IMG/VR virus record: IMGVR_UViG_3300043399_000877
Coordinates: 248,001-312,000 of that record
DNA: 64,000 nucleotides
Strand: one strand, 5' to 3'
Source: a virus
Under the pieces are notes generated by a model. That model did no database searches, was not told the DNA's origin, and saw only the letters and a program-made list of their open reading frames with translations. A program made the position numbers and the translations under genes. Below, piece by piece: positions 1-64,000 of this stretch (position 1 is its first letter; each line of letters opens with the position of its first letter).

Positions 1-168
1 AAAATGACAATCTTTTATGTTATCAAGTATCATACACAATTCTATTGCGTGAGTACAGCAATCGGTTGATACGGCATATTTTGCACCAGAAAACTCAGCA
101 AGTTCATCTTCAAATTTTTTAATTTTTTCAAACATACCATATTTAATACCATAAAATAACACAGTCAT
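1..168 (-). CDS. DegT/DnrJ/EryC1-type sugar aminotransferase, N-terminal fragment
   Basis: This gene is cut by the window edge; 56 codons are visible, read leftward from an ATG at 168 (a second ATG lies at 135). The segment 'FEKIKKFEDELAEFSGAKY' followed by 'AVSTDCCTHAIEL' matches the conserved start of PLP-dependent nucleotide-sugar aminotransferases (DegT/DnrJ/EryC1/StrS family), where it precedes the cofactor-phosphate loop. The active-site lysine lies beyond the window. Such enzymes put an amino group on keto-sugar nucleotides. It is divergent from the nucleotide-sugar dehydrogenase at 193, so both probably serve sugar-nucleotide synthesis. Family call is fairly secure; substrate unknown. 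Confidence 0.72.
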   Translation of the reverse strand, partial: MTVLFYGIKYGMFEKIKKFEDELAEFSGAKYAVSTDCCTHAIELCMILDNIKDCHF

Positions 169-173
169 AAATA
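166..173 (+). promoter_or_regulatory. Late-promoter-like CATAAATA
   Basis: The octamer matches seven of eight bases of the T4 late consensus TATAAATA. It lies in the 24-base divergent gap, with an AAGGA ribosome site (about 179-183) and the ATG at 193 just downstream. Short motif in AT-rich DNA, so support is modest. Confidence 0.35.
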
Positions 174-192
174 AATGAAAAGGATTTTACAC

Positions 193-1419
193 ATGGATAT
201 AGGGTTTATAGGTCTTGGAAAATTAGGCAAGGCCTGTGCAGAAGTTATTGCAAAAAAAGGATATAATGTAGCTGGTTATGATATAGCGCCGGTTACTAGC
301 GAAGTTGTGGCAGTAAAAAACACCATTAAAGACTGTGTGACTGACCGCGATATAGTATTTGTTGCAGTACCTACACCACATAGTCCAGAATACGATGGTA
401 GATATCCTACAATGCATTTGCCGCCTAAAGATTTTGATTATTCTATTGTAAAGTCGGTGATAACAGAAGCCACCAGTCACATGAATAAAAATCAAATACT
501 GGTGTTAATATCAACAGTGCTTCCCGGAACAGTTCGTAGAGAATTTCAACAATTAGTAAAAAATGTAAAATTCGTGTACAACCCATATTTAATTGCAATG
601 GGGTCTGTCGAGTGGGACATGGTAAATCCAGAGATGGTTATTATTGGAACTGACCACGGGTCGATTACTGATGAAGCTGCGGATCTTATTGATTTTTACA
701 AAAATATTATGGAAAATGACCCGAAGTACCATGTTGGGACCTGGGACGAAGCAGAATGTATAAAGATTTTTTATAATACATGGATTAGCACTAAAATCGG
801 GCTTTCTAATATGATAATGGATGTATCAGAAAGACTTGGAAATATAAATGTAGATATAGTAACAACTGCACTGTCACAAGCATCAATGCGCATTACTGGC
901 CCGCAGTACATGAAAGCTGGTATGGGCGACGGCGGCGCATGTCATCCACGTGACAACATTGCATTGCGTTATTTGGCAAAAGAGCTTGATTTAAAGTACG
1001 ATCTTTTTGACGCCATTATGGGCGCCAGAGAACAACAAGCGTTTAATTTAGCAAATGAGTTAGTAACACACTCACAAAAAAATGGCTATCCAATTTATAT
1101 TCATGGTAAAGCATATAAGCCAAAAGTTTCATATGAAGATGGTAGTTACAGTATTTTGATTGGTGAATATTGTAAAAAATTAGGTGTTGAGCCCAGCTAT
1201 ATTGATCCGTTGACTGGTGACAACAACGTTCCTGTTGGTCCCTGTGTTATTCTGTTGGCCCATTCGCCAAGCACTACCTACAAATATACTAGACAAAACA
1301 ATACTGATGTGTTATATTGTGAAATACCCGATGGCAGTATCGTAGTTGATCCATGGAGATCTTATTATAATGATAGCTGCACAGTTATTCATTATGGAAA
1401 CACTCGAAAAGATGTATGA
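193..1419 (+). CDS. UDP-glucose/GDP-mannose dehydrogenase family protein
   Basis: A 408-residue NAD-dependent nucleotide-sugar dehydrogenase that would oxidise a sugar nucleotide to the uronic acid. The N-terminal Rossmann motif 'IGFIGLGKLGKA' is followed by a central domain with the catalytic-cysteine motif 'GGACHPRDN', equivalent to GGxCFPKD of UDP-glucose dehydrogenase. The C-terminal UDP-binding domain appears present. I chose the ATG at 193 over one at 175 because AAGGA precedes it at good spacing and the Rossmann strand starts at once. The stop overlaps the next ATG (ATGTATGA). A second, shorter relative lies at 49836-50597. Exact substrate unresolved. Confidence 0.82.
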   Translation: MDIGFIGLGKLGKACAEVIAKKGYNVAGYDIAPVTSEVVAVKNTIKDCVTDRDIVFVAVPTPHSPEYDGRYPTMHLPPKDFDYSIVKSVITEATSHMNKNQILVLISTVLPGTVRREFQQLVKNVKFVYNPYLIAMGSVEWDMVNPEMVIIGTDHGSITDEAADLIDFYKNIMENDPKYHVGTWDEAECIKIFYNTWISTKIGLSNMIMDVSERLGNINVDIVTTALSQASMRITGPQYMKAGMGDGGACHPRDNIALRYLAKELDLKYDLFDAIMGAREQQAFNLANELVTHSQKNGYPIYIHGKAYKPKVSYEDGSYSILIGEYCKKLGVEPSYIDPLTGDNNVPVGPCVILLAHSPSTTYKYTRQNNTDVLYCEIPDGSIVVDPWRSYYNDSCTVIHYGNTRKDV

Positions 1420-3370
1420 TATTTTTTATGTAAGTGAACACGCTCCTTCAGAAGAATACCGTAAGTTAAAACAACGATTCCCTTTTACAAAACTTGTAGC
1501 ATCGTTTGATGATGCAAGGCAACAGTCACTTACTGACTTTTTTTGGGTAGTATGGGACGACTTGATCCCTCTTGAAACTTTTAACTTTGACTACGCCCCA
1601 GATGAGTGGAGCAAGAATTATATTCACTTATTTTTAAATTCGGAACATTATGATGGTATTTCGTTAATTCCAAAACATGCGCAAATAACCAATAAAGAAA
1701 TACAGCATAGATTTTTTATAAATCATAAAAAGGTTGAAATAATTGCAAGTATGCCCAAACCTTTTGACGTGTTTGTAATTGAAGACTACTCAGAGTACGA
1801 ACTTGCTTTTGAAACAACTACGACAGAAATGTTTTGGATGGTTAGTAATAACTTAACATATGACCATCAATTTGTTGAATCTTTCTATATAAGTCATCAC
1901 AACAGGTATGATAGAAATGAAAACCATGCCTTTGTACACGAAGCAAACGAGCAACGATTATACAATGGTATTTTTTTATTATCAAAGAATAAAAAAATAA
2001 GCAAAAGAGAAGTAGATTATCGTTTTTTAATATCTAGAAAAGAATGGGACACAACCGCAAGTGGCCCAGTGCAATATGACATTTTTGAAATAACCACTTA
2101 TGATGATTACCTAAACGCGATGAAAAACTCTAAAACAGAAATGTTTTGGGCAACGCATCCAAGTATACAATTTGTAGACGATTTTGAATTTTTGTATTTT
2201 AGTCATGACAACGACTATGACAGATCGGAAAATCATGCATTTATACACAAAAATGGTGATCAAGAAAGCTACAGCGGGGTCTTTTTGTTCAGTAAAAGGC
2301 GCCCAGTTTCAAATCGTGAAATAACCTATAGATTTTTAATAAATGCAAAGCAATGGGATTTGGTGGCAAGTGAACCAAAAATATATGACAGTTTTTATAC
2401 AAAATCTTACAAAGATTATCTAAATGCACTAGAATCAACAAAAACTGAAATGTTTTGGATAATCCCACCACATGTAGAGTTGCCATCTACTTTTGATTTT
2501 AAGTATTTTGTTGATTTAAAAAACGAGCACTCTCGAACAAACACCCATGTATTCTTAAATGGAAAATATTATGATGGGGTTATGTTGTCAACCAAACATA
2601 GGCCATTAACTCAACATGAATATGATTATAATTTTGTAGCAAATAGGATTGAAGTAGAGCATCCTAAGCTACAGACTACCCCGAAGTCTTTTGATATAAT
2701 TTTCATAAGTTACCAAGAACCTAATGCAGATGAGAATTATAAAAATTTAAAATCCAGATTTCCGCATGCAAAACGAGTACACGGCGTAAAAGGCATCCAC
2801 CAAGCTCATATTGAAGCTGCGAAATTGTGTGAAACTGACATGTTTTGGATTGTGGACGGTGATGCAATTGTTGTAGATGATTTCAATTTTGATTATCAAG
2901 TTCCAAAATGGGAATTTGATACGGTTCATGTTTGGAGATCGGTAAACCCAATAAATGATTTGGTATACGGCTACGGTGGCATAAAGCTATTTCCAAGAAA
3001 ATTAACTATAGAAATGGACACGTCAAAGCCAGACATGACTACTAGCATAAGTAAAAAATTCAAAGCTATGAGTTATATTTCAAATATAACCGGATTTAAC
3101 ACTGACCCGTTTAACACCTGGAAGAGTGCGTTTAGGGAATGTTGTAAATTGGCTAGCAGAACTATTGATAGACAAAAAGAAGATGAAACGTCACAAAGAT
3201 TAGCCACGTGGTGCTCAGTTGGAACCGATAAACCTTATGGCAAATATGCGTTGGACGGTGCAAGGTTGGGATCTATGTATGGAACTCAAAATTCAAATAA
3301 TACTGAGCTTTTGAAAAAAATTAATGATTTTGAATGGTTAAAAGAGCAATTTGATGCTAGAAATTTATGA
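1412..3370 (+). CDS. Tandem-repeat protein with glycosyltransferase-like C-terminal unit
   Basis: A 652-residue protein of about five units. Each holds a '(T/D)(E/D)MFW' core preceded by a tyrosine-rich helix; the middle units share 'YRFL', 'HAF.H' and 'SK.R' blocks. The last unit reads 'MFWIVDGDAIVVDDFNFDY', whose DGD resembles the metal-binding DxD of GT-A glycosyltransferases; earlier units have lost it (for example 'MFWATHPS'). A role in glycan synthesis is inferred from this and from the upstream dehydrogenase; I do not recognise a named family. The ATG at 1412 overlaps the preceding stop; in-frame TTG 1346 and ATG 1394 are less likely. No signal peptide seen. Confidence 0.6.
   Translation: MYDIFYVSEHAPSEEYRKLKQRFPFTKLVASFDDARQQSLTDFFWVVWDDLIPLETFNFDYAPDEWSKNYIHLFLNSEHYDGISLIPKHAQITNKEIQHRFFINHKKVEIIASMPKPFDVFVIEDYSEYELAFETTTTEMFWMVSNNLTYDHQFVESFYISHHNRYDRNENHAFVHEANEQRLYNGIFLLSKNKKISKREVDYRFLISRKEWDTTASGPVQYDIFEITTYDDYLNAMKNSKTEMFWATHPSIQFVDDFEFLYFSHDNDYDRSENHAFIHKNGDQESYSGVFLFSKRRPVSNREITYRFLINAKQWDLVASEPKIYDSFYTKSYKDYLNALESTKTEMFWIIPPHVELPSTFDFKYFVDLKNEHSRTNTHVFLNGKYYDGVMLSTKHRPLTQHEYDYNFVANRIEVEHPKLQTTPKSFDIIFISYQEPNADENYKNLKSRFPHAKRVHGVKGIHQAHIEAAKLCETDMFWIVDGDAIVVDDFNFDYQVPKWEFDTVHVWRSVNPINDLVYGYGGIKLFPRKLTIEMDTSKPDMTTSISKKFKAMSYISNITGFNTDPFNTWKSAFRECCKLASRTIDRQKEDETSQRLATWCSVGTDKPYGKYALDGARLGSMYGTQNSNNTELLKKINDFEWLKEQFDARNL
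1529..2860 (+). repeat. Coding tandem repeats, about 100-residue units
   Basis: The MFW/FFW core recurs at about 1538, 1829, 2141, 2450 and 2840, so spacings are about 291, 312, 309 and 390 bases. The copies at 1829, 2141 and 2450 share long similar stretches, as expected of recent in-frame duplication; the first and last are more diverged. Confidence 0.75.
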
Positions 3371-4199
3371 ACTATTAGACAGATTTGAGATACTGTATCC
3401 CAATAATTCAAAAATTATTGACTTACGTCGATCCTACATCGATCGTGACTTGTCAAGTATTTTTAGGATTGTAACAGATTCGAATAAAGAAGATTTGCGA
3501 AAACTAATATTAGAAAATAATATCTGGAAGTTATGGAATATATTATATGAATTTAAAGACACGCAGTTTGTAAGTGCATTTAAGCAATTAACCATATCCG
3601 AAACTGCCTACGACAAAGACTGTTTTAGTCGCGGCCAGTTGCAAAGTAAGCAATGGTTAGTATCAGAAATCAAAAATCTTAATTTGGATTTGGGTACAGT
3701 TTTTTTGTGTGCTGGGTGGTATGCAACTCTTGCTGTCATGATTTTTGAAAGCGGAATAAAAGTAGACAAGATAAGAAGTTTCGATATAGACCCAACGACT
3801 GTTGCAATAGCAGAAGTTTTTAATAAACCGTGGTTTGTTGATCAATGGAGGTTTAAAGCAATAGTTGATGACATATTTAACATAAATTATGATTCGCATA
3901 CTTGGCAATTTTGGAGCAATGCAAATAACCGTATGAGCTATCCAATAACTGACGTTCCGGATACAATAATAAATACCAGTTGCGAACACATTAAAGATTT
4001 TGATTTATGGTATAAAAAGATACCAGAAAACAAATTAATAATTCTGCAAGGAAACAATTATTTTGAGGTTGAAGAGCACGTAAATTGTTCAAAAGACTTA
4101 GCCGAGTTTAGTAAAAAAGCACCTATGAATAAAGTATTATACGAGGGTGAGCTTGAGCTTCCAAAATATAAAAGGTTTATGAAAATTGGATTTAAGTAA
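3354..4199 (+). CDS. Class I SAM methyltransferase-like protein
   Basis: A 281-residue protein. Its C-terminal half has a Rossmann-like series: 'LGTVFLCAGWYATLAVMI' (motif I position, without the classical GxGxG), 'IRSFDIDPTTVAIAE' (acidic end of strand 2) and 'DTIINTSCEHI' (strand 4). This fits a SAM-dependent methyltransferase, possibly degenerate. The first ~100 residues are helical and unrecognised. The ATG at 3354 overlaps the upstream gene and is preferred to TTG 3351. It lies directly before the radical SAM run, so a tailoring role is plausible but unproven. Confidence 0.55.
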   Translation: MLEIYELLDRFEILYPNNSKIIDLRRSYIDRDLSSIFRIVTDSNKEDLRKLILENNIWKLWNILYEFKDTQFVSAFKQLTISETAYDKDCFSRGQLQSKQWLVSEIKNLNLDLGTVFLCAGWYATLAVMIFESGIKVDKIRSFDIDPTTVAIAEVFNKPWFVDQWRFKAIVDDIFNINYDSHTWQFWSNANNRMSYPITDVPDTIINTSCEHIKDFDLWYKKIPENKLIILQGNNYFEVEEHVNCSKDLAEFSKKAPMNKVLYEGELELPKYKRFMKIGFK

Positions 4200-4410
4200 A
4201 TTATCATTAAGAGAATTGCAAAAAGAAAGCGCAAGGGCCTTGATGACTATGCAAGCTACAAATAACAATATATGGAAGTTTAACTCCCAAGCACATCATA
4301 ATAGCCAAAATTGGTACTGTGCAGTAATTAATTGGTACGTTGAGCAATATGGTGACTTGCCCAGTCGAGTTGGCCCTGGAAAGGACATAAAGTTAATACA
4401 AGATGTATGA
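4186..4410 (+). CDS. Small protein of unknown function
   Basis: 74 residues from a TTG at 4186, with AAAGG about ten bases upstream; an internal ATG at 4243 would give 55 residues. It is rich in Trp, Asn and His ('NNIWKFNSQAHHNSQNWY') and has no recognised motif. It overlaps the genes on both sides (ATGTATGA at its stop), so it sits in the same transcription unit and the frame is used. Function unknown. Confidence 0.5.
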   Translation: MDLSKLSLRELQKESARALMTMQATNNNIWKFNSQAHHNSQNWYCAVINWYVEQYGDLPSRVGPGKDIKLIQDV

Positions 4411-5479
4411 TTATAAAAATATAAAAACAATTCACTTGGAAGTTACTCAAAATTGCCAAGCAAGTTGCCCTATGTGCGATCGCAATCAAAACGGTGGAGC
4501 ATTAAATCCACATATAGATTTATCCGAGTTAACACTAGAAGACTGTAAAAACATATTTCTTCCTGATTTCGTAAAACAATTAAAGACCATGTACATGTGT
4601 GGGAATCTGGGCGATCCTATTGTTGCTCGCGATACCTTAGAAATATTTAGGTATTTTAGACAGCATAATCCCACTATGTGGCTGTCAATGAATACAAATG
4701 CAGGAGCAAGAGATGCCGATTGGTGGAAGGAACTTGCTAACATTTATGGACGCATGGGAACAGTTATTTTTAGTGTAGATGGATTATCAGACACAAATCA
4801 TATTTATAGGCAGGGAGTAAACTGGAATGCAGTTCAGCGATCCATGCAAAGTTTTATCGGTGCTGGTGGTAGAGCCAGGTGGGATTTTTTAATTTTTGAT
4901 CATAACCAACATCAGGTTGAAGAAGCTGAAGCATTATCAAAGCAATGGGGTTTTGAAAAATTCGTTGCTAAAAAAACTGGAAGATTTGTAACTTCTAACG
5001 TGCAACCGAAAGAAACTCATCAAGCAGTTAATCGAAAAGGCGAAACAACTGTTGAACTTAAAAAACCCGAAGAAAAATTTGTAAATTCCGCTTTAAAAAA
5101 ACAAGATTCTATTATTAGCAAATATGGAAGCATGGAAGAATATTATGATGCTGCACCTATTGTTTGCAAAGTAAAAGACGAGGGAAGTTTGTTTATCACT
5201 GCTGAGGGGTTGGCCCTACCGTGTTGCTGGACAGCCGGTCGGATGTATAAATGGTGGCACAAAGATCCCCACGTTGAACAAATATGGGATTTTATAAATG
5301 CAGTTGGCGGAAAATCAGCACTCGATGCTAAAAATGGATTAGAGAACGTTTTTAAAACAGGCATATTTGATCTAATAGAAAACAGTTGGAGCAAGCCAAG
5401 TTGTAAAGATGGAAAGTTAAAAGTGTGTTCAGTAAAATGTGGTACTGAGTTCGATCCTTTTAGTGAACAGTTTAAATAA
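4403..5479 (+). CDS. Radical SAM protein, SPASM-like (paralogue 1 of 3)
   Basis: 358 residues. C18, C22 and C25 ('CQASCPMC') form the CX3CX2C motif for the [4Fe-4S] cluster that cleaves SAM. Later cysteines ('LPCCW', 'SCKDGKLKVCSVKCG') form a SPASM-like auxiliary-cluster region. 'GNLGDP' takes the place of the usual GGEP loop; 'FSVDGLSDTNHIYR' is a strand typical of SPASM enzymes. SPASM proteins often modify peptides, but some act on sugars or other small molecules, and no precursor peptide was found. Start ATG 4403 overlaps the stop of the small gene. Genes 5490 and 6509 are close relatives. Confidence 0.85.
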   Translation: MYDYKNIKTIHLEVTQNCQASCPMCDRNQNGGALNPHIDLSELTLEDCKNIFLPDFVKQLKTMYMCGNLGDPIVARDTLEIFRYFRQHNPTMWLSMNTNAGARDADWWKELANIYGRMGTVIFSVDGLSDTNHIYRQGVNWNAVQRSMQSFIGAGGRARWDFLIFDHNQHQVEEAEALSKQWGFEKFVAKKTGRFVTSNVQPKETHQAVNRKGETTVELKKPEEKFVNSALKKQDSIISKYGSMEEYYDAAPIVCKVKDEGSLFITAEGLALPCCWTAGRMYKWWHKDPHVEQIWDFINAVGGKSALDAKNGLENVFKTGIFDLIENSWSKPSCKDGKLKVCSVKCGTEFDPFSEQFK

Positions 5480-5489
5480 TGGATACACA

Positions 5490-6500
5490 ATGGCAAAGTA
5501 TTATGATTACAATGATATAAATTTTATTGATCTTGAAATGACAAATTTTTGCAATGCGTCATGTGGTGCTTGTGATAGAAATATTAATGGTGGTGAAGTT
5601 AGGCAAGGTCTCAAATTAAGCCATATGACTGACGGCACGTGGGATGCTTTTATTTCTAATGATAATTTAAAAAATATTAAAAAAATAACACTCGATGGTA
5701 ATGTGGGTGATGCTAGTATGCATCCAAATTTAATTAACATGCTAGACAAACTTGCTGGCGTCAATCCAAATTTATTTTTAGAAGTAAGAACAAACGGGGG
5801 AGCAAGAACTCCGCAATTTTGGAAAGACCTTTCTGCTGTTTTAAAAAGATTTAAAAGTCATAGGGTAACATTTGCAATTGACGGGCTAGAAGATACAAAT
5901 CACATTTATAGAAGAAACGTAAATTGGGAAAAACTTATAGAAAATGTAAACGCTTTTAATGAAGACCCCAGCAGTGTATCAATTTGGAGATGCATTATTT
6001 TTGATCATAACAAGCATCAAATAGATGATATGATAAATTTAGCAAATAACTTGGGATTTTCAGGATATAAAACTCAAAGAAATAGGGTAACTCCAATAAC
6101 CCTTCAGTCATACAAAAAATTACCTGGCGGTGTTATTACTTCGCCAACCCGCGCCGAATTTATAGAAAAATACAATTTATATAAACAATTTAAAGATAAT
6201 TATAAAATAACAGAAATTGAAAATGTATACGACACAGCATATGATTGCCCATTTGGTCAACAAAGATTAGTATCGATGGATGTAGATGGAAAAGTGTGGC
6301 CTTGTTGCCACATATACAGTAATTATATCGTTAAATATACTAAATTCCCGTGGGAAGTATGGGAAGATAACATTGACATAAACACTAGAGATTTAAAACA
6401 AATTTTGCAGTTCATACAGGAAACACTTTATGACAACTGGGAAAAAGACGAAAATGTAATATGTAAAAACTGTTCAAGTAGGACAAATTCTGCTTTATAA
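5490..6500 (+). CDS. Radical SAM protein, SPASM-like (paralogue 2 of 3)
   Basis: 336 residues, with C21, C25 and C28 in 'FCNASCGACDRN'. It shares 'GNVGDASMHP', 'TNGGARTPQFW' and 'IDGLEDTNHIYRR' with its neighbours. Auxiliary cysteines appear as 'YDCPFG', 'WPCCHIY' and 'CKNC'. The start is ATG 5490, preceded by ATGGA; an in-frame upstream extension to 5439 lies inside the previous gene and does not match the family. It is closest to the gene at 6509, so a tandem duplication is likely. Substrate unknown. Confidence 0.85.
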   Translation: MAKYYDYNDINFIDLEMTNFCNASCGACDRNINGGEVRQGLKLSHMTDGTWDAFISNDNLKNIKKITLDGNVGDASMHPNLINMLDKLAGVNPNLFLEVRTNGGARTPQFWKDLSAVLKRFKSHRVTFAIDGLEDTNHIYRRNVNWEKLIENVNAFNEDPSSVSIWRCIIFDHNKHQIDDMINLANNLGFSGYKTQRNRVTPITLQSYKKLPGGVITSPTRAEFIEKYNLYKQFKDNYKITEIENVYDTAYDCPFGQQRLVSMDVDGKVWPCCHIYSNYIVKYTKFPWEVWEDNIDINTRDLKQILQFIQETLYDNWEKDENVICKNCSSRTNSAL

Positions 6501-6508
6501 TTAAAAAT

Positions 6509-7528
6509 ATGATAAATCTTTACAAATTTGAAACAATAAAAAAAATTGAAATTGACTGCACATCATTTTGTAATGCGTTTTGCGGCGCATGTGACAGGAA
6601 CATTCGTGGTGGACGAAACGTAGACGAGATAACCCTGGCACACTTGTCATTAGATAATTGGTATAAGTTAATTACTAAGGAAAATTTACAATTTGTTAAT
6701 GAAATAATTTTCAATGGAAATTTTGGAGATTTTAGTATGCATCCAAAATTTATAGAAATGATGGAGTATCTTGCTACTGTTAAAACTGACATTTATATTA
6801 ATTTAAACACAAATGGCGGCGCCCGCGATCCCGTATTTTGGAGTAATTTGGCAACTGTATTACAAAAATTTTCTAAACATGATGTTAAGTTTGGTATTGA
6901 TGGGTTAGAAGATACTCATGATTTGTATCGTAGGGGGATACTTTGGAAAAAACGAGTTGAAAATTTAAAAGCATTTAATGATTGTGGTGGTAATAGTATA
7001 TGGAAATGTATAGTGTTTGACTATAATATTAGCCAATTAGACGACATCAGCAACTTTGCAAAAAATATAGGATGTATGGCTTTTCAGACAAATCGTAATA
7101 GATCAATACCACTCGAGATGGACGAATACAAATCTTTCCCCAAAATGTCGCTAACATCGCCAACCTTAAGTGAATTTAACGAAAAATATAAAAGAAAAGA
7201 TGTTTTTAAAAAACAAGTGAGTACGCCGATTACGGGAGCAACACCCACTGCGTATGGGAAATTTCATTGTCCGTATGCATCAGAGGGAATGATACAAGTT
7301 GACCCTTGGGGTAATATTTGGCCTTGTTGCTATATAAGTGGTAGACAAATAGATAGAAAAACTAATTTTGATTATAATAAGTATTTTGAAAAAAATAATA
7401 TTTCGACATCAACCTTTATAGAAATATTAGATATTTTTAGAGAAGATTTGTACAATGCCTGGGAACAACAGTCTATTGACGTATGTAATAATTGTTCTGG
7501 CATTAAAAAACCAACACCGGTATATTAA
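6509..7528 (+). CDS. Radical SAM protein, SPASM-like (paralogue 3 of 3)
   Basis: 339 residues, with C21, C25 and C28 in 'FCNAFCGACDRN' plus 'GNFGDFSMHP', 'NTNGGARDPVFW' and 'IDGLEDTHDLYRRG'. C-terminal cysteines are 'HCPYAS', 'WPCCYI' and 'CNNCSG'. Organisation matches the gene at 5490 almost block for block. It begins eight bases after the preceding stop. Divergence of the pair suggests distinct substrates or positions on one substrate, which is inference. Confidence 0.85.
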   Translation: MINLYKFETIKKIEIDCTSFCNAFCGACDRNIRGGRNVDEITLAHLSLDNWYKLITKENLQFVNEIIFNGNFGDFSMHPKFIEMMEYLATVKTDIYINLNTNGGARDPVFWSNLATVLQKFSKHDVKFGIDGLEDTHDLYRRGILWKKRVENLKAFNDCGGNSIWKCIVFDYNISQLDDISNFAKNIGCMAFQTNRNRSIPLEMDEYKSFPKMSLTSPTLSEFNEKYKRKDVFKKQVSTPITGATPTAYGKFHCPYASEGMIQVDPWGNIWPCCYISGRQIDRKTNFDYNKYFEKNNISTSTFIEILDIFREDLYNAWEQQSIDVCNNCSGIKKPTPVY

Positions 7529-7530
7529 AA

Positions 7531-8655
7531 ATGAACACATATTGTAATTTAGCAAATACGGGACTTTATGTTTCTATAAAGGGAGATATAAGTCATTGTT
7601 GTATACAAAAAAACAGACAAAAAATCGACCTTGGCAATTATACTGATGCAAGCGAATTTTATAAAGAAAACTCGCATCTGTCATCAATACGACAGGACTT
7701 AAATCATAAAAATATAAAAAACTCTGCATGTCAAAATTGCTGGAAGGTCGAAGAATCTGGGTTAGCAAGCAAACGACAGCGCGAAAATGAATTAGAAACA
7801 ACTTCTGAAACAGAACTGCGTCACTTAGACTTAAGACTTACAAATAAGTGTAATTTGCAATGTAGAATGTGTTCTCCTACCGAAAGCAGTCAAATTGAAA
7901 AATTGGCTTACGAGTTAAACGATCCCATATTAATGCAATTTTCAAAAAATAAATTAACTGATTATGTTGATTTGTCAACTTTTCTAAATAGCTTTTTAAA
8001 CGTTAAAACATTAAAAACGATTCGGTTTGCAGGTGGTGAGCCATTTATAATGGAAGAAGTTAATGAGTTTTTGTCAAAGTTAATTGAAAATAACATGACA
8101 GATCTTGAAATTGAGTTTATAACCAATTGTACTAGTGCAAGAACGCAAGTAATTAATAAGTTGGAAAAATTTAAAAGAGTTGTGTTGGGTTGCAGTATCG
8201 ACGGTGTGGAAGATGAATTCGAGTATCAAAGGTATCCTGCAAAGTGGTCATCAGTTGAAAAAAACTTTATAAAATTTTATAATAGCAAGCTTCATGTAAA
8301 CATAACACCGTGTATAAGCTTTCTTACATATCAGACTTTGGATAAATTTTTTAATTGGGCCAATCAGTTTCCTAACGCAAGGGTTTTTTATAACGAAGTT
8401 GAACAAAGTTTTATGGACTTTAGGCTGATCCCAATTGAGCATAGACAAGATTTTATAAGTAAATTTAAAGATATAAAATTTGCAAATGCGCAAAATAATT
8501 GGATACAATTTCAAAAAAAATTAATGTATGAAGAAAAAACATTGACCGACGAAGATAAAAAACTTTTAATACACTATATTAAGATATGGGATTACAAGAC
8601 AAACAAGAAATTTTTAGAATCGTATCCGTGGGCAGAAAAATTAATAAATGAATAA
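7531..8655 (+). CDS. Radical SAM protein with N-terminal cysteine (twitch-like) module
   Basis: 374 residues. The N-terminal block has C5, C23-C24 and C67/C70 ('ACQNCWKVEESG'), then the core cluster C107, C111 and C114 ('KCNLQCRMCSP') and 'FAGGEPFI' for SAM binding. This order, with a half auxiliary-cluster domain before the core, is that of the twitch-domain radical SAM proteins seen in marine phages. Six more of this type lie in the window (9639, 12501, 15051, 18132, 20005, 22400). Three bases separate it from the previous stop. Reaction unknown. Confidence 0.85.
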   Translation: MNTYCNLANTGLYVSIKGDISHCCIQKNRQKIDLGNYTDASEFYKENSHLSSIRQDLNHKNIKNSACQNCWKVEESGLASKRQRENELETTSETELRHLDLRLTNKCNLQCRMCSPTESSQIEKLAYELNDPILMQFSKNKLTDYVDLSTFLNSFLNVKTLKTIRFAGGEPFIMEEVNEFLSKLIENNMTDLEIEFITNCTSARTQVINKLEKFKRVVLGCSIDGVEDEFEYQRYPAKWSSVEKNFIKFYNSKLHVNITPCISFLTYQTLDKFFNWANQFPNARVFYNEVEQSFMDFRLIPIEHRQDFISKFKDIKFANAQNNWIQFQKKLMYEEKTLTDEDKKLLIHYIKIWDYKTNKKFLESYPWAEKLINE

Positions 8656-9604
8656 ACTCTATAAGATAGAAACAGTAAACAATATTTTAGTAGTAGATTG
8701 GATATTATCCAATGTGTGTAACTACAAGTGTAGCTACTGCGGTCCCGACAGTAATGGTGGCGACCAGTATTGGCCGGATATTGAAAATTGCGAAATAGCA
8801 ATAAAGAAAATAACAGAGCAAAGCACTCACGATTACCGAATTTACACAATACTCGGCGGAGAACCAACCGTATGGAAAAATTTTACTAAATTAGCACAGA
8901 TAATAAAAGAAAACGACCCAAATAGTTTAGTAAACATTTTAACGAATGCCTCAAGAACTATAAATTGGTGGAATAGAACAAAGCCGTTTTTAGATAAAGT
9001 ATCAATAAGTTTTCATCACGAGAGTGCAAATGTAGACCACGTAATCGATGTGGTTAATAATATAAAAACCGATTGTCAAACAAACATACAATTGCTGATG
9101 GACATAAATCATTTTGATAAGTGTGTTGGAATTTTTGAAAAACTCAGAGACAACACCGACGTTCCAATTCAAATAAAAAAGTTACAGATTGAGTTTGGTA
9201 AGCATCAATGGATGCCATATACTGAAGATCAAAAAAAACTAATGATAGAATTGCATATGCAAACGTCCGGTAGACCAACCTCAAAAAGAAATAAGACAAG
9301 TTTGGGAATAAATTGTTTTTATGATGATGGTACAGTTGTGCGACAGGGAAACCATGAGTTGATACAGAAAGGTTTAAATAAATTTTATAACTGGAAGTGC
9401 AACATTGGGCAAGACTTGCTTGTGATAAAACCTAATGGAAATATAATACCAGCAAATGCCTGTAATAATCACATGGTGATAGGAAACATTAAGACAGACC
9501 CTGAAAACATCAAGTTGCTTACTGAAAGTGTTATTTGCAAATATAATGAATGCACTTGTGGTAGTGATATTGAAATAACAAAAATTGCACCCTCTATCAT
9601 ATAA
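8648..9604 (+). CDS. Radical SAM protein, third type (pair with 21271)
   Basis: 318 residues, with C24, C28 and C31 ('VCNYKCSYCGP') and 'LGGEPTVW'. There is no N-terminal cysteine module. A C-terminal set ('WKCNIG', 'NACNNH', 'ICKYNECTCG') may bind a second cluster. The start overlaps the previous gene by eight bases. The core 'W(I/L)L...CNY.CSYC' and the C-terminal 'C..G...I..P.G.I' pattern match the protein at 21271, so these two form a sub-family. Function unknown. Confidence 0.82.
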   Translation: MNKLYKIETVNNILVVDWILSNVCNYKCSYCGPDSNGGDQYWPDIENCEIAIKKITEQSTHDYRIYTILGGEPTVWKNFTKLAQIIKENDPNSLVNILTNASRTINWWNRTKPFLDKVSISFHHESANVDHVIDVVNNIKTDCQTNIQLLMDINHFDKCVGIFEKLRDNTDVPIQIKKLQIEFGKHQWMPYTEDQKKLMIELHMQTSGRPTSKRNKTSLGINCFYDDGTVVRQGNHELIQKGLNKFYNWKCNIGQDLLVIKPNGNIIPANACNNHMVIGNIKTDPENIKLLTESVICKYNECTCGSDIEITKIAPSII

Positions 9605-9638
9605 CAATATCTAAAAATAGCTAAACAATAAATATTGC

Positions 9639-11054
9639 ATGTCCGATAAATTACCTTCAGAAACATTTTGTATATTACCCTGGGTTCATTTGAGCACCCG
9701 TCCCGATGGATCAATGAGAGTTTGCTGTACAGCAAACGCGAGCAGCGTGGGTCCCACAAACGATAAAGAGTATGGTGGTCAAGTTGGTATTTTAAAAACC
9801 GACGATGGGAAGCCAAATAACTTAAATGTGAGCGACTTTTTGTCCAGTTGGAACAGCAACTATATGAAAAATGTTCGCAAACAAATGCTAAATGGAGAAA
9901 AACCCCCGAGTTGCTTGAAATGCTATAAAGAAGAAGCGGCTGGCCATCGAAGTAAGAGAATGTGGGAAACTGATTATTGGAAGCAGCGTGTAGACTTGGA
10001 TAAAATATTGTCCGAAACAAACGATGACGGCAGTGTACCACCACAGCTTGCATACATAGATCTTCGATTTGGTACTAAATGTCAACTTGCCTGTGTCATG
10101 TGCAGCCCACATGACAGCAGTGGGTGGATAAAAGATTGGAAGGCAATTTTTCCAGAAGTTGAAAATGCAAGTCTTAGAGAAATTATGCAATGGGAAAACA
10201 AAGGCAGTACCAACGGTAGCAGCTATAATTGGCATAAGCAAAATCCCAGATTTTGGAAACAGTTTTACGAACAAATTCCAAATATGCAACAGATTTATTT
10301 TGCAGGAGGTGAAAGCCTCATTATTGAAGAACATTACGAAATTCTTGAAGAGTGCATTCGTCAAGGATATGCTAAAAATTTGGAACTTAGATACAACTCA
10401 AACGGAGTTGAGTGGAGAGAAGATCTTTTTGACTTGTGGAAAGAATTTAAACTTGTACGGTTTCACTATAGTATAGATAGTATTAAAGAAATGAACGACT
10501 ACATTCGGTATCCTAGTAAATGGAAACGACAAGAGGAAGTATTTCATATACTGGATAGTGAAACTAGTGATAACGTAGAAATCACCATAGCCTGTGCAGT
10601 ACAGGCACTTAATGTATATTACTTGCCTGATTTTATACAATGGAAATTAGAACAAGGATTTAAAAAAGTCAATATGTGGCCGTTTGGCGCTGGTGGAATT
10701 AGCCAGCATTTTGTGTACTGGCCAGCACATTTGAATGTTAAAGTATTACCTAAGTGGTTTAAAGAAAAATGTCGAAAAAAATACGAATCATGGTATCCCT
10801 GGTGGGAAGCAAACTGGGAAAAAGGTATACCCGCCTGGCACAAGGATACTGTTACTTTTGAACAATGGCGTAATGCTGAATATGGAATTAAACGCCTGAA
10901 TGGGATACTTAGCTTTATGGAAAGCGAAGACTGGAGCCAAAGGCTTCCTGAAATGGAAGAATTTTTAAATCTTTGTGATAAGCAACGTGGTGTTAGCTTT
11001 TCAGAAACATTCCCAGAAATGAAGGACATATTTGGCAATGACGAATCGTCTTGA
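9639..11054 (+). CDS. Radical SAM protein with N-terminal cysteine (twitch-like) module
   Basis: 471 residues, the longest of the seven. N-terminal 'FCILPWVHLST', 'RVCC' and 'SCLKCYKEEAAGHRSKR' give C11, C29-C30, C92 and C95. The core cluster is C148, C152 and C155 ('KCQLACVMCSP'), followed by 'FAGGESLI', where Ser replaces Pro of GGEP. A 27-residue acidic linker and a Trp-rich C-terminal helix region make up the extra length. AATAAATA occurs at 9627-9634 but too near the ATG to be convincing as its promoter. Confidence 0.84.
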   Translation: MSDKLPSETFCILPWVHLSTRPDGSMRVCCTANASSVGPTNDKEYGGQVGILKTDDGKPNNLNVSDFLSSWNSNYMKNVRKQMLNGEKPPSCLKCYKEEAAGHRSKRMWETDYWKQRVDLDKILSETNDDGSVPPQLAYIDLRFGTKCQLACVMCSPHDSSGWIKDWKAIFPEVENASLREIMQWENKGSTNGSSYNWHKQNPRFWKQFYEQIPNMQQIYFAGGESLIIEEHYEILEECIRQGYAKNLELRYNSNGVEWREDLFDLWKEFKLVRFHYSIDSIKEMNDYIRYPSKWKRQEEVFHILDSETSDNVEITIACAVQALNVYYLPDFIQWKLEQGFKKVNMWPFGAGGISQHFVYWPAHLNVKVLPKWFKEKCRKKYESWYPWWEANWEKGIPAWHKDTVTFEQWRNAEYGIKRLNGILSFMESEDWSQRLPEMEEFLNLCDKQRGVSFSETFPEMKDIFGNDESS

Positions 11055-12501
11055 TATACTAATATGCATTGTACCTAAAATTTTTCCAGATGCGCCCACA
11101 GTGGGCCCAGCAGTGTTAAAAGCTCATATTGAATCTGCTGGGTTTTCTTGTGAAGTTGTTGATTTAAACGTAAAATTATACAATGAGTTTAAAAAACACG
11201 GAGATGAAGATCAGTTTTTTGAAAAAGACAGTGCATTCAGATGCCGCGATGTTGAAAAAGTAGATGAAGTTTTCGGAGAAAACTATAAAAAATACAAATA
11301 CGTTTTTGATGAGTGGATTGATTTCTTTAAAGAGAAAAACCCAAAATGGATAGGCTTGAGTTTGTTAACAGTGATGAGCAGTGCTGTTGCAATAAAACTA
11401 AGTAAACTTATTAGAGAACATTTACCAGAAACAAAAATAGTGTGGGGTGGCGCCGAAGTTACAAGAGGCCGAACCATGCAGTATTTTGAAAAGGGTTTAA
11501 TAGATCATTGGATAAGTGGTGACGGGGAAGTTCCCATTGTTAAATTGTTAAACGGTGATTTAGACAATAATGGAATAGATGATCGTCCCCCGTTTCAGTT
11601 AATCAACATAAACGAAGTGTTGGTGCCCAACTATGATGATATAGAATGGAACGAATACCCGTTTATTAATCAACCCAAACCTGCATATATTACAGGAAGT
11701 CGGGGGTGTGTTAAACGCTGTGATTTTTGTAATGTTTATGAAATTTGGCCACAGTATGTTTTTAGAAGCGGTGCGCATATAGCCAATGAAATAATACAAG
11801 TTAAACAGAAGTATGATAGAACTACTTTTAAATTTACAGACAGTTTAATTAATGGTAGTATGAAAGCATTTAGGGAAATGCTGCAAATATTAGCAGATTA
11901 TAATAAAACACGAAAAACAGATGACGAAAAAATAAGATGGCATAGTCAATGGATAGTTAGAAATTTTAGACAAAGCCCTGAAGAGGATTATCGTCTCATG
12001 AAGGAAAGTGGGTGTTACGGTCTTGACGTTGGTGTTGAAAGTTTTAGCCAAAATGTAAGATTTGAGTTGGGGAAAAAATTTACAGACGACGATATGTGGT
12101 GGTGTTTTGAAATGCTACAAAAGTATGAGATACACCATACACTATTAATGTTTGTTGGGCACCCATTTGAAACAGACGCCGATCACCAAATTACTTTGCA
12201 AACTATTAGACAGTTATACGAAAAAGGATATGCTGGAAAAAAGACTGATGAAAAACGGTTAATGTATATTAGTATGGCAAACACTATGATGCTTTCTGAT
12301 GATACTCCAGTATGGAATAAAGTAAAAGATGAACTAGAGTATTGGCATAACGACTGGAATTGGAAATTTCGTGATAACACGCTTGAAGTAAGATTGCGAC
12401 GCCTCGAGGAAGCAAACGATCTGTTATCTGAACTTGCGGGTCAAGAAAGATCTTGGATGGTACGTAAAAAGATTGAGATGATAAAGAAAAGTTTTGGATA
12501 A
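11038..12501 (+). CDS. B12-binding-domain-like radical SAM protein
   Basis: 487 residues in the order of class B radical SAM enzymes. The first ~170 residues resemble a cobalamin-binding Rossmann domain ('PTVGPAVLKAHIESAGFSCEV', then 'KWIGLSLLT' and 'IVWGGAEVTRG'). The core follows with C224, C228 and C231 ('GCVKRCDFCNV') and 'GLDVGVESFS'. The DxHxxG cobalamin ligand motif is absent, so any B12 would lack a protein ligand from that loop. Such enzymes often methylate unactivated carbon or phosphorus. ATG 11038 overlaps the previous gene by 17 bases; TTG 11032 is less likely. Confidence 0.83.
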   Translation: MTNRLDILICIVPKIFPDAPTVGPAVLKAHIESAGFSCEVVDLNVKLYNEFKKHGDEDQFFEKDSAFRCRDVEKVDEVFGENYKKYKYVFDEWIDFFKEKNPKWIGLSLLTVMSSAVAIKLSKLIREHLPETKIVWGGAEVTRGRTMQYFEKGLIDHWISGDGEVPIVKLLNGDLDNNGIDDRPPFQLININEVLVPNYDDIEWNEYPFINQPKPAYITGSRGCVKRCDFCNVYEIWPQYVFRSGAHIANEIIQVKQKYDRTTFKFTDSLINGSMKAFREMLQILADYNKTRKTDDEKIRWHSQWIVRNFRQSPEEDYRLMKESGCYGLDVGVESFSQNVRFELGKKFTDDDMWWCFEMLQKYEIHHTLLMFVGHPFETDADHQITLQTIRQLYEKGYAGKKTDEKRLMYISMANTMMLSDDTPVWNKVKDELEYWHNDWNWKFRDNTLEVRLRRLEEANDLLSELAGQERSWMVRKKIEMIKKSFG

Positions 12502-13565
12502 TGCCGTTTTGTAGTGCTCTAACAAATCATATGTGTATTACAGTGGCGGCAAGTTGGCGCCCTTGTTGTCGTTTTAATAACTTTCCGTCTGTAGACATAA
12601 ATCAAGTTGATTTCAAGTCTTATCAGGAAAGCAGTTTTTATAAGTCTATTAAGACAGACATGGAATCTGGTTGGGCAGCTGGATGTAAAAAATGCAAAGA
12701 AGAAGAAGAGCGCGGTCAAACAAGTTTACGCGAAGTTTTGAATAAAACTTTATCAGGAAGCTCGGATATTGAATACATTGAAATTAGTTTAAGTAATAAA
12801 TGTAATCTTGCTTGTAAAATGTGCTCACCCACATACAGTACTTTTTGGAATAAGTTAGTATCTGACACACCATCGTTAACTGAATATTACAGTACAGTTA
12901 CGCAACCAAAAATCAGTGTAGAAAAGATTTTTTCATCTGTTGACTTGTCTAAGTTAAAAAAAATTAAATACCTTGGCGGAGAACCATTTATAACTCCAGA
13001 AATAAAAGAATTGTTTGATTTTTTAGAGGCAAAGGGAGTAATACAGAATATTGAATTTGAATGTAATACAAATTGTACGCTGTTCCCCACTAAATGGTTA
13101 ACCTACTTAGATAAATTTAAAAACGTAATAATAGAGTTGAGCATTGATGGTATTGGAACTGTTAACGATTATATTAGATACGGGAAAACTTGGGATGTTA
13201 TTGAAAAAAATATTGTAAAATGGTCCAAAACCAATTATAATGTAAGCATTTATAGCACTGTGCAGGCATATAATTTACATGATATGAAAAATGTTAAAGA
13301 ATTTGCAAGTAGTTTGTCATTAAAACATTATAGCAGCCTATTAGTGGTACCTGAGTTTCTAAGTGTACATGCCTTGCCGCCGGAATATTTAGAAATAGTT
13401 AAAGACGATTATAACCAAAAGTATTTTAAAAGTATAAAACACAACAACAGATTTTCTGAATTAACTAAATTTACAAAGACGATGGATATTTCCACCGGAT
13501 TGTATTTAAAAGATGTAATACCGTTATTACACACATTTATGGAGAATAAAAATGAGCCAACTTGA
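12501..13565 (+). CDS. Radical SAM protein with N-terminal cysteine (twitch-like) module
   Basis: 354 residues. N-terminal C4, C22-C23 ('RPCCRF') and C62/C65 ('GCKKCKEEEERG') precede the core C101, C105 and C108 ('KCNLACKMCSP') and 'LGGEPFIT'. The start shares one base with the previous stop (TAATG), and the 3' end overlaps the oxygenase gene by 14 bases, indicating translational coupling. It most resembles the protein at 22400 ('MP.C.AL', 'PCC', 'VVPEF...ALPPEY'-like C-terminus). Confidence 0.85.
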   Translation: MPFCSALTNHMCITVAASWRPCCRFNNFPSVDINQVDFKSYQESSFYKSIKTDMESGWAAGCKKCKEEEERGQTSLREVLNKTLSGSSDIEYIEISLSNKCNLACKMCSPTYSTFWNKLVSDTPSLTEYYSTVTQPKISVEKIFSSVDLSKLKKIKYLGGEPFITPEIKELFDFLEAKGVIQNIEFECNTNCTLFPTKWLTYLDKFKNVIIELSIDGIGTVNDYIRYGKTWDVIEKNIVKWSKTNYNVSIYSTVQAYNLHDMKNVKEFASSLSLKHYSSLLVVPEFLSVHALPPEYLEIVKDDYNQKYFKSIKHNNRFSELTKFTKTMDISTGLYLKDVIPLLHTFMENKNEPT

Positions 13566-14445
13566 CGAGCCCGGTTACTACCAGTTACCGATGGACCACC
13601 CAATCGCAATTGAAAATGTGCGCAGGCATTCAAGCAAAGCAGAGTGTGTTGAAAACATGTGGGATCAAACAGAACTTGAGTGGCTTTGGAAGAATGCATT
13701 TACGGCAGATTACAATGTTCCGAGATTGAATAGAAATGGAACAGTAATTATCGATGTTGACATGGGTAAAATATATCAACGTTACAAAGAAAAATTTGAT
13801 GAAGCGTTAGGCCCGCTTGCCGAAAAGACTCCGGTAATCGGAGGAAATTATTTTATCACACCACAGCAATATGGTTTGCATCAAGATGCAATGCGTGAAA
13901 AAGGCTACAAAAATATGCTACAGCACGTACCGTTAAATCATCCTCAACGAAAATACACAACTTGGAAGAACATTATTACCCCGCTGTGGATAGGTACTCA
14001 CCTTGACACTGTTGATGGTGGACAAATAGTTTTTTTTGAAGAACGCGATATAGGTTGGGCTAAAGTTTACAACGGTGGTGCTGAAACAAAAAACATTGCT
14101 AGTATATACGAGATTGTAACTGATTACAAACATCTACAATTTTACGACAGACATGGCAATCCAATGCCACCATCTGACGAGCCATTTGACAAAGATTTTT
14201 ATAATAAGTATATGAATACTCCCTATCGCAGGTTGCAAGGGTTAAATCCTGAAACAGTGTTTGATTGGGTCCCAGGTTCACCTTGTATTTTTGATGCAGT
14301 TCAATTACATGCAACAAACGAAGGCACAAAGGGTAGTGAACACAAAAAGACTTGGAATAGTAAAATGGGTCTTTTAATGACATTTATGATTGAATTGGAC
14401 GAAGACTTGTTAATAGAATGGCGCAAAGAACAGGAACAAATGTAA
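13552..14445 (+). CDS. 2-oxoglutarate/Fe(II)-dependent oxygenase-like protein
   Basis: 297 residues. H110 and D112 ('YGLHQDAM') fit the HxD facial-triad motif, and the C-terminal 'FDAVQLHATNEG' supplies the distal His. The spacing suits a phytanoyl-CoA-hydroxylase or prolyl-hydroxylase-like double-stranded beta-helix. Such enzymes hydroxylate small molecules, sugars or side chains using 2-oxoglutarate and O2. It overlaps the radical SAM gene upstream and abuts the methyltransferase downstream, so these three may act on one product. Substrate unknown. Confidence 0.68.
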   Translation: MSQLDEPGYYQLPMDHPIAIENVRRHSSKAECVENMWDQTELEWLWKNAFTADYNVPRLNRNGTVIIDVDMGKIYQRYKEKFDEALGPLAEKTPVIGGNYFITPQQYGLHQDAMREKGYKNMLQHVPLNHPQRKYTTWKNIITPLWIGTHLDTVDGGQIVFFEERDIGWAKVYNGGAETKNIASIYEIVTDYKHLQFYDRHGNPMPPSDEPFDKDFYNKYMNTPYRRLQGLNPETVFDWVPGSPCIFDAVQLHATNEGTKGSEHKKTWNSKMGLLMTFMIELDEDLLIEWRKEQEQM

Positions 14446-15051
14446 ATGATAATAAACGATGCAATGGAGATACCCGGGCAAACCGATGAGAAACAGCATC
14501 TCTGGTATCAAAAAATTATTGAGTGGTTCCATTATCCTCCTGCGGTGTTGGAAATAGGGTGTGCTTGGGGTAGAAGTTCATGGGCATGGTTGGATTGTAT
14601 GAACATGGATGGAAGTTATTTAGAAATTTTAGATAACTGGTCATATTCAAAAAATTTTAAACAACTTAACGGATTTAAACTATCTAATGAAACCTATTAT
14701 AAATTTATAAGTGATGTATCCCCCAATTACGATCAAAAAGAAATATTACTATATAATTTAAAGCAACATAAAAATTTTCAAAAAATTAAAAAAATTCATA
14801 CAGGCGTATATTCGGATGCATCAAAACATTATGATATTGTTTATTTAGACGATGATCATAGTCAAAAAAATGTATCAAATGAACTAGAGCATTTTAATGG
14901 TGTTCCAGTTATGTGTGGTGATGATTTTGAAAATACTCATCCAGGTGTTATAAAAGCAATTTGTAAATTTTATCACAATAATTTTAACAAATACAAGTTA
15001 TATATAGATCCTGATGCTAGGTTTTGGGCGTTAAAAAGAACGGACATGTAA
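14446..15051 (+). CDS. Class I SAM methyltransferase-like protein
   Basis: 201 residues. 'VLEIGCAWGRSS' (about 34-45) is motif I of SAM-dependent methyltransferases; 'YDIVYLDDDHS' and 'MCGDDF' follow, as in the small O-methyltransferase or cephalosporin-hydroxylase-like group often found beside glycosyltransferases. It starts directly after the oxygenase stop and its TAA overlaps the next ATG. Acceptor unknown. Confidence 0.68.
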   Translation: MIINDAMEIPGQTDEKQHLWYQKIIEWFHYPPAVLEIGCAWGRSSWAWLDCMNMDGSYLEILDNWSYSKNFKQLNGFKLSNETYYKFISDVSPNYDQKEILLYNLKQHKNFQKIKKIHTGVYSDASKHYDIVYLDDDHSQKNVSNELEHFNGVPVMCGDDFENTHPGVIKAICKFYHNNFNKYKLYIDPDARFWALKRTDM

Positions 15052-16208
15052 TGAGCAAAAATTTATATTGTAGTGAGCCTTACAAGCAAGTGCATTTTGA
15101 TAGCAGGGGGAATTTAGGTCCATGTTGTCAGTATGTGGGCAACCGTATGGATTTTAATACTTTAAATGAATACCTAGCAAGTGAGTGGTTGGATGATCTA
15201 AAAACCCGACTAAACTCTGGTGAAAAAGTAACCGGATGTAGTTTCTGCTGGAAACAAGAGAACGATGGCGCCAAAAGCATGCGTCAAAAACGTAACGAAT
15301 ATTACAAAAACAAACCCAATAATGGTATTGAACATATAATGATTACATATGGCAATCAATGCAACACTGCATGCCGCATATGTAATGCAAGTAGAAGCAG
15401 TTTAATTGAAAAACAATACAAAGAGATGAAAGATCATGTAACTGATCCGGATACTTTAAATTTAATAAGCAAAAAACATACTTGGAACAAAACAAAAACT
15501 TGGTACCGAAATATAAACAATGATATAATATCAATTGCAGATACTATTCGCAAAATTGAAATCAGTGGTGGTGAACCCTTCATAAACGTTCATTTTGATA
15601 GACTTATTGACGGTTTGATAGAATCTGGTAAAAAACTACCAGGACTTAATATTACAACTAACGGTAGTTTTACTGAAGACCAAATTGTTAAATTAGAAAA
15701 GTTTGACCACCTACATATAAATTTTAGTATTGATGGCGTGGGAAAAGAATTTTACGAGTATATAAGATGGCCGCTAAAATGGGACGACGTTCTTTCTAAA
15801 ATTGATATTTTAAAAAAATACCCCTGGATAACCTGTGAATTTGTTATAGTACCACATAATTTAAATTTATTAAATCTTACCGATAGCATTGTCTGGCTTA
15901 AAGAATATACTGAATATGACAGTAGATTCAAGATAGGATTCAGTTGGCTTAACGGCGCTCCGTGGTACAGTCTTGATAATAGTCCAAAATGGGCAAGAGA
16001 TAAAGTAATAGCAGAACTTGAAAGTGTTATACTTGTTGATTATACTGCTGATGAACAAGAACAAATATTAGAACTAATACATATTCTTAAAAATGCAAAC
16101 TCGCCAAAAAACTTGGAAATGTTTGTAAATCATATAGCACTTACCGACAAATATCGTGGGTGTGACACTTTTAAAACCTTGGGTTGGACTGTTGACGAGA
16201 TACAATAA
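15051..16208 (+). CDS. Radical SAM protein with N-terminal cysteine (twitch-like) module
   Basis: 385 residues. C7, C25-C26 ('GPCCQY') and C63/C66 ('GCSFCWKQENDG') form the N-terminal block; the core is C104, C108 and C111 ('QCNTACRICNA') with 'ISGGEPFI'. The TAATG junction with the methyltransferase at 14446 suggests coupled translation. An in-frame start at 15024 lies inside the previous gene and was not used. Confidence 0.85.
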   Translation: MSKNLYCSEPYKQVHFDSRGNLGPCCQYVGNRMDFNTLNEYLASEWLDDLKTRLNSGEKVTGCSFCWKQENDGAKSMRQKRNEYYKNKPNNGIEHIMITYGNQCNTACRICNASRSSLIEKQYKEMKDHVTDPDTLNLISKKHTWNKTKTWYRNINNDIISIADTIRKIEISGGEPFINVHFDRLIDGLIESGKKLPGLNITTNGSFTEDQIVKLEKFDHLHINFSIDGVGKEFYEYIRWPLKWDDVLSKIDILKKYPWITCEFVIVPHNLNLLNLTDSIVWLKEYTEYDSRFKIGFSWLNGAPWYSLDNSPKWARDKVIAELESVILVDYTADEQEQILELIHILKNANSPKNLEMFVNHIALTDKYRGCDTFKTLGWTVDEIQ

Positions 16209-16219
16209 TTTACTATTTT
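16192..16219 (+). promoter_or_regulatory. Possible sigma70-type promoter
   Basis: TTGACG and TATTTT are separated by 16 bases, about 30 bases upstream of the ATG at 16250, in the longest gap of this plus-strand run. The -10 box is only four of six, so this is tentative. Confidence 0.35.
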
Positions 16220-16249
16220 TAAAAATTAAATATAACAAAAAGGTGTATA

Positions 16250-17227
16250 ATGGACTGGAATGCTGTAGTAATTATTAGAACAAATGCTAAGTCTATTGCA
16301 GAATCTGTAACAAATGAAATAAAGAACGAGTTCCCATACAGAACTTCTGAATTTTATAAATGTACTAGAGATTTGGAATTTATATTGCAAGCATTGTCGA
16401 CATGCATACAATTAGACAATACGCAAGCTGTTGATGATGTAATACGCATGTTCTACAAAGGTGGCAAACTTAGGTTAAAGTCGATCGATGTTGAGTTAAT
16501 AGCATATGATAAACTTAAATTAAAACTTTTTGAGCTATTGTCTAAAAATGAAATAAAAGATTCTACTAAAGAAATTATTTCAAATTGCATTATTTTATTA
16601 AAAACTTCGCTGAACAGTGGGTATATTGGTGTCGAACAATCCTGGGAATATAGAAAAAATTATAAAATTTTTACATCAGACCCTGTGCCTAAATATTTAG
16701 AAAATGTGATAGATAATATATTGATACATTGTCCTATGCAGGATTCTAAAACCACAGAATTTGTAATATTAAAAACAACTTATGATGACATAAAGTTGCG
16801 AGAAAACTTAACAAAACATATTTTTAAAAATGATGCTAGTGGATTTCATGAAATAGCTCCCATAACTGCACCGTTGGTTTATTATTGCTGTAATAAAACC
16901 AATCCTGAATCTAATTCTTTTTTGAACATAGGTTTGCACGGCGGCGCAGCACTTGCAGAAATTAGAAATAATGGTTTTGATTTTAGTTTTATAGGCTGCA
17001 CATCTGATAATGTTTCTAACAAAACAGAGAAGGAACTTATTAAACGCATTCAATCTCGATTTAATTTAGATTTTGATATATGCTTGCCGTGCGTTGCGTT
17101 TTGCATCGGAAAAGCAAACAGGGAAGTTAATACTATCAATGTATACAAATGTAAAGATGGGACTGAATTAAGATATAGAACAACACTTGAACCATCGGTA
17201 ATAAAACCAAAGGTTCTTTTTACTTAA
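16250..17227 (+). CDS. Nitroreductase-like protein with helical N-terminal region
   Basis: 325 residues. The C-terminal ~200 residues follow the nitroreductase/FMN-oxidoreductase pattern. 'DPVPKYLENVIDNILIHCPMQD' precedes the FMN site, then comes 'APITAPLVYYCC', then 'LNIGLHGGAALAEIRNNGFDFSFIGC' in the place of the family's long helix and turn, and finally 'VAFCIGKAN'. The first ~120 residues are helical, charged and unrecognised. If active it would be an FMN- and NAD(P)H-dependent reductase or dehydrogenase. The 3' end overlaps the convergent aminotransferase gene by eight bases. Assignment is by pattern only. Confidence 0.5.
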   Translation: MDWNAVVIIRTNAKSIAESVTNEIKNEFPYRTSEFYKCTRDLEFILQALSTCIQLDNTQAVDDVIRMFYKGGKLRLKSIDVELIAYDKLKLKLFELLSKNEIKDSTKEIISNCIILLKTSLNSGYIGVEQSWEYRKNYKIFTSDPVPKYLENVIDNILIHCPMQDSKTTEFVILKTTYDDIKLRENLTKHIFKNDASGFHEIAPITAPLVYYCCNKTNPESNSFLNIGLHGGAALAEIRNNGFDFSFIGCTSDNVSNKTEKELIKRIQSRFNLDFDICLPCVAFCIGKANREVNTINVYKCKDGTELRYRTTLEPSVIKPKVLFT

Positions 17228-18104
17228 TATTATTTTTTAAAAACCTTAGTAATGGCCTAACGCCCACTGGCCGGTCATCGAACGTTTTAGCCAAATGGAT
17301 TGCTTTTGTAGGTTTTAAATTAAAATCTTTTAAAACTTGCTGATATTCTTTTTCATAAGTCCTCCAAAAATATTCGGGACCAAAGTATTCCATAAATTTT
17401 ATGCCCATGCTTACGATAGCCTGACTATTCATATTAAAATCGTTCATTATAGTAATCGGGCCATTCTGGGTGCCCCTTGCAAATCTTAGGCCAATTCTGT
17501 TTCCGCCCAGTCCGCCCTTGCTGAGGCTTATGCAAAACGTATCTATTGCTGGGTGTGAAAAATCAAATTCTATATCTCGTATACAACTTATCCACGCTCC
17601 GTCAATGTGTACTTTTATCCCTAAATTATGACAGGCGTCCAATATTTCTTTCATTTGAGGGTGAATATCACCAAAGAACGGAAATGGCATAGCTATTAGT
17701 AGTTCTTTATTTGGGTCCAATGTTTCAACGGTTGTATACACAATGTTGGGATTTAACCTCCAATGATATTTGTAATCATTTTCAAATATCATCAAGTTGC
17801 CTTTTCGTTGATATAAATCGTCTATGTATTGAGTACATCCCTGTGTAATGTCGAGACGACTAAATTTATCTAAACCCGAAAACGTGCTGTATTTGTGGTC
17901 TTTAATCCATTTTACAAAATTTTCTTTAAATATCTCATCTAAATTACTAGTATGTATTGGATTTTCTACATAAAATTTATCATAAAATTTGTTTATGTTA
18001 GAGTCGTACATTGGTTGTGGACGATCATACTGCAACCATTCTTCTGTGTATTGTCTATGTGTGCTGTCTCTCATATAAATATTTATGTGTACTTTATAAT
18101 GCAA
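17220..18104 (-). CDS. PLP-dependent aminotransferase-like protein (fold type I)
   Basis: 294 residues, short for class I/II aminotransferases (about 380-400). 'KVHIDGAWIS' holds the Asp that contacts the PLP nitrogen; 'FCISLSKGGLGGNRIGLRF' holds the Schiff-base Lys (SLSK) and the phosphate-contact Arg region. The first ~60 residues are not typical. It is the only minus-strand gene in the first 25 kb. The start may be 18104 or 18074; neither has a clear ribosome site, and the second coincides with the TATAAATA element. Likely transaminates an amino acid or amino-sugar precursor; partner unknown. Confidence 0.65.
   Translation of the reverse strand: MHYKVHINIYMRDSTHRQYTEEWLQYDRPQPMYDSNINKFYDKFYVENPIHTSNLDEIFKENFVKWIKDHKYSTFSGLDKFSRLDITQGCTQYIDDLYQRKGNLMIFENDYKYHWRLNPNIVYTTVETLDPNKELLIAMPFPFFGDIHPQMKEILDACHNLGIKVHIDGAWISCIRDIEFDFSHPAIDTFCISLSKGGLGGNRIGLRFARGTQNGPITIMNDFNMNSQAIVSMGIKFMEYFGPEYFWRTYEKEYQQVLKDFNLKPTKAIHLAKTFDDRPVGVRPLLRFLKNNIK
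18074..18081 (+). promoter_or_regulatory. T4-late-type promoter TATAAATA
   Basis: An exact match to the T4 late consensus, 58 bases before the radical SAM gene at 18132, whose GGAG ribosome site lies at about 18121. It sits in a partly palindromic stretch (ATAAATATTTAT), so the other strand also carries a near match facing the aminotransferase gene. Confidence 0.55.
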
Positions 18105-18131
18105 ATAATAATGTGATTTTCGGAGAAATTA

Positions 18132-19229
18132 ATGAAAAAAAAGCCATTTTGCTATGCTCCATGGGTTTCTGTAAGATATCGGAATACGACAGATAATAGA
18201 GTGTCACCATGTTGCCAATGGAACGATGAACACTTTACAGGTAACATAACAGAATATTATAATTCTAAATTTTTAAAAAATGTAAAATCAAATATGATTA
18301 AACATAACATGAATGAAATATCCAAAACATGTATAGAATGTATAAATGCAGAAAAACATAATGTTGAATCCTCACGAGAATATTACAATAATGCTGTGCG
18401 CATGGGAACGTTTGTTCCTGGACAACTTAACAAACTAGATCTTAGACCAGATACTCTATGCAATTTAAAGTGCATTATGTGCAGTCCAAAAAGTTCTAGT
18501 TTAATTGAAGAAGAGTTAATAAAACACGAAAATTTTCAACCATTTGAGTACTCTGATACAACTGACGTTGTCGACTTAGATCTATCAAATTTAAAAGCTT
18601 TAAAATTAGTTGGTGGTGAGCCTACAATAAGTAAAAAAATGTTTTACATCATGGATCATTTAATAGAAAAAGATATCGCAAAAAATATAAGCATTGAATA
18701 TATAACAAATTGCACAAGTGTTAATAAAAAATGGTTATCTCGTGTTGAACAATTTAAAAAACATATGGTTACAATGTCAGTAGACGCAACTGGTAAGTGT
18801 TTTGAGTACATTCGTCATGGTACTTCATGGGAACTAGTTGAAAGAAATATATTAAAGTTAACGGAAATAGCAGACGATTATGATTTTAATATAGTTGCAC
18901 AAGCAACAAACTTTGCAGTAATTGAAGATTGGTTTGAATATTTTATTCAATATGACATTCAGCATATCAGAATGTCGCATTTTTACGGAGATTATCCATT
19001 GGGCCTTAATGTTATACCTGATTACCTAAAACAAGAAAAAATAAATTATCTTGAAAAATTTGATCATCCACTTGCAACTCAGGCAATCACTTATCTTAAA
19101 AATTCTAAGTTTAGTAAAAAAACATTTGACTTATTTTGGAAAAATACTGAAATACGCGACAAAAGAAGAAATGTAAGCATTTTTGATGTGAGTCCGGTAT
19201 TTGAAAAAATGAAAAATAGTCACATGTAA
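18132..19229 (+). CDS. Radical SAM protein with N-terminal cysteine (twitch-like) module
   Basis: 365 residues. C7, C27-C28 ('SPCCQW') and C67/C70 ('TCIECINAEKHN') come before the core C110, C114 and C117 ('LCNLKCIMCSP') and 'LVGGEPTI'. The ATG is preceded by CGGAGAAATTA, a strong ribosome site. It heads a second plus-strand block after the inverted aminotransferase and is followed by a QueC-like ATPase gene. Confidence 0.85.
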   Translation: MKKKPFCYAPWVSVRYRNTTDNRVSPCCQWNDEHFTGNITEYYNSKFLKNVKSNMIKHNMNEISKTCIECINAEKHNVESSREYYNNAVRMGTFVPGQLNKLDLRPDTLCNLKCIMCSPKSSSLIEEELIKHENFQPFEYSDTTDVVDLDLSNLKALKLVGGEPTISKKMFYIMDHLIEKDIAKNISIEYITNCTSVNKKWLSRVEQFKKHMVTMSVDATGKCFEYIRHGTSWELVERNILKLTEIADDYDFNIVAQATNFAVIEDWFEYFIQYDIQHIRMSHFYGDYPLGLNVIPDYLKQEKINYLEKFDHPLATQAITYLKNSKFSKKTFDLFWKNTEIRDKRRNVSIFDVSPVFEKMKNSHM

Positions 19230-19249
19230 CCGGATAGGCAAGATACTAG

Positions 19250-19257
19250 AATAAATA
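19250..19257 (+). promoter_or_regulatory. Late-promoter-like AATAAATA
   Basis: Seven of eight bases of TATAAATA, 20 bases upstream of the ATG at 19277. It lies in a short intergenic gap with GGGG six bases before that ATG. Confidence 0.35.
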
Positions 19258-19276
19258 TGTTAAATTGGGGATCAAC

Positions 19277-20008
19277 ATGGATAACAAGTTCTTTATACCT
19301 GACAATGTAACAGGTATAGTTATAAAATTGTCAGGTGGTGCTGACAGTTCTATACTATATTATGGGTTATGTAAACACATAGTTGAGAACAATTTAAGTA
19401 TACCTATATATGTAACATCTATGGACACAAATAGAAAACCTTGGTACAGCCATTATGCAAAAAAAGTCATAAATTTTACAAAACAAGAAACTGGAATATC
19501 ACCCGTAGAGCATAGAATTCATTTCTTAGACGGCAACTGGACTATGGATGATTATGTACAAACTCAACATGATTTAATGATGTCAGTTATTGATGACAAA
19601 CTTGCAAATGTGGCGTATAGCGGGTTAACTCAAAATCCAACTAGAAAAGATTTACACAGAACTCGAAAACATAAAGATTTTAACAAAAACGGTTTAAAAT
19701 ATCTTGATGAAAATCTAAACGGAACAGATTCTAGTAGAAATGATCATTCAAATAAAAAAGTAGTAAATTACAACGGGCACTTCATAATGATCAATCCGTT
19801 TATACACAAAACAAAAAAAGAAGTATTTAACTGGTATAAACATTATAATGTACTAGATACTCTTTTTCCATTAACTTATAGTTGTGAAGAATCAGATAAT
19901 GAATACAAGAAGTTAATTAAAGTTGAAGACGGGTTTGCAGAAATGTCGCACTGTGGATTTTGTTGGTTTTGCATGGAACGTATATACGCATTTGGAAGAC
20001 TCGTATGA
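19277..20008 (+). CDS. QueC/ExsB-like PP-loop ATPase (copy 1)
   Basis: 243 residues. 'SGGADS' at 19-24 is the PP-loop of N-type ATP pyrophosphatases, which adenylate a carboxylate or carbonyl. The C-terminus has 'YSCEES' and 'HCGFCWFCMERIYAFG', the four-cysteine zinc site (C...CGxCxxCxxR) of QueC, the preQ0 synthase. The rest is divergent, so it may convert 7-carboxy-7-deazaguanine to an amide or nitrile, or activate an acid made by the island. ATG 19277 follows GGGG; TTG 19265 is less likely. The stop overlaps the next ATG. A related copy is at 23451. Confidence 0.72.
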   Translation: MDNKFFIPDNVTGIVIKLSGGADSSILYYGLCKHIVENNLSIPIYVTSMDTNRKPWYSHYAKKVINFTKQETGISPVEHRIHFLDGNWTMDDYVQTQHDLMMSVIDDKLANVAYSGLTQNPTRKDLHRTRKHKDFNKNGLKYLDENLNGTDSSRNDHSNKKVVNYNGHFIMINPFIHKTKKEVFNWYKHYNVLDTLFPLTYSCEESDNEYKKLIKVEDGFAEMSHCGFCWFCMERIYAFGRLV

Positions 20009-21228
20009 CACCATGTATTTTGCCTTGGATAAATTTTAGTACTAATACATTTGGTAGACCAAGAACTTGCGGTTATGCCGATCAAGCTGTAGTCAAAAGA
20101 GCACAAGTTAAATTAAAAGGCAGTAGTATAGAAGACGAATGGAATAACGATTATTTTAAAAAGATACGCAGAGACTTTTTACAAGGCGAGTGGCCTGAAA
20201 ATTGCAAACGATGTGAGTACGTGGAACAACTAAATGGTTCCAGTAAGCGTATAGAAGAAAACAAATATCATTATGAGTCAAATAAACATTTAATTGATTC
20301 TACAGCGCCAGACGGTAGCGTCCCATATTATCCGCCCAATATTGATATTAGAGTGGGTACAATATGTAATTTAAAGTGCATTCATTGCGGAACTGGTGCA
20401 AGCAGCAAGTGGAATGAAGACAAATCCTTATTAAATAAATACCCAAATACTGAATTTTATAACATTGACAACAAATGGATAGAACAAGATAGCTTTATTT
20501 GGGATAACATAAAAGAAAACTTGAGTAGTACCCGTAAGTTTAATTTCTTAGGAGGCGAACCGTTTGCAAATAAGCAACATAACCGGTTTATTAAAGAAGT
20601 ATGTGACACTGATGCTGCTAAAGAAATAACACTGACATATGTGAGCAACGGAACACTGTTAACAGACACCATTTTTCAGCAACTTGTGAAATTTAAAGAA
20701 GTCATTATCAGACTAAGTTTAGATGCTATCGGAATTCCGGGAGAATATTTTAGATTTCCGATATCATGGAAAACATTTAAAACAAAACTAGAATTAATGC
20801 AAAAATATGCAAACAATAATCCGCATGTTGACATTGGGGTCCAGTGGACTTGTAGCAATATAAGCATGTTCTATCTAGTTGAAACATATGATTTTATAAA
20901 ACAGCATTATCCTAATATTAAGTTTATTTTTGCGAATCATGTTGAGTGGCCAATTCATATGAGTGCGCAAGTTTTGCCGCATGAATTAAAAAAAATAACT
21001 CAAGATAAAATTGAGTCATATAATTTTGAAAATAACTCCCAGTACGTTCCATTTTATATAAGCCATATGTGCGAAAAAGATTTATGGGGTACTCACGGAA
21101 ATACATTTATGAATTATTTAGATGACCTAGACGCAGCCAGAAAAATAAGTTGGAAAGACAGTTTTAAAGAAATGGAATTACAGAAATATGATCCCAGATG
21201 CAACAACCATATGAATGAAATGAAATAA
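20005..21228 (+). CDS. Radical SAM protein with N-terminal cysteine (twitch-like) module
   Basis: 407 residues. The N-terminal block has C4 ('PCILPW'), a single C22 where relatives have CC, and C67/C70 ('NCKRCEYVEQLNGS'). The core is C121, C125 and C128 ('ICNLKCIHCGT') with 'FLGGEPFA'. The ATG overlaps the stop of the PP-loop gene (GTATGA), so the two are co-translated. The loss of one N-terminal Cys may alter or remove the extra cluster. Confidence 0.84.
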   Translation: MTPCILPWINFSTNTFGRPRTCGYADQAVVKRAQVKLKGSSIEDEWNNDYFKKIRRDFLQGEWPENCKRCEYVEQLNGSSKRIEENKYHYESNKHLIDSTAPDGSVPYYPPNIDIRVGTICNLKCIHCGTGASSKWNEDKSLLNKYPNTEFYNIDNKWIEQDSFIWDNIKENLSSTRKFNFLGGEPFANKQHNRFIKEVCDTDAAKEITLTYVSNGTLLTDTIFQQLVKFKEVIIRLSLDAIGIPGEYFRFPISWKTFKTKLELMQKYANNNPHVDIGVQWTCSNISMFYLVETYDFIKQHYPNIKFIFANHVEWPIHMSAQVLPHELKKITQDKIESYNFENNSQYVPFYISHMCEKDLWGTHGNTFMNYLDDLDAARKISWKDSFKEMELQKYDPRCNNHMNEMK

Positions 21229-21270
21229 AATAAATGTTTGTGTAATCTGGCGAGTTGGTATATATATAAT

Positions 21271-22395
21271 ATGAAAATTAATATGTCTGAAGATTTAAAA
21301 TGGAGTGAATATGATTTTACAAAAATCCCATTTGACGATATCGTACAAGTAGGTCAAAGAACTCTTTTGTATCGAGATCTTTTTACCGTTAGTTGGTTGC
21401 TTGGTCGCTTTTGCAATTACCGGTGTAGCTATTGTTGGCCATATGCAAGATCAAATACAAAAGATCATCGACCAACCGACCTATGCCTCAAAACAATTGA
21501 TGAGATCAAACGACAAGCTAGAGAAAACGGATTCAATAGTTTCCATTTCAGTCTCTCAGGAGGAGAACCAACGTTTCATCCCGGATACCTCGAGATATTA
21601 AAGTATCTTGCCGACGACACTCCGAATACAAATTATACTAGCATACACATGACCAGTAATTGTAGTAGAAATATGGCATGGTTTGAGCAATATGTTGAAT
21701 ATGCAAAACCATTTCATAGAGCAAGTATCACAGCTAGTTTACACACCGAGCATGTAAACACTCCTGAGCGAATGCAAGAATTCGCAGACAAGTTGATTTT
21801 TTGTCAAGAACATGACGTCCAGGTCACTATTAACATGGTAATGGTACCTGAGTGGTTTGAGCGTGATTGGGAAAATGCTCTATTTTTTCATGAGCAAGGC
21901 ATAAATGTAACGCTAAAACCACAAAGTGATCCCACTGCCAGTCGAGTAGTAGATGGGTATTCACAAGACATGCTTAATCGTTTATGGAACGGTATGCCAC
22001 AGCGGGCGTATACTGAAAGTAAAAGAAAATGGGCTAGTCGCCCTCAACCCAAGTTTGTAGTGCCAGTAGTTAATGGTGTTGACGACAAATCTGTACCTGC
22101 ACATATGCAGATTGAATTTGTAGACAAAAACGGAAAAAAATGGTATATGGACCAAGCAGAGCGGTTCAACGCATTTGGATTTAACAAGTTTAAAGGTTGG
22201 AGTTGCAACAGTGGTTATCAGGGAATAATCATACGCGAGCCCGACGGGAGTATAAAAAGATCATACAGTTGCCACGATGTTCCACTTGGCAATATAGAGA
22301 CTGGATTTAAATTGTTTAAATCCCCCATGCCGTGTACTACTGAAAGCTGTGTGAGTAGTGCGGATAGTAAAATACCAAAACAAAGGAAGGATTAA
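21271..22395 (+). CDS. Radical SAM protein, third type (pair with 8648)
   Basis: 374 residues, with C48, C52 and C55 ('FCNYRCSYCWP') and 'LSGGEPTF'. The C-terminus carries 'WSCNSG', 'YSCHDVPLGN' and 'PCTTESC', a possible auxiliary cluster. I used ATG 21271; ATG 21283 is possible, and the TTG at 21238 is less likely. TATAAT lies directly before 21271 but has no -35 partner. Related to the protein at 8648. Substrate unknown. Confidence 0.82.
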   Translation: MKINMSEDLKWSEYDFTKIPFDDIVQVGQRTLLYRDLFTVSWLLGRFCNYRCSYCWPYARSNTKDHRPTDLCLKTIDEIKRQARENGFNSFHFSLSGGEPTFHPGYLEILKYLADDTPNTNYTSIHMTSNCSRNMAWFEQYVEYAKPFHRASITASLHTEHVNTPERMQEFADKLIFCQEHDVQVTINMVMVPEWFERDWENALFFHEQGINVTLKPQSDPTASRVVDGYSQDMLNRLWNGMPQRAYTESKRKWASRPQPKFVVPVVNGVDDKSVPAHMQIEFVDKNGKKWYMDQAERFNAFGFNKFKGWSCNSGYQGIIIREPDGSIKRSYSCHDVPLGNIETGFKLFKSPMPCTTESCVSSADSKIPKQRKD

Positions 22396-22399
22396 AAAC

Positions 22400-23464
22400 A
22401 TGCCAATATGTAAAGCACTCTATAACCAAGTATGTGTTGAAATCGGTGGAGTTTATAAACCATGCTGTTCATATGTTGGGGACAGTGGTATATCAGTAAA
22501 CGACATGACCCCAAATGAATTTTTAAAATCTGATTATATAGAAAATATAAGAAAAAACATGGAAGGGGATTTATGGGATTCCGGTTGCGTTGGATGCAAA
22601 GTGCGTAGTGAATCTGGGCTCCACACGTTGAAAGATACCTATGACTTTTATTGTAAATCTGATATAGGTACTTTTGAAATGATTGAAATTTCAGTAAGTA
22701 ACAAGTGTAATAACCAATGCAGAATGTGCGATTCTAGGCACAGTAGTTTATGGCAAAATACTTTGGGTTTTGGTAATTCTCCTAAATCTTATTATGATTT
22801 GCAAGCATTAATGAATAATCTAGACGGCAGTGATATAAAGGTAATAAAATATTTAGGTGGTGAACCATTAATAACTGATGAAATAAATCAAGTCTTCGAT
22901 TTTATCAAAAAAAATAAAGAAAATAAAATTTCATTTTATTTTAATACTAACCTATCAGTACCTCCAGAAAAATATCTTAGCGAATTTGAAAATATAGAAA
23001 AATTTGTGATTGGGTATAGCATTGACGGTGTAGGCGCAACTAATGAATATATAAGAGATGGAAGCAATTGGGACACTGTTGTTAGGAATTTAGATAAATG
23101 GGAAAAATTCTTTGAATCCAGATCCGATCAGAGTGAAAGATACGTCCACACCGTATTACAAGCATACAACTATCATGATATTGAAAATATATATAAGTTT
23201 AGTAGTTCGTATGGGTTAGAGCATTTTACACCTCCTATAATTGCGCCACATGAGTTTACATTAAATGCATTGCCTAAAGAGTATATAGAAAAGTATGCCA
23301 CCAGTAGAACGGCAAAATATGTTGATAACCATTCATATAATGCATCGTTGTACGATAAATTAGTAAAAACAACAATTTATCATGATAAGTTATTTCAAAA
23401 ATCAATAAATAATTTTATACCTGAATTGTATTTTTTAAGTAAGAGCAATAATGATACACCATGA
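22400..23464 (+). CDS. Radical SAM protein with N-terminal cysteine (twitch-like) module
   Basis: 354 residues. C4, C22-C23 ('KPCCSY') and C63/C66 ('GCVGCKVRSESG') precede the core C103, C107 and C110 ('KCNNQCRMCDS') and 'LGGEPLIT'. AAGGAAGGA lies before ATG 22400. It resembles the protein at 12501 and overlaps the second PP-loop gene by 14 bases, again coupling a twitch-type enzyme to a QueC-like ATPase. Confidence 0.85.
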   Translation: MPICKALYNQVCVEIGGVYKPCCSYVGDSGISVNDMTPNEFLKSDYIENIRKNMEGDLWDSGCVGCKVRSESGLHTLKDTYDFYCKSDIGTFEMIEISVSNKCNNQCRMCDSRHSSLWQNTLGFGNSPKSYYDLQALMNNLDGSDIKVIKYLGGEPLITDEINQVFDFIKKNKENKISFYFNTNLSVPPEKYLSEFENIEKFVIGYSIDGVGATNEYIRDGSNWDTVVRNLDKWEKFFESRSDQSERYVHTVLQAYNYHDIENIYKFSSSYGLEHFTPPIIAPHEFTLNALPKEYIEKYATSRTAKYVDNHSYNASLYDKLVKTTIYHDKLFQKSINNFIPELYFLSKSNNDTP

Positions 23465-24104
23465 AATATACGAAGGAATAAACTTTAATATATACGACGG
23501 TACGTTGGGTGTTAGTGTAAGTGGTGGCGCAGATAGTGCGCTGGTATTATTCTTTTTATTAAAATTTAATAAAAGAAAAATTCATATATTTACATTTGCA
23601 GATCAGCAAAAACACATGATAAACACTAAATCAGCAATTGATGTGGTAAACACCTGCATACAGCTAACTGGCAATAGTAATTTAGAACATCACATAGATT
23701 ATGGTGAAATAAAAGACATAGATACACTATTTAGAAATCATGATTTGTACTTGCAAAATGGAATAGTAGATTATGTGTATACGGGAATAACAAAAAACCC
23801 ACCAAAAGAAGTGACAGACACTTTTTCAGAGCCAGTGCCGGTAACTATACCACGTGATCCAACTGTGGTACGTGATGTACTATGGGATAATACGTGGTAC
23901 AGACCTTGGACAAATTTAAATAAACGTGATTTATACAATATATACAAACAGCATAACTTGTTAGACACGTTGTTTCCAAAAACAAGGAGTTGTGAATTTT
24001 ACAGTACTGATGTTCAAGAAATGGAAGAATTTATAAAAACTCACAAACAGTGTGGAACTTGTTGGTGGTGTGAAGAACGCAAATGGGGATTTGGAAAAAT
24101 ATAA
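23451..24104 (+). CDS. QueC/ExsB-like PP-loop ATPase (copy 2)
   Basis: 217 residues. 'SGGADS' at 24-29 is the PP-loop; 'RSCEFY' and 'QCGTCWWCEERKWGFG' give the QueC-type four-cysteine zinc site. 'DTLFPKTRSCE' matches 'DTLFPLTYSCE' in the copy at 19277, so the pair are paralogues. Both carry long inserts unlike textbook QueC, so the substrate may differ. It overlaps the radical SAM gene upstream and abuts the sulfotransferase gene. Confidence 0.72.
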   Translation: MIHHEIYEGINFNIYDGTLGVSVSGGADSALVLFFLLKFNKRKIHIFTFADQQKHMINTKSAIDVVNTCIQLTGNSNLEHHIDYGEIKDIDTLFRNHDLYLQNGIVDYVYTGITKNPPKEVTDTFSEPVPVTIPRDPTVVRDVLWDNTWYRPWTNLNKRDLYNIYKQHNLLDTLFPKTRSCEFYSTDVQEMEEFIKTHKQCGTCWWCEERKWGFGKI

Positions 24105-24947
24105 ATGACAGTTAAACCTTTTTTTATAAGTTTGCCTAGATCGAGATCTACAATACTTTATGACAGGATGGAAGGATATGCGCTTACAAAGTTGGGGATG
24201 TCTAGGATAGTTGGGCATCCTGAATTCTTTTTAGAATTTTCTCACACTGACATGTATTTTAACACAAAAACACAGCGGTATGATGACTTAGAATTATACC
24301 CTATTCCTAATGATAATAGAATTGATATGCATTTTATATATCCACATGTATTCAATAATTCTATTGATAGAATACGACATAAAATGAATGTGCTCAAACA
24401 TGAAAAAGACAACGGTAGAGATTACTACTTCAAGGGTACTATGAATATTTTTGATAGTTATCAAGAAATAATTGATTTTTTTGCTGACAGAAAAATTATA
24501 ATTACCAGAAGGCATGATATAGTTGAAATGGCAATATCATATCTTTATGCAAGAAATGTAAAGTTGTTCCACGCAAAAGGTAACAATTATGACTATTATA
24601 CTTCTGTACTGGCAAAGGGAACAGAGATTAATGAATCTGAATTAGAAGATATGCCCGAATACATAAAGTATTTGACATTTGTTGATAACGTTGAACATTA
24701 CATAAAAGATAAAAATTACAATTATTGTGTTACATACTATGAAGATATGGAAACTGATGACATGATAAACTCAAAGATAGATGAAATATACGAAACAACT
24801 GAATGGCGAAATAGCGTAAAAACAACGGAGGCATCTACACCTATAAAGGTTGAAAAAAAATATTCAAATGTAATTAAGAATTATACAGACGTTAGATCAC
24901 ATTTAGAAAATATAGTTAAGGAAATAAGAAGTGAAAAACTTTTATGA
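24105..24947 (+). CDS. Sulfotransferase-like protein
   Basis: 280 residues. 'FFISLPRSRSTIL' at 6-18 is the 5'-phosphosulfate-binding loop of PAPS-dependent sulfotransferases; 'KIIITRRHDIVEMAISYLYA' fits the 3'-phosphate-binding segment (Arg plus Ser). It would move sulfate from PAPS to a hydroxyl or amine, perhaps on a sugar or on the cluster product. It starts directly after the PP-loop stop and overlaps the next gene by 17 bases. Confidence 0.72.
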   Translation: MTVKPFFISLPRSRSTILYDRMEGYALTKLGMSRIVGHPEFFLEFSHTDMYFNTKTQRYDDLELYPIPNDNRIDMHFIYPHVFNNSIDRIRHKMNVLKHEKDNGRDYYFKGTMNIFDSYQEIIDFFADRKIIITRRHDIVEMAISYLYARNVKLFHAKGNNYDYYTSVLAKGTEINESELEDMPEYIKYLTFVDNVEHYIKDKNYNYCVTYYEDMETDDMINSKIDEIYETTEWRNSVKTTEASTPIKVEKKYSNVIKNYTDVRSHLENIVKEIRSEKLL

Positions 24948-25515
24948 AATTAATGACTTGCCCATTTTGGATTTAACAAGTGAGTACGACAACCTAATAA
25001 AAGAAGGTAGAATATGGTATTCTGAAAGAGAACCAAATCAAATATGTTTAAATTCAACAATCAATAAACTTAATGATATGCATTACGGTGCTGGCAGCTT
25101 GGTGTTTGATTGGGACTTGGTTGGAACACTTGACGATTCGGGAAACGTCATAACGTCGCCGACGTTAAGAGAAACTCCATTAGAGGAAAGTGATTTTACA
25201 GAATTATGCTCTCAGTTTAAAGGAACGTTATTCGAGGATGCATATGTTGCATTACAAAAAAAATACAATCTTGGTAGAGTAAGGATAATGCGATCAAAAC
25301 CTAAAACTTGTTTATCTTGGCATTACGACTATGATGTCAGAGTACATTATCCATTAAAAACGTATGAGGGGTGTTTGATGGTTATAGAAGATGAAGTTTG
25401 CCACCTTACTGCTAATAAATGGTGGTATACAGAAACTCAAAAAATGCATACTGCATTCAACGCAAGTGCCCAGGAGAGAATACATTTAGTAGCTACAGTC
25501 ATTTCTAGTAAGTGA
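24931..25515 (+). CDS. Aspartyl/asparaginyl beta-hydroxylase-like 2OG oxygenase
   Basis: 194 residues from a GTG at 24931 with AAGGA upstream. 'SWHYDYDVRVHYPL' (H131, D133) gives HxD and a downstream Arg/His set; 'KWWYTETQKMHTAFN' supplies H173 and 'QERIHLV' the 2-oxoglutarate Arg (R183). This order is that of the AspH-like family. The ~110 N-terminal residues are unassigned. It ends the plus-strand island, and its last codons form one arm of a hairpin shared with the convergent gene. Confidence 0.66.
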   Translation: MKNFYEINDLPILDLTSEYDNLIKEGRIWYSEREPNQICLNSTINKLNDMHYGAGSLVFDWDLVGTLDDSGNVITSPTLRETPLEESDFTELCSQFKGTLFEDAYVALQKKYNLGRVRIMRSKPKTCLSWHYDYDVRVHYPLKTYEGCLMVIEDEVCHLTANKWWYTETQKMHTAFNASAQERIHLVATVISSK

Positions 25516-25533
25516 TTACTCACTTACTAGAAA
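25502..25533. terminator. Bidirectional terminator-like hairpin across two stop codons
   Basis: A perfect 14-base inverted repeat (TTTCTAGTAAGTGA, loop TTAC, then its complement). The left arm contains the TGA of the plus-strand oxygenase, the right arm the TAA of the minus-strand homospermidine synthase. T-rich bases flank both sides only weakly, so factor-independent termination is likely but not certain. Confidence 0.65.
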
Positions 25534-26874
25534 ATTAACGAATTGACATTTTTCGTCAAATTTAAAATCTGATTTCACAAAAATATAATTTCCCAAATAT
25601 GGTTTTGCATATTCTAAAATTATATCATGTGGTAATTCGTCTGGTTCAAGAATACCACAGTTGGGATTGTCATTAATCCAAATCATGGCAGCAAACAGCG
25701 GGGCAACTACTTGAAGACTAGTTGCATTGTTATGGTTTATAAGTGACCGAGTTTCGTCAATACTCAATTGACTTCCTAGCCAATATGAGCCAAAGTCTCC
25801 CATAAACAAAACACCCAACTCATCCATCCCGCCAACAAGGGAATCTGTCATGATCCTCGCAGCATCTTGGCCTTTAAGTCCCCTGCTGACAAGCTCTTCA
25901 AGGCTCTCTACAGCCACGTCGCATGGGTGATATGCGTAATGCACAGTGGGCCTATAATCATCAGTTGACAAGTACTCTGCAATAGATATGGATTCTTGGT
26001 GTGTTATTAGAAATCCAATTATTTCCTTATGCGTGGGAGTCCAAGTCTTTACTTTGGTTGCGCAACCTGGTTTGTTTAAAAAGATAGCACTTTTAGAACC
26101 GTATGCGTGTTCTTCACCCAGCGGCGGAAGACCGGCTTCGTGTGTACCCCATCCAAGTTCTGCTGGAAGTATTCCCTCGGCTATAAATCCGTCGACACTC
26201 CACGTATTCACAAATTGATTAGATTTTTTGGGCTCCAGGTCAAATTGTGAATCTCTTTCTGAAACATGTATCGTCTTAAGTCCTATTCTTTTTGCAAGTT
26301 CCGCCCACTGAGATTTGTTAGATGGTATATCGAATTCTATATTTAATTCATTTGCAATTTTAACTATACCATCTTTTACTATGTGATTTACCATTCCTGG
26401 ATTAGCACCATGCGATACAACCGCAGTTGGTCCATTGGTTTTTGTTTTCCGATAGTTTAACAGTGAGTGTCGTAGTGCATAGTTAGATCGTTCGCTATTT
26501 GAAAGTTTAAAATTGTCAAAAAACCCGACCCACGGCTGGATACAAGTATCAATATAGTTCATATTTCTTGATGAACAGTAATCTATCAAATCCTGTGATG
26601 ACACGTCGACTGTTAAATTAACTATAAAATCACCGGGTAAAGTATGTTCGTCTAAGATTGAAACATAGTTGTCCTTTTGTAGGGTTTTCTCAATACGTGT
26701 TAAATTGTATTGAGAAGTTACGTCGTTATTTCTCAAATCTTCCGATATTATTTTAACATTTGGATTTTTTAAATGCTTGAATAATAGTGGAATAAGAGCC
26801 ACTGAGATGCTTCCCGCTCCCAAAATAACTATATTTTTTTTAAAATTCTCAAATATCGTAGTAATCTTTGTCAT
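25516..26874 (-). CDS. hss: Homospermidine synthase
   Basis: 452 residues, typical for bacterial homospermidine synthase (about 470). This NAD-dependent enzyme joins two putrescines, or putrescine and spermidine, to give homospermidine. N-terminal 'IVILGAGSIS' is the Rossmann loop of the saccharopine-dehydrogenase-like fold. 'YIDTCIQPWVGFF', 'VSHGANPGMVNH', 'GWGTHEAGLPP', 'YAYHPCDVAV' and 'GGMDELGVLFMG' are blocks I associate with this family. It is the last gene of the operon with the decarboxylase at 30066, which would supply putrescine. Homospermidine is common in alphaproteobacteria, where the gene may have come from. Confidence 0.85.
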   Translation of the reverse strand: MTKITTIFENFKKNIVILGAGSISVALIPLLFKHLKNPNVKIISEDLRNNDVTSQYNLTRIEKTLQKDNYVSILDEHTLPGDFIVNLTVDVSSQDLIDYCSSRNMNYIDTCIQPWVGFFDNFKLSNSERSNYALRHSLLNYRKTKTNGPTAVVSHGANPGMVNHIVKDGIVKIANELNIEFDIPSNKSQWAELAKRIGLKTIHVSERDSQFDLEPKKSNQFVNTWSVDGFIAEGILPAELGWGTHEAGLPPLGEEHAYGSKSAIFLNKPGCATKVKTWTPTHKEIIGFLITHQESISIAEYLSTDDYRPTVHYAYHPCDVAVESLEELVSRGLKGQDAARIMTDSLVGGMDELGVLFMGDFGSYWLGSQLSIDETRSLINHNNATSLQVVAPLFAAMIWINDNPNCGILEPDELPHDIILEYAKPYLGNYIFVKSDFKFDEKCQFVNFLVSE

Positions 26875-28117
26875 CTTCTTTAAATCCTCTCGCTAAGAAG
26901 TCGTTAGTAGTTGTTCTTATAACTTGCCAATTCGCAAATGATTTATCAGTTACGATATCTTTTATAGGATGAATAAATTGGCTCATGGGTTTTTTACGCC
27001 AGTCAATATCTTGTATTGTGGCGATAGTTAATTCATGAAGTTCTTTGTTATGGTGTTTAAATAATGCTTCTTTAACAAACTCATATCCAGTTACTTTTTC
27101 GTAAAAATTTAAATGTTTTGAACCATATTTCATACTTATACGCCGTTTAAAATCGTAGTCAACAGTAGTGGTGTTCAACACTTCTGGTATTGAAATATAA
27201 GAAAACACTTGTTCGGGGCTATACATAAAAAAATCATAAACGCATACGTTATTAGTTAAATGCACCCATGTGGGGGCTGACAGACCTATTGAATACGAGC
27301 AATCTCCTATACACACTTCATTTTTTGAATTCATCTTCATTTCTACTTGATCAGACGCCATAATTGGAACGCCGCCTATCGAGTTTATGTATTCTATCAT
27401 GTATTGCTGTGTATAAAGATATGGTAGTAAAAAATAGGTTTCGTAAATTCCTTTTATAAAATAGTCCCTGTGCCGATTGTCATAAAGGTCATTTAAAATG
27501 TAAACATCTTTTGTTCTCAGTGTCAAATCAAATCGTTTACATAAATCCACAGCAGTTTTTATATCGTGTTCGTTTAACACCTCATCATTGTGTTTATATA
27601 CCATAGTAAATGGTATAAAATCTACTCCCGCTTCTATAAAAGCCAATGCCATGAGTTCTGAATCTAAACCACCGCTTAGGCATAGGTAGATATCACCGTA
27701 TCTATTTTTAATGTCAACAGCACTCTTTTTGCATTCGTCCCACCAACTTCCAATGTTTTCAGTTTCGGGAATTTTAAATTTTTCTATAAATGGTAATTCT
27801 GGTATTTTTGGAAGTGCTGTAAGCCCGTACCCAAACTCCAAATGTGAATTTTTTGAAAATCTGCAAATATTGGGTGATTTGAAATTTTTGTTTACTAGGT
27901 AATAGTTGCAAATTTCAGAACCCACCATCACCTTTACTGCCTTGTGCGAATCTGTTTTTTTAATAGTTATGGATTCATAAGGGTCACAAACCTTATACGG
28001 TATACTGGAGAGATTGTATTTGCCAGGCGGGACATAGACAGCGGGGTGTGGTATCAGTGGCTTCTTGAATTGTTTGTAAAGAAAATTCTCCACATCTGAA
28101 ATGTACAATTTTGACAT
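26849..28117 (-). CDS. Asparagine-synthetase-like PP-loop protein without glutaminase domain
   Basis: 422 residues. 'LCLSGGLDSEL' (SGGLDS at 148-153) is the ATP-binding motif of the asparagine synthetase/beta-lactam synthetase AANH fold, which adenylates a carboxylate for amide formation. The first ~140 residues do not start with the catalytic Cys of a glutaminase domain, so ammonia would come from elsewhere or an amine such as a polyamine could attack. It overlaps homospermidine synthase by 26 bases and follows the AMP ligase without a gap. Substrate unknown. Confidence 0.68.
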   Translation of the reverse strand: MSKLYISDVENFLYKQFKKPLIPHPAVYVPPGKYNLSSIPYKVCDPYESITIKKTDSHKAVKVMVGSEICNYYLVNKNFKSPNICRFSKNSHLEFGYGLTALPKIPELPFIEKFKIPETENIGSWWDECKKSAVDIKNRYGDIYLCLSGGLDSELMALAFIEAGVDFIPFTMVYKHNDEVLNEHDIKTAVDLCKRFDLTLRTKDVYILNDLYDNRHRDYFIKGIYETYFLLPYLYTQQYMIEYINSIGGVPIMASDQVEMKMNSKNEVCIGDCSYSIGLSAPTWVHLTNNVCVYDFFMYSPEQVFSYISIPEVLNTTTVDYDFKRRISMKYGSKHLNFYEKVTGYEFVKEALFKHHNKELHELTIATIQDIDWRKKPMSQFIHPIKDIVTDKSFANWQVIRTTTNDFLARGFKEDDKDYYDI

Positions 28118-29503
28118 TTATTCTACGTTGTTTACTAATTCTTGTCTTTTTATTTTTCCGTTATAAGATACTGGAATTCTTTTTATTTTAACAAACTTAC
28201 ACTCATAAATCAAGTAGTTTTTTTTCAAAATGTTCAATATTTCAGGATACAATTGTTCGGCAACATTCAAGCATAGTACAACTATTTCTTCATTTTTTTG
28301 ACTAACCAACACATCAATATTAAGTTGTTCTTTTATTTTACGTTCTATGGTGTGTGGAAACAACATGGTATTTTTCACAGTTATGGCGTCTTTTTCACGG
28401 CCCATCAATACCAAATCATTATTTTTTGTAAGATATCCATAATCCCCAGTGTTAAACCAGCCATCGATCGACAGCGGGGTAATTCCATTTTGTGGAGTAT
28501 AGTAACCTTTCGCGATAGTGGGGCCTGACAAATGCACAACACCCTCAACGTTGTTAAACGCATCATTTTTTAGAAATGTTAGATTTAACGAGTCTATTAT
28601 TTTTCCAACTCCTTCTTCGTAACCATTGTTTATGCTTATAGTGGCTGTAGTTTCAGTCATACCATAACCATTTACTAACGGTAATTTAAAAAAGTCTGTT
28701 ATAAACTCGTGGTCTTCTTTTTTAATAGAATCTCCACCATAAGAAATGTATCTTATGCTTTTTGCATTAAACTTTTTTTCTTTCATAATAGTGGTAAGTC
28801 TAACCAATCCTACAGGTGTAAACGAAACCATAGAGATGTTATATTTTTTAAAATCTTTTAACTGAGACATACTAAATTTGTTGCTAACATAAATGCATGC
28901 CTCTGAAAATATAATACCTAGCGACAAGTTTAAACCAAAAACAAATGTGGCTGGTAATATGAGATACAATACGTCGTTACTTGATACATTTCGGTTTTTT
29001 TTGGTAAGTGCTGCTCCGTGTAACAAATTGGAATCTGTTAGAAATGCTATTTTTATTTTTCCACTGGTTCCTGATGTGTGCAGCATTATTCCCTCTTCTT
29101 GGAGAGATGGATCAACAGTTGTATTAATTTTAGCAAATTTAAAATTTTCTAACTTATCAAATTTAGCATCTAACAACAGTTTACTTTTGGAAGTTGTAAA
29201 AATAAAATTTGGAAGAGAACTATGTAGAATACTGTCTAATTCAGAGTCAGTTATGTTCTCGTTCACCAGTATCGGAATAGCACCGATTTTTTTAAGAGCA
29301 AAAAATAAAACAAAAAAATCTATCGAGTTACCACCGATGTACATAACTTTGTGGAATTTTTTAATACCGACGCTGTCAAGCGTAACAGAAAGGTCGTCAA
29401 CATGTGTATAAAAATCGAAATACGTTAGGACTCTTTTCGAGTCAATTAACGCTTTTGATAAAAGATTCTTTTTATTTTCCAATAAGTCATATACACGATT
29501 CAT
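28118..29503 (-). CDS. AMP-forming acyl/aryl ligase (ANL superfamily)
   Basis: 461 residues. 'HTSGTSGK' near 142-149 is the P-loop (motif A3), 'NGYGMTETTATIS' is A5 and 'GWFNTGDYGYL' with 'LMGREKDAI' is A7-A8. It would activate a carboxylic acid as acyl-AMP and pass it to CoA, a carrier or an amine. It is shorter than the usual ~500-550, mostly in the N-terminal part. I used ATG 29503, which overlaps the upstream TGA; ATG 29521 would add six residues. In this operon it could supply the acyl group for the GNAT-like protein at 29500. Confidence 0.8.
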   Translation of the reverse strand: MNRVYDLLENKKNLLSKALIDSKRVLTYFDFYTHVDDLSVTLDSVGIKKFHKVMYIGGNSIDFFVLFFALKKIGAIPILVNENITDSELDSILHSSLPNFIFTTSKSKLLLDAKFDKLENFKFAKINTTVDPSLQEEGIMLHTSGTSGKIKIAFLTDSNLLHGAALTKKNRNVSSNDVLYLILPATFVFGLNLSLGIIFSEACIYVSNKFSMSQLKDFKKYNISMVSFTPVGLVRLTTIMKEKKFNAKSIRYISYGGDSIKKEDHEFITDFFKLPLVNGYGMTETTATISINNGYEEGVGKIIDSLNLTFLKNDAFNNVEGVVHLSGPTIAKGYYTPQNGITPLSIDGWFNTGDYGYLTKNNDLVLMGREKDAITVKNTMLFPHTIERKIKEQLNIDVLVSQKNEEIVVLCLNVAEQLYPEILNILKKNYLIYECKFVKIKRIPVSYNGKIKRQELVNNVE

Positions 29504-30069
29504 TCTTCTAACATTTTCCATTCATCAACAGTTATAGTGTCGAAAGGCAACGTCGATCCATTAAAAGATTTAAACATTACTTTTTGATAAGCTGATTTTT
29601 TAAATGATGTGGGAACTACCCGGATCATATTTTCCATTATAACCCAGTCATGATAGAACTCAAGTTTGCTTTTTGCTTTTTTGAAATATAATTCTGACTT
29701 GTAGTGTTCTCTTGAATTAAACACGATAGATATGTCGTCTTTGTGTTTATTCACTTGATGTGGTACAATATACATTGGATTGTAAAAATCATATATTTTA
29801 TTTCTAAATTTTGGATTTACAAATGTTCTATTAGAACTTCTGTATATTCCCTGACCCCATCCCGGCCTAGAATACAGTCCACTAAAACACACTATTTCAT
29901 CATCTTCATTAGTAAGTAAGTCAAAAGAAAGATGGTTTTTCAAATCCATCTTTTCATAAGTATAGTTTTCTGCACGTTTGTCATCCACAGCCGATAGCAT
30001 ATCAAACATCTTTTTAAGCGAGGTGCTGTCTGTCACCTCGCCATGTGATACAACATTTACAATTTTCAT
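29500..30069 (-). CDS. GNAT-acetyltransferase-like protein
   Basis: 189 residues. 'DEIVCFSGLYSR' followed by 'GIYRSSNRTFVNPKFRN' resembles strand 4 and the region before the acetyl-CoA loop in phage GNAT-like proteins; the canonical QxxGxG/A loop is not clear. 'FNSREHYKSELYFKKAKS' and 'DWVIMENMIRV' fit the C-terminal half. If it is an N-acyltransferase, the polyamine or its precursor is an obvious acceptor, but this is inference. Overlaps both neighbours by four bases. Confidence 0.42.
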   Translation of the reverse strand: MKIVNVVSHGEVTDSTSLKKMFDMLSAVDDKRAENYTYEKMDLKNHLSFDLLTNEDDEIVCFSGLYSRPGWGQGIYRSSNRTFVNPKFRNKIYDFYNPMYIVPHQVNKHKDDISIVFNSREHYKSELYFKKAKSKLEFYHDWVIMENMIRVVPTSFKKSAYQKVMFKSFNGSTLPFDTITVDEWKMLEE

Positions 30070-31202
30070 TTTAATACTACTACTTTTAATTTATCAAAAC
30101 CGTTAAATTGTGTAGAATACACACTGGTATATGCACCAGTATTGTGTATTAGTATTTTGTCCCCTGCCTTGACTTTAGACGGAAGCTTTGGTTTATAGCG
30201 CTCGTATAGAATGTCACCACTGTGTAATGTTGGTCCAGCGACAATAAACTCTTCCGATTCTCCTGTTACGTTTGGGACAGACAGTCCATATTTGAATACT
30301 TCGCCATCTGTGCTGTATAGACCTCCAAAGCGGCCAATATTTAAATACAACCATCTATGAGAATCATTGTCGTCTTTTTTACTAGCTAAAATGACCTCAG
30401 CTGCAATTATACCGCAATTTGCAACCATTGCCCGACCAGGCTCGGCTATCAAGTGTTCGACGGTTCCAAATTTTTGGGTTATTGTGTTTTTTAGTACCCG
30501 GCAATACTCTGGAATTTCGGTTATAGCTTCATCATATTCAGAAGGGAAGCCGCCACCTATGTTGAGTAAATTCATGGTATGACCGTATTCTTTAGCAGTA
30601 TTCCATAGGTCAGAAATAGTGTCTAAACTTTCGAACCATTGTTGTGGATGCAGGGTCTGCGACCCTATATGAAAACTTAAACCAACAATTTTAACGTTTA
30701 ACGTTTTACTTTTTTCAAGTATTGACAGTGCCATGTTTGGACTGCATCCAAATTTTTTACTAAGTGGGCGTTTTGCTCCAGTATCTCCTAGAAGTACTCT
30801 CAAAAAAACATTACCGCCGGGAGCATAATTTGATATTTTTTCTACTTCTTCCACAGCGTCAGCAGCAAACAAGTTCACTCCCATCTTGTGTGCATACTTT
30901 ACATCTCGTATAGTTTTTATGGTACTTCCATAACTTATTGATGAAGGAGACGCCCCTGCTTCTAAACACATTTTTATTTCGTTAGCACTCGCAGCGTCAA
31001 AATTACTGCCAAGAGCTACCAGAGTTTTAAGAACTTCTTTGTTCGGATTTGCTTTTATAGCATAGTGAATTTTAAAATTGGGGAGATTATTTTTAAAAAC
31101 TTCAAAGTTTTCTTTTACTTTATCTAAATCTAAAATAAGGGTGGGTTTTTTAAAAGTTTTGTCTAATGCGTATTTGTGAAGTTTTTCCATCTTACTATCC
31201 AT
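30066..31202 (-). CDS. Ornithine/lysine-decarboxylase-like PLP enzyme (fold type III)
   Basis: 378 residues. 'HYAIKANPN' carries the PLP lysine (about K50), then 'FHIGSQ', 'NIGGGFPS' and 'AEPGRAMVA' for phosphate and ring contacts. 'GDTGAKRPLSKKFG' and 'NIGRFGGL' match bacterial ornithine/lysine decarboxylases, so putrescine production is the best guess. The catalytic loop, usually GPTCDSxD, reads 'GPTLHSGD': the Cys donated across the dimer and the following Asp are Leu and His. It may therefore use another acid or be altered in reaction. First gene of the operon. ATG 31202 directly follows a hairpin; 31190 is an alternative. Confidence 0.75.
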   Translation of the reverse strand: MDSKMEKLHKYALDKTFKKPTLILDLDKVKENFEVFKNNLPNFKIHYAIKANPNKEVLKTLVALGSNFDAASANEIKMCLEAGASPSSISYGSTIKTIRDVKYAHKMGVNLFAADAVEEVEKISNYAPGGNVFLRVLLGDTGAKRPLSKKFGCSPNMALSILEKSKTLNVKIVGLSFHIGSQTLHPQQWFESLDTISDLWNTAKEYGHTMNLLNIGGGFPSEYDEAITEIPEYCRVLKNTITQKFGTVEHLIAEPGRAMVANCGIIAAEVILASKKDDNDSHRWLYLNIGRFGGLYSTDGEVFKYGLSVPNVTGESEEFIVAGPTLHSGDILYERYKPKLPSKVKAGDKILIHNTGAYTSVYSTQFNGFDKLKVVVLK

Positions 31203-31205
31203 GTT

Positions 31206-31228
31206 GGGTGGGTGTTTATAGCCCACCC
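31206..31228 (-). terminator. GC-rich hairpin before the decarboxylase start
   Basis: GGGTGGG and CCCACCC pair around a nine-base loop. On the minus strand the stem ends four bases before the ATG at 31202 and lies 14 bases after the fibre gene's stop. There is no T-run, so it may be a weak terminator, a 5' stabilising stem or a translational control element. Confidence 0.5.
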
Positions 31229-31236
31229 TTCATAGA

Positions 31237-31244
31237 TATTTATT
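31237..31244 (-). promoter_or_regulatory. Late-promoter-like AATAAATA
   Basis: Seven of eight bases of TATAAATA on the minus strand, overlapping the stop codon of the fibre gene. A start six or seven bases downstream would place the 31206-31228 hairpin at the very 5' end of the mRNA. Confidence 0.42.
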
Positions 31245-32358
31245 ATGACGCAGCTACCCCAGTGTCCAAGTTGATCCAACCACCATTTTGGTATCCTTCA
31301 AACTTGTTGTTTGTAGTGTTGTATATAACCATTCCATTTACTGGAGTTAGTGCATCTCTCTGGACTGTGGTCAAGTTTCCAAATTGTACAAAACCCGATG
31401 CTTTTACGTTACCCCTCACATCGAGTTTTTCAGAAGGAGTAAACGTGCCTACGCCTAAGTTTGAATTCTTGGAAAAAACAACATATGTTGACTCGTCAAA
31501 AGTGACACCATACTGACCGTATGCTATGAATATACCACCGTTGTCAGCACCGATTGTTGCCTTTGTTGAACTACCCTCGGCGTCGTGTTTTTCAAAATCA
31601 AGTCTTCCATATAGCATTGAGTCGTCAACAACTCCAGTCTGGTGTCTTTGGAGTTTAATAGTTGACAAATTGTTATTGCCTTTTATGATTACTTTGGTTA
31701 AACTGGAGTCATCGTTGTCTAAAATTAATGATTCTGTAAAATTAATTAGTCCAACGTTTACTGAATTGTTTGAAGAATCTACTATAATAGAGCTGTCTGC
31801 ACCAACAATGTTTATATTATACGAACCGCCACTTACGATCCCGACATTAGTAAGCAAACTGCCGTCACCTATAAATTTTCCATAAATTTCATTAGTAGCA
31901 GAATTTACTATAATAGAACTGTCATCGCCAAAGACTGAACCACGCAGGCTTCCGGTCAAATCTCCAACAAAGTTTCCAGTAACCGTATTTGTATCACGGT
32001 TTAAAATGATACTGCTATCAGCGCCAACCACGTTTATGCTGTAAAATCCACCATCAACTATGTCACTGACATTTGGTAAATTAACAAGCTGGCTACCATC
32101 ACCGACAAATTTGGTAGCAGTTACTATCCCAGTGATAGTTATGTCACCGGTTCCAGTAATATCATAATTGTTTAAATTCATGTTCCTCGTAAGGACATCT
32201 GGAGACTCGGTTAAGTCTCCGCTTATTAGTATGCCACCAAGAGTTACACCGTCGCCCACAAATAAAGATTTTGTGTCGGTTGTGTATACAAGTTCGCCTT
32301 CTGCAAATATGACTGCCTGTCTTTCAAGGTCAGTTCCACGTCGCAATCTTAAAGCCAT
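31243..32358 (-). CDS. Fibre-like virion protein with repeats
   Basis: 371 residues, starting 'MALRLRRGTDLERQAVIFAEGELVYTTDTKSLFVGDG', cut here into its blocks 'LRLRRGTDLER' and 'GELVYTTDTKSLFVGDG', which are typical of marine phage tail-fibre or hook proteins. The middle holds repeats of the form '(V/I)VGADSSII...N.V.G', with 'GDDSSII' between. The C-terminus ('LTPVNGMVIYNTTNNKFEGYQNG') is also common in fibre tips. CAGGAG precedes the ATG, and an exact TATAAATA lies upstream, consistent with late expression. Confidence 0.7.
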   Translation of the reverse strand: MALRLRRGTDLERQAVIFAEGELVYTTDTKSLFVGDGVTLGGILISGDLTESPDVLTRNMNLNNYDITGTGDITITGIVTATKFVGDGSQLVNLPNVSDIVDGGFYSINVVGADSSIILNRDTNTVTGNFVGDLTGSLRGSVFGDDSSIIVNSATNEIYGKFIGDGSLLTNVGIVSGGSYNINIVGADSSIIVDSSNNSVNVGLINFTESLILDNDDSSLTKVIIKGNNNLSTIKLQRHQTGVVDDSMLYGRLDFEKHDAEGSSTKATIGADNGGIFIAYGQYGVTFDESTYVVFSKNSNLGVGTFTPSEKLDVRGNVKASGFVQFGNLTTVQRDALTPVNGMVIYNTTNNKFEGYQNGGWINLDTGVAAS

Positions 32359-32386
32359 TCAAATTCTCCTGGATATATTATTCGAT

Positions 32387-32394
32387 GTATTTAT
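32387..32394 (-). promoter_or_regulatory. T4-late-type promoter TATAAATA
   Basis: Exact consensus on the minus strand, 29 bases before the fibre-like gene at 32358, with its CAGGAG ribosome site in between. Confidence 0.68.
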
Positions 32395-32422
32395 ACAATA
32401 TAACCAAAAGGAATGCCAAAAA

Positions 32423-32737
32423 TCATTTATTGTGCTTAAGAAAATAACCAACTCTGCGTGTTAGATACTTTTTAATTTTTTCTAAATCTAATTGGAAATC
32501 TACGTTTTCAATTTCACCCTCAAACTCGCTAAAAAGATCGTCGAGTGATTGCTCTATTTTTTCTTCTGGTTGGGATTTTCTACTTTCAGCCAAGTCGATT
32601 TCCCAAACAGTATCGTCTTCAAAAGTTATGGTTATGTTTTTTAAATACTCTAATGGAAGAAATTTTAGATCAATTTCTTCTAAAATTTCTTCCCATTTTT
32701 CGTTAGTATTTTCTGGATTTGATTTGCGGTTTTTCAA
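32423..32737 (-). CDS. Acidic protein of unknown function
   Basis: 104 residues, very rich in Glu and Asp ('EKWEEILEEIDLKFLPL', 'DDTVWEIDLAESRKSQPEE') with a basic C-terminus ('KKYLTRRVGYFLKHNK'). The pattern of acidic helices with a strand 'ITITFEDDTVWEI' is seen in small conserved marine phage proteins, but I know no function. It ends 64 bases before the fibre gene start. Confidence 0.6.
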   Translation of the reverse strand: MKNRKSNPENTNEKWEEILEEIDLKFLPLEYLKNITITFEDDTVWEIDLAESRKSQPEEKIEQSLDDLFSEFEGEIENVDFQLDLEKIKKYLTRRVGYFLKHNK

Positions 32738-32754
32738 CTCTCCATCTTCCTAAC

Positions 32755-33402
32755 TTACTCTTCTAGAGTTTTTACAACACTCTTTTTCTTAGTTGGAGAG
32801 AGTTGTTCAGCTTCGTCACGTAAACGCTTTGCTTCTTTGTACAGTGCATCTGCCTGCCCGCGTAGTTTTCGTGCGATATCCTCGTCGCTGAGGGGCTGCT
32901 CTACCGCAGCGGGTGCAGCATACACGGCAGCAGGGTCAGCTGTCTGCGGGGCTGTCTGAGCCTGTACGGCAGCAGGGCGCTGCCCAGGCACTCCTACTGG
33001 AGGCTGCGAGCCATCAGCACGTAATGCCAAATCGTGTATAGTAACGTTGCGTTGCTCGGCAATGACTTCATTAAGCTTGTCAAGAGCAATAGCTGTATTT
33101 GTGTTAGGAGTCATTTCAATATCCGAAGTAGCAATTTTGAAAAGACGCCCAGTCATATGGAATCCAGCAAGCATAACTCTGCCGTCCGGAAGTCTTGCTC
33201 TAGCCATAGCTTCTGCAAGTTCATAAGCTTCCTGTCCAGCAGCAGACTCAACTAACGATATGAGCGCATCGTGTTCGTCTGCCGGCAGTGAGTCAGTAAA
33301 CACAACCAACGAATGATACGGGTCGTTTGGCAATGTCCGGTATGCAACAATGGCTCTTCTTCGATTGTTTTTCAATCTACCAACGTGTTTTAAATTAATC
33401 AT
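32755..33402 (-). CDS. Conserved phage-type protein, Ala/Pro/Gln-rich linker
   Basis: 215 residues. The first ~115 residues form a compact domain ('RRRAIVAYRTLPNDPYHSLVV', then 'LPADEHDALISLVES'); a low-complexity linker of Ala, Pro, Gln and Val follows (about 125-165), then a charged coiled coil ('LRGQADALYKEAKRLRDEAEQL'-like). It uses more G+C-rich codons than the accessory island. ATG 33402 overlaps the upstream stop. No function recognised. Confidence 0.65.
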   Translation of the reverse strand: MINLKHVGRLKNNRRRAIVAYRTLPNDPYHSLVVFTDSLPADEHDALISLVESAAGQEAYELAEAMARARLPDGRVMLAGFHMTGRLFKIATSDIEMTPNTNTAIALDKLNEVIAEQRNVTIHDLALRADGSQPPVGVPGQRPAAVQAQTAPQTADPAAVYAAPAAVEQPLSDEDIARKLRGQADALYKEAKRLRDEAEQLSPTKKKSVVKTLEE

Positions 33403-33640
33403 TAGCGGCACCGTTAGTTGGTTCCGCAGCGGCAGCTTCGGCTGCCTTAGCTGCCTTTTGCTGCTCTTCTACAGCCCTTAAAAATGCATCTAATTTGTTA
33501 TATACGATGCCCACAGCAGCCATTTCGCCAGGTTTAAAAGAACTTCTTTCACTTGCGAGTTCAATAATTTGCTTCATTACTGCAAGATCTTGAATAGTCA
33601 AATCCTGTGGATTCGGTTGTGGTTGATTTTGTTCAGACAT
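33395..33640 (-). CDS. Small Ala/Gln-rich protein of unknown function
   Basis: 81 residues from ATG 33640, preceded by AAGGAG at good spacing. One helical segment ('DLAVMKQIIELASERSSF') is followed by an alanine-rich helix ('QQKAAKAAEAAAAEP'). Its stop overlaps the start of the gene at 33402, so the two are co-translated. Function unknown. Confidence 0.6.
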   Translation of the reverse strand: MSEQNQPQPNPQDLTIQDLAVMKQIIELASERSSFKPGEMAAVGIVYNKLDAFLRAVEEQQKAAKAAEAAAAEPTNGAAND

Positions 33641-33679
33641 CTTTAACTCCTTTACCAATTATATAGTCATAAAATGTTT

Positions 33680-33970
33680 TTAGTATTTCAAATATGGACA
33701 AGCTAAAAGAAAATAACTCAAGTCTTTGCTATTTTCAAAAGCTATGTTTGTTGAATATTTAACTTTGCCGCCGCCAAATCCTTTGAAAGACGGATCGAGT
33801 TTTGATCCGATAAAATATCGGCCAGTTGTGTGTTCATCTATCCATGATTGTAACGCTCTGCTCATATTGTAAGTTAAGTCAACATTCACAGACTCAAAAT
33901 GAGGCGGGCAAAATTTTGCCCGCCTCATTCCAAAAACGTTAAGTGGATTTATTTTTATCTTTTTATCCAT
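33680..33970 (-). CDS. Small protein of unknown function
   Basis: 96 residues from ATG 33970, which overlaps the last codons of the VWA gene (ATGGATAA). 'VDLTYNMSRALQSWIDEHTTGRYF' and 'GGGKVKYSTNIAFENSKDLSYFLL' suggest a compact mixed fold. Co-translation with the MoxR/VWA system is the only clue to its role. Longer in-frame starts lie inside the VWA gene. Confidence 0.55.
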   Translation of the reverse strand: MDKKIKINPLNVFGMRRAKFCPPHFESVNVDLTYNMSRALQSWIDEHTTGRYFIGSKLDPSFKGFGGGKVKYSTNIAFENSKDLSYFLLACPYLKY

Positions 33971-35228
33971 GCTTTTCGTCATAATGTGCTGTAACACCAA
34001 ACGGTGCTTGAAGGTTCTTGTCGCGGTTACTGTGGATGATAAACACAGTGTCGCAGTAGTTTTCGTCACCCCAACTTCCAAAAGGATATCCGTCGGTAAA
34101 CATGATAAACTTCTTGGGCTGGATGTCGTGATTTTTCATGTATTCCCAGTTACAGTCAAAGTCAGTACCACCACCGCCGTGGATCTGATAATCCATCAAC
34201 TCGTTTCCGCCGTCAGCAGTAAAGTCCTGCTCATTATATACCCGAGTATCAAAACACCACAGCTTAATGCGATAATCTTTATACTCGTCCATAATGCCTT
34301 TGACTTCGCTCAAGAAGTCTTTTGCCTGATCGTTACCAATAGAACCGCTCATGTCAATGCTTACGGCAATATCGATAGTCTCATCAAACTGCATACCCGG
34401 CAGCACAGCGCCCATATGCCAACCTTTGCGGTTAGGACGAGCAAACGTATAGTCGCTCTTAATGGTGCTCTGGATTTGCTGACGCAGCAATTGACGCCAG
34501 TTCATCTTGGGCTCGGTCAGTTCCTTGATCAGTCGCTGCACACCTGCCGGAGTGTTGCCAGCACCAGCAGCTTGCGAAGCTTGAATCATGGCTTCCTTGA
34601 TCTCGTCACGGATCTTTTGCAGTTCTTCCTTGCTATAACGCGGACGCCCTTTACCCTTGCCATCCTTGTCACCATCACCGTCACCATCACCATCGTCACC
34701 CCAGTCGAGGTGCTCGTCAAGCAAATCACCGAGTTCGTCAATGTTGATCTTCTTAGCATTTTTAAACAGGTCGTCATAAACTGCTTCACTGCTCCAGCCT
34801 TCATACTTGAAGTCTTGGAAGCAATCAACCAGTGTGGGCTTCTGTCCGATGCGGTCACGAACCAGCATGTTGTTGACGATGTAGTCAGCTGCAATGTTAT
34901 ACAGCTTGGGGTCACGATCTTCACGACGAGTCAAGTGGTCAAAAACACAGTGCAGGATTTCGTGAGCAATAACAAACTCAATCTCTTTGTTGTTCATTGC
35001 GTTGAAAAACTGCGTGTTGTAGTACAAATGACGTCCGTCAGTCGCAGCAGTCGTGCACCAATCGTCGCATTCTTGAACACGAAGACGGGTTGCCATGTTA
35101 CCGAAGAACGGATGCTTTAGCAGAAGACCAATACGTGCAGTAACCACACGTTCGTGGACATCTGCTCGCATACGCTCGAGTTCTTCTTTGCTGAGTTGCT
35201 TGGGCTGATACTTGGGCTTCTTTGCCAT
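33963..35228 (-). CDS. VWA-like / metallopeptidase-like protein (MoxR partner)
   Basis: 421 residues. The N-terminal half has 'FVIAHEILHCVFDH', an HExxH-type zinc motif; an acidic Asp/Gly linker follows ('DGDGDGDGDKDGKGKG'); the C-terminal half has 'AVSIDMSGSIGND', the MIDAS of a von Willebrand A domain, and 'IMFTDGYPFG'. Such proteins pair with MoxR AAA+ ATPases, as here (35317), probably as a chaperone or metal-insertion system of unknown target. GAGG precedes the ATG and a sigma70-like promoter lies upstream. G+C is clearly above that of the first 31 kb. Confidence 0.8.
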   Translation of the reverse strand: MAKKPKYQPKQLSKEELERMRADVHERVVTARIGLLLKHPFFGNMATRLRVQECDDWCTTAATDGRHLYYNTQFFNAMNNKEIEFVIAHEILHCVFDHLTRREDRDPKLYNIAADYIVNNMLVRDRIGQKPTLVDCFQDFKYEGWSSEAVYDDLFKNAKKINIDELGDLLDEHLDWGDDGDGDGDGDKDGKGKGRPRYSKEELQKIRDEIKEAMIQASQAAGAGNTPAGVQRLIKELTEPKMNWRQLLRQQIQSTIKSDYTFARPNRKGWHMGAVLPGMQFDETIDIAVSIDMSGSIGNDQAKDFLSEVKGIMDEYKDYRIKLWCFDTRVYNEQDFTADGGNELMDYQIHGGGGTDFDCNWEYMKNHDIQPKKFIMFTDGYPFGSWGDENYCDTVFIIHSNRDKNLQAPFGVTAHYDEKHG

Positions 35229-35253
35229 GTGCTTAATCCTCTATTGCGCCTTA

Positions 35254-35282
35254 ACAATAGCAAATGTGCTAAGGCAAGTCAA
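35254..35282 (-). promoter_or_regulatory. Sigma70-type promoter for the VWA gene
   Basis: On the minus strand TTGACT (five of six) and TATTGT (four of six) are separated by 17 bases, 26 bases before the ATG at 35228 and right after the MoxR terminator. Confidence 0.6.
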
Positions 35283-35309
35283 GAAAAAAAAGGGGGCGTT
35301 TCCGCCCCC
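35283..35309 (-). terminator. Intrinsic terminator after the MoxR gene
   Basis: GGGGGCGGAAACGCCCCC folds into a seven-base GC stem and is followed by eight T residues on the minus strand. It begins eight bases after the MoxR-like stop, a textbook intrinsic terminator. Confidence 0.88.
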
Positions 35310-35316
35310 AGTAGTT

Positions 35317-36399
35317 TTACGAGTTACGGGCGTTCTTGATGTATTTACCGTAACGATTGTGGAACTCATCGAAGCACTCAACAGCGTCCGGGTCAATGTT
35401 CAATTGGTACTTGGTCAGTGCCAACACAATGCCCATGACAACCATCTCAGTGTCGAAGTTGTCCATTGCGAAGCGGAAGAAGTTGTTGACTTTTTCGTCA
35501 AACTGTTTGTCCTTGTGGTCTTCTGCTTCTTTGAGCTCGTAGCAAAGAGCAACAGTGAGCGAGTACATCGCGCTGATCTCCTTGGTCTTGAGCTCCTTAA
35601 CTTTGCCAGCAAGAATGTCGGTAGGATCCGGCATGCTGCTGGCAACCTTGCGGTGCGCCATAAACTTGACTGCTAACCCTTCGCCGATGGCGCCGGCCAC
35701 AAGATCAGTAATAGTCGACTCGTCCACATCGTCTTCCAACAGTTCGCTAACGAACGACCAGCTGCGCGGGGTAGCAAAGCTACGGGTTGCGCTCTTGGGG
35801 TCAAAGTCGTAAAGGTCTTTCTTGCTGAAAGTAAGGAAACCAACGACGTCTTTGTGGACGCGATTCTGCGTAGCCCAGTCGAACCAGTCGTCAAAGTCTA
35901 CACGCATTTCAAGGTGGATAAAGCGGTTTGCAAGCGGCGCCGGCATACGATACGTGACACCTTTGTCAGCTTCGCGGTTACCAGCGGCGATAATGAACAC
36001 GTTTTCCGGCAAGTGGTAAGTACCAACACGGCGGTTGAGAATCAGCTGATACGCAGCAGCCTGCACAGCCGGAGCAGCGGAGTTCATCTCGTCAAGGAAC
36101 AAGATAATCTTTTCATGCTTTGCAGCCATTTCAGCATCCGGCAGTTCGACCGGCGGCGCCCAAACCATCTTGCTGTCGTTGCTGTCAAAATACGGAATGC
36201 CTTTGATGTCAGTCGGCTCCCAAAGCGACAGACGCACGTCAATAACGTGGGCGTTGAGGTTTTCACCAATCTGGTGAACGATGTCGGATTTACCGATACC
36301 GGGCGGGCCCCAAAGGAAGATCGGGCGCTTCTTAAGCATTGCGTGACGAATGCTTTTCTTTGCAGTCTTGGCGGTAACAGTACGGTTAGCAGTATCCAT
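35317..36399 (-). CDS. MoxR-like AAA+ ATPase
   Basis: 360 residues. 'WGPPGIGKSD' (about 31-40) is Walker A, 'IILFLDEMNSAAPAVQ' is Walker B with the MoxR-type sensor region, and 'FIIAAGNREAD' is sensor 1. MoxR ATPases remodel or activate partners carrying a VWA domain; the neighbour at 33963 fits. The gene has its own strong promoter and a terminator, so it can be expressed apart from the VWA gene. High G+C for this window. Confidence 0.86.
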   Translation of the reverse strand: MDTANRTVTAKTAKKSIRHAMLKKRPIFLWGPPGIGKSDIVHQIGENLNAHVIDVRLSLWEPTDIKGIPYFDSNDSKMVWAPPVELPDAEMAAKHEKIILFLDEMNSAAPAVQAAAYQLILNRRVGTYHLPENVFIIAAGNREADKGVTYRMPAPLANRFIHLEMRVDFDDWFDWATQNRVHKDVVGFLTFSKKDLYDFDPKSATRSFATPRSWSFVSELLEDDVDESTITDLVAGAIGEGLAVKFMAHRKVASSMPDPTDILAGKVKELKTKEISAMYSLTVALCYELKEAEDHKDKQFDEKVNNFFRFAMDNFDTEMVVMGIVLALTKYQLNIDPDAVECFDEFHNRYGKYIKNARNS

Positions 36400-36434
36400 G
36401 TCAAACTCCTTGGACGTTTTTAAGTTATGTTGTT

Positions 36435-36463
36435 ACTATAGCTTCTAAGTTTCGCGCTGTCAA
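36435..36463 (-). promoter_or_regulatory. Strong sigma70-type promoter for the MoxR gene
   Basis: TTGACA (six of six) and TATAGT (five of six) with a 17-base spacer on the minus strand, 36 bases before the ATG at 36399. It lies just downstream of the gene at 36478. Confidence 0.75.
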
Positions 36464-36477
36464 CGCATAAAAAACTG

Positions 36478-36873
36478 TTATTTCATATCTTTTATTTTTT
36501 TAGAGCGTGTCATTGCTTTTACGAGTCCGTATTTTCTCACGTCACCGCTAAACAGGCTGAGCTCTACAGCCTTCCGTTCACTTGTGACCACAATGCTTCT
36601 GCTGTTGAGAAAATACGGACAATCTATAAATTGATCCAAGAAAACTATAACCTGTGGTGTTAAGGCCATTTCTTTAGGATAAGGAATATCCCAGTGTTCT
36701 ATTCCGACTTTCTTTAAGACTTCGTAGCCATCTTCAGTTAGTCGTAATCCACCAACATTTTTATTTCTTGTGTTTTGCCACCATAGTTGGATAGAACTTT
36801 TGATGTTTTCAGAAGAAGTAGACATGCCCATCTCTTTAAGAAAGATTTTGGTGTATACTTCTTTCGGAGTCAT
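36478..36873 (-). CDS. Protein of unknown function
   Basis: 131 residues with a balanced composition: 'GGLRLTEDGYEVLKK' and 'CPYFLNSRSIVVTSERKAVELSLF' suggest a small alpha/beta fold, possibly a winged-helix-like or nucleic-acid-binding domain, and a basic C-terminus ('TRSKKIKDMK'). Starts directly at the stop of the next gene upstream (36874). I do not recognise the family beyond its resemblance to conserved marine phage proteins. Confidence 0.6.
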   Translation of the reverse strand: MTPKEVYTKIFLKEMGMSTSSENIKSSIQLWWQNTRNKNVGGLRLTEDGYEVLKKVGIEHWDIPYPKEMALTPQVIVFLDQFIDCPYFLNSRSIVVTSERKAVELSLFSGDVRKYGLVKAMTRSKKIKDMK

Positions 36874-37155
36874 TTATTCCAAATCTCCAGTGGTTAATCT
36901 GTAAACCTGAAACTTGTCAGTTTTAAACATTTTATTGAGTTTTTTGGCTAGATTGTGTGCGTGTCCACGATTACTAAAACTTGTTTTTTTGTATTTTGGG
37001 CCAGGATGGTTTGTTAAACTGTTTGAGTTTTTAAGATTAAAAGGCTTGCCTTGATAAAAGACAGCCCATATGGCTTCAGCACTTAAAACTTGCTCACATC
37101 GGTATGTGGCTTTATCAGTATATTCCATCAAAACTTTTGGTTTTGGTCGGCTCAT
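36874..37155 (-). CDS. Small basic protein of unknown function
   Basis: 93 residues, rich in Lys, Asn and Arg ('HPGPKYKKTSFSNRGHAHNL', then 'KLNKMFKTDKFQVYRL'), which may bind nucleic acid. A TAGGAG site lies eight bases before the ATG, and a TATAAATA promoter lies upstream. It abuts the gene at 36478. Confidence 0.62.
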   Translation of the reverse strand: MSRPKPKVLMEYTDKATYRCEQVLSAEAIWAVFYQGKPFNLKNSNSLTNHPGPKYKKTSFSNRGHAHNLAKKLNKMFKTDKFQVYRLTTGDLE

Positions 37156-37183
37156 TATGCATACTCCTAATTATGTACGCATA

Positions 37184-37191
37184 TATTTATA
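37184..37191 (-). promoter_or_regulatory. T4-late-type promoter TATAAATA
   Basis: Exact consensus on the minus strand, 29 bases before the ATG at 37155 and four bases after the stop of the gene at 37195. The same 29-base distance is seen at 32387. Confidence 0.65.
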
Positions 37192-37194
37192 CTA

Positions 37195-37434
37195 TCACCA
37201 ACCAGAACCAGCGTCTAGATTAACAATTATCGGTTCTTCCTGAGCTGTTTTGTTTTCAGCTACAAGTTTTTCTAGTTCACCTTCTAATCTTGACATAACC
37301 ATACCGAGTGTAAACGCAAGATTTTTAGCGGTTGCTATGTCAAGTCTCACGTCCGGTTGTTTAGAGCTGTCGGCAGTTTTGACGGCTTGTATAAATTGTT
37401 GTATCGGAAATGTATTTAATGGTGTTACTAACAT
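37195..37434 (-). CDS. Small protein of unknown function
   Basis: 79 residues with a predicted helical core ('DIATAKNLAFTLGMVMSRLEGELEKLVAENKTAQE', split here at 'MSRLEGELEKLVAE') that looks like a short coiled coil. ATG overlaps the stop of the gene at 37428 (ATGTTAG). Function unknown. Confidence 0.58.
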   Translation of the reverse strand: MLVTPLNTFPIQQFIQAVKTADSSKQPDVRLDIATAKNLAFTLGMVMSRLEGELEKLVAENKTAQEEPIIVNLDAGSGW

Positions 37435-37892
37435 AGTTTTAACATAGCTTTCATTTCTATTTCTGTCTTAAATGGGCCCTTGTAGTCGTTCTCTTCCAAA
37501 GTTATGAGCTTTGGGCAAAATGCTTTAAGCCACGTAACATTAAATTTAATCAAGTAATATCCGGCACAATAGATACTCTTGCTGTTTTCACTCTTTGTAA
37601 AAAGCGGAAGTTTTTTCTTTATATCAAACATTTGATTGTAAGGGATAACTTTAGTAGGGTATCCGTTTACAAAGAGGTCGTCTTCTTTTCTTTCCGGCGG
37701 CGTAATTTTTGCTATGAGAAAGTCAGAACCAAATTGTGTTACCAATTGTGAGCGACTGTCATATAAACTTATTTTTCCTTTTTGATTAAGAACAAACGAG
37801 TCGTCTTCTTTAACCAATGTTCCAATTCTTATGCCGTTGTCTTCAATTATCCAAAATTTATCATCAAGTACTGGTTTGGCTTTGATGCTCAT
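37428..37892 (-). CDS. Conserved phage-type protein of unknown function
   Basis: 154 residues, strand-rich: 'FWIIEDNGIRIGTLVKEDDSF', 'ISLYDSRSQLVTQFG', 'VNGYPTKVIPYNQMFD'. The layout recalls small T4-like cyanophage proteins, with no known role. It overlaps the exonuclease gene by 29 bases and probably belongs to the replication operon. Confidence 0.62.
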   Translation of the reverse strand: MSIKAKPVLDDKFWIIEDNGIRIGTLVKEDDSFVLNQKGKISLYDSRSQLVTQFGSDFLIAKITPPERKEDDLFVNGYPTKVIPYNQMFDIKKKLPLFTKSENSKSIYCAGYYLIKFNVTWLKAFCPKLITLEENDYKGPFKTEIEMKAMLKLC

Positions 37893-38874
37893 TTATATAC
37901 CTCGCGTTTAATGCCTCTGCGTATCCTTCAACCTGTTCGCCAATTTTGACTAGGTTCCACTTTGCGCAGAATTTCATAAGTTTTAGTCCAACTTGCTGGA
38001 CTTCTTTTCCCGGGTTGTTGCGTATTACTTCGTCAAGTCGTTGTCTAATGTGATCGGGCTGCGCAGTTAAGTCACACAGCATCACGTTACGCTGATAATC
38101 GTCCATTACTCTATGTTCGTCACCGTTGTGATCCACCCAACGCTGCAACATAAGGTTGTTCCAATAAAATCCTTTGTTTTTGCGGTCGTTAAAAGCTTCA
38201 GTAAGGCCTACCTTGTTTTTAGTTCCTTTAACACGGACACCCGGGTATGCACTAAAGACGTTGTCACCGCTATCACCGCGCATGCATTTTTCGAACAGCA
38301 ACCATTCAGGATCCGGAGCCGGCTTTACTATTCCGGTCTTTTTATCCTTAACAGGTTTTCCACGATCGTCAAAATAACCCTCATGGGTTGTTACAACACC
38401 GGCAACTCCGTTGTATTGTTTCACATTTGGAGAAATCAATTGTGCAAAGTCGCCATCAGTGCTAATTATCACATGATTGTCATTGGGATGGTTTTGAATC
38501 CATCCAGCGATAAGATCGTCAGCTTCAAGAACCGGATCTTGCAATACCGAGCAGTTTGTTTTATCTTTAATAAAAGAAAGAAACTCGTCATAAACTTCCC
38601 AGAATACCTTATCTTCTTCGACTTCGTTAACAGTCATCGCCGCCCGAGTTTCAGCACGATTTGCCTTATAAGGTTTGTAAAAGTCCTTGCGCCAACTACG
38701 TCCTTCAAGCATAAAAACCACATGAGTGCCTTTAAAGTCGCGCCATGCCTTTTTAATGCTGTTGAGGGTAACGTGGAGAGCCATGCCAACTTTTGTATCC
38801 AAATCGCCGCGCACACTATGGCGGGCTCGGAAAAAAGTGTTCATAGTATCAATTAGTATGTATGTGTTCATCAT
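37864..38874 (-). CDS. 5'-3' exonuclease, T4 RNase H/FEN-like
   Basis: 336 residues, near T4 RNase H (305). 'ILIDTMNTFFRARH' starts the PIN/FEN active site with an Asp; 'LQDPVLEADDLIAGW' and 'VIISTDGDFAQLI' give the acidic metal-binding cluster. It would remove RNA primers and flap ends during lagging-strand synthesis. ATG 38874 overlaps the upstream stop (ATGA). It sits with clamp and polymerase genes on the same strand. Confidence 0.84.
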   Translation of the reverse strand: MMNTYILIDTMNTFFRARHSVRGDLDTKVGMALHVTLNSIKKAWRDFKGTHVVFMLEGRSWRKDFYKPYKANRAETRAAMTVNEVEEDKVFWEVYDEFLSFIKDKTNCSVLQDPVLEADDLIAGWIQNHPNDNHVIISTDGDFAQLISPNVKQYNGVAGVVTTHEGYFDDRGKPVKDKKTGIVKPAPDPEWLLFEKCMRGDSGDNVFSAYPGVRVKGTKNKVGLTEAFNDRKNKGFYWNNLMLQRWVDHNGDEHRVMDDYQRNVMLCDLTAQPDHIRQRLDEVIRNNPGKEVQQVGLKLMKFCAKWNLVKIGEQVEGYAEALNARYINEHQSQTST

Positions 38875-39083
38875 GCTGCCATTAAAAGTAGTAAGAATTT
38901 CTTACGATCGTGTATTTCAAAAAAAGCACCCTTGGCGGTTACTTCCACGCAAAACCCGTATTGATCCAATGTCCAGTGTTCATACGAACGATACTTTTGT
39001 TTTAAGGAAGCTATGTTTTCCAACCATGCTTCATACAACACTGAAAGATCTACATTGTAATTAGATACGGGTTCGTATGTCAT
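38871..39083 (-). CDS. Small protein of unknown function
   Basis: 70 residues; 'ASLKQKYRSYEHWTLDQYGFCVEVTAKGAFFEI' (quoted in part as 'EHWTLDQYGFCVEV') suggests a helix and a small sheet. ATG overlaps the upstream stop by four bases, and its own stop overlaps the exonuclease start, so it is co-translated with it. Confidence 0.6.
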   Translation of the reverse strand: MTYEPVSNYNVDLSVLYEAWLENIASLKQKYRSYEHWTLDQYGFCVEVTAKGAFFEIHDRKKFLLLLMAA

Positions 39084-39550
39084 GAAACCTCAGATTTGCC
39101 TTTGCTGATAGGTACAACATTAATATAACCTGCGCCACGTGAAGTGTCAAGCCCTTCTTCAGCAAACATATTAAATACAATCTCTCTAAACCAACGATCA
39201 ACTATCTCTTCTTCAGCATCGCCGTCAGCACCGTAACCGTTTAGTTTAAGTTCTTGAATAAAAAACTCGTTCCAGTCTAGTTCAAAGAATCCGTTTCGTA
39301 CATTATCTGGATTAACTCGGGTATCCAATACTGCAACATACGGTTCACCTTTTTTGGTGGCGCGTTCTTTGGGACTTAATCTCGCAAGTTCGGCTTCCTC
39401 GGTAGCCTGCCGTGCAGCTTCTTCCGCTTCCAGCCGTTCTTTGCGTAATCGCGCAATCTCTTGCTCTTCTTGTTCACGGCGAGCGGCGGCCTCGACAGCC
39501 GCCTGCTCTAATTCAGCAACTCCAGTAATTCTTTTAAGCCATTGCTTCAT
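39080..39550 (-). CDS. Coiled-coil protein of unknown function
   Basis: 156 residues. Residues about 12-58 are Ala/Glu/Arg-rich with heptads ('EQEIARLRKERLEAEEAAR'), a long coiled coil. The C-terminal part ('VLDTRVNPDNVRNGFFELDW', 'EEGLDTSRGAGYINVV') is conserved-looking and globular. No function recognised. Confidence 0.6.
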   Translation of the reverse strand: MKQWLKRITGVAELEQAAVEAAARREQEEQEIARLRKERLEAEEAARQATEEAELARLSPKERATKKGEPYVAVLDTRVNPDNVRNGFFELDWNEFFIQELKLNGYGADGDAEEEIVDRWFREIVFNMFAEEGLDTSRGAGYINVVPISKGKSEVS

Positions 39551-39891
39551 ACCGGTATAATCCTTTTTTCAACTTTAAACCCTGCAAGTCGTTGTAGATT
39601 TTCAGGATCCTTCATTTCTTCTTCTATTTCATCTAGACGCTTTTTAATTCCTGTCGGATCAAGCATGTAATCCGACTCTTCCTCTGTAAGGGGAGGCATG
39701 TCTTTTTCGGCAAGCAAATGATTGCATTGATCAATAAGATCCTGTTGCTCTCGAGTATACTTAGACTTAGTTGGCTCTAGTGGTTTAGAGTTATGCAAAA
39801 CCACACTACCATCATCCATTTTTTCTCTCAGCTCAATCATTACTTCAAATGACTCTGGAACTATTCTTTTTATTAGCGCAATCTTTCTCAT
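39547..39891 (-). CDS. Protein of unknown function
   Basis: 114 residues from ATG 39891, preceded by GGGGGA; an upstream in-frame start would lie inside queE. 'ALIKRIVPESFEVMIELREKMDDGSVVL' shows a strand-rich start, then charged helices ('QQDLIDQCNHLLAEKDMPPLTEEESDY'). Function unknown; lies directly downstream of queE. Confidence 0.58.
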   Translation of the reverse strand: MRKIALIKRIVPESFEVMIELREKMDDGSVVLHNSKPLEPTKSKYTREQQDLIDQCNHLLAEKDMPPLTEEESDYMLDPTGIKKRLDEIEEEMKDPENLQRLAGFKVEKRIIPV

Positions 39892-39892
39892 T

Positions 39893-40765
39893 TTATGTCC
39901 CCCATGCATTACCAAATAGTGTTATATGGAGTCTTGGTGTGAATCTCCATCCTTTTTCCATCGCGAGGCGCGCCACTTGTTGAACTGTGAGATCGTATCC
40001 CTCAGTCCTACCTCCAAGCGGCATAAGATATACTGGACACTCAAGACCAGCGGCTCGGAATTCGGCGACGGCACGCTCAACTTCGTCCACATCAATTTGA
40101 TCTGCGACCACAAACTTGAGATAAGTGTCTGAGTTATTAATCCTACTATACTCAAGAGCAATTTCAGGATTGATAGCATCTTCCCAGCGCTCGCCCGATA
40201 CGGAAAGCTTCGGACTGCAACTCCAAGTAACCTTAAATCTTGTTTGATTGTTGAGATAATCTCGGAACTCTTCGTGTAGATGTTGTGTAGTATTTGTTTC
40301 AAACGTAACATTCTTTAAATCCTGCATCCCAGGATGTTCAAAAAGCTCTACATACAGTCGTTGCCATGCAAGCAACGGCTCACCACCGGTCATAATCAAA
40401 TGTATGTCTTGCCCGTTGTCCTGGGTCCATTTTCCGTTAGGTATTAAACTTAGAAGATGTTCCACAACTTCATCAACTGTGCGATCTTTCATCAAGTGCT
40501 TAAATTCCGGATAGATGCTTGCATAAGTATCACAGCCAGTATGAACCAGTGGTAGGTCTTCAAATCTATTTACCTTTTCTGGAACACCATCTTCGATAAG
40601 TTTCTTAACTTCTGGATTATATCTACTTTTGTTTGATCCGCGAGGTAAACCAAAGTTTTGACAACGGAAGTTACACCCGAATGTTCTTAAAAACAAGCTG
40701 GGAACACCCACAAACTTGCCTTCACCTTGAATGCTGTAAAACGCTTCACTATAGCGCAACTTCAT
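39893..40765 (-). CDS. queE: 7-carboxy-7-deazaguanine synthase
   Basis: 290 residues. QueE is a radical SAM enzyme that contracts 6-carboxy-tetrahydropterin to 7-carboxy-7-deazaguanine. 'EAFYSIQGEGKFVGVPS' is the family signature, 'MTGGEPLL' binds SAM. The cluster motif is unusual: C31 and C35 ('GCNFRCQNFG') are followed by Phe38 in place of the third Cys; C78 ('HTGCDTY') may replace it, giving CX3CX42C. It overlaps the small gene at 40762, next to folE. Confidence 0.84.
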   Translation of the reverse strand: MKLRYSEAFYSIQGEGKFVGVPSLFLRTFGCNFRCQNFGLPRGSNKSRYNPEVKKLIEDGVPEKVNRFEDLPLVHTGCDTYASIYPEFKHLMKDRTVDEVVEHLLSLIPNGKWTQDNGQDIHLIMTGGEPLLAWQRLYVELFEHPGMQDLKNVTFETNTTQHLHEEFRDYLNNQTRFKVTWSCSPKLSVSGERWEDAINPEIALEYSRINNSDTYLKFVVADQIDVDEVERAVAEFRAAGLECPVYLMPLGGRTEGYDLTVQQVARLAMEKGWRFTPRLHITLFGNAWGT

Positions 40766-41052
40766 TTTAACATCTCCATATTTACTATTCTCGCAACACG
40801 TTCACCAATGTCGTCTTCTTTAGGAATTACATACAATTGAACTTGCGTTTGGTCAACTCTTCTATCGTAACGTCTGAATTCCATAACATGGCCGCCGGTT
40901 GCAGAATATATTCTAAAACTCAAATCACTTTCTGCATCAATACCGCTGCGCGTTGCCGGGTATACACCGGAATCAACTTTTACTGCGTTTCTTCCAGCGT
41001 ATTCCCATGCCTCACGACACTTTTTCTCAAACCATCTATCAAACCATTTCAT
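40762..41052 (-). CDS. Small protein between queE and folE
   Basis: 96 residues; 'MKWFDRWFEKKCREAWEYAG' is a basic, aromatic helix, followed by strands ('DLSFRIYSATGGHVMEFRRYD', 'VQLYVIPKEDD'). Overlaps both neighbours by four bases (ATGA), so it is made together with the deazaguanine enzymes. No known family recognised. Confidence 0.62.
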   Translation of the reverse strand: MKWFDRWFEKKCREAWEYAGRNAVKVDSGVYPATRSGIDAESDLSFRIYSATGGHVMEFRRYDRRVDQTQVQLYVIPKEDDIGERVARIVNMEMLK

Positions 41053-41735
41053 CTTGGTGCAAAGTCCTGTTGTAGTTTAATATTATGGAAAAACTCTTCT
41101 TTGGTGCTAGCATCGTTCATAAAGCGACCTTTGAGCACAGTAGTTTGTGTAAGACTGCTGTGCGCCATAATTCCGCGGTTTTCGCAGCAGCCGTGTTGTG
41201 CTTGGATGTAAACACCCACGTTTTCACTACCAGTTGCTGACATAATTTCTCTGGCAATGTCCATTGCCAGTTCTTCTTGCAGTGTACCGCGACGCGCACA
41301 CCATTGTGCGATACGAGTGTATTTGCTCAACCCAATGAGGGTATCAGCGGCGATAATACCGATGTAAGCAACTCCTGTAACTGGCTGGTGGTGATGACTG
41401 CAAACACTTTTTAATTCGCTACGAACAACCAACATGCCAGTGTAAGGCTCGTTCGTGTGATTTGGGAATGCTGTAGCATTCGGTTTAGGATAATAGCGCC
41501 CGCGCATGAGCTCATTCACGTACATTTTAGCCAAACGACGACCGGTATCTTGGCTGTTGGGATCGTTATCTCGATCTATAATCAGGCTGTCTAATACTTC
41601 ATTAAACTTGCCAGTTAGTTCGTCAATGAGTTGTTCTTTTTCACCATCCATGATGAAATCAGATATATTATCAGATGCCCAAAATCTTGCGCCAGCGTCT
41701 TCTATTCGTCCCTTGATTGTTTTTGAAATGTCCAT
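41049..41735 (-). CDS. folE: GTP cyclohydrolase I
   Basis: 228 residues. FolE converts GTP to 7,8-dihydroneopterin triphosphate, the first step of both folate and 7-deazaguanine synthesis. 'ELKSVCSHHHQPVTGVAYIG' holds the zinc Cys and His; 'GLSKYTRIAQWCARRGTLQE' and 'QAQHGCCENRG' hold the second zinc Cys and the active site. ATG 41735 follows GGAGACAAC. With queE, the QueD-like gene and the DpdA-like gene this suggests a DNA-modification pathway. A terminator-like hairpin lies upstream. Confidence 0.9.
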   Translation of the reverse strand: MDISKTIKGRIEDAGARFWASDNISDFIMDGEKEQLIDELTGKFNEVLDSLIIDRDNDPNSQDTGRRLAKMYVNELMRGRYYPKPNATAFPNHTNEPYTGMLVVRSELKSVCSHHHQPVTGVAYIGIIAADTLIGLSKYTRIAQWCARRGTLQEELAMDIAREIMSATGSENVGVYIQAQHGCCENRGIMAHSSLTQTTVLKGRFMNDASTKEEFFHNIKLQQDFAPR

Positions 41736-41760
41736 GTTGTCTCCGAGCTTGTTATTTAGA

Positions 41761-41798
41761 AAAGAAAAGGTACAATACACTTTTAAATGTATTGTACC
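41761..41798 (-). terminator. Intrinsic terminator after the DoxX-like gene
   Basis: A perfect 11-base stem (GGTACAATACA) with an eight-base loop, followed on the minus strand by TTTTCTTT, 18 bases after the stop at 41816. It separates that gene from folE. Confidence 0.78.
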
Positions 41799-41815
41799 AC
41801 GTATTTAGGTTTTTG

Positions 41816-42208
41816 TCAAGCAGTTTGTATGAGTTCTTTACCAACAGCATACAATGCGGCAGCAACAACTAGGTTTTTAAGGACACTGGTCAATTCCGGT
41901 GTAATAAGTTCTCCACCAACCAGCGGAACGTGGAACATCACCGTTGCCAATAGTGTAAACGCAAGCAGTGCGTAGGCGACATAACCTTGCTGGGTCTGTG
42001 ACAGAACCGGGACAATCAAAGCCAACCCTAGTAGGATTTCAACTGCAACGGCCGCAGCCACCAGCACTGTGGCAAACGGATATCCCATCACAGTACCAAC
42101 AAAACCAACGGTTCCGGCAAAACCATAACCAAAACCTAAAATCGGGACAATCTTAGTAATACCAAAAATTACAAAAAATAGTCCGAGTACATATCTTAAA
42201 ACTTGCAT
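41816..42208 (-). CDS. DoxX-like small membrane protein
   Basis: 130 residues with about four membrane helices: 'VLGLFFVIFGITKI', 'FATVLVAAAVAVEILLGLAL', 'YVAYALLAFTLLATVMF' and 'VLKNLVVAAALYAVG'. The 'FGxxK' near the first helix and the overall length fit the DoxX family of integral membrane proteins, which has been tied to redox or sulfur chemistry in cells. AAGGAG precedes ATG 42208; it has its own promoter and terminator. Confidence 0.72.
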   Translation of the reverse strand: MQVLRYVLGLFFVIFGITKIVPILGFGYGFAGTVGFVGTVMGYPFATVLVAAAVAVEILLGLALIVPVLSQTQQGYVAYALLAFTLLATVMFHVPLVGGELITPELTSVLKNLVVAAALYAVGKELIQTA

Positions 42209-42238
42209 CAATTTCTCCTTTTCGTCAAGTATGTATGT

Positions 42239-42267
42239 TATATAGCACACAGATATAGTTAAATCAA
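42239..42267 (-). promoter_or_regulatory. Sigma70-type promoter for the DoxX-like gene
   Basis: TTGATT and TATATA separated by 17 bases on the minus strand, 31 bases before the ATG at 42208, just downstream of the 42273-42296 hairpin. Confidence 0.5.
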
Positions 42268-42272
42268 GCAAT

Positions 42273-42296
42273 AGTTGTGTGCAACTGCACACAACT
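42273..42296 (-). terminator. Terminator-like hairpin
   Basis: A perfect 10-base stem (AGTTGTGTGC) with loop AACT, nine bases after the stop of the gene at 42305. Only a weak T-rich tail follows, so termination may be partial. Confidence 0.55.
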
Positions 42297-42304
42297 ACTC
42301 TGCA

Positions 42305-42517
42305 TTAACTTTTAAAGTACTTGTTGAGGATTTCTAGATGATCCTCATATTCAGCCATGTGGGCTAATTCTTTTTCAATAGCATCCATAATATCGCTGTG
42401 TTCACCGATACCTGCAGGATTACGAAGATACACTTCGATGTTAACGCGATGCTTTTCGACGTGAGCCTTGGCATGCTTGCGTACAGCTTGCAGCATCATC
42501 TCTCGCATTTCGTCCAT
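42305..42517 (-). CDS. Small helical protein of unknown function
   Basis: 70 residues, almost all helix: 'MDEMREMMLQAVRKHAKAH' then 'DAIEKELAHMAEYEDHLEIL'. His/Met/Glu-rich. The ATG shares a base with the stop of the Cys-rich gene at 42517. Similar short proteins occur in T4-like cyanophages; role unknown. Confidence 0.6.
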   Translation of the reverse strand: MDEMREMMLQAVRKHAKAHVEKHRVNIEVYLRNPAGIGEHSDIMDAIEKELAHMAEYEDHLEILNKYFKS

Positions 42518-42633
42518 TACTGTTTTTCCTTACGCTCGTTATACTCTTTGAGCTTTAAAGAGTATTGTTCTTCAGTTAATGCATGCCAACCAACACATTT
42601 GCCAGTCGGTGATCTTCCACATCCACAAGTCAT
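42517..42633 (-). CDS. Tiny cysteine-rich protein (38 residues)
   Basis: 'MTCGCGRSPTGKCVGWHALT' holds three Cys and a His (C3, C5, C13, H17) that could bind zinc or a cluster, then a charged helix. ATG overlaps the phosphoribosyltransferase stop (ATGA) and its TAA shares a base with the next ATG, so the coupling on both sides supports it as a real gene despite its size. Confidence 0.66.
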   Translation of the reverse strand: MTCGCGRSPTGKCVGWHALTEEQYSLKLKEYNERKEKQ

Positions 42634-43202
42634 TTTTCATCCTTTCTTAACCATGAATCCTGTTCCCAGGGATAGACAAGCCATTGATCTTTTTCACGCT
42701 TGTCAACTTCGTGCCACCAATAGTCTGGCTCGAAAGAACTGCCCCAGTTTTGCGTCATTACAGCGAAACGAACGTTTTCCTTCCATACGCTGTTCCACAT
42801 GTCTTGTTCGTTAGGAAAACAACTGCCTTCCCAATCTTTCTTAATCCAATTAAACGTGTTACCACTGTCGTTTATGTCGTCTACGATAAGGATTTTTTTG
42901 CGTTTTTTAATATCCCAGCGGCTTTTGACATACTCACGTTCGCCTTCGTCAACATAACCGACAGCCATTTCCGGGAGCCAGCAGTTGGTTTCAGTATCAG
43001 CATTTGGTTCGCCATCACGCAGTTGCACCTTAACAGTGTGCATCGGAATGCCGATACGGTGACTTAAAATTAAAGCTAATGGCAATCCGCCACGTGTTAT
43101 TCCCACTACGCAGTCAGGTAGCCATTTGTCCTTCAGCAAATTCATTATAATGCAATCTGCTGCGGTTTCCACGTCTCGCCAAGTGTAATATACTTTATCC
43201 AT
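42630..43202 (-). CDS. Phosphoribosyltransferase-like protein
   Basis: 190 residues. 'ILIVDDINDSGNTF' is the PRPP-binding loop of type I phosphoribosyltransferases and 'VVGITRGGLPLALIL' the early strand-loop. The hood regions are not diagnostic, so base specificity is open (purine or xanthine-guanine type are candidates). It may salvage bases for phage DNA or act on deazapurines; that is inference. Confidence 0.8.
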   Translation of the reverse strand: MDKVYYTWRDVETAADCIIMNLLKDKWLPDCVVGITRGGLPLALILSHRIGIPMHTVKVQLRDGEPNADTETNCWLPEMAVGYVDEGEREYVKSRWDIKKRKKILIVDDINDSGNTFNWIKKDWEGSCFPNEQDMWNSVWKENVRFAVMTQNWGSSFEPDYWWHEVDKREKDQWLVYPWEQDSWLRKDEK

Positions 43203-43542
43203 TGCTTACCATCGCTTTTATAAGTTCATAATTCTCTTTTGCCGCCTTTAACGTTGGGTATTTTTCCACCATTTCGGCTAATTTTTTCTCTTCATCCATC
43301 TTCCGCTCAGCCCATTCCACAATGTAATCAAGTCTAGGCCCGAGTGAAACAGTTATGTCAGCACCACCGCATGGCATCCAGCATCCAGTGCGCCCATCCC
43401 AATACTCGAACTTACCATAATTAATGCGTATATTTCCGTCGTTTGGGATAGTGTCACTGGGTTGATACCTTGGTGTATGATTGTTTAAGTGTAGCATTAT
43501 GTTGGCATCGTATGAGCCCACGTTGTCTATAAAAGCGCTCAT
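43195..43542 (-). CDS. Protein of unknown function, related tail to next gene
   Basis: 115 residues. The N-terminal half is strand-rich ('IRINYGKFEYWDGRTGCWMP'); the C-terminal helix contains 'EKYPTLKAAKENYELIKAM', which resembles 'SKYPRLKELKDQYEQEMEK' in the gene at 43539. Overlaps both neighbours. No function recognised. Confidence 0.6.
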   Translation of the reverse strand: MSAFIDNVGSYDANIMLHLNNHTPRYQPSDTIPNDGNIRINYGKFEYWDGRTGCWMPCGGADITVSLGPRLDYIVEWAERKMDEEKKLAEMVEKYPTLKAAKENYELIKAMVSNG

Positions 43543-43859
43543 TTCAGCCTCTCGAATGTACGATACTTTTCCATCTCTTGTTCATATTGATCTTTGAGTT
43601 CCTTTAGACGTGGATATTTCGATTCCATATCCACATCACGCTTTAACAACATCAAAGCATCGCGCATTTCGTCAATTTCTCTCATAACATCTCTACCATT
43701 TACTGTTAATGCAGCAGAAATGCTAACAGTGCGGTCTTTGCCACCACTTACGATTATGGAAGCATCTCCATATCCAGTGCTTGTATAAGACGTATCAATC
43801 TCGTAGACTGATACGCCCGGTGATGTAATGGAACTTTTAGGAATGTTTACGAAGGTCAT
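43539..43859 (-). CDS. Protein of unknown function, related tail to previous gene
   Basis: 106 residues. 'DASIIVSGGKDRTVSISAALTVNG' is a beta region and the C-terminus is a charged helix ('YPRLKELKDQYEQEMEKY'). It overlaps gmd by 23 bases. The shared C-terminal motif with the gene at 43195 suggests an old duplication or a common binding partner. Confidence 0.6.
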   Translation of the reverse strand: MTFVNIPKSSITSPGVSVYEIDTSYTSTGYGDASIIVSGGKDRTVSISAALTVNGRDVMREIDEMRDALMLLKRDVDMESKYPRLKELKDQYEQEMEKYRTFERLK

Positions 43860-44853
43860 TTTCCATCATCTCGCTAACCAAGTCGTCAAACGAGTAATTT
43901 CTATGCCACTTTAAGACAGTTTCTGCCTTCTTGGGATCACCAATTAACAGGTCAACTTCTGCAGGACGATAAAAATTCGGATTAACCTTGACAACAACTT
44001 TGCCATCAATTCGACCAACTTCGTTAACATCGTTGCCTTCCCAGATAATGGTTTTGTTTACGTGACGAACAGCCGATTCCACAAACTCGCGGATTGTGCG
44101 GGTTTCACCAGTTGCAAGCACATAGTTATCAGGCTCTTTATGCTGCAACATCTGCCACATGCCATAAACATAGTCTTTCGCATGACCCCAGTCGCGACGT
44201 GCATTCAAGTTACCTAATTCAACATGCGAACGCTCTCCACGGAACACTTCTGACAATTGATATGTAATCTTTCTAGTCACAAACTCCAACCCACGACGCG
44301 GGCTTTCGTGATTGAAAAGGATACCGTTGCAACCAAACAGTCCATATGACTCTTTGTAGTTTTCAACCGACCAATATGCGAACAACTTGCCAACACCATA
44401 TGGCGATCTCGGATGGAACGGAGTCTTTTCCGATTGTGGAATTTCATGCACCTTGCCGTACAGTTCCGATGTTGAAGCTTGATAGAACTTGGTGTGTGGA
44501 ATCATGTCCAACTGACGTAAAATATCCAAAATTCTCAGTGTACCAAGTGCATTAATGTCGCATGTTTCAACTGGATTTTCAAAGGATACTTTAACGTGAC
44601 TCTGAGCAGCCAAGTTGTAAACTTCATCTGGCTGCGCAATTTTAATAATTTGATACAACGCAGCAGTATCAGTTAAACTTCCGTTATGCAAGTTTAATCT
44701 TGGATGATTAAGAATATTCTTAAGATGATGGCGCTTTTCAAGTGCTCCGCGACGTATAATGCCGTGGACACTGTAACCCTTATCTAGCAGAAGTTCTGCT
44801 AGATAAGAGCCATCTTGTCCGTTTATTCCTGTAATAAGTGCTGACTTCTTCAT
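43837..44853 (-). CDS. gmd: GDP-mannose 4,6-dehydratase
   Basis: 338 residues, the usual length. It converts GDP-mannose to GDP-4-keto-6-deoxymannose for deoxy-sugar synthesis. 'ALITGINGQDGSYLAELLL' is the NADP Rossmann loop; 'QASTSELYGK' and 'SPYGVGKLFAYW' hold the Ser/Tyr/Lys catalytic set; 'NARRDWGHAKDYVYGMW' is a family block. GAGG precedes the ATG. With the glycosyltransferase upstream it implies a deoxysugar on virion or host glycan. Confidence 0.9.
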   Translation of the reverse strand: MKKSALITGINGQDGSYLAELLLDKGYSVHGIIRRGALEKRHHLKNILNHPRLNLHNGSLTDTAALYQIIKIAQPDEVYNLAAQSHVKVSFENPVETCDINALGTLRILDILRQLDMIPHTKFYQASTSELYGKVHEIPQSEKTPFHPRSPYGVGKLFAYWSVENYKESYGLFGCNGILFNHESPRRGLEFVTRKITYQLSEVFRGERSHVELGNLNARRDWGHAKDYVYGMWQMLQHKEPDNYVLATGETRTIREFVESAVRHVNKTIIWEGNDVNEVGRIDGKVVVKVNPNFYRPAEVDLLIGDPKKAETVLKWHRNYSFDDLVSEMMENDLRKHS

Positions 44854-44855
44854 TT

Positions 44856-45932
44856 TTACCTCAATATTTCTCTAACCATTTCAGTCGGGTAAGTATAGTT
44901 TTTCACAATGTGCTCGCATTGAGCCTTATACTCGGCTTCGCGAATATTGTCATAATTATACATGAGATCAGTCAAATAGTCAACAAGTTGTTGCCGATGT
45001 TTCAGATAGGAGTCAAAACTTTCAGTCCATTCTGATGGATACTTAAAACAATCCAAGTAAATTTCCGAATAACAAGCACGATCCGGTACTGCTGGTAATG
45101 CACCGCACATGGTGCCTTCAAGTTGACCATAGCCAAAGTTTTCGTGCAGCGAGCAACTGAACACAATCTTTGATTCTCCCAGCATACGGAAGTAATCATC
45201 CTTGGAAAGTTTCTGATCCTGAGTGATCACATACTCCCAGTCTTGGGGCAGATAGTTAACTAAATCACGGAAAATTTCCGGTTGCTTGTCTGAATTTAGA
45301 CGATGGGTAAACACGATCTGTTTTTTGCGATCGGTGTTGTTCTGGAACGGACGGCACTTCTCTTCAAGGTGTATTGACGGATGGGCTGATTTAACAGCAC
45401 GATCAAAATGCTCCACGGGTATGCCCAGGTTATGCAAGAACATGTCTTTATGGAAATGGCTTGCAAAGTAATTTTGTTTACAAGCATAATACCACGCACG
45501 TTCCTGGTTAAAACTCCATTCCTTGCCAACCTTCATACCCAAAATGTCAGTTGGGTCGTGAGCACCTGCTTCCCAAATGCCGTGAATCTCGACGTCGATA
45601 TCGAGCAACTCGCTCATGTAAATGATCGGGGTGATTACAAAGTTCCATGCGTCCGTAATTAAGAAACGGTCACCGTCCTTTACTTGGTTGGTAGAAAACA
45701 GCCGGCTTATAGCAACCGCTTGAGAACCTTTGTAAATATTTGTTTGTGCAAAATCTAAAAATGCACCTTTTGTAGTCTGGTCAGCAACAGCTTCACCATC
45801 GATAGTTTTTACTTGGAAGTTTTTACCAAGTCTTTGAATTTCTTCGTTGAGGATTTTTGGAATATCCTCATACCATATTGCAGTATAGCGATTAGAAAGC
45901 GGTTCAATAGGTACTACCCAAATTGTGTTCAT
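44856..45932 (-). CDS. Glycosyltransferase-like protein (GT-B type)
   Basis: 358 residues. 'FTHRLNSDKQPEIF' and 'ESKIVFSCSLHENFGYGQLEG' are the donor-site strand and the 'E..G....E' block of GT4/GT1-like glycosyltransferases. The N-terminal half is unlike textbook members but is Rossmann-shaped. AAGGA precedes the ATG. Gmd follows by two bases after its stop. A deoxy-mannose-type donor is plausible. Confidence 0.7.
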   Translation of the reverse strand: MNTIWVVPIEPLSNRYTAIWYEDIPKILNEEIQRLGKNFQVKTIDGEAVADQTTKGAFLDFAQTNIYKGSQAVAISRLFSTNQVKDGDRFLITDAWNFVITPIIYMSELLDIDVEIHGIWEAGAHDPTDILGMKVGKEWSFNQERAWYYACKQNYFASHFHKDMFLHNLGIPVEHFDRAVKSAHPSIHLEEKCRPFQNNTDRKKQIVFTHRLNSDKQPEIFRDLVNYLPQDWEYVITQDQKLSKDDYFRMLGESKIVFSCSLHENFGYGQLEGTMCGALPAVPDRACYSEIYLDCFKYPSEWTESFDSYLKHRQQLVDYLTDLMYNYDNIREAEYKAQCEHIVKNYTYPTEMVREILR

Positions 45933-45956
45933 ATAAATTTTCCTTAAAGAAGAATT

Positions 45957-45980
45957 GGAGGTTATAAGAATATAACCTCC
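45957..45980 (-). terminator. Terminator-like hairpin
   Basis: A perfect 10-base stem (GGAGGTTATA, loop of four) 12 bases after the stop at 45993; on the minus strand the tail is only moderately T-rich. Confidence 0.55.
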
Positions 45981-45992
45981 AAGTAAAAGTTT

Positions 45993-46199
45993 TTAGTGCT
46001 GCTTGTGGTTGTGGCGCTTGTTTCGTTCTTTGTAAGCAGCCTTATTTTGGAATTTCAAGTAAGCCTGCCAGTTATAGTCACGGTTGTTGTAAAGAGCCTT
46101 TTCATCAAAAACTCTACCGTCACCTTCAAACCTGCAAAAGTTTCGATAAGCATCGAGATCGTCGAAAATCTTTTTCACTACAGGATTGGTAATAGCCAT
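45993..46199 (-). CDS. Small basic protein of unknown function
   Basis: 68 residues with an N-terminal helix ('PVVKKIFDDLDAYRNFCRF'), an aromatic middle ('NNRDYNWQAYLKFQNKA') and a Lys/Arg/His tail. It resembles short conserved proteins of T4-like cyanophages. No function known. It lies alone between a promoter candidate and a hairpin, so it may be its own unit. Confidence 0.6.
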   Translation of the reverse strand: MAITNPVVKKIFDDLDAYRNFCRFEGDGRVFDEKALYNNRDYNWQAYLKFQNKAAYKERNKRHNHKQH

Positions 46200-46250
46200 T
46201 GTATTTCCCCATTTAGGTTAGATGTTGAATGTAACCTTTGTTACCCTTAC

Positions 46251-46279
46251 AAGCTAACACATTGCTATTAAATTGTCAA
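46251..46279 (-). promoter_or_regulatory. Possible sigma70-type promoter
   Basis: TTGACA (exact) with TAGCTT 17 bases downstream on the minus strand, 52 bases before the ATG at 46199. The -10 match is weak. Confidence 0.38.
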
Positions 46280-46297
46280 CTAAAATAACGATCAAGT

Positions 46298-46654
46298 TTA
46301 TTCTGGAATATACTTGATAATACCATCAGACTCGCCGTCTTCTGACACCACAATAGTGTATTCACGATCCGCACCGTAAAGCGGAATAAGATGCTGTTCT
46401 AAAATTTCATTTGCTATCATTTCACAACTTTTATGATCCATGTTTCCGTTTTTAATGAAATCACGCAGAGCCCATTTTACTAAGAAAAATTCTAACTCTC
46501 GATCATGGTGTGTAACCGATGCAGTTACTTCTACTTTAAACATGTGCCTGTGATCAACTTCTAGAAATTTAATTCTAGGATCAATTTCTCCTGCATTTGG
46601 GTAACGATGGAAGCCTTCAAATTCAGTTCTTACTGTTATATAACTCTTTATCAT
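46298..46654 (-). CDS. QueD/PTPS-like protein
   Basis: 118 residues from ATG 46654 (AGAG upstream), the family length; ATG 46720 would add 22 unusual residues. 'FEGFHRYP' gives H16, and 'VDHRHMF' gives H35 and H37, matching the three zinc ligands of QueD (H16, H31, H33 in E. coli). 'SCEMIANEI' and 'IVVSEDGES' fit the C-terminal blocks. The catalytic Cys four residues before the HxH is Leu here. It may make 6-carboxy-tetrahydropterin by another residue, or only bind pterin. Confidence 0.6.
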   Translation of the reverse strand: MIKSYITVRTEFEGFHRYPNAGEIDPRIKFLEVDHRHMFKVEVTASVTHHDRELEFFLVKWALRDFIKNGNMDHKSCEMIANEILEQHLIPLYGADREYTIVVSEDGESDGIIKYIPE

Positions 46655-46725
46655 ACTTAACTCTTTTAATTTTCTTAAAATATATGCATGGTAACGCTCT
46701 TGATGTTGTTCACCATGCATAACTA

Positions 46726-46932
46726 TTACTCGCTTGACGTACCCATTTTGCTCATAATGCGATGAATTTCATCCTTGAGCCAAAGTTTTTGAGTTTTTAA
46801 CTTATATACTTCCGGAGAAGTATTAAGGTTTCCGTACTCACGTTCGATATATTCATCTAATTCTCGGTGTTTACGAATTAGTTCTTCAAGATGTGTACTG
46901 TCTTTATCAATCTGCGCAGCGTAATTGCTCAT
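46726..46932 (-). CDS. DUF465/YdcH-like small helical protein
   Basis: 68 residues. 'LIRKHRELDEYIEREYG' and 'YKLKTQKLWLKDEIHRIM' match the DUF465 (YdcH) pattern of two helices ending in LKxxKLxLKDEI. The start ATG 46932 overlaps the DpdA-like gene by 26 bases; longer in-frame starts lie inside that gene. No role known in phage. Confidence 0.68.
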   Translation of the reverse strand: MSNYAAQIDKDSTHLEELIRKHRELDEYIEREYGNLNTSPEVYKLKTQKLWLKDEIHRIMSKMGTSSE

Positions 46933-48595
46933 TTTCCAATGCCTCAAGGTTTTCAATTTCGTCGTCATCAAAGTCTTCTGAATGGCTTTCAGTTTCCACT
47001 TCTTCCACCTTGGGAGGTTCGATGACGTTAAACAATGCACTAAAGCTGGTTCTAGCGTTAATGCTTTTAATTCCAGTTTTACCACGAGCAGCGTTCCCTG
47101 GGATACCCATCCAATAACGATTGTGCTCGTCTATGAGCTCAAGTGCTCGGTCACGATCTGATGTAGCAAATATATCCTCAACAATATCTTTAAAGAACTT
47201 TTGATCAAACTTGCTACCAGACAACATGCTCGGATAAATTCCGTTATCGTATTGTCTGTTTGCTTCCTGAACTGCGTTAATGTGCATCCAGATGTTATGA
47301 CCCATTTGTATTGCATAACTGAAGCTATCCCAACTTGTTCTACCAATCTTATCGATTTTGTTAAAGTCAGGTAGCACGTTGTAATGCTCTGGGTTACGGA
47401 GATCGAACGGTACGCCACCGAGTTCAGCATCAGTTTTTCTAACACCTGGTTTGTAATGACAGATGTCACTTACTTTGAGACCGGCGCTTATGGGGCTGTC
47501 TTCAAATACTTTAAAATAGTTGTCTTGAAGAACTGCGTCTCTGTACAAACGATTGTCAAGGGCATACTTTTTGTCATCAACAGCCTTAAGCATCCTATAC
47601 AACCACTTGGAATTCGGTGGAGTTTCTGTTTGAAGATAAATCTGCCCGTTTGCAGTTGCAAGGAATGGACTTGCACAGTCAAAAGTTATAAGGAAATTTT
47701 CGTTGTGATATTTTCTAATAGCTCGTTGAATGTCAGTAAAAGCAACAGCCCACTCAAGCCTACTGGTTCCCAGGAAGTGTACAACATCTTGGTATCCCTT
47801 TTCTAGCAGACCATCAAAGCGCATCATAACCAGACGCTTTAGTGCAAGGTGCAAATCACAAGTGTGTTGACCACCCATACTCCAACCATTAAAGTGATTG
47901 TTTGGATATATCTTGGGATCAGCATAACGCTTCATGATGTTGTACCAGTTGTCGGCGTCAGCGTGGTTTTCACCCTGTAAAACAGTCAAAAACTTACAGT
48001 TACCGTTTCTTCTACGGATCCAGTCTTCGTTGTTGTACATAGTAGCTGAGACGGCTTCCTGATAGGTGGTAATACCAGTTTTCTCTTTACCCTTGGTTGA
48101 ACGTGTAAGGATCCAGGTCGGAGTATCGAGTGTCATTCCGTAATCCATATAAGTGTCCATCCACTCCAACACCTGTGTGCGTTTTGCGTGTGCTTTTGGA
48201 CAATTGGGATCCTTCCAGTCAGCTTCCCAAACACCTTGACCGATCTGATAGCCACCACTATCACCCAGTAGCCAACTATTTTGACGGTCGCGGTTGCGAA
48301 TCATATCCTCTCTCGCATCAAACTTGTTGATGTCCAGGTTTGCATGACCTGCTGAGTACAGGCTCCATTTGTAATTAAACATTCCCTCTTTGGGGTTTAG
48401 ATAATTTAGACTTTCGACACCGTTGGGAAAGTTAGATGGTATTCTTGCAGGATCTACGTATTGTTCGTGACGCTGCTTGCCCACATACGTTGCATAAAAT
48501 CCACTAAGTGCCGGCAAAAATACGGCATAGTCTTTTTGAGCAGTGGTCAAGTCAGTATTCATTACTCTCTGCTCGTTATTGTTTTCATTTGTCAT
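46907..48595 (-). CDS. dpdA: DpdA-like DNA-guanine transglycosylase (TGT superfamily)
   Basis: 562 residues. TGT-type blocks are clear: 'LLGDSGGYQIGQG', 'FLTVLQGENHADADNWY', 'GWSMGGQHTC', 'VHFLGTSRLEW' and 'LITFDCASPF', where the Asp of FDC aligns with the TGT nucleophile. The C-terminal zinc site of tRNA-type TGT is not evident. This suits DpdA, which exchanges guanine in DNA for a 7-deazaguanine. Start may be 48595 or 48562; the second has GAGAG closer. Ends in an acidic tail overlapping the small gene at 46726. Confidence 0.78.
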   Translation of the reverse strand: MTNENNNEQRVMNTDLTTAQKDYAVFLPALSGFYATYVGKQRHEQYVDPARIPSNFPNGVESLNYLNPKEGMFNYKWSLYSAGHANLDINKFDAREDMIRNRDRQNSWLLGDSGGYQIGQGVWEADWKDPNCPKAHAKRTQVLEWMDTYMDYGMTLDTPTWILTRSTKGKEKTGITTYQEAVSATMYNNEDWIRRRNGNCKFLTVLQGENHADADNWYNIMKRYADPKIYPNNHFNGWSMGGQHTCDLHLALKRLVMMRFDGLLEKGYQDVVHFLGTSRLEWAVAFTDIQRAIRKYHNENFLITFDCASPFLATANGQIYLQTETPPNSKWLYRMLKAVDDKKYALDNRLYRDAVLQDNYFKVFEDSPISAGLKVSDICHYKPGVRKTDAELGGVPFDLRNPEHYNVLPDFNKIDKIGRTSWDSFSYAIQMGHNIWMHINAVQEANRQYDNGIYPSMLSGSKFDQKFFKDIVEDIFATSDRDRALELIDEHNRYWMGIPGNAARGKTGIKSINARTSFSALFNVIEPPKVEEVETESHSEDFDDDEIENLEALENEQLRCAD

Positions 48596-49034
48596 CGCTG
48601 TCGATGGACTCCTTATAATTCCAAGATTGTAACCTTGAGCTCAACAACTTTTTAAGATCTTCTTCAGTAATACTTGAAGAAATAGGAGTTGTTGAAGATG
48701 AAGATATGCCAGTGGTACTTGTCACAACCCAAGGTGCATACGTGGTACCCGGGAACGACGGATACGTGTTAGGTGATGTCGGGTATGACGGATATGATGT
48801 ATTCGGAGTTTGACGAATGACGGCAATTTCACTACGCATCACTGCCACCTGCATTTTCAAATCATCTATCATTCTTTTAAGGTCATGAAGAGGACCTTTG
48901 TTGGGTTTTTCTTCTTGTGGCTCGACAATGCTAACCACAAGAAGAAGGTTCTTAAGTGCCTTTTTGACTGCTGGATTATCGGACGACAACGCATAATCAA
49001 AAAGCTTTAGTAAATCTTCAAAGTCCTCGTTCAT
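48585..49034 (-). CDS. Protein with Pro/Ser/Thr-rich linker, unknown function
   Basis: 149 residues. Helical first part ('LLKLFDYALSSDNPAVKKAL'), a coiled-coil segment ('DLKRMIDDLKMQVAVMRSEI'), a repetitive Ser/Thr/Pro/Tyr linker with 'YPSYPTSPNTYPSFPG', then a short acidic helix. It overlaps the DpdA-like gene and follows the clamp gene. Function unknown. Confidence 0.6.
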   Translation of the reverse strand: MNEDFEDLLKLFDYALSSDNPAVKKALKNLLLVVSIVEPQEEKPNKGPLHDLKRMIDDLKMQVAVMRSEIAVIRQTPNTSYPSYPTSPNTYPSFPGTTYAPWVVTSTTGISSSSTTPISSSITEEDLKKLLSSRLQSWNYKESIDSDDK

Positions 49035-49044
49035 GCAACTCTCC

Positions 49045-49776
49045 TTACTTTTGTGCAGCAGGTATAATAAAATCGTATTTAATCAATTGTGAGTCAACAG
49101 TAATTTTAATAGCACCGCTGTCAGTTATATACATCTGCTTGTCGCCGTCCAGTTGGAGAATTGAAAGCAAGTGCGAAATAGGCCAATAAAAATTGTTGTT
49201 TGTGGTGCCTTCGATATTGGGTTCAAAGACAAATTCACCAGCGTGGCTAGTTGCATCACCAAAGTAAAAAACCAAGTTTCCGTCTTTTACTTTAAGTTGG
49301 CAAAAAGTTTCGCCAGTGTGTGCGCCAGCCATGTTCTTCAGCCTGTTAATTGATGCAAGACTGGGAGTAAATTCCAAGTTCCACTTTGCACCCTTGAACT
49401 CAACCTTCTTGAGCTTTTCGTCAAGAACGTTCTTGTTTACAAAGCGATAAGTGTTGGTAAAGTCGCCAGCCTTGTTTTCAAACTTTGCATAAACTGGAAC
49501 AACCACACCGTTACGCTCTTCACTCTTAATAGTGATCTTAGCGTCTTCGCGGTATTCGTTATTCTTAACCAAATAAGCCAGTTTGCCGAGATCTGCAATA
49601 CCAAAAACTCCGGTAAAGTCAGGAACAGTCTCGTGTGTTTTTGCAAGCAAGATAAGAGACAGGTCTTCAGAAACACTGTCAATAGAAACACCGTCGGTTT
49701 CGTGAGTTAATCTCAGCATGTTTAAAACGCCCACAGGCTGAGCATGTGTGACGATATCAGTTAAAATAGAAAGCAT
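49045..49776 (-). CDS. 45: Sliding clamp, T4 gp45-like
   Basis: 243 residues, near T4 gp45 (228). The clamp encircles DNA, holds the polymerase and in T4 also activates late transcription. Two repeated alternating beta/alpha halves are visible ('VYAKFENKAGDFTNTYRF', 'LVFYFGDATSHAGEFVFEPN'), and 'ITDSGAIKITVDSQLIKYDFIIPA' is typical of the gp45 C-terminus. GGAG precedes the ATG, with a sigma70-like promoter upstream. Confidence 0.84.
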   Translation of the reverse strand: MLSILTDIVTHAQPVGVLNMLRLTHETDGVSIDSVSEDLSLILLAKTHETVPDFTGVFGIADLGKLAYLVKNNEYREDAKITIKSEERNGVVVPVYAKFENKAGDFTNTYRFVNKNVLDEKLKKVEFKGAKWNLEFTPSLASINRLKNMAGAHTGETFCQLKVKDGNLVFYFGDATSHAGEFVFEPNIEGTTNNNFYWPISHLLSILQLDGDKQMYITDSGAIKITVDSQLIKYDFIIPAAQK

Positions 49777-49799
49777 ATATAAATCTCCGTTATATTCTT

Positions 49800-49827
49800 A
49801 TAGTAAATTAAAGTTGCGAAAAGTCAA
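49800..49827 (-). promoter_or_regulatory. Sigma70-type promoter for the clamp gene
   Basis: TTGACT and TACTAT separated by 16 bases on the minus strand, 24 bases before the ATG at 49776. Same TTGACT -35 form as at 35277 and 55386. Confidence 0.5.
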
Positions 49828-49835
49828 GTAATAAG

Positions 49836-50597
49836 TTATTTTCGTATCGTTTTGTTATAATCGACAGCCGCTCTAAGTGTATTTAGATCGACACCTTTTT
49901 TCTCTGCCATATTTAGAAGAGCAGCAGTATCTTTGGGGAAGCAATATCCACCCCAACCACGAAAACCAAGCTCTGGATGAACAAAAGTGTGGCTGTCACC
50001 AATTCTTGGATCTTTTATCAAACCGTCGCGCACAGCATAGAAGTCTAATCCAGATGCATTACAAAAATCAAACATTTCGTTAAAAAAACTTAACTTGGTT
50101 GCAAGAAAAGAGTTTTCAAAATATTTGATAGCAATACAATTTTCTATGCTGTATTCATAAAAGATTAAATCAGGATATACTCGTATGAAAAAATCCTTCC
50201 AAAAATCGCACATAGGCCCATTAGACAGTATAGTGTATTTTAGATTTTGCATATCTTCCACTGCGCTCTCTGCTCTTAAAAATTCTGGAGAGAACGTTAT
50301 CGAATGATCGGGGAATTGGTCACGTATTGTTTGTAATCCTTCAAGATCAATCGTGCTTTTTATTAATATCGGAACTGAAGCAGGGGTGTCGTTTATGACA
50401 TCGATCACGTTACTGATATCGCAACTGCCATCCGAAGACGGCGGAGTTGATACACAACAAATTACACCATCGATGTGGTGTAAATCGGATATATTATTAA
50501 CGTTGTATTTTGGATCAACAATAAAAAGATTATAATGATCTTTTAGCGATTCAAAAAACGCCTGGCCAACAAAGCCATAACCAGCAATTACATACAT
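49836..50597 (-). CDS. Short UDP-glucose-dehydrogenase-like protein
   Basis: 253 residues. 'VIAGYGFVGQAFFESL' (Rossmann), 'SPEFLRAESA' and 'GWGGYCFPKD' with the catalytic Cys are family motifs. It lacks the C-terminal UDP-binding domain of full enzymes such as the 408-residue one at 193, as in other short phage versions. It may pair with another protein or use a different donor. Weak ribosome site. Confidence 0.75.
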   Translation of the reverse strand: MYVIAGYGFVGQAFFESLKDHYNLFIVDPKYNVNNISDLHHIDGVICCVSTPPSSDGSCDISNVIDVINDTPASVPILIKSTIDLEGLQTIRDQFPDHSITFSPEFLRAESAVEDMQNLKYTILSNGPMCDFWKDFFIRVYPDLIFYEYSIENCIAIKYFENSFLATKLSFFNEMFDFCNASGLDFYAVRDGLIKDPRIGDSHTFVHPELGFRGWGGYCFPKDTAALLNMAEKKGVDLNTLRAAVDYNKTIRK

Positions 50598-50600
50598 TGA

Positions 50601-51344
50601 TTATTCCGCTATTTTTGCTTCCACAAGGTATTGTAGTGTTTCAAAAGTATCCCGCCAGTCCTTAACACTAAAAGTACGACCGTTTTGCAGCTTTTCTACT
50701 GCTGATGCGATGGAATGGTCGTTACCACCGGGCTCGGTGCGATCACCAAAAAAGAATATTTTAGATTCTTTTTTAAAGTCATTCAGTACTTGGCTCTTAT
50801 CACAACCTCTTGGGAATATGTCTAGCCCTGTTTCACCACCTATTTGAGCATGCAATTCTGGAAAACGAAGATTAAACTCTTGAGCAATTTGTGCTCGCTC
50901 ACCAGTTTCAATGTCCCACTTACGATACATTAGTCGTTCACCTAGAGTTGCACCCCTGCCCACGATGCTAAAATTAACAGTTCCGGTTCTTATTTCTATG
51001 TGGGTACCGGTCCTAAGTGGAAATTTACTAGCCTTGAGATGCTCAAGTAACCAGCGTTCAACTTCTATTCCCATGCGCCAATCGTTTTGGAATATGCGAT
51101 GCCCTTTGGTCCAGACTTCATTACCAGAACAATTATATACACGTTCAACACTTAGGCATAGATCGATACCCAACTGTTCAATAGTTTTATTATAGTCGCT
51201 TCCGGTTACCAGGTATACTCTATTTCTTCTACAAAAATCAAGGAACCATTCTTCAAAATTTGCATCTATTTTTCCCCTGCTGGGGGTAAGTGTGCCGTCT
51301 ACGTCAAATAAAAAATTATTTGTTGTTTTTGTTTGCTGCGTCAT
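50601..51344 (-). CDS. Eukaryotic-type phosphomannomutase-like HAD protein
   Basis: 247 residues. 'FLFDVDGTLTPSRG' is the HAD nucleophile motif, 'FFFGDRTEPGGNDHSIAS' the acidic motif, and 'NFSIVGRGATLGER' with 'GGETGLDIFPRGCDKSQVL' matches the cap of alpha-phosphomannomutases of the PMM type. It would turn mannose-6-P into mannose-1-P, feeding GDP-mannose to gmd. ATG 51344 is preferred to an upstream GTG (51356). Confidence 0.78.
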   Translation of the reverse strand: MTQQTKTTNNFLFDVDGTLTPSRGKIDANFEEWFLDFCRRNRVYLVTGSDYNKTIEQLGIDLCLSVERVYNCSGNEVWTKGHRIFQNDWRMGIEVERWLLEHLKASKFPLRTGTHIEIRTGTVNFSIVGRGATLGERLMYRKWDIETGERAQIAQEFNLRFPELHAQIGGETGLDIFPRGCDKSQVLNDFKKESKIFFFGDRTEPGGNDHSIASAVEKLQNGRTFSVKDWRDTFETLQYLVEAKIAE

Positions 51345-51759
51345 TGTCAATCTCACTTTCCACTACACGCTTTCTGAGGTCACTGCTGCTAAAACGATGA
51401 TCCCGTTTGTTAAAATATAAGTCAATTCCACGTTTTTTGCATATATCACGCCCGGTAAACTCTTTTTCTCTGTACTCTTCACCGAGTATTCTCACATCAA
51501 TTCTATACAAATTTAAAATGTCTTCAAGATCACGTTCAGATGCATAAGGTATTATTTCGTCAACATACTTTACGCCCTTGAGCTGTGTATATCTTTCAAC
51601 AATACTCTGGACCGGAGAGTTTTTATTCCTCCGGTCCAAGCTAGGATCTAGTTGCAATCCGCAAATCAAGTAATCACACTGTTCTTTTGCTTCGCGTAGC
51701 ATTTGAACATGTCCAGCATGCAACAAATCAAATGCAGAGGCAGTAAATCCCACTCTCAT
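51316..51759 (-). CDS. Cytidylyltransferase-like nucleotidyltransferase
   Basis: 147 residues. 'FTASAFDLLHAGHVQML' holds the HxGH motif and 'RFSSSDLRKRV' the second nucleotide-binding motif of the TagD/RfaE-C/glycerol-3-P cytidylyltransferase group. It would activate a sugar-phosphate or alditol-phosphate with a nucleotide. Start ATG 51759 lies one base after the polymerase stop. Substrate unresolved. Confidence 0.76.
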   Translation of the reverse strand: MRVGFTASAFDLLHAGHVQMLREAKEQCDYLICGLQLDPSLDRRNKNSPVQSIVERYTQLKGVKYVDEIIPYASERDLEDILNLYRIDVRILGEEYREKEFTGRDICKKRGIDLYFNKRDHRFSSSDLRKRVVESEIDNDAANKNNK

Positions 51760-51760
51760 T

Positions 51761-54427
51761 TTAGACGATCCTGAACAAACTGGTAAAGGTTTCATTTTGT
51801 TTTGTGCTTTCTAAGTCATATTCCAGAACGCCAATAAGGTTGTCTAGCTTATTGTCAATGATTGTTTCTTCCATTGCAGCATCATCAAAAGGCAATTCCT
51901 TAAACCAGTCAGGAAGTCTAAGTTCGTCAGTCGGATATGCAACACTTGTAAATCCCATCGGGTTATTTTTTAATTTACAAACAATAACCTTCATTCCATC
52001 AACGATTTCAATGCTGTATTTGTCGCCGTTCATTCGTTTTAATGTATTCCAGTTAATACTTGCCCGAACGTGTCCGGGTAAAACTGCTTTACTGCCTTTT
52101 TTCTTTTCTTCACGTTCGTAATGCTGAATGTTGTTTGCACGTTTTGGAGAACCTTTTTCGTAGCCAGGACGGCTCTTAAATTCATTCCTGAATTCTTTAA
52201 CTGATGCAAGTATTTCAGCTTCGGGGCGGCCTTTTAGAACCATAAGTAACACTTCCATTAAGTATTCTTGCATGAATACCGGAGTATCCGAACGCTTTAG
52301 GTCCAATCCCATTGCCTTTACTTTTCCAGGTTTGCCGTCCACGTCTTTTCTCTTACCCTCTTCGTCATATACTAACACAGCATAACGCTTCTTGGTAATA
52401 AAAAGTCCACTTTCACCGACTATTTCTCGACCAGCAGCAATAACTTCTGCTCTGCTCTTTGGACAATGGAAAGCCTGGCCCATGAAATCGGAGAAACTGC
52501 GGTTTACTTCATCAGCTATTTGGTCGTATAGTTCAACAACTGTTTCCTTGGTCCACGGAACCAAGTTCTTTTCAATGTCATCTTTCAATACCGGGTACAT
52601 GCTAAAATACACAGAGTCTGTATCACCGTATATGATAGTTTTTCCAATATGATTGTATTCTCCAGTTGCAATTTCATTAACTTTTGCAGCCATGTGCTTG
52701 GCAATTCCACGACCAGTAAGGGTTGTACTTTGTCCGATGCGCTTATCAAAAAATCTACAACCTGGGTTAAGAATAGCACCATAAAGACTGTTAAGGTTGA
52801 TCTTTTTAACCAGCTGTCGTTTATCCCAAAACTCTATTTCAGATTGTACTCCAGCTTCAACAGCTTTTTTCTTCATAGCTTGAAGCTCTTTACGCTCTTT
52901 GTACCATCTTGCAAGCAATCCGGGTATAACAGCCTCAAACTCAGTCGTAAAAATAGTGCCGTTTGCACTGATCATCCAAGGCTTGTTACTGTCAAATATA
53001 AGTTTAAATGCCTGTGCTGCGCTCATTACTTCGCTATTACCGTTAACCCAGTCAACAGTTACGTCGAAATCGACTCGCTCATCCATAATTGCAGCATATT
53101 CTAGGGTACCAAACAATCCTTCCCATGCAGCACTGAAACTCTTTTTCTTTAGAGTCATCTGATCTTCAATATATTTGTCAGTGGCTGTTGGCCTAACTTG
53201 ACCGATTATACTTTCTGGTGCCATGTTTAATGCACGAATAACCGATGGATACAGGCTGTTCAAGTCCATTGAGCCAATCCAACGATGGAAGCCTTTTTTT
53301 GGATTCGCAACATATGCGCCGGCTGCTTGAGTGTCTTCCTCAAAGTTTCCACGATTCTGGACTTGCATTCCACGTCGATGTGCTTCGTTAATGATTGCCT
53401 GTTCAGTAACAGCCACAGCGCCCATGGTTGTCTGTATTAACACAGTGTTATCATGAGCGATCTCGTTAGCCAGATCAATAAACCGCAGTTTTTTATCTAG
53501 TTTGTCAAGTAGTGCAACGTCCTGTCGGTTATACTCAATGAATGTTCTAAAATCATTGTTGTAGAGTTGATCCAGTGTGCCTTCATATTGCGTTTTACGT
53601 TCGTTTAGTTCATATTCACCGATTGCGTCCAGTCGATAACTGTGTCGTTCTTCGTAAGTATACTTTCTGTAAAGTTCAAGACTGTCTAAATGTATGCGGC
53701 CTACTAAATCGTAAGTTTCGGCAGTCTTACCAAATTTTTCATACTCACGTTTCTTTGGAAACTGATTCCATAAACAAAATCTGCGAGTATCGCTTTTGCT
53801 CATAACTCTTGCTACACGGTTTACCATGTAGGGAATATCGTAGCCTTCGCTGTTCCAACCACTGAGAATGTCTGCATCCTCAATTAAGTTGAAAAACTCT
53901 TCAAGCATTTCAATTTCAGACTCGAATATAAAAGTATTGCTGAAATCTTTAACTAATTCACGAGCATCGGCAACGGATAGCGATTTGGGTGGGATCGCCA
54001 AAGTTACCAAACTGTCCATCCATTGTAAATGCACAGTGATAGCAGTGATTGGCATAAATGGATCGTTTGTTGGAGCAAATCCCCGGTTTGGGTCAAAGTC
54101 AGTTTCAATGTCAAAGAACGCAATATGCAACTTTGGTGCATCTTGGTTGATGTAGTTTTCACTTAAACATTGAAATATAGGATTTATATCACTTTCGAAC
54201 AACCGCTTGTTCTTGTTTATGGCAAGTTCTTTACGATACTCTTTGGTATTTTTACAAACGATCCTGGAAAGCGGATCTCCATAGACGCTGCGAAACTTTC
54301 CACGCTGGTCTTCATAATAAAAAGTATATTTTGTGGGATATTGTTGATACATGCGCTTTCCGTCTTTGCGCTCTACAACATTTATAACGTCAGCATCCCT
54401 ATCAAAAAATGCATCAATGTACGGCAT
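51761..54427 (-). CDS. 43: DNA polymerase, family B, T4 gp43-like
   Basis: 888 residues (T4 gp43 has 898). Exonuclease motifs 'FFDIETDFDP' (about 109-118), 'ILSGWNSEGYDIPY' and 'YNRQDVALLD', and polymerase motifs 'DLNSLYPSVIRALNM', 'KINLNSLYGAI' and 'YGDTDSVYF', are all intact, so proofreading and synthesis are expected. The C-terminus ends in a short hydrophobic tail, which in T4 binds the clamp. It overlaps a small Cys-rich gene by 14 bases. Confidence 0.93.
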   Translation of the reverse strand: MPYIDAFFDRDADVINVVERKDGKRMYQQYPTKYTFYYEDQRGKFRSVYGDPLSRIVCKNTKEYRKELAINKNKRLFESDINPIFQCLSENYINQDAPKLHIAFFDIETDFDPNRGFAPTNDPFMPITAITVHLQWMDSLVTLAIPPKSLSVADARELVKDFSNTFIFESEIEMLEEFFNLIEDADILSGWNSEGYDIPYMVNRVARVMSKSDTRRFCLWNQFPKKREYEKFGKTAETYDLVGRIHLDSLELYRKYTYEERHSYRLDAIGEYELNERKTQYEGTLDQLYNNDFRTFIEYNRQDVALLDKLDKKLRFIDLANEIAHDNTVLIQTTMGAVAVTEQAIINEAHRRGMQVQNRGNFEEDTQAAGAYVANPKKGFHRWIGSMDLNSLYPSVIRALNMAPESIIGQVRPTATDKYIEDQMTLKKKSFSAAWEGLFGTLEYAAIMDERVDFDVTVDWVNGNSEVMSAAQAFKLIFDSNKPWMISANGTIFTTEFEAVIPGLLARWYKERKELQAMKKKAVEAGVQSEIEFWDKRQLVKKINLNSLYGAILNPGCRFFDKRIGQSTTLTGRGIAKHMAAKVNEIATGEYNHIGKTIIYGDTDSVYFSMYPVLKDDIEKNLVPWTKETVVELYDQIADEVNRSFSDFMGQAFHCPKSRAEVIAAGREIVGESGLFITKKRYAVLVYDEEGKRKDVDGKPGKVKAMGLDLKRSDTPVFMQEYLMEVLLMVLKGRPEAEILASVKEFRNEFKSRPGYEKGSPKRANNIQHYEREEKKKGSKAVLPGHVRASINWNTLKRMNGDKYSIEIVDGMKVIVCKLKNNPMGFTSVAYPTDELRLPDWFKELPFDDAAMEETIIDNKLDNLIGVLEYDLESTKQNETFTSLFRIV

Positions 54428-54575
54428 CTTCGTCCTTCTCCCCTCTGATTTTTGCTACATCTTCATGAATGAATCTGTGCATTACACATTCCCAAACGCA
54501 CCCATCCGGAGCAGGACATTCTTCACATCGTTCAACAGGTTCGTTACAATCAAGTAATTCTCTTTTATTTTTCAT
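54414..54575 (-). CDS. Small cysteine-rich protein
   Basis: 53 residues from ATG 54575 after AAGGAGATCG. 'LDCNEPVERCEECPAPDGCVWECVMH' (given as 'CEECPAPDGCVWEC') has six Cys and could bind zinc or a cluster. It directly precedes and overlaps the polymerase gene, so the pair are co-translated. Longer in-frame starts are unlikely. Function unknown. Confidence 0.6.
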   Translation of the reverse strand: MKNKRELLDCNEPVERCEECPAPDGCVWECVMHRFIHEDVAKIRGEKDEDAVH

Positions 54576-54634
54576 CGATCTCCTTGGTTGCTTTCTGGCC
54601 AACCTACCATCTATATGTTCGTAAGTGAACAACA

Positions 54635-54850
54635 CTAAAACAACAGTCCTATAATATATATCGCAGTTAAACCGCTGTTCATAACAATAAGACTATTTTC
54701 TTTCCATAAGAAACCAACAATAGTCCAGAGGGTATTGCTGAGAATAAAAGCAAATACGTAAAGCGGATATATGTTAAATGCTGCAAGTGCCGCAGCGGCA
54801 AGAAGGCTGGCCGTGCTAATCCACGCCAACCACTGATATGGTTTTTTCAT
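54635..54850 (-). CDS. Small membrane protein
   Basis: 71 residues with three hydrophobic segments: 'WISTASLLAAAALAAFNIYP', 'LYVFAFILSNTLWTIVGFLW' and 'NSGLTAIYIIGLLF'. Likely inserted in the inner membrane. Overlaps the next gene upstream by four bases. No known family recognised. Confidence 0.65.
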   Translation of the reverse strand: MKKPYQWLAWISTASLLAAAALAAFNIYPLYVFAFILSNTLWTIVGFLWKENSLIVMNSGLTAIYIIGLLF

Positions 54851-55083
54851 TTTGCGTTCTTCATTAAATACAATGTAATTTTTGGATCATCTACGACAAG
54901 AAGATCACTGGGATATTTACGATCAACCCATGAGCGGCCAACCCCTACAACGTTTACCATTTTGGGATTTAGCTTTTTTACTGTGGCTATTTTTAGGGCA
55001 TTATGGTTGGGGTAAACCACTGAGTCCCCAACCTTTATGACATTTCCTAAAATGTCCTTATGCACTATTTCTTGATTACTCAT
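54847..55083 (-). CDS. Small protein of unknown function
   Basis: 78 residues, strand-rich: 'VIKVGDSVVYPNHNALKIATV' and 'VNVVGVGRSWVDRKYPSDLLVV' look like a small SH3-like beta barrel. Overlaps both neighbours. Function unknown. Confidence 0.6.
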   Translation of the reverse strand: MSNQEIVHKDILGNVIKVGDSVVYPNHNALKIATVKKLNPKMVNVVGVGRSWVDRKYPSDLLVVDDPKITLYLMKNAK

Positions 55084-55342
55084 CCTTTGCTACACCAATT
55101 GCTGCAACAAGTGATTCGAGATCTTCAAAGTCGTCAGTGACTCTATCCCAGTCTTTATTTTTAGCAATTTTAATTGCTTTGTTTATTAAGCTGGTTTTAA
55201 TGTTTAATTCTTCGGCAACTGCTTTAACAGTTTCTTTTAATCCACCTTGCAAATCTTCGACTTCTTGAAGAACGCTGACTGCTTCGCGAACAAGACGATC
55301 AAGTTTTGCCTTTTCTTCAGGCCCATAAGTTCTGCTACTCAT
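55076..55342 (-). CDS. dsbA: DsbA-like double-stranded DNA-binding protein
   Basis: 88 residues, almost all helix, the length of T4 DsbA (89). 'LDRLVREAVSVLQEVEDLQG', 'ELNIKTSLINKAIKIAKN' and an acidic end fit that protein, which binds duplex DNA and aids late transcription in T4. GGAG precedes the ATG and a good promoter lies upstream. Confidence 0.72.
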   Translation of the reverse strand: MSSRTYGPEEKAKLDRLVREAVSVLQEVEDLQGGLKETVKAVAEELNIKTSLINKAIKIAKNKDWDRVTDDFEDLESLVAAIGVAKDE

Positions 55343-55363
55343 TAAAAACTCCTTTATATGTAG

Positions 55364-55391
55364 AGTATACTAGATAACGGACAAAAGTCAA
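55364..55391 (-). promoter_or_regulatory. Sigma70-type promoter for dsbA
   Basis: TTGACT (five of six) and TATACT (five of six) separated by 16 bases on the minus strand, 22 bases before the ATG at 55342. Confidence 0.7.
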
Positions 55392-55394
55392 TAT

Positions 55395-55994
55395 TTACTT
55401 GACGTACGCACCAATTCTACCATGAACGTCCGGGTATTCACGGTAGCTGTATCCCGGTGGTGGGTTGACGATTTCGCCCTCCCACACTGGAATAAACTCA
55501 CTGATGCCACCGTCAAAGTCTTCATTTTTTCTAAAATGAACTTCTATGAGGCGGCCACCAATGAACTCGCAATTTATATATTCGTATTTTTCTTTGAATG
55601 ATTTTAAGATATCAGGAAATGCGACAACATCATCCGTTTTTTTCCATGATTTCCATCGCGTAAAAGTGTTGTCTGGTTTAAATCCTTCAACACACAATAT
55701 TTGTTCCCCGTTTCTGTAATCCACACTTAGGTGTCTTCCGTCAAACCATTCACACCAAAAAAATCCCAACGGTAAATGATCAGTGTTATCGTCTAACCAA
55801 AGTTTTTGTGCCCCCAATCCAAGCCCCATTAGGTTCACACACGGGCGCACAATATAAAAATCAGGTTTAGGAACATCTAGCCCAGTTGGACCGCAAATGT
55901 ATCCGGATTTTCTTGATAGTATCAGTTTGTCTAAGACCCAGATATGATCTGGGTCTATGTTTTTCCAAGCAATCTCCTCGGCGCTAAGGCTCAT
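55395..55994 (-). CDS. Protein of unknown function
   Basis: 199 residues, rich in Trp and Tyr; 'PDFYIVRPCVNLMGLGLGAQ', 'LPLGFFWCEWFDGRHLSVDY' and 'NCEFIGGRLIEVHFRKNEDF' suggest an alpha/beta enzyme-like fold, perhaps ATP-grasp-related, but no motif is decisive. Similar proteins are common in marine T4-like phages. ATG overlaps the upstream stop (ATGA). Confidence 0.6.
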   Translation of the reverse strand: MSLSAEEIAWKNIDPDHIWVLDKLILSRKSGYICGPTGLDVPKPDFYIVRPCVNLMGLGLGAQKLWLDDNTDHLPLGFFWCEWFDGRHLSVDYRNGEQILCVEGFKPDNTFTRWKSWKKTDDVVAFPDILKSFKEKYEYINCEFIGGRLIEVHFRKNEDFDGGISEFIPVWEGEIVNPPPGYSYREYPDVHGRIGAYVK

Positions 55995-56917
55995 TGGAAA
56001 TAAAATATCATCCCGGGTTCGTTATTGCCTGCTTTGTTTTTTATATTGTCTTTACGAATCATTCCAAGTTCTCGTAGTGGTTCATAAAACTCTCGCTCTT
56101 TGACTGATGAGCTCATAGCCATTTGTTTAGGCCATGATGGATATGTCACTTTTATAGCTGTAACTGGTTGTTTTGTTACCTGATCTCTGACACGGTGGTT
56201 GATGTAAACAGCTTTTCCACCCAACGTTTTATCAATAAAAGCGGCAGCTTTTTTGACTCTTCTAAGATGATCTGCATTAAAAAACTCTGGCATACGTTCA
56301 ATAGCTTGTGCATTTTTATCAGCAGCATCGTCTGACCACGCTTTAGCTTGTAGTGGGCTCACGGCGCGTCGCCCGCCGGTCATTCTCTCATCGTCGTCTT
56401 TTCCAAACCCCGGAGCCTCTTTTACGTGTTCTGGTTTGCCCTTGTGTTTGGTTGCAGCATAATCATGCGCTGCTTTCTTGCTCATGCCTTTGGCTACTTT
56501 AGCAACTTCTGGACTTGCCGGCTCTTCGCCTTTTTTGGCAGCATAAACCATACCCATGAACTTTTGTTGTGCTTTTGACTTTGCTTTTTCAAGAAGTGCC
56601 TTGTATTCAAGTTCTTCTGACTCACTCATTGCAGCCTTTGGTTTGCGGTTTTCCGGCATAACAGTGGCAGTGGTCATTTGATCATAACTTAAACTTTTGT
56701 AAACACTGTCAATGTATTCAGCAGCTTTGGTTATTTTTGCCTGTTGCCACCCTTCAAGACCCTTTTCTTCGCTTATGCCTTTTAGCAGTGCATGAAGTTT
56801 TATGGCGTTGTCTGCAAGATGATACAAGTCGGCACGTGCCATCTGCACTTCGTGATCCCAGTCGGCACTTCCAGCAAGCTCTGATAGTCCTTCGGATAAT
56901 TTGTTTTTCTTAGTCAT
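55991..56917 (-). CDS. Virion-type protein with DUF3008-like segment
   Basis: 308 residues from ATG 56917 (GGAG upstream; the TTG at 56929 is less likely). The start 'MTKKNKLSEGLSELAG' holds two LSE sites like T4 prohead-protease cuts. 'MVYAAKKGEEPASPEVAKVA' with 'YAATKHKGKPEHVKE' matches the DUF3008 pattern. The C-terminal part ('AVYINHRVRDQVTKQPVTAIK') is unassigned. A late-type promoter lies upstream. An internal head role is inferred. Confidence 0.6.
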   Translation of the reverse strand: MTKKNKLSEGLSELAGSADWDHEVQMARADLYHLADNAIKLHALLKGISEEKGLEGWQQAKITKAAEYIDSVYKSLSYDQMTTATVMPENRKPKAAMSESEELEYKALLEKAKSKAQQKFMGMVYAAKKGEEPASPEVAKVAKGMSKKAAHDYAATKHKGKPEHVKEAPGFGKDDDERMTGGRRAVSPLQAKAWSDDAADKNAQAIERMPEFFNADHLRRVKKAAAFIDKTLGGKAVYINHRVRDQVTKQPVTAIKVTYPSWPKQMAMSSSVKEREFYEPLRELGMIRKDNIKNKAGNNEPGMIFYFQ

Positions 56918-56941
56918 AGGTATCTCCAAAAGTATTTTAAA

Positions 56942-56949
56942 TATTTATC
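56942..56949 (-). promoter_or_regulatory. Late-promoter-like GATAAATA
   Basis: Seven of eight bases of TATAAATA on the minus strand, 25 bases before the ATG at 56917, overlapping the TAA of the gene at 56945. Confidence 0.5.
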
Positions 56950-57154
56950 GTTTTATGGGTCCACCGAATATATTTGTTGTCATATCAAGTGCGTTTTTAA
57001 CGGTTCCGTCTGGATTCGTTGCTTGTTGAGCCCGCGGCAATCCGTTCTTACTTTTACCTATTTTGCGCTTAACTGCCGGCATCGGTGCTGATGCTATTGA
57101 CCCGGCTCCGGTTCCGCCTGCTGTTGCAGATTCTAAAATTTCACGTATTTTCAT
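56945..57154 (-). CDS. Small basic protein with capsid-targeting-like leader
   Basis: 69 residues. 'MKIREILESATAGGTGAG' resembles the T4 internal-protein leader MKTYQEFIAE, with ILE-S at the expected cut. The rest is basic and Gly/Ala/Pro-rich ('VKRKIGKSKNGLPRAQ'), as expected for a DNA-binding head protein. No clear ribosome site. Function inferred only. Confidence 0.52.
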   Translation of the reverse strand: MKIREILESATAGGTGAGSIASAPMPAVKRKIGKSKNGLPRAQQATNPDGTVKNALDMTTNIFGGPIKR

Positions 57155-57174
57155 TTTTAATACTGTTTGTCCCT

Positions 57175-58335
57175 TTAAAAAAAATCTACACTAAAAGCAT
57201 CATCATAAAAAGCATCCACTGCTCGGTCGTATTCATCTTTGCTAAGGTATTGGTTATGTGTCAAATCAGTTAGACCTGGTTCAGTAACTACGGCATATGC
57301 AAACTTTCTCCGCAAATCCTTATATTCGGGGAGTAGGTTTGTTATTTTCAATGTCCATTTTGGATTTCTTTTTATTAATTTATGCTGAAGATCATAAGGA
57401 ACCGGGTGTCTAGTGGGATCCTTGAGGTCGAGCTTGGGCATAAAACTGGGTTTTTTTGCTATAAGATCCGATACCGCTTCATCACTTAAATCTAACAAAT
57501 CAAAGTTTTTATGTGCCTCATATCCACCACCTTTTATTCCCGTTATGAAATCTTGCAGTAATAAGTCTACTATATACGGATGATATTTAGCAGCAGGCTT
57601 TTCATTAGCACGACCTTTCATCTCTCCTAGCTTCCCATTTTTATCTAAAATGAAAGTTAGGTGAGGTTTTTGTTTTTCACCTTCAATAGTTCTAAAACTA
57701 AGTATTCGATCACCGGCTTTTTCACTAGGGACGTTGCCGCAGTGCCCCATGGCATCTGCTTCGTCACTGCATGCTCCGCGGGCAAGCATGACCCATGCAT
57801 ATTTCCCATATTTTAGTATGATTTTATCATTTTCTTTTGGATTAACCCATTGTTTTTGTTTAGCATTGTGCTCTGCCTCTAAACTTTTTAGTTTGTCCGT
57901 CATCTGACGCGGCAGCATGTTAGCGTCCCAAGTCAGTTGATCCAATAAAGGTATGCTCAACGAATATGTTAGATGCTCTAGTGCATCGGGATTTTGCCAG
58001 CGCAAACTAAAATAGCTGACATCAGCTGTGCGAGTTTCGTCGTAGTCTACTTTGGTAATACGCCGGAAAAGCTGTTTAAGTTCTGCTGTTCTAGATTCAA
58101 ACTTTGGATCGGCCAGTATAGCTGATACTTTTTTATGTGTTTCACTAATTCTGAACCAACGCAGATACCAAACAATTCTGTCTTGACGTTTTAGCGTATT
58201 GCGCAGTTTTCGAACTACACTGTCAGCGCGCCCAGCATCTATGATGTCATTGTTAACCATGGGTTCAAGCATTTGCTTATATTGCGCTTGGTTCTCATCA
58301 AGTCTCAATATTGTTCTAAATTCCAAAAATTTCAT
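57175..58335 (-). CDS. Conserved virion-type protein of unknown function
   Basis: 386 residues. It starts 'MKFLEFRTILRLDENQAQ', again like a T4 capsid-targeting leader (LDE-N). A conserved middle block, 'LARGACSDEADAMGHCGNVP' then 'ILSFRT', 'PHLTFILDKNGKLGEMKGRA', looks enzyme-like and recalls the PcfJ-type 'MGHC' motif. The ATG shares one base with the upstream stop (TAATG). Possibly an internal head protein. Confidence 0.58.
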   Translation of the reverse strand: MKFLEFRTILRLDENQAQYKQMLEPMVNNDIIDAGRADSVVRKLRNTLKRQDRIVWYLRWFRISETHKKVSAILADPKFESRTAELKQLFRRITKVDYDETRTADVSYFSLRWQNPDALEHLTYSLSIPLLDQLTWDANMLPRQMTDKLKSLEAEHNAKQKQWVNPKENDKIILKYGKYAWVMLARGACSDEADAMGHCGNVPSEKAGDRILSFRTIEGEKQKPHLTFILDKNGKLGEMKGRANEKPAAKYHPYIVDLLLQDFITGIKGGGYEAHKNFDLLDLSDEAVSDLIAKKPSFMPKLDLKDPTRHPVPYDLQHKLIKRNPKWTLKITNLLPEYKDLRRKFAYAVVTEPGLTDLTHNQYLSKDEYDRAVDAFYDDAFSVDFF

Positions 58336-59066
58336 TATGTCCCCCCAACCAGTTTGCCATGCAAAGGATGCCGAGTTCGACCGGGCTTTGCTTTTGGCAT
58401 AGGCCCGCCGCCCCGTGCCTGGCCTTTGACGCCAGTTGCGTATTCTTCATTTGATTTTTTATTGCGACCGCTTTTCATGTTTGCAAGCCAGTGTGCCATA
58501 CGTTGTTTTTCGCCTGAGCTATTTTTAGCAGTTTTTCGTAAACTACTCACGCTGGCCTTGGTGTTTACTCCCATCCGTTTGGATAATCCTCGTCTTCCCG
58601 GGTTCCGCCCGTCTTTGAAGTTTTCATTTTTTTGATTTATTAATTCTGAATTTATAAATCTGTCAGCAGACACAGGGTTTGCTATAAGCAAATGCCCATT
58701 TTCACTGTATGCCCTGTAAATCTTGTCTTGTGGTAATATTTTAAAAGAAATTTCGTCTCCAAACCAATTTCCAGACGATGTGCTTACAAAAATTCCTTTT
58801 GGAGTACGCCAGTCTTTTCCAGCTCTTAAATCGTATAAGGCAAATTCTCGTTCTCCCGAAACGTCGGCCCTAGGGCGTAATCCACCTGATTTTAAAATTT
58901 CAGCCATTTTTTTGGTTTGGTGATAGACTGTTGTTCCGTTTAGCTTTTCTCGCTCTTCTGGAGAAAGTTCAAAAACATTAAGTCCAACAGTATTTCCAGG
59001 AGGACTTATGATTTTTCCGGATTGATTGTTGTTTTCGTTTATGTTTGAAAATTCACTAAATCGCAT
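58335..59066 (-). CDS. Possible ADP-ribosyltransferase-like internal head protein
   Basis: 243 residues. After the leader 'MRFSEFSNINENNN' (INE-N) comes 'TTVYHQTKKMAEILKSGGL' (H49), then 'GIFVSTSSGNWFGDE' (about 91-105) and 'KIYRAYSENGHLLI'. The order H, then (F/Y)xST, then an acidic end is reminiscent of ADP-ribosyltransferase-type folds; T4 Alt is a head-packaged enzyme of that class. The last ~90 residues are very basic (Lys, Arg, Gly). A late-like promoter lies upstream. Tentative. Confidence 0.4.
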   Translation of the reverse strand: MRFSEFSNINENNNQSGKIISPPGNTVGLNVFELSPEEREKLNGTTVYHQTKKMAEILKSGGLRPRADVSGEREFALYDLRAGKDWRTPKGIFVSTSSGNWFGDEISFKILPQDKIYRAYSENGHLLIANPVSADRFINSELINQKNENFKDGRNPGRRGLSKRMGVNTKASVSSLRKTAKNSSGEKQRMAHWLANMKSGRNKKSNEEYATGVKGQARGGGPMPKAKPGRTRHPLHGKLVGGT

Positions 59067-59085
59067 ACCTGACCCAATCTTTATA

Positions 59086-60540
59086 TTATTTATTCAACCA
59101 GTCAAATAACCTTTTTGGTGGGTCAGAGTCAAGTGTATGCCCGCCTTGAATAGCAGCCCATTCAAGTGCAGTATATTTTTCCGGCAACCCTTTTGTAAAC
59201 TTATCCAAATCAAGAACATCTGCTTCTATTGTAGTTTCGCCTCGCAATTTGGCGGCAAATACCGCATGATGCCCGTCACGAACAAACAGTCGATTTTTAT
59301 ATTTTACTATGGGAATACGTTTGTTAGTTTTTACTTTGTCGCGCAACGTGTCTTCGTCTTCTATTCGCACAAACGGTTGTGTTGGCGTAAGTTTTTGGAT
59401 ATCGACTGTTTGGGGGACCGAATTGCTCAATAATTTTTTAGTTGCTGCTGAACGATAACGGTCTGTTGGGTCTGTGTGTAGATGTTTTACTACGTCGTAA
59501 AATGCCGATTCCATCTCGTCAACTAGGTCATCGCTAAATCCCTTTAGTGGAACATACTGACCGGGAACGGTTCCACTACGATCGTACCCGTAGTTTTTTT
59601 CTTTACCGTAAATTTTGGCGGTACGTTTTGCAAGATCAACTGGATCTGCCCTGCGTTCTTCTATGGTCTGCCGCTTGCCGTCACTTCTTAATGCTGGCGG
59701 AAATCCGTCACGAGTTACACGGTTTCCAAATTTTGCCGCTTCGATTCGTGTTTGGTCTACCCCAACATCAACGGTCGTGTTTACGCCCCGAACAATTCTA
59801 CCATCTTCGTTCATATTGGTTTTCATACGAGTTGCAGTGGCAGCTATGCGTATTTCTTCGTCATCGCCCAAATATGCTTCGTGGAAGTTTTCGGCAGTTG
59901 CCGGTCGAACGGTCTCTTCGTATTCGTCTATGATATAGGTGTATATATTTGGATGTTTTGTTACTAACTCGTACCATAGTTTTTTGGAACCGGGGGTTTG
60001 TTGATTATCACTTATGACCTTAATTTTGTATTTGAGTATGGCTATTGAATACAACTGTGATGCAAGGCCGCGTCCACGTAGTTCTTTACTAAAACGAACT
60101 GTACTTTCGTAAAATCCGTTTTCGTATGGAGACATGGTCAAATCTCCGAGTATTCTTATTGGCTTGCTTTTATCATCAATTATGTTAAAAGTGTGTTCTT
60201 GATTTAAGAATCTGTGATAAACAGCGAATCCACCCACAGTGTAGGGAGTTTTTTCTAGAGATTTTAAGTACTGTTGGTTTTGGCTGTCCTGGGTAAAATC
60301 AATGTCGTCCGGGACCCCGGCAATCATTCTTATTTCTTTTATTCGTCCGTGCTTTCCACGAGCGCCGCCCTGCCACCACTTGCACCATCCTTCAGGACTT
60401 ATTTTACCAGCAACTGCGGTACACCGATCAGGATCTCGCCACATAGTGCAATAAATGCACTTTTGCCCAGCATGCGGTTTAGCCTGATAGCCGGCCTCAC
60501 TTTTGCTACTTTTAGATTCCGAAAGGTCGTCCAGCCTCAT
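59086..60540 (-). CDS. Multidomain head-type protein: Cys cluster, GNAT-like, ParB-like
   Basis: 484 residues. Leader 'MRLDDLSESKSSK' has LSE-S. C28, C31, C40 and C53 ('KCIYCTMW', 'DRCTAVAG', 'GWCKWW') give CX2CX8CX12C, like a high-potential iron-sulfur site. 'SKELRGRGLASQLYSIAI' is the acetyl-CoA loop of GNAT proteins. Near residue 425 'KNRLFVRDGHHAVFAAKLRG' resembles the ParB/Srx fold motif. The three parts together are unusual. The ATG shares a base with the previous stop. Confidence 0.58.
   Translation of the reverse strand: MRLDDLSESKSSKSEAGYQAKPHAGQKCIYCTMWRDPDRCTAVAGKISPEGWCKWWQGGARGKHGRIKEIRMIAGVPDDIDFTQDSQNQQYLKSLEKTPYTVGGFAVYHRFLNQEHTFNIIDDKSKPIRILGDLTMSPYENGFYESTVRFSKELRGRGLASQLYSIAILKYKIKVISDNQQTPGSKKLWYELVTKHPNIYTYIIDEYEETVRPATAENFHEAYLGDDEEIRIAATATRMKTNMNEDGRIVRGVNTTVDVGVDQTRIEAAKFGNRVTRDGFPPALRSDGKRQTIEERRADPVDLAKRTAKIYGKEKNYGYDRSGTVPGQYVPLKGFSDDLVDEMESAFYDVVKHLHTDPTDRYRSAATKKLLSNSVPQTVDIQKLTPTQPFVRIEDEDTLRDKVKTNKRIPIVKYKNRLFVRDGHHAVFAAKLRGETTIEADVLDLDKFTKGLPEKYTALEWAAIQGGHTLDSDPPKRLFDWLNK
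59087..59094 (-). promoter_or_regulatory. Late-promoter-like AATAAATA
   Basis: Seven of eight bases of TATAAATA on the minus strand, 21 bases before the ATG at 59066, overlapping the TAA of the gene at 59086. Confidence 0.45.
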
Positions 60541-60917
60541 TAGACACCATACCGATTTCTTTTTGGTTTTGCAACCGGGCTAGTTTTGTTTATAGTATCA
60601 AGTTCTTTGCTTTTCATATCGCCTTTGTTTAAGTCAGTATGGCTTGCCCCGGCTGCCTTGTAAGCATGTTTTAGCATTTCTGCTTCTAACTCTGAATATG
60701 GATGCGCCGATTTTCTCTTACCGATCCAACTTTTGCGATCAATATCAATAGGATTAGTACCATCAGCACACGCTAATGCCATCATAAGACGGTATTGTAC
60801 GTAGTCGCTGTTCATATGTTCAGCATCGCTGTATGTGTGTACACCACGAGTAGGCATTTGTTGACGTTTAGTTAGCTTGCCTTCAGTTCGTTCTGTTATT
60901 AATTCTCTTAATCTCAT
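60540..60917 (-). CDS. Small basic virion-type protein
   Basis: 125 residues. 'MRLRELITERTEG' fits the same leader type (ITE-R). 'DYVQYRLMMALACADG' and 'SELEAEMLKHAYKAAG' are conserved-looking helices, and the end is basic ('AKPKRNRYGV'). The ATG overlaps the upstream stop. Role in the head inferred from leader and context. Confidence 0.55.
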   Translation of the reverse strand: MRLRELITERTEGKLTKRQQMPTRGVHTYSDAEHMNSDYVQYRLMMALACADGTNPIDIDRKSWIGKRKSAHPYSELEAEMLKHAYKAAGASHTDLNKGDMKSKELDTINKTSPVAKPKRNRYGV

Positions 60918-61129
60918 TTTGTTCGACCTCTAAATTGCACTGGTCCGTTGAGGTAAGGCAAGCTAAACCACAACTTAAACCATTCAGGATCACCGGGTTT
61001 TAGACCCATTTCTTTTTCTAAACGTTTCTTTTCCATACCAGTAACTGATATGTTTGAACCGTCGTATAGACTATATCCTTTAAATTCGTTAATGCCAGCT
61101 AGTTTTTTAATGTAATCAAGTTCGTCCAT
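60914..61129 (-). CDS. Small protein of unknown function
   Basis: 71 residues. 'IKKLAGINEFKGYSLYDG' (INE-F) may be a similar leader; 'PEWFKLWFSLPYLNGPVQF' is aromatic. Overlaps both neighbours by one to four bases. No family recognised. Confidence 0.55.
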   Translation of the reverse strand: MDELDYIKKLAGINEFKGYSLYDGSNISVTGMEKKRLEKEMGLKPGDPEWFKLWFSLPYLNGPVQFRGRTK

Positions 61130-61668
61130 TATCGTATAAACTCACTTAATTTATTAAAAAGCCTGTCCGTATACTTATCGTCTGGTACTCCGCGAGCAAA
61201 ACCCGCACGATCGCCGATGCGAACAAGATGTCGTTGTGTGCTTGCACTCATGCCAGAAACATCAGCGGCATCCGGATCACGATCTCCAGCACTGATTACT
61301 GATATAGTGTCGAAGCTATATTCATGGTTATTATATTTTTTTAAAAGTATATCAAAAGATTCTACACGATCCGATCCCACAACCATCACAATGTCAGTAT
61401 AACCTTTTGATTCCAAAAGTTTTAACACGTCAATAATGTTTGATGCGTGGTCGTCACCCACAACTACACCCTTAAAAAACTCAGCAGCAAATTCTTTTTT
61501 TATGTTATACGGTAACGGGTCAGTTCTTGGATGTGTTTTGTGACTTAAAAAAACATAGTGGTCGCCGGGCTGCTTGCATAGAAATTCTACAAGTCGCAAA
61601 TGCCCGGTAGTGGGAGGGTTCATTCTCCCGAACGTAAATACTGCTGTTTTTTTAAGTCTTACGGTCAT
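61129..61668 (-). CDS. Nucleotidyltransferase-like protein (HxGH superfamily)
   Basis: 179 residues. 'FTFGRMNPPTTGHLRLVEFL' has the T/HxGH nucleotide-binding motif of NMN or pantetheine-P adenylyltransferase types; 'GMSASTQRHLV' is the second ATP-binding motif. The middle 'VVGSDRVESF' fits. It may make NAD or CDP-type precursors in the infected cell. It lies among head-type genes, which is odd. Confidence 0.72.
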   Translation of the reverse strand: MTVRLKKTAVFTFGRMNPPTTGHLRLVEFLCKQPGDHYVFLSHKTHPRTDPLPYNIKKEFAAEFFKGVVVGDDHASNIIDVLKLLESKGYTDIVMVVGSDRVESFDILLKKYNNHEYSFDTISVISAGDRDPDAADVSGMSASTQRHLVRIGDRAGFARGVPDDKYTDRLFNKLSEFIR

Positions 61669-62006
61669 GGGTTCTCCAGTGGTGGCATACTTGACTCAGG
61701 GTTGAGTAGTGCATTAATTACTTGCATCTTAGTATGTTTGTCAAATATTTTTTCAGGATCATGTGGAATATTAAATTTTTTGCAATATACTTTTATTCCA
61801 TGATCCACGATTGGAAGTAGTGACTGGGTGTTTATTTCTCTGTTTGTCTTCTTCATATTTTGAAGAGACAACAATGCTGGATACAAGTGCTTGCGATAAA
61901 ACATACGGTCGTTTTGCATGAATATAACTAAATCTTGGCCAGGGTCGTAATTCAACACCGGTTCGTCTTCGCGAGTATTACCGAAAAACTCGTTTATTTT
62001 TACCAT
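61665..62006 (-). CDS. Protein of unknown function
   Basis: 113 residues. Starts 'MVKINEFFGNTREDE', with an INE leader-like site; then a helical core ('RKHLYPALLSLQNMKKTNRE', 'HTKMQVINALLNPES'). Similar small proteins sit near head genes in marine T4-like phages. Overlaps both neighbours. Confidence 0.58.
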   Translation of the reverse strand: MVKINEFFGNTREDEPVLNYDPGQDLVIFMQNDRMFYRKHLYPALLSLQNMKKTNREINTQSLLPIVDHGIKVYCKKFNIPHDPEKIFDKHTKMQVINALLNPESSMPPLENP

Positions 62007-62566
62007 TTCTTACAACTCCAAAATCTGGCTTTATGGCGTGGTCCCGGATTATCGCAATTGTGTCTTGCTCTAAAACTCCGGCGTCTCGCCGGGTTGGACT
62101 TTTTAATTCTCATGTTTGGATCACCAAAGTTAACCTTTACAACATTGCCACCGGGTTTCCGCACATACACTTTGAATTTTTTTACGTCGCCACGCATGGG
62201 TTTACCTAACGGGACTGAGCGACCTTGGTATTCTGCCTCGTCGAGAGTTTCATCTTCATTAAACCACATTACACCGTATTCGGCAAAAAAGTCGTCACCC
62301 TCGTATGTTTCTTCTTCGATATCTTCATCCATGTCTGTACTAAATTCAATATCAAAGTCATTAAATCCGCTATCAAAAAGGTAAGTGCTTAGTTTGTTTG
62401 CATACTCGTCGCTTTCGGTTTCGCTTAATGCTCTTGGTAACGGAATATAAAAACACTGGGCTCCTTGATCAGTTTCAAATAGTTGACTTTCCGGAAATAT
62501 AGAACTGTCTATATTCTCAGTCAGTGTATCTTTTTTCTCAAATATAACTCTTACAAAATGTTCCAT
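62000..62566 (-). CDS. Conserved virion-type protein with basic Cys/Trp C-terminus
   Basis: 188 residues. The acidic middle ('DMDEDIEEETYEGDDFFAEY') is followed by 'LGKPMRGDVKKFKVYVRKPG' and a basic end with 'RRRSFRARHNCDNPGPRH' and 'WSCKKW'. That last block recurs at the end of many phage head-associated proteins. An LTE near residue 17 may be a cleavage site. AAAGG lies before the ATG. Confidence 0.6.
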   Translation of the reverse strand: MEHFVRVIFEKKDTLTENIDSSIFPESQLFETDQGAQCFYIPLPRALSETESDEYANKLSTYLFDSGFNDFDIEFSTDMDEDIEEETYEGDDFFAEYGVMWFNEDETLDEAEYQGRSVPLGKPMRGDVKKFKVYVRKPGGNVVKVNFGDPNMRIKKSNPARRRSFRARHNCDNPGPRHKARFWSCKKW

Positions 62567-62584
62567 GTCAAGCCTTTTCGTTAT

Positions 62585-63250
62585 TTACCAGGTGTCGCCA
62601 GACCAAGCAACTCTTTTCCATATGTCAGCCACACCGTCAACATAATCCGCAGTGCAATAATAAAAATATGACGAGTCAAATGCTATTGTTCCAACCTTAT
62701 CGTTAACACTACCCTTACTCGTAACCGGAGCAGGCGAGATACGAACCGATCCTCCGTTTGGAAACAACATGGACCCGTCTGCAGAAAACTGCCAGGTATT
62801 CCCATTCGCTGCAATATTCACCGGGGGGTTTGAACCGCTTAAAACCCTAAAATGACTTGTTTCTCCACCTAGGAAGAGATCGGCTATGCTGTTATCTTGA
62901 GAACCGCCTGCGCGAATATGTATGTGGTTCGGGAAAGTAGGTTCTATTATTATGTATTGATCTGTATTATTATTGTTGTATAGTTCGGAGTCTGGAACTA
63001 GTCGTATGGTATCTAGACCAGATTGATCAGCACTGTTAGCATTGCTTCCGTATAAAATCCCCGGACCTAACACTTTGCTTTTAACATGAGTCCTCAGTCC
63101 ATCAAACATAAGCATAACCAGCTTATTTGGATTAGCATTAGTGTCTATAAAAAACCCAACTTCTCCAAACGGTCTTACTTCGTCTGTAGCGTTTGCATTA
63201 GCGTCATTTCCGTCTATTTGGCTTACGTTAATTCTTCTTATGGTGGTCAT
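62585..63250 (-). CDS. Fibre/decoration-like virion protein
   Basis: 221 residues, strand- and Asn/Gly-rich, without charged helices: 'FGEVGFFIDTNANPNKLVML', 'YIIIEPTFPNHIHIRAGGSQ', 'NTWQFSADGSMLFPNGGSV' and 'VAWSGDTW'. This fits marine myovirus fibre or decoration proteins. GGAG precedes the ATG. It lies just upstream on the transcript of the head-type genes. Confidence 0.65.
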   Translation of the reverse strand: MTTIRRINVSQIDGNDANANATDEVRPFGEVGFFIDTNANPNKLVMLMFDGLRTHVKSKVLGPGILYGSNANSADQSGLDTIRLVPDSELYNNNNTDQYIIIEPTFPNHIHIRAGGSQDNSIADLFLGGETSHFRVLSGSNPPVNIAANGNTWQFSADGSMLFPNGGSVRISPAPVTSKGSVNDKVGTIAFDSSYFYYCTADYVDGVADIWKRVAWSGDTW

Positions 63251-63262
63251 ATTTAACTCCTA

Positions 63263-64000
63263 TTAATCCCAGAACTCTGAACCGTAGAAAACTTTAGCAG
63301 TCCAGTGAACTTTGAGAGTTTTTGCTTCCCCGTCAATCCTACGATAACTGATAGTGCCTTCGTTTTGAACTAACCACAAATCGTCATTTTCTGCGTCAGT
63401 GCTACCACTGCTTACTTCGGTGTGACTTATATGTTCTTCACCACTGTCGTCTACAATGTGTATGGTTCCAATCCATGTTGCCTCTCCAGAATACGCATGG
63501 TAGTCTATGACTGCTCCTCTAAAATCAGCAGCCCCACCCGGTAGGTCAGCTTTATTCCACCATACTACCGGTTCTGCTCCGGTGCTTACTCTATAATAAA
63601 TAGGATCGTTTGTATTAATCGTAACCGAACGATCTCCCACGAGATATATTTGTAACCAGTTATTGGTGCTGGACCCTACCACTCTGGCTGGGTACCAGGT
63701 GATGTCATCCAAACTTATTTCAAGTTCAAAATTTGTTGGACCATCATACAAGTTATATAAATCTTGATCCCATATCAAATAGATGTAATAATCAAATCTG
63801 CTATCAAAACTAGCGCCTTGTACAACCGGTTGCGTTATTCTTTCTGTTACTGAAATAGTTTTATTACCAGATACCTCTTCAATTCTTCGGTTACCACTGG
63901 CTGTAGATTTTACTCTTCCGATTCCGGTAGCTGTTTTGAGTACTGTACCATCCGAAAATTTAACTCCCTCGTTGACTTTTGTAATGTCAATTTCTCTGCG
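63263..64000 (-). CDS. Virion structural protein, partial
   Basis: The reading frame stays open from 63263 to the window edge, 245 residues, so the gene continues beyond the window and the 5' end is missing. Residues near the edge ('VNEGVKFSDGTVLKTATGIG', then 'EEVSGNKTISVTERIT') are fibre-like; the end has 'WLQIYLVGDRSVTINTNDPI' and 'KVFYGSEFWD'. All beta, no enzymatic motif. An internal TTG at 63778 is not the true start. Confidence 0.66.
   Translation of the reverse strand, partial: RREIDITKVNEGVKFSDGTVLKTATGIGRVKSTASGNRRIEEVSGNKTISVTERITQPVVQGASFDSRFDYYIYLIWDQDLYNLYDGPTNFELEISLDDITWYPARVVGSSTNNWLQIYLVGDRSVTINTNDPIYYRVSTGAEPVVWWNKADLPGGAADFRGAVIDYHAYSGEATWIGTIHIVDDSGEEHISHTEVSSGSTDAENDDLWLVQNEGTISYRRIDGEAKTLKVHWTAKVFYGSEFWD

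Follow-up and report, generated by a model that had tools for sequence, protein, structure and literature searches.

A conserved jumbo-phage operon combining a homospermidine synthase homologue with ligase-like genes and an ornithine decarboxylase homologue that lacks the catalytic cysteine

Gene content and recurrence of the operon

Five minus-strand open reading frames fill positions 25516-31226 of the window, the whole 64-kb stretch of DNA that was analysed, which was taken from a virus record of 381,886 bp (bases 248001-312000). They encode a homospermidine synthase homologue (HSS; 25516-26874, 452 aa), a HUP/PP-loop ligase-like protein (HUP; 26849-28117, 422 aa), an AMP ligase (28118-29521, 467 aa), a GNAT-like protein (29500-30069, 189 aa), and an ornithine decarboxylase (ODC)-like protein, here designated ODC* (30066-31226, 386 aa); in this order, neighbouring genes overlap by 26, 0, 22, and 4 bases. 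The start codon of ODC* is a GTG at 31226 or, alternatively, the ATG at 31202 that was chosen in the first-pass annotation. The terminase of the phage is 56% identical to those of the Pseudomonas PA5oct-group jumbo phages and 48% identical to that of Sinorhizobium phage Phosso, and the phage is therefore grouped with the T4-like jumbo phages. The operon is located in a hypervariable cargo locus bordered by an Mtd_N-type tail-fibre gene (31243-32358, minus strand; Pfam Mtd_N, 5.9e-8). The G+C content of the window is about 34% over 1-30 kb versus about 41% over 32-64 kb, and a switch of strand and skew at the operon end near 25.5 kb marks the cargo island.

Scans of IMG/VR with single proteins (HSS, ODC-like, HUP, and GNAT-like) found no relatives; operon relatives were recovered only by a scan with a backbone protein, the neighbouring metallopeptidase, which yielded 80 sister loci. 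In 40 of these, the sequence continues for 3 kb or more beyond the tail-fibre gene; operon genes are present in five of the 40, and these five carriers represent two lineages besides the window (G044/G045 and G046-G048). Some of the remaining loci carry different cargo at the operon site; given this and the small number of carriers, retention of the operon is not default synteny. G044/G045 contain the full operon in the same order (ODC*, GNAT-like, AMP ligase, an extra gene, HUP, and HSS), with identities to the window of 64% for ODC*, 58% for the GNAT-like protein, 47% for the AMP ligase, 61% for HUP, and 62% for HSS; the product of the extra gene (286 aa) resembles a 2OG oxygenase by eye. 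G046-G048 contain only the GNAT-like (68%), HUP (65%), and HSS (72-73%) genes, with the same HUP-HSS overlap as in the window and no ODC* at the locus. Thus, GNAT-like-HUP-HSS is the conserved core, and the decarboxylase and AMP ligase, which are present or absent together at the operon locus, are an optional extension. In each of the three lineages, which are independent but belong to related phages and share one locus, the operon comes after the Mtd_N tail-fibre gene; in G044, a subtilisin-like protease gene (by eye; L193:4081-5652) intervenes between the tail-fibre gene and ODC*. With Pfam and PDB matches of E = 1e-26 to 1e-109 and three to five orthologues in identical order on independent contigs, the operon is well beyond chance. 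The initial description of a phage-borne five-gene minus-strand operon is thus borne out, and the operon is conserved as a unit in other phages.

Substituted residues in HSS and ODC*

Judged by its sequence, the HSS gene is unmistakable in family and full-length fold: its product matches Pfam Sacchrp_dh_C (1e-26) and Sacchrp_dh_NADP (9e-23), and residues 11-429 match a solved homospermidine synthase (PDB 2ph5; E = 3.7e-109), in agreement with the earlier assignment. The protein shares with BvHSS and LpHSS (PDB 4plp and 2ph5) the fold family, the full length, and eight of the nine mapped catalytic residues, where N158, E206, W225, E233, H292, E294, Y313, and D351 of the phage protein correspond to N162, E210, W229, E237, H296, E298, Y323, and D361 of BvHSS. 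It differs from them at Glu117, a residue of the ionic slide, which is replaced by Gln113 in the window (CAG codon at 26536-26538, minus strand, in the motif YIDTCIQPW). The corresponding residue is Gln in the HSS of the window, G044, and G047 and thus in all three phage lineages, including the G047 lineage with a normal ODC, whereas the six further HSS in the alignment, one from Motura and five encoded on plasmids, have Glu. In BvHSS, the E117Q mutant has 1.5% of wild-type activity (PMC8489232). The substrate of the window HSS would be putrescine or, given Gln113, a less charged one.

ODC* is, by homology, a member of the alanine-racemase-fold ODC family, as indicated by its matches to Pfam Orn_Arg_deC_N (6.6e-58) and to VvLODC in the PDB (E = 1e-60); the PDB neighbours include antizyme inhibitor 1. 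It is 45% identical to alphaproteobacterial ODC (odc2, of the ornithine/lysine decarboxylases) and 41% identical to Phosso ODC, and the PLP-site residues are common to all of them (K58, D77, E83, R143, H186, S189, G224, E262, R265, and Y366 in ODC*). In ODCs, Cys360 controls product formation, and Asp332 and Asp361 contact the substrate (PMC5518511). In ODC*, the catalytic Cys360 is replaced by Leu334 and the substrate-binding Asp361 by His335 (TTA CAC codons at 30222-30227, minus strand), so that GPTCDSAD of the alphaproteobacterial and Phosso enzymes reads GPTLHSGD. The GPT/S-CD-S motif is invariant in seven canonical relatives, and Cys occupies position 360 in the G047, Phosso, and bacterial ODCs; GPTLHS is found in the window and G044. 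The Leu-His pair is therefore fixed in both ODC*-carrying lineages across 64% identity, and since the Leu codons differ between them (TTA and TTG), the change is held at the protein level. These changes occur only together with the AMP ligase. Loss of D332 was also considered as an ODC*-specific feature and was rejected, because the canonical phage and bacterial ODCs of the clade also have Ile at this position.

In a phylogenetic tree, the two ODC* proteins group together (100/100) and, separated by a long stem (0.97), are placed next to the canonical G047 ODC (87/81). The latter is a stand-alone ODC with an intact Cys-Asp pair that is 51% identical to ODC* and is encoded outside the operon (L198:9060-10238; G047:279060-280238), more than 200 kb from the GNAT-like-HUP-HSS genes. 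No second ODC was found in the record that holds the window (G000), and a scan of GTDB genomes with the ODC-like protein found no relatives. The first-pass annotation counted the decarboxylase and HSS as two clear polyamine genes. This does not hold, as the former belongs to the ODC family but has lost the key residues Cys360 and Asp361, and the latter carries Gln for Glu117.

Ligase-like genes and the possible product of the operon

HUP has no Pfam match over the cut-off, including to the Asn_synthase domain and the N-terminal glutaminase domain; the weak profile matches (MnmA and NadE, residues 142-224) and an SGG(L/I)DSE PP-loop motif that is conserved in all three lineages are consistent with an N-type ATP-pyrophosphatase-like core and a putative ATP-dependent ligase. 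In a low-confidence model (pLDDT 47), the fold neighbours are NadE (NAD synthetase), CarA (carbapenam synthetase), TtuA, and AsnB, together with the tRNA enzymes MnmA and TilS/MesJ. Of the initial label "AsnB-like ATPase," the ATPase core is thus retained and the asparagine synthetase domains are not. An alignment-based scan of bacterial genomes with patterns from outside the PP-loop found no relative of HUP. Shorter SGG-DSE proteins are present in other sister cargo loci.

The AMP ligase matches Pfam AMP-binding (6.7e-44) and contains the motifs TSGTSGK, GYGMTET, GDYG, and a C-terminal NGKIKR with the catalytic Lys. By sequence it is a complete class I adenylate-forming enzyme of the ANL type, in line with the earlier label "AMP ligase"; it has no close relative among plasmids or phages (25-26% identity). 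The GNAT-like protein has no Pfam match. In a fold search with a model of pLDDT 64, the C-terminal half of which is of low confidence, all 50 matches listed are GNAT-family structures (best E 2e-3). The acetyl-CoA loop Q/RxxGxG/A, present as REKGVG in the GNAT of G004, is absent from all three orthologues, which together with the missing Pfam match qualifies the earlier "GNAT-like" label. A route via a carrier protein was dropped, since no PF00550 domain was found in the genome by a search that recovered its controls.

The product of the operon is probably other than plain homospermidine, because ODC* and HSS lack residues on which standard polyamine enzymes depend. From the gene set, its order and overlaps, its conservation, and the substitutions, all of which were observed directly, we infer the following chemistry and tentatively favour, with a confidence somewhat short of even, a conserved jumbo-phage operon that makes a homospermidine-type conjugate over one for plain homospermidine supply. 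The GNAT-like-HUP-HSS core would make a homospermidine-type triamine and couple it to a carboxylate partner in an ATP-dependent step. HSS would join two aminobutyl units from putrescine or a less charged substrate by using its bound NAD+, and HUP would adenylate a carboxylate, from which AMP is displaced by the amine, as in AsnB/NadE-type ligases. The AMP ligase may activate an acid, which the GNAT-like protein may bind or transfer. In the window and G044/G045, ODC* and the AMP ligase would extend this core by supplying another building block. Since Leu-His replaces Cys-Asp, ornithine would no longer be the main substrate of ODC*; its substrate for decarboxylation is most likely an amino acid or a conjugate that has no distal positive charge. 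The product may have its role inside infected cells, or it may be directed at molecules of the virion or host surface that the neighbouring cargo genes handle. The idea that the three further genes acylate or ligate the amine accords with their conservation and with their plausible ability to activate and transfer acyl or amine groups. Similarly, of the initial proposal that homospermidine is joined to a product or a base, conjugation is the best-supported part, because the conserved HUP adjoins HSS and an analogous cluster occurs in phage Motura. The missing acyl-CoA loop of the GNAT-like protein and the missing PF00550 domain speak against the conjugate model, which is also limited by the assignment of HUP and the GNAT-like protein from weak profile matches and low-confidence models, and by a recurrence confined to three lineages of related phages.

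A simpler alternative is a supply pathway in which putrescine from ODC* is turned by HSS into free homospermidine, to be used in translation, replication, or charge neutralisation of DNA, with the other three genes being incidental. The ODC and HSS families represent the two steps of a known route, Tupanvirus, which has both, makes homospermidine (PMC9992855), and the G047 genome encodes HSS as well as a canonical ODC. We consider this rather unlikely for the window, given the loss of Cys360 and Asp361 from ODC* in both lineages, the HSS substitution that leaves so little activity in BvHSS, the lack of a second ODC, and the conservation of the GNAT-like protein and HUP alongside HSS in the lineage that has neither ODC* nor the AMP ligase at this locus. 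Neutralisation of packaged DNA by homospermidine, as initially suggested, finds no support in the present analysis. The substitutions in ODC* and HSS could instead mean that both enzymes have been repurposed, such that the ligases make a carboxylated or acylated amine, ODC* decarboxylates the conjugate, and HSS couples it, yielding a new amine that is not homospermidine. The loss of cation-recognising residues from both enzymes (Asp361 to His and Glu117 to Gln), the pairing of ODC* with the AMP ligase, and the long stem of the ODC* pair would fit such a scheme, which we regard as equally unlikely given that HSS retains all other putrescine-binding residues, that its Gln is also found in G047 next to a normal ODC, and that there are only two ODC* lineages. 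Cys360 mutants of ODC shift toward decarboxylative transamination. It is tempting to speculate, though as a rather unlikely possibility, that ODC* and the Gln113 HSS have together given up cationic diamines as substrates. The AMP ligase or HUP would make the acylated or carboxylated amine, ODC* would subject it to a novel decarboxylation or to decarboxylative transamination, and HSS would couple the result, giving an aminobutyl conjugate of a kind so far undescribed, which adjacent cargo enzymes might attach to tail-fibre or surface molecules.

Two further explanations concern single proteins. ODC* might have lost catalysis altogether and, as a pseudoenzyme, bind or regulate a different protein in the manner of the animal antizyme inhibitors, one of which is among its PDB neighbours, while the core makes the product. 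This would explain the loss of the catalytic Cys and the substrate Asp as well as the absence of ODC* from the locus in G046-G048; it is nevertheless improbable, as all mapped PLP-site residues are kept and 64% identity between the ODC* lineages implies a maintained site. HUP, which has TtuA, MnmA, and TilS/MesJ among its fold neighbours, might join a polyamine to a nucleobase in tRNA or in the phage DNA, by analogy with TilS (lysidine) or phage putrescinyl-thymine. For this we see very little chance: the operon lies in tail-fibre-adjacent cargo, away from the DNA-metabolism genes, and the thymidylate synthase appears to be of the ordinary kind. A search for the hmdU-kinase helical domain gave no match, although the positive control was also unmatched; DNA hypermodification, and with it the base part of the initial proposal, is thus without support.

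Comparison with known systems and neighbouring cargo

Phage HSS and viral ODC are already known, some of them biochemically proven (PMC9992855). To our knowledge, the gene set and the substitutions are new, in contrast to viral polyamine metabolism as a category; the literature searched contained no description of the five-gene set, of the GNAT-like-HUP-HSS unit, or of a Leu-His ODC. Viral polyamine genes are commonly viewed as topping up the host spermidine pool. The coupling of HSS to ATP-dependent ligases in a conserved operon, with amine-recognition residues altered in both former polyamine enzymes, suggests that a modified polyamine is produced by some jumbo phages themselves. The operon thereby offers a concrete test case for phage use of conjugated polyamines, and ODC* provides a naturally occurring enzyme of the ODC fold that lacks the catalytic cysteine.

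The Tupanvirus and chlorovirus pathways likewise combine a virus-encoded decarboxylase with HSS; however, their decarboxylases are demonstrated active ODC/ADC, and HUP, GNAT-like, or AMP ligase partners have not been described for them (PMC9992855). In Achromobacter phage Motura, HSS is located one gene from glutathionylspermidine synthase (PMC9992855). As in the window, a large phage thus carries HSS (37% identical) close to an ATP-dependent polyamine-conjugating ligase, but this ligase is glutathionylspermidine synthase and not HUP, no adjacent GNAT-like, AMP ligase, or ODC gene is annotated, and the Motura HSS keeps Glu117. The hsv ligases are ATP-grasp enzymes. The phevamine/hsvABC-type pathway (PMC13123061), with an amidinotransferase and ligases around a polyamine, is alike by analogy only, because the ligase families differ and the phage amidinotransferase is nearer to inosamine-phosphate amidinotransferase than to HsvA.

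This amidinotransferase gene (L022:11622-12536), the closest match of which is inosamine-phosphate amidinotransferase, lies about 1.5 kb left of the window, and in all three operon lineages it is found at the far end of the cargo island, 25-30 kb from the operon. It is not claimed as a pathway member, being distant and also present in G071 and G073. A link to uronic acids via UDP-glucose dehydrogenase (175-1419) was dropped, since the gene is not common to the other operon carriers. The rest of the cargo island in the carriers shares radical-SAM and further cargo with the window, where positions 4403-23464 hold an extended array of genes for radical-SAM, QueC-like, and methyltransferase-like proteins, many of which are 65-92% identical in G044. 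An Asp/Asn beta-hydroxylase-like oxygenase gene (24931-25515) converges end to end with HSS and has a 63% orthologue at the matching place in G047.

Polyamine-related genes also occur in other contexts. The same cargo locus of G004 (L108:15368-18842 and L107:1402-2702) contains genes for a PotD-like protein, an ABC ATPase-like protein, and two membrane proteins that resemble permeases by eye, followed by genes for a HUP protein and the canonical GNAT; the PotD-like protein matches a spermidine/putrescine-binding protein (E = 4.6e-53). The Motura, G004, and Alteromonas plasmid contexts, the last of which is described below, point to conjugation or polyamine traffic as a recurring theme, which is no proof for the window operon. 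A Pseudomonas aeruginosa plasmid (L209) carries a row of HSS, an unknown gene, an EamA transporter, and a GNAT. On an Alteromonas mediterranea plasmid (L210), an HSS homologue is flanked by a cyclic-peptide exporter on one side and a large NRPS on the other, which suggests that homospermidine serves there as a peptide building block.
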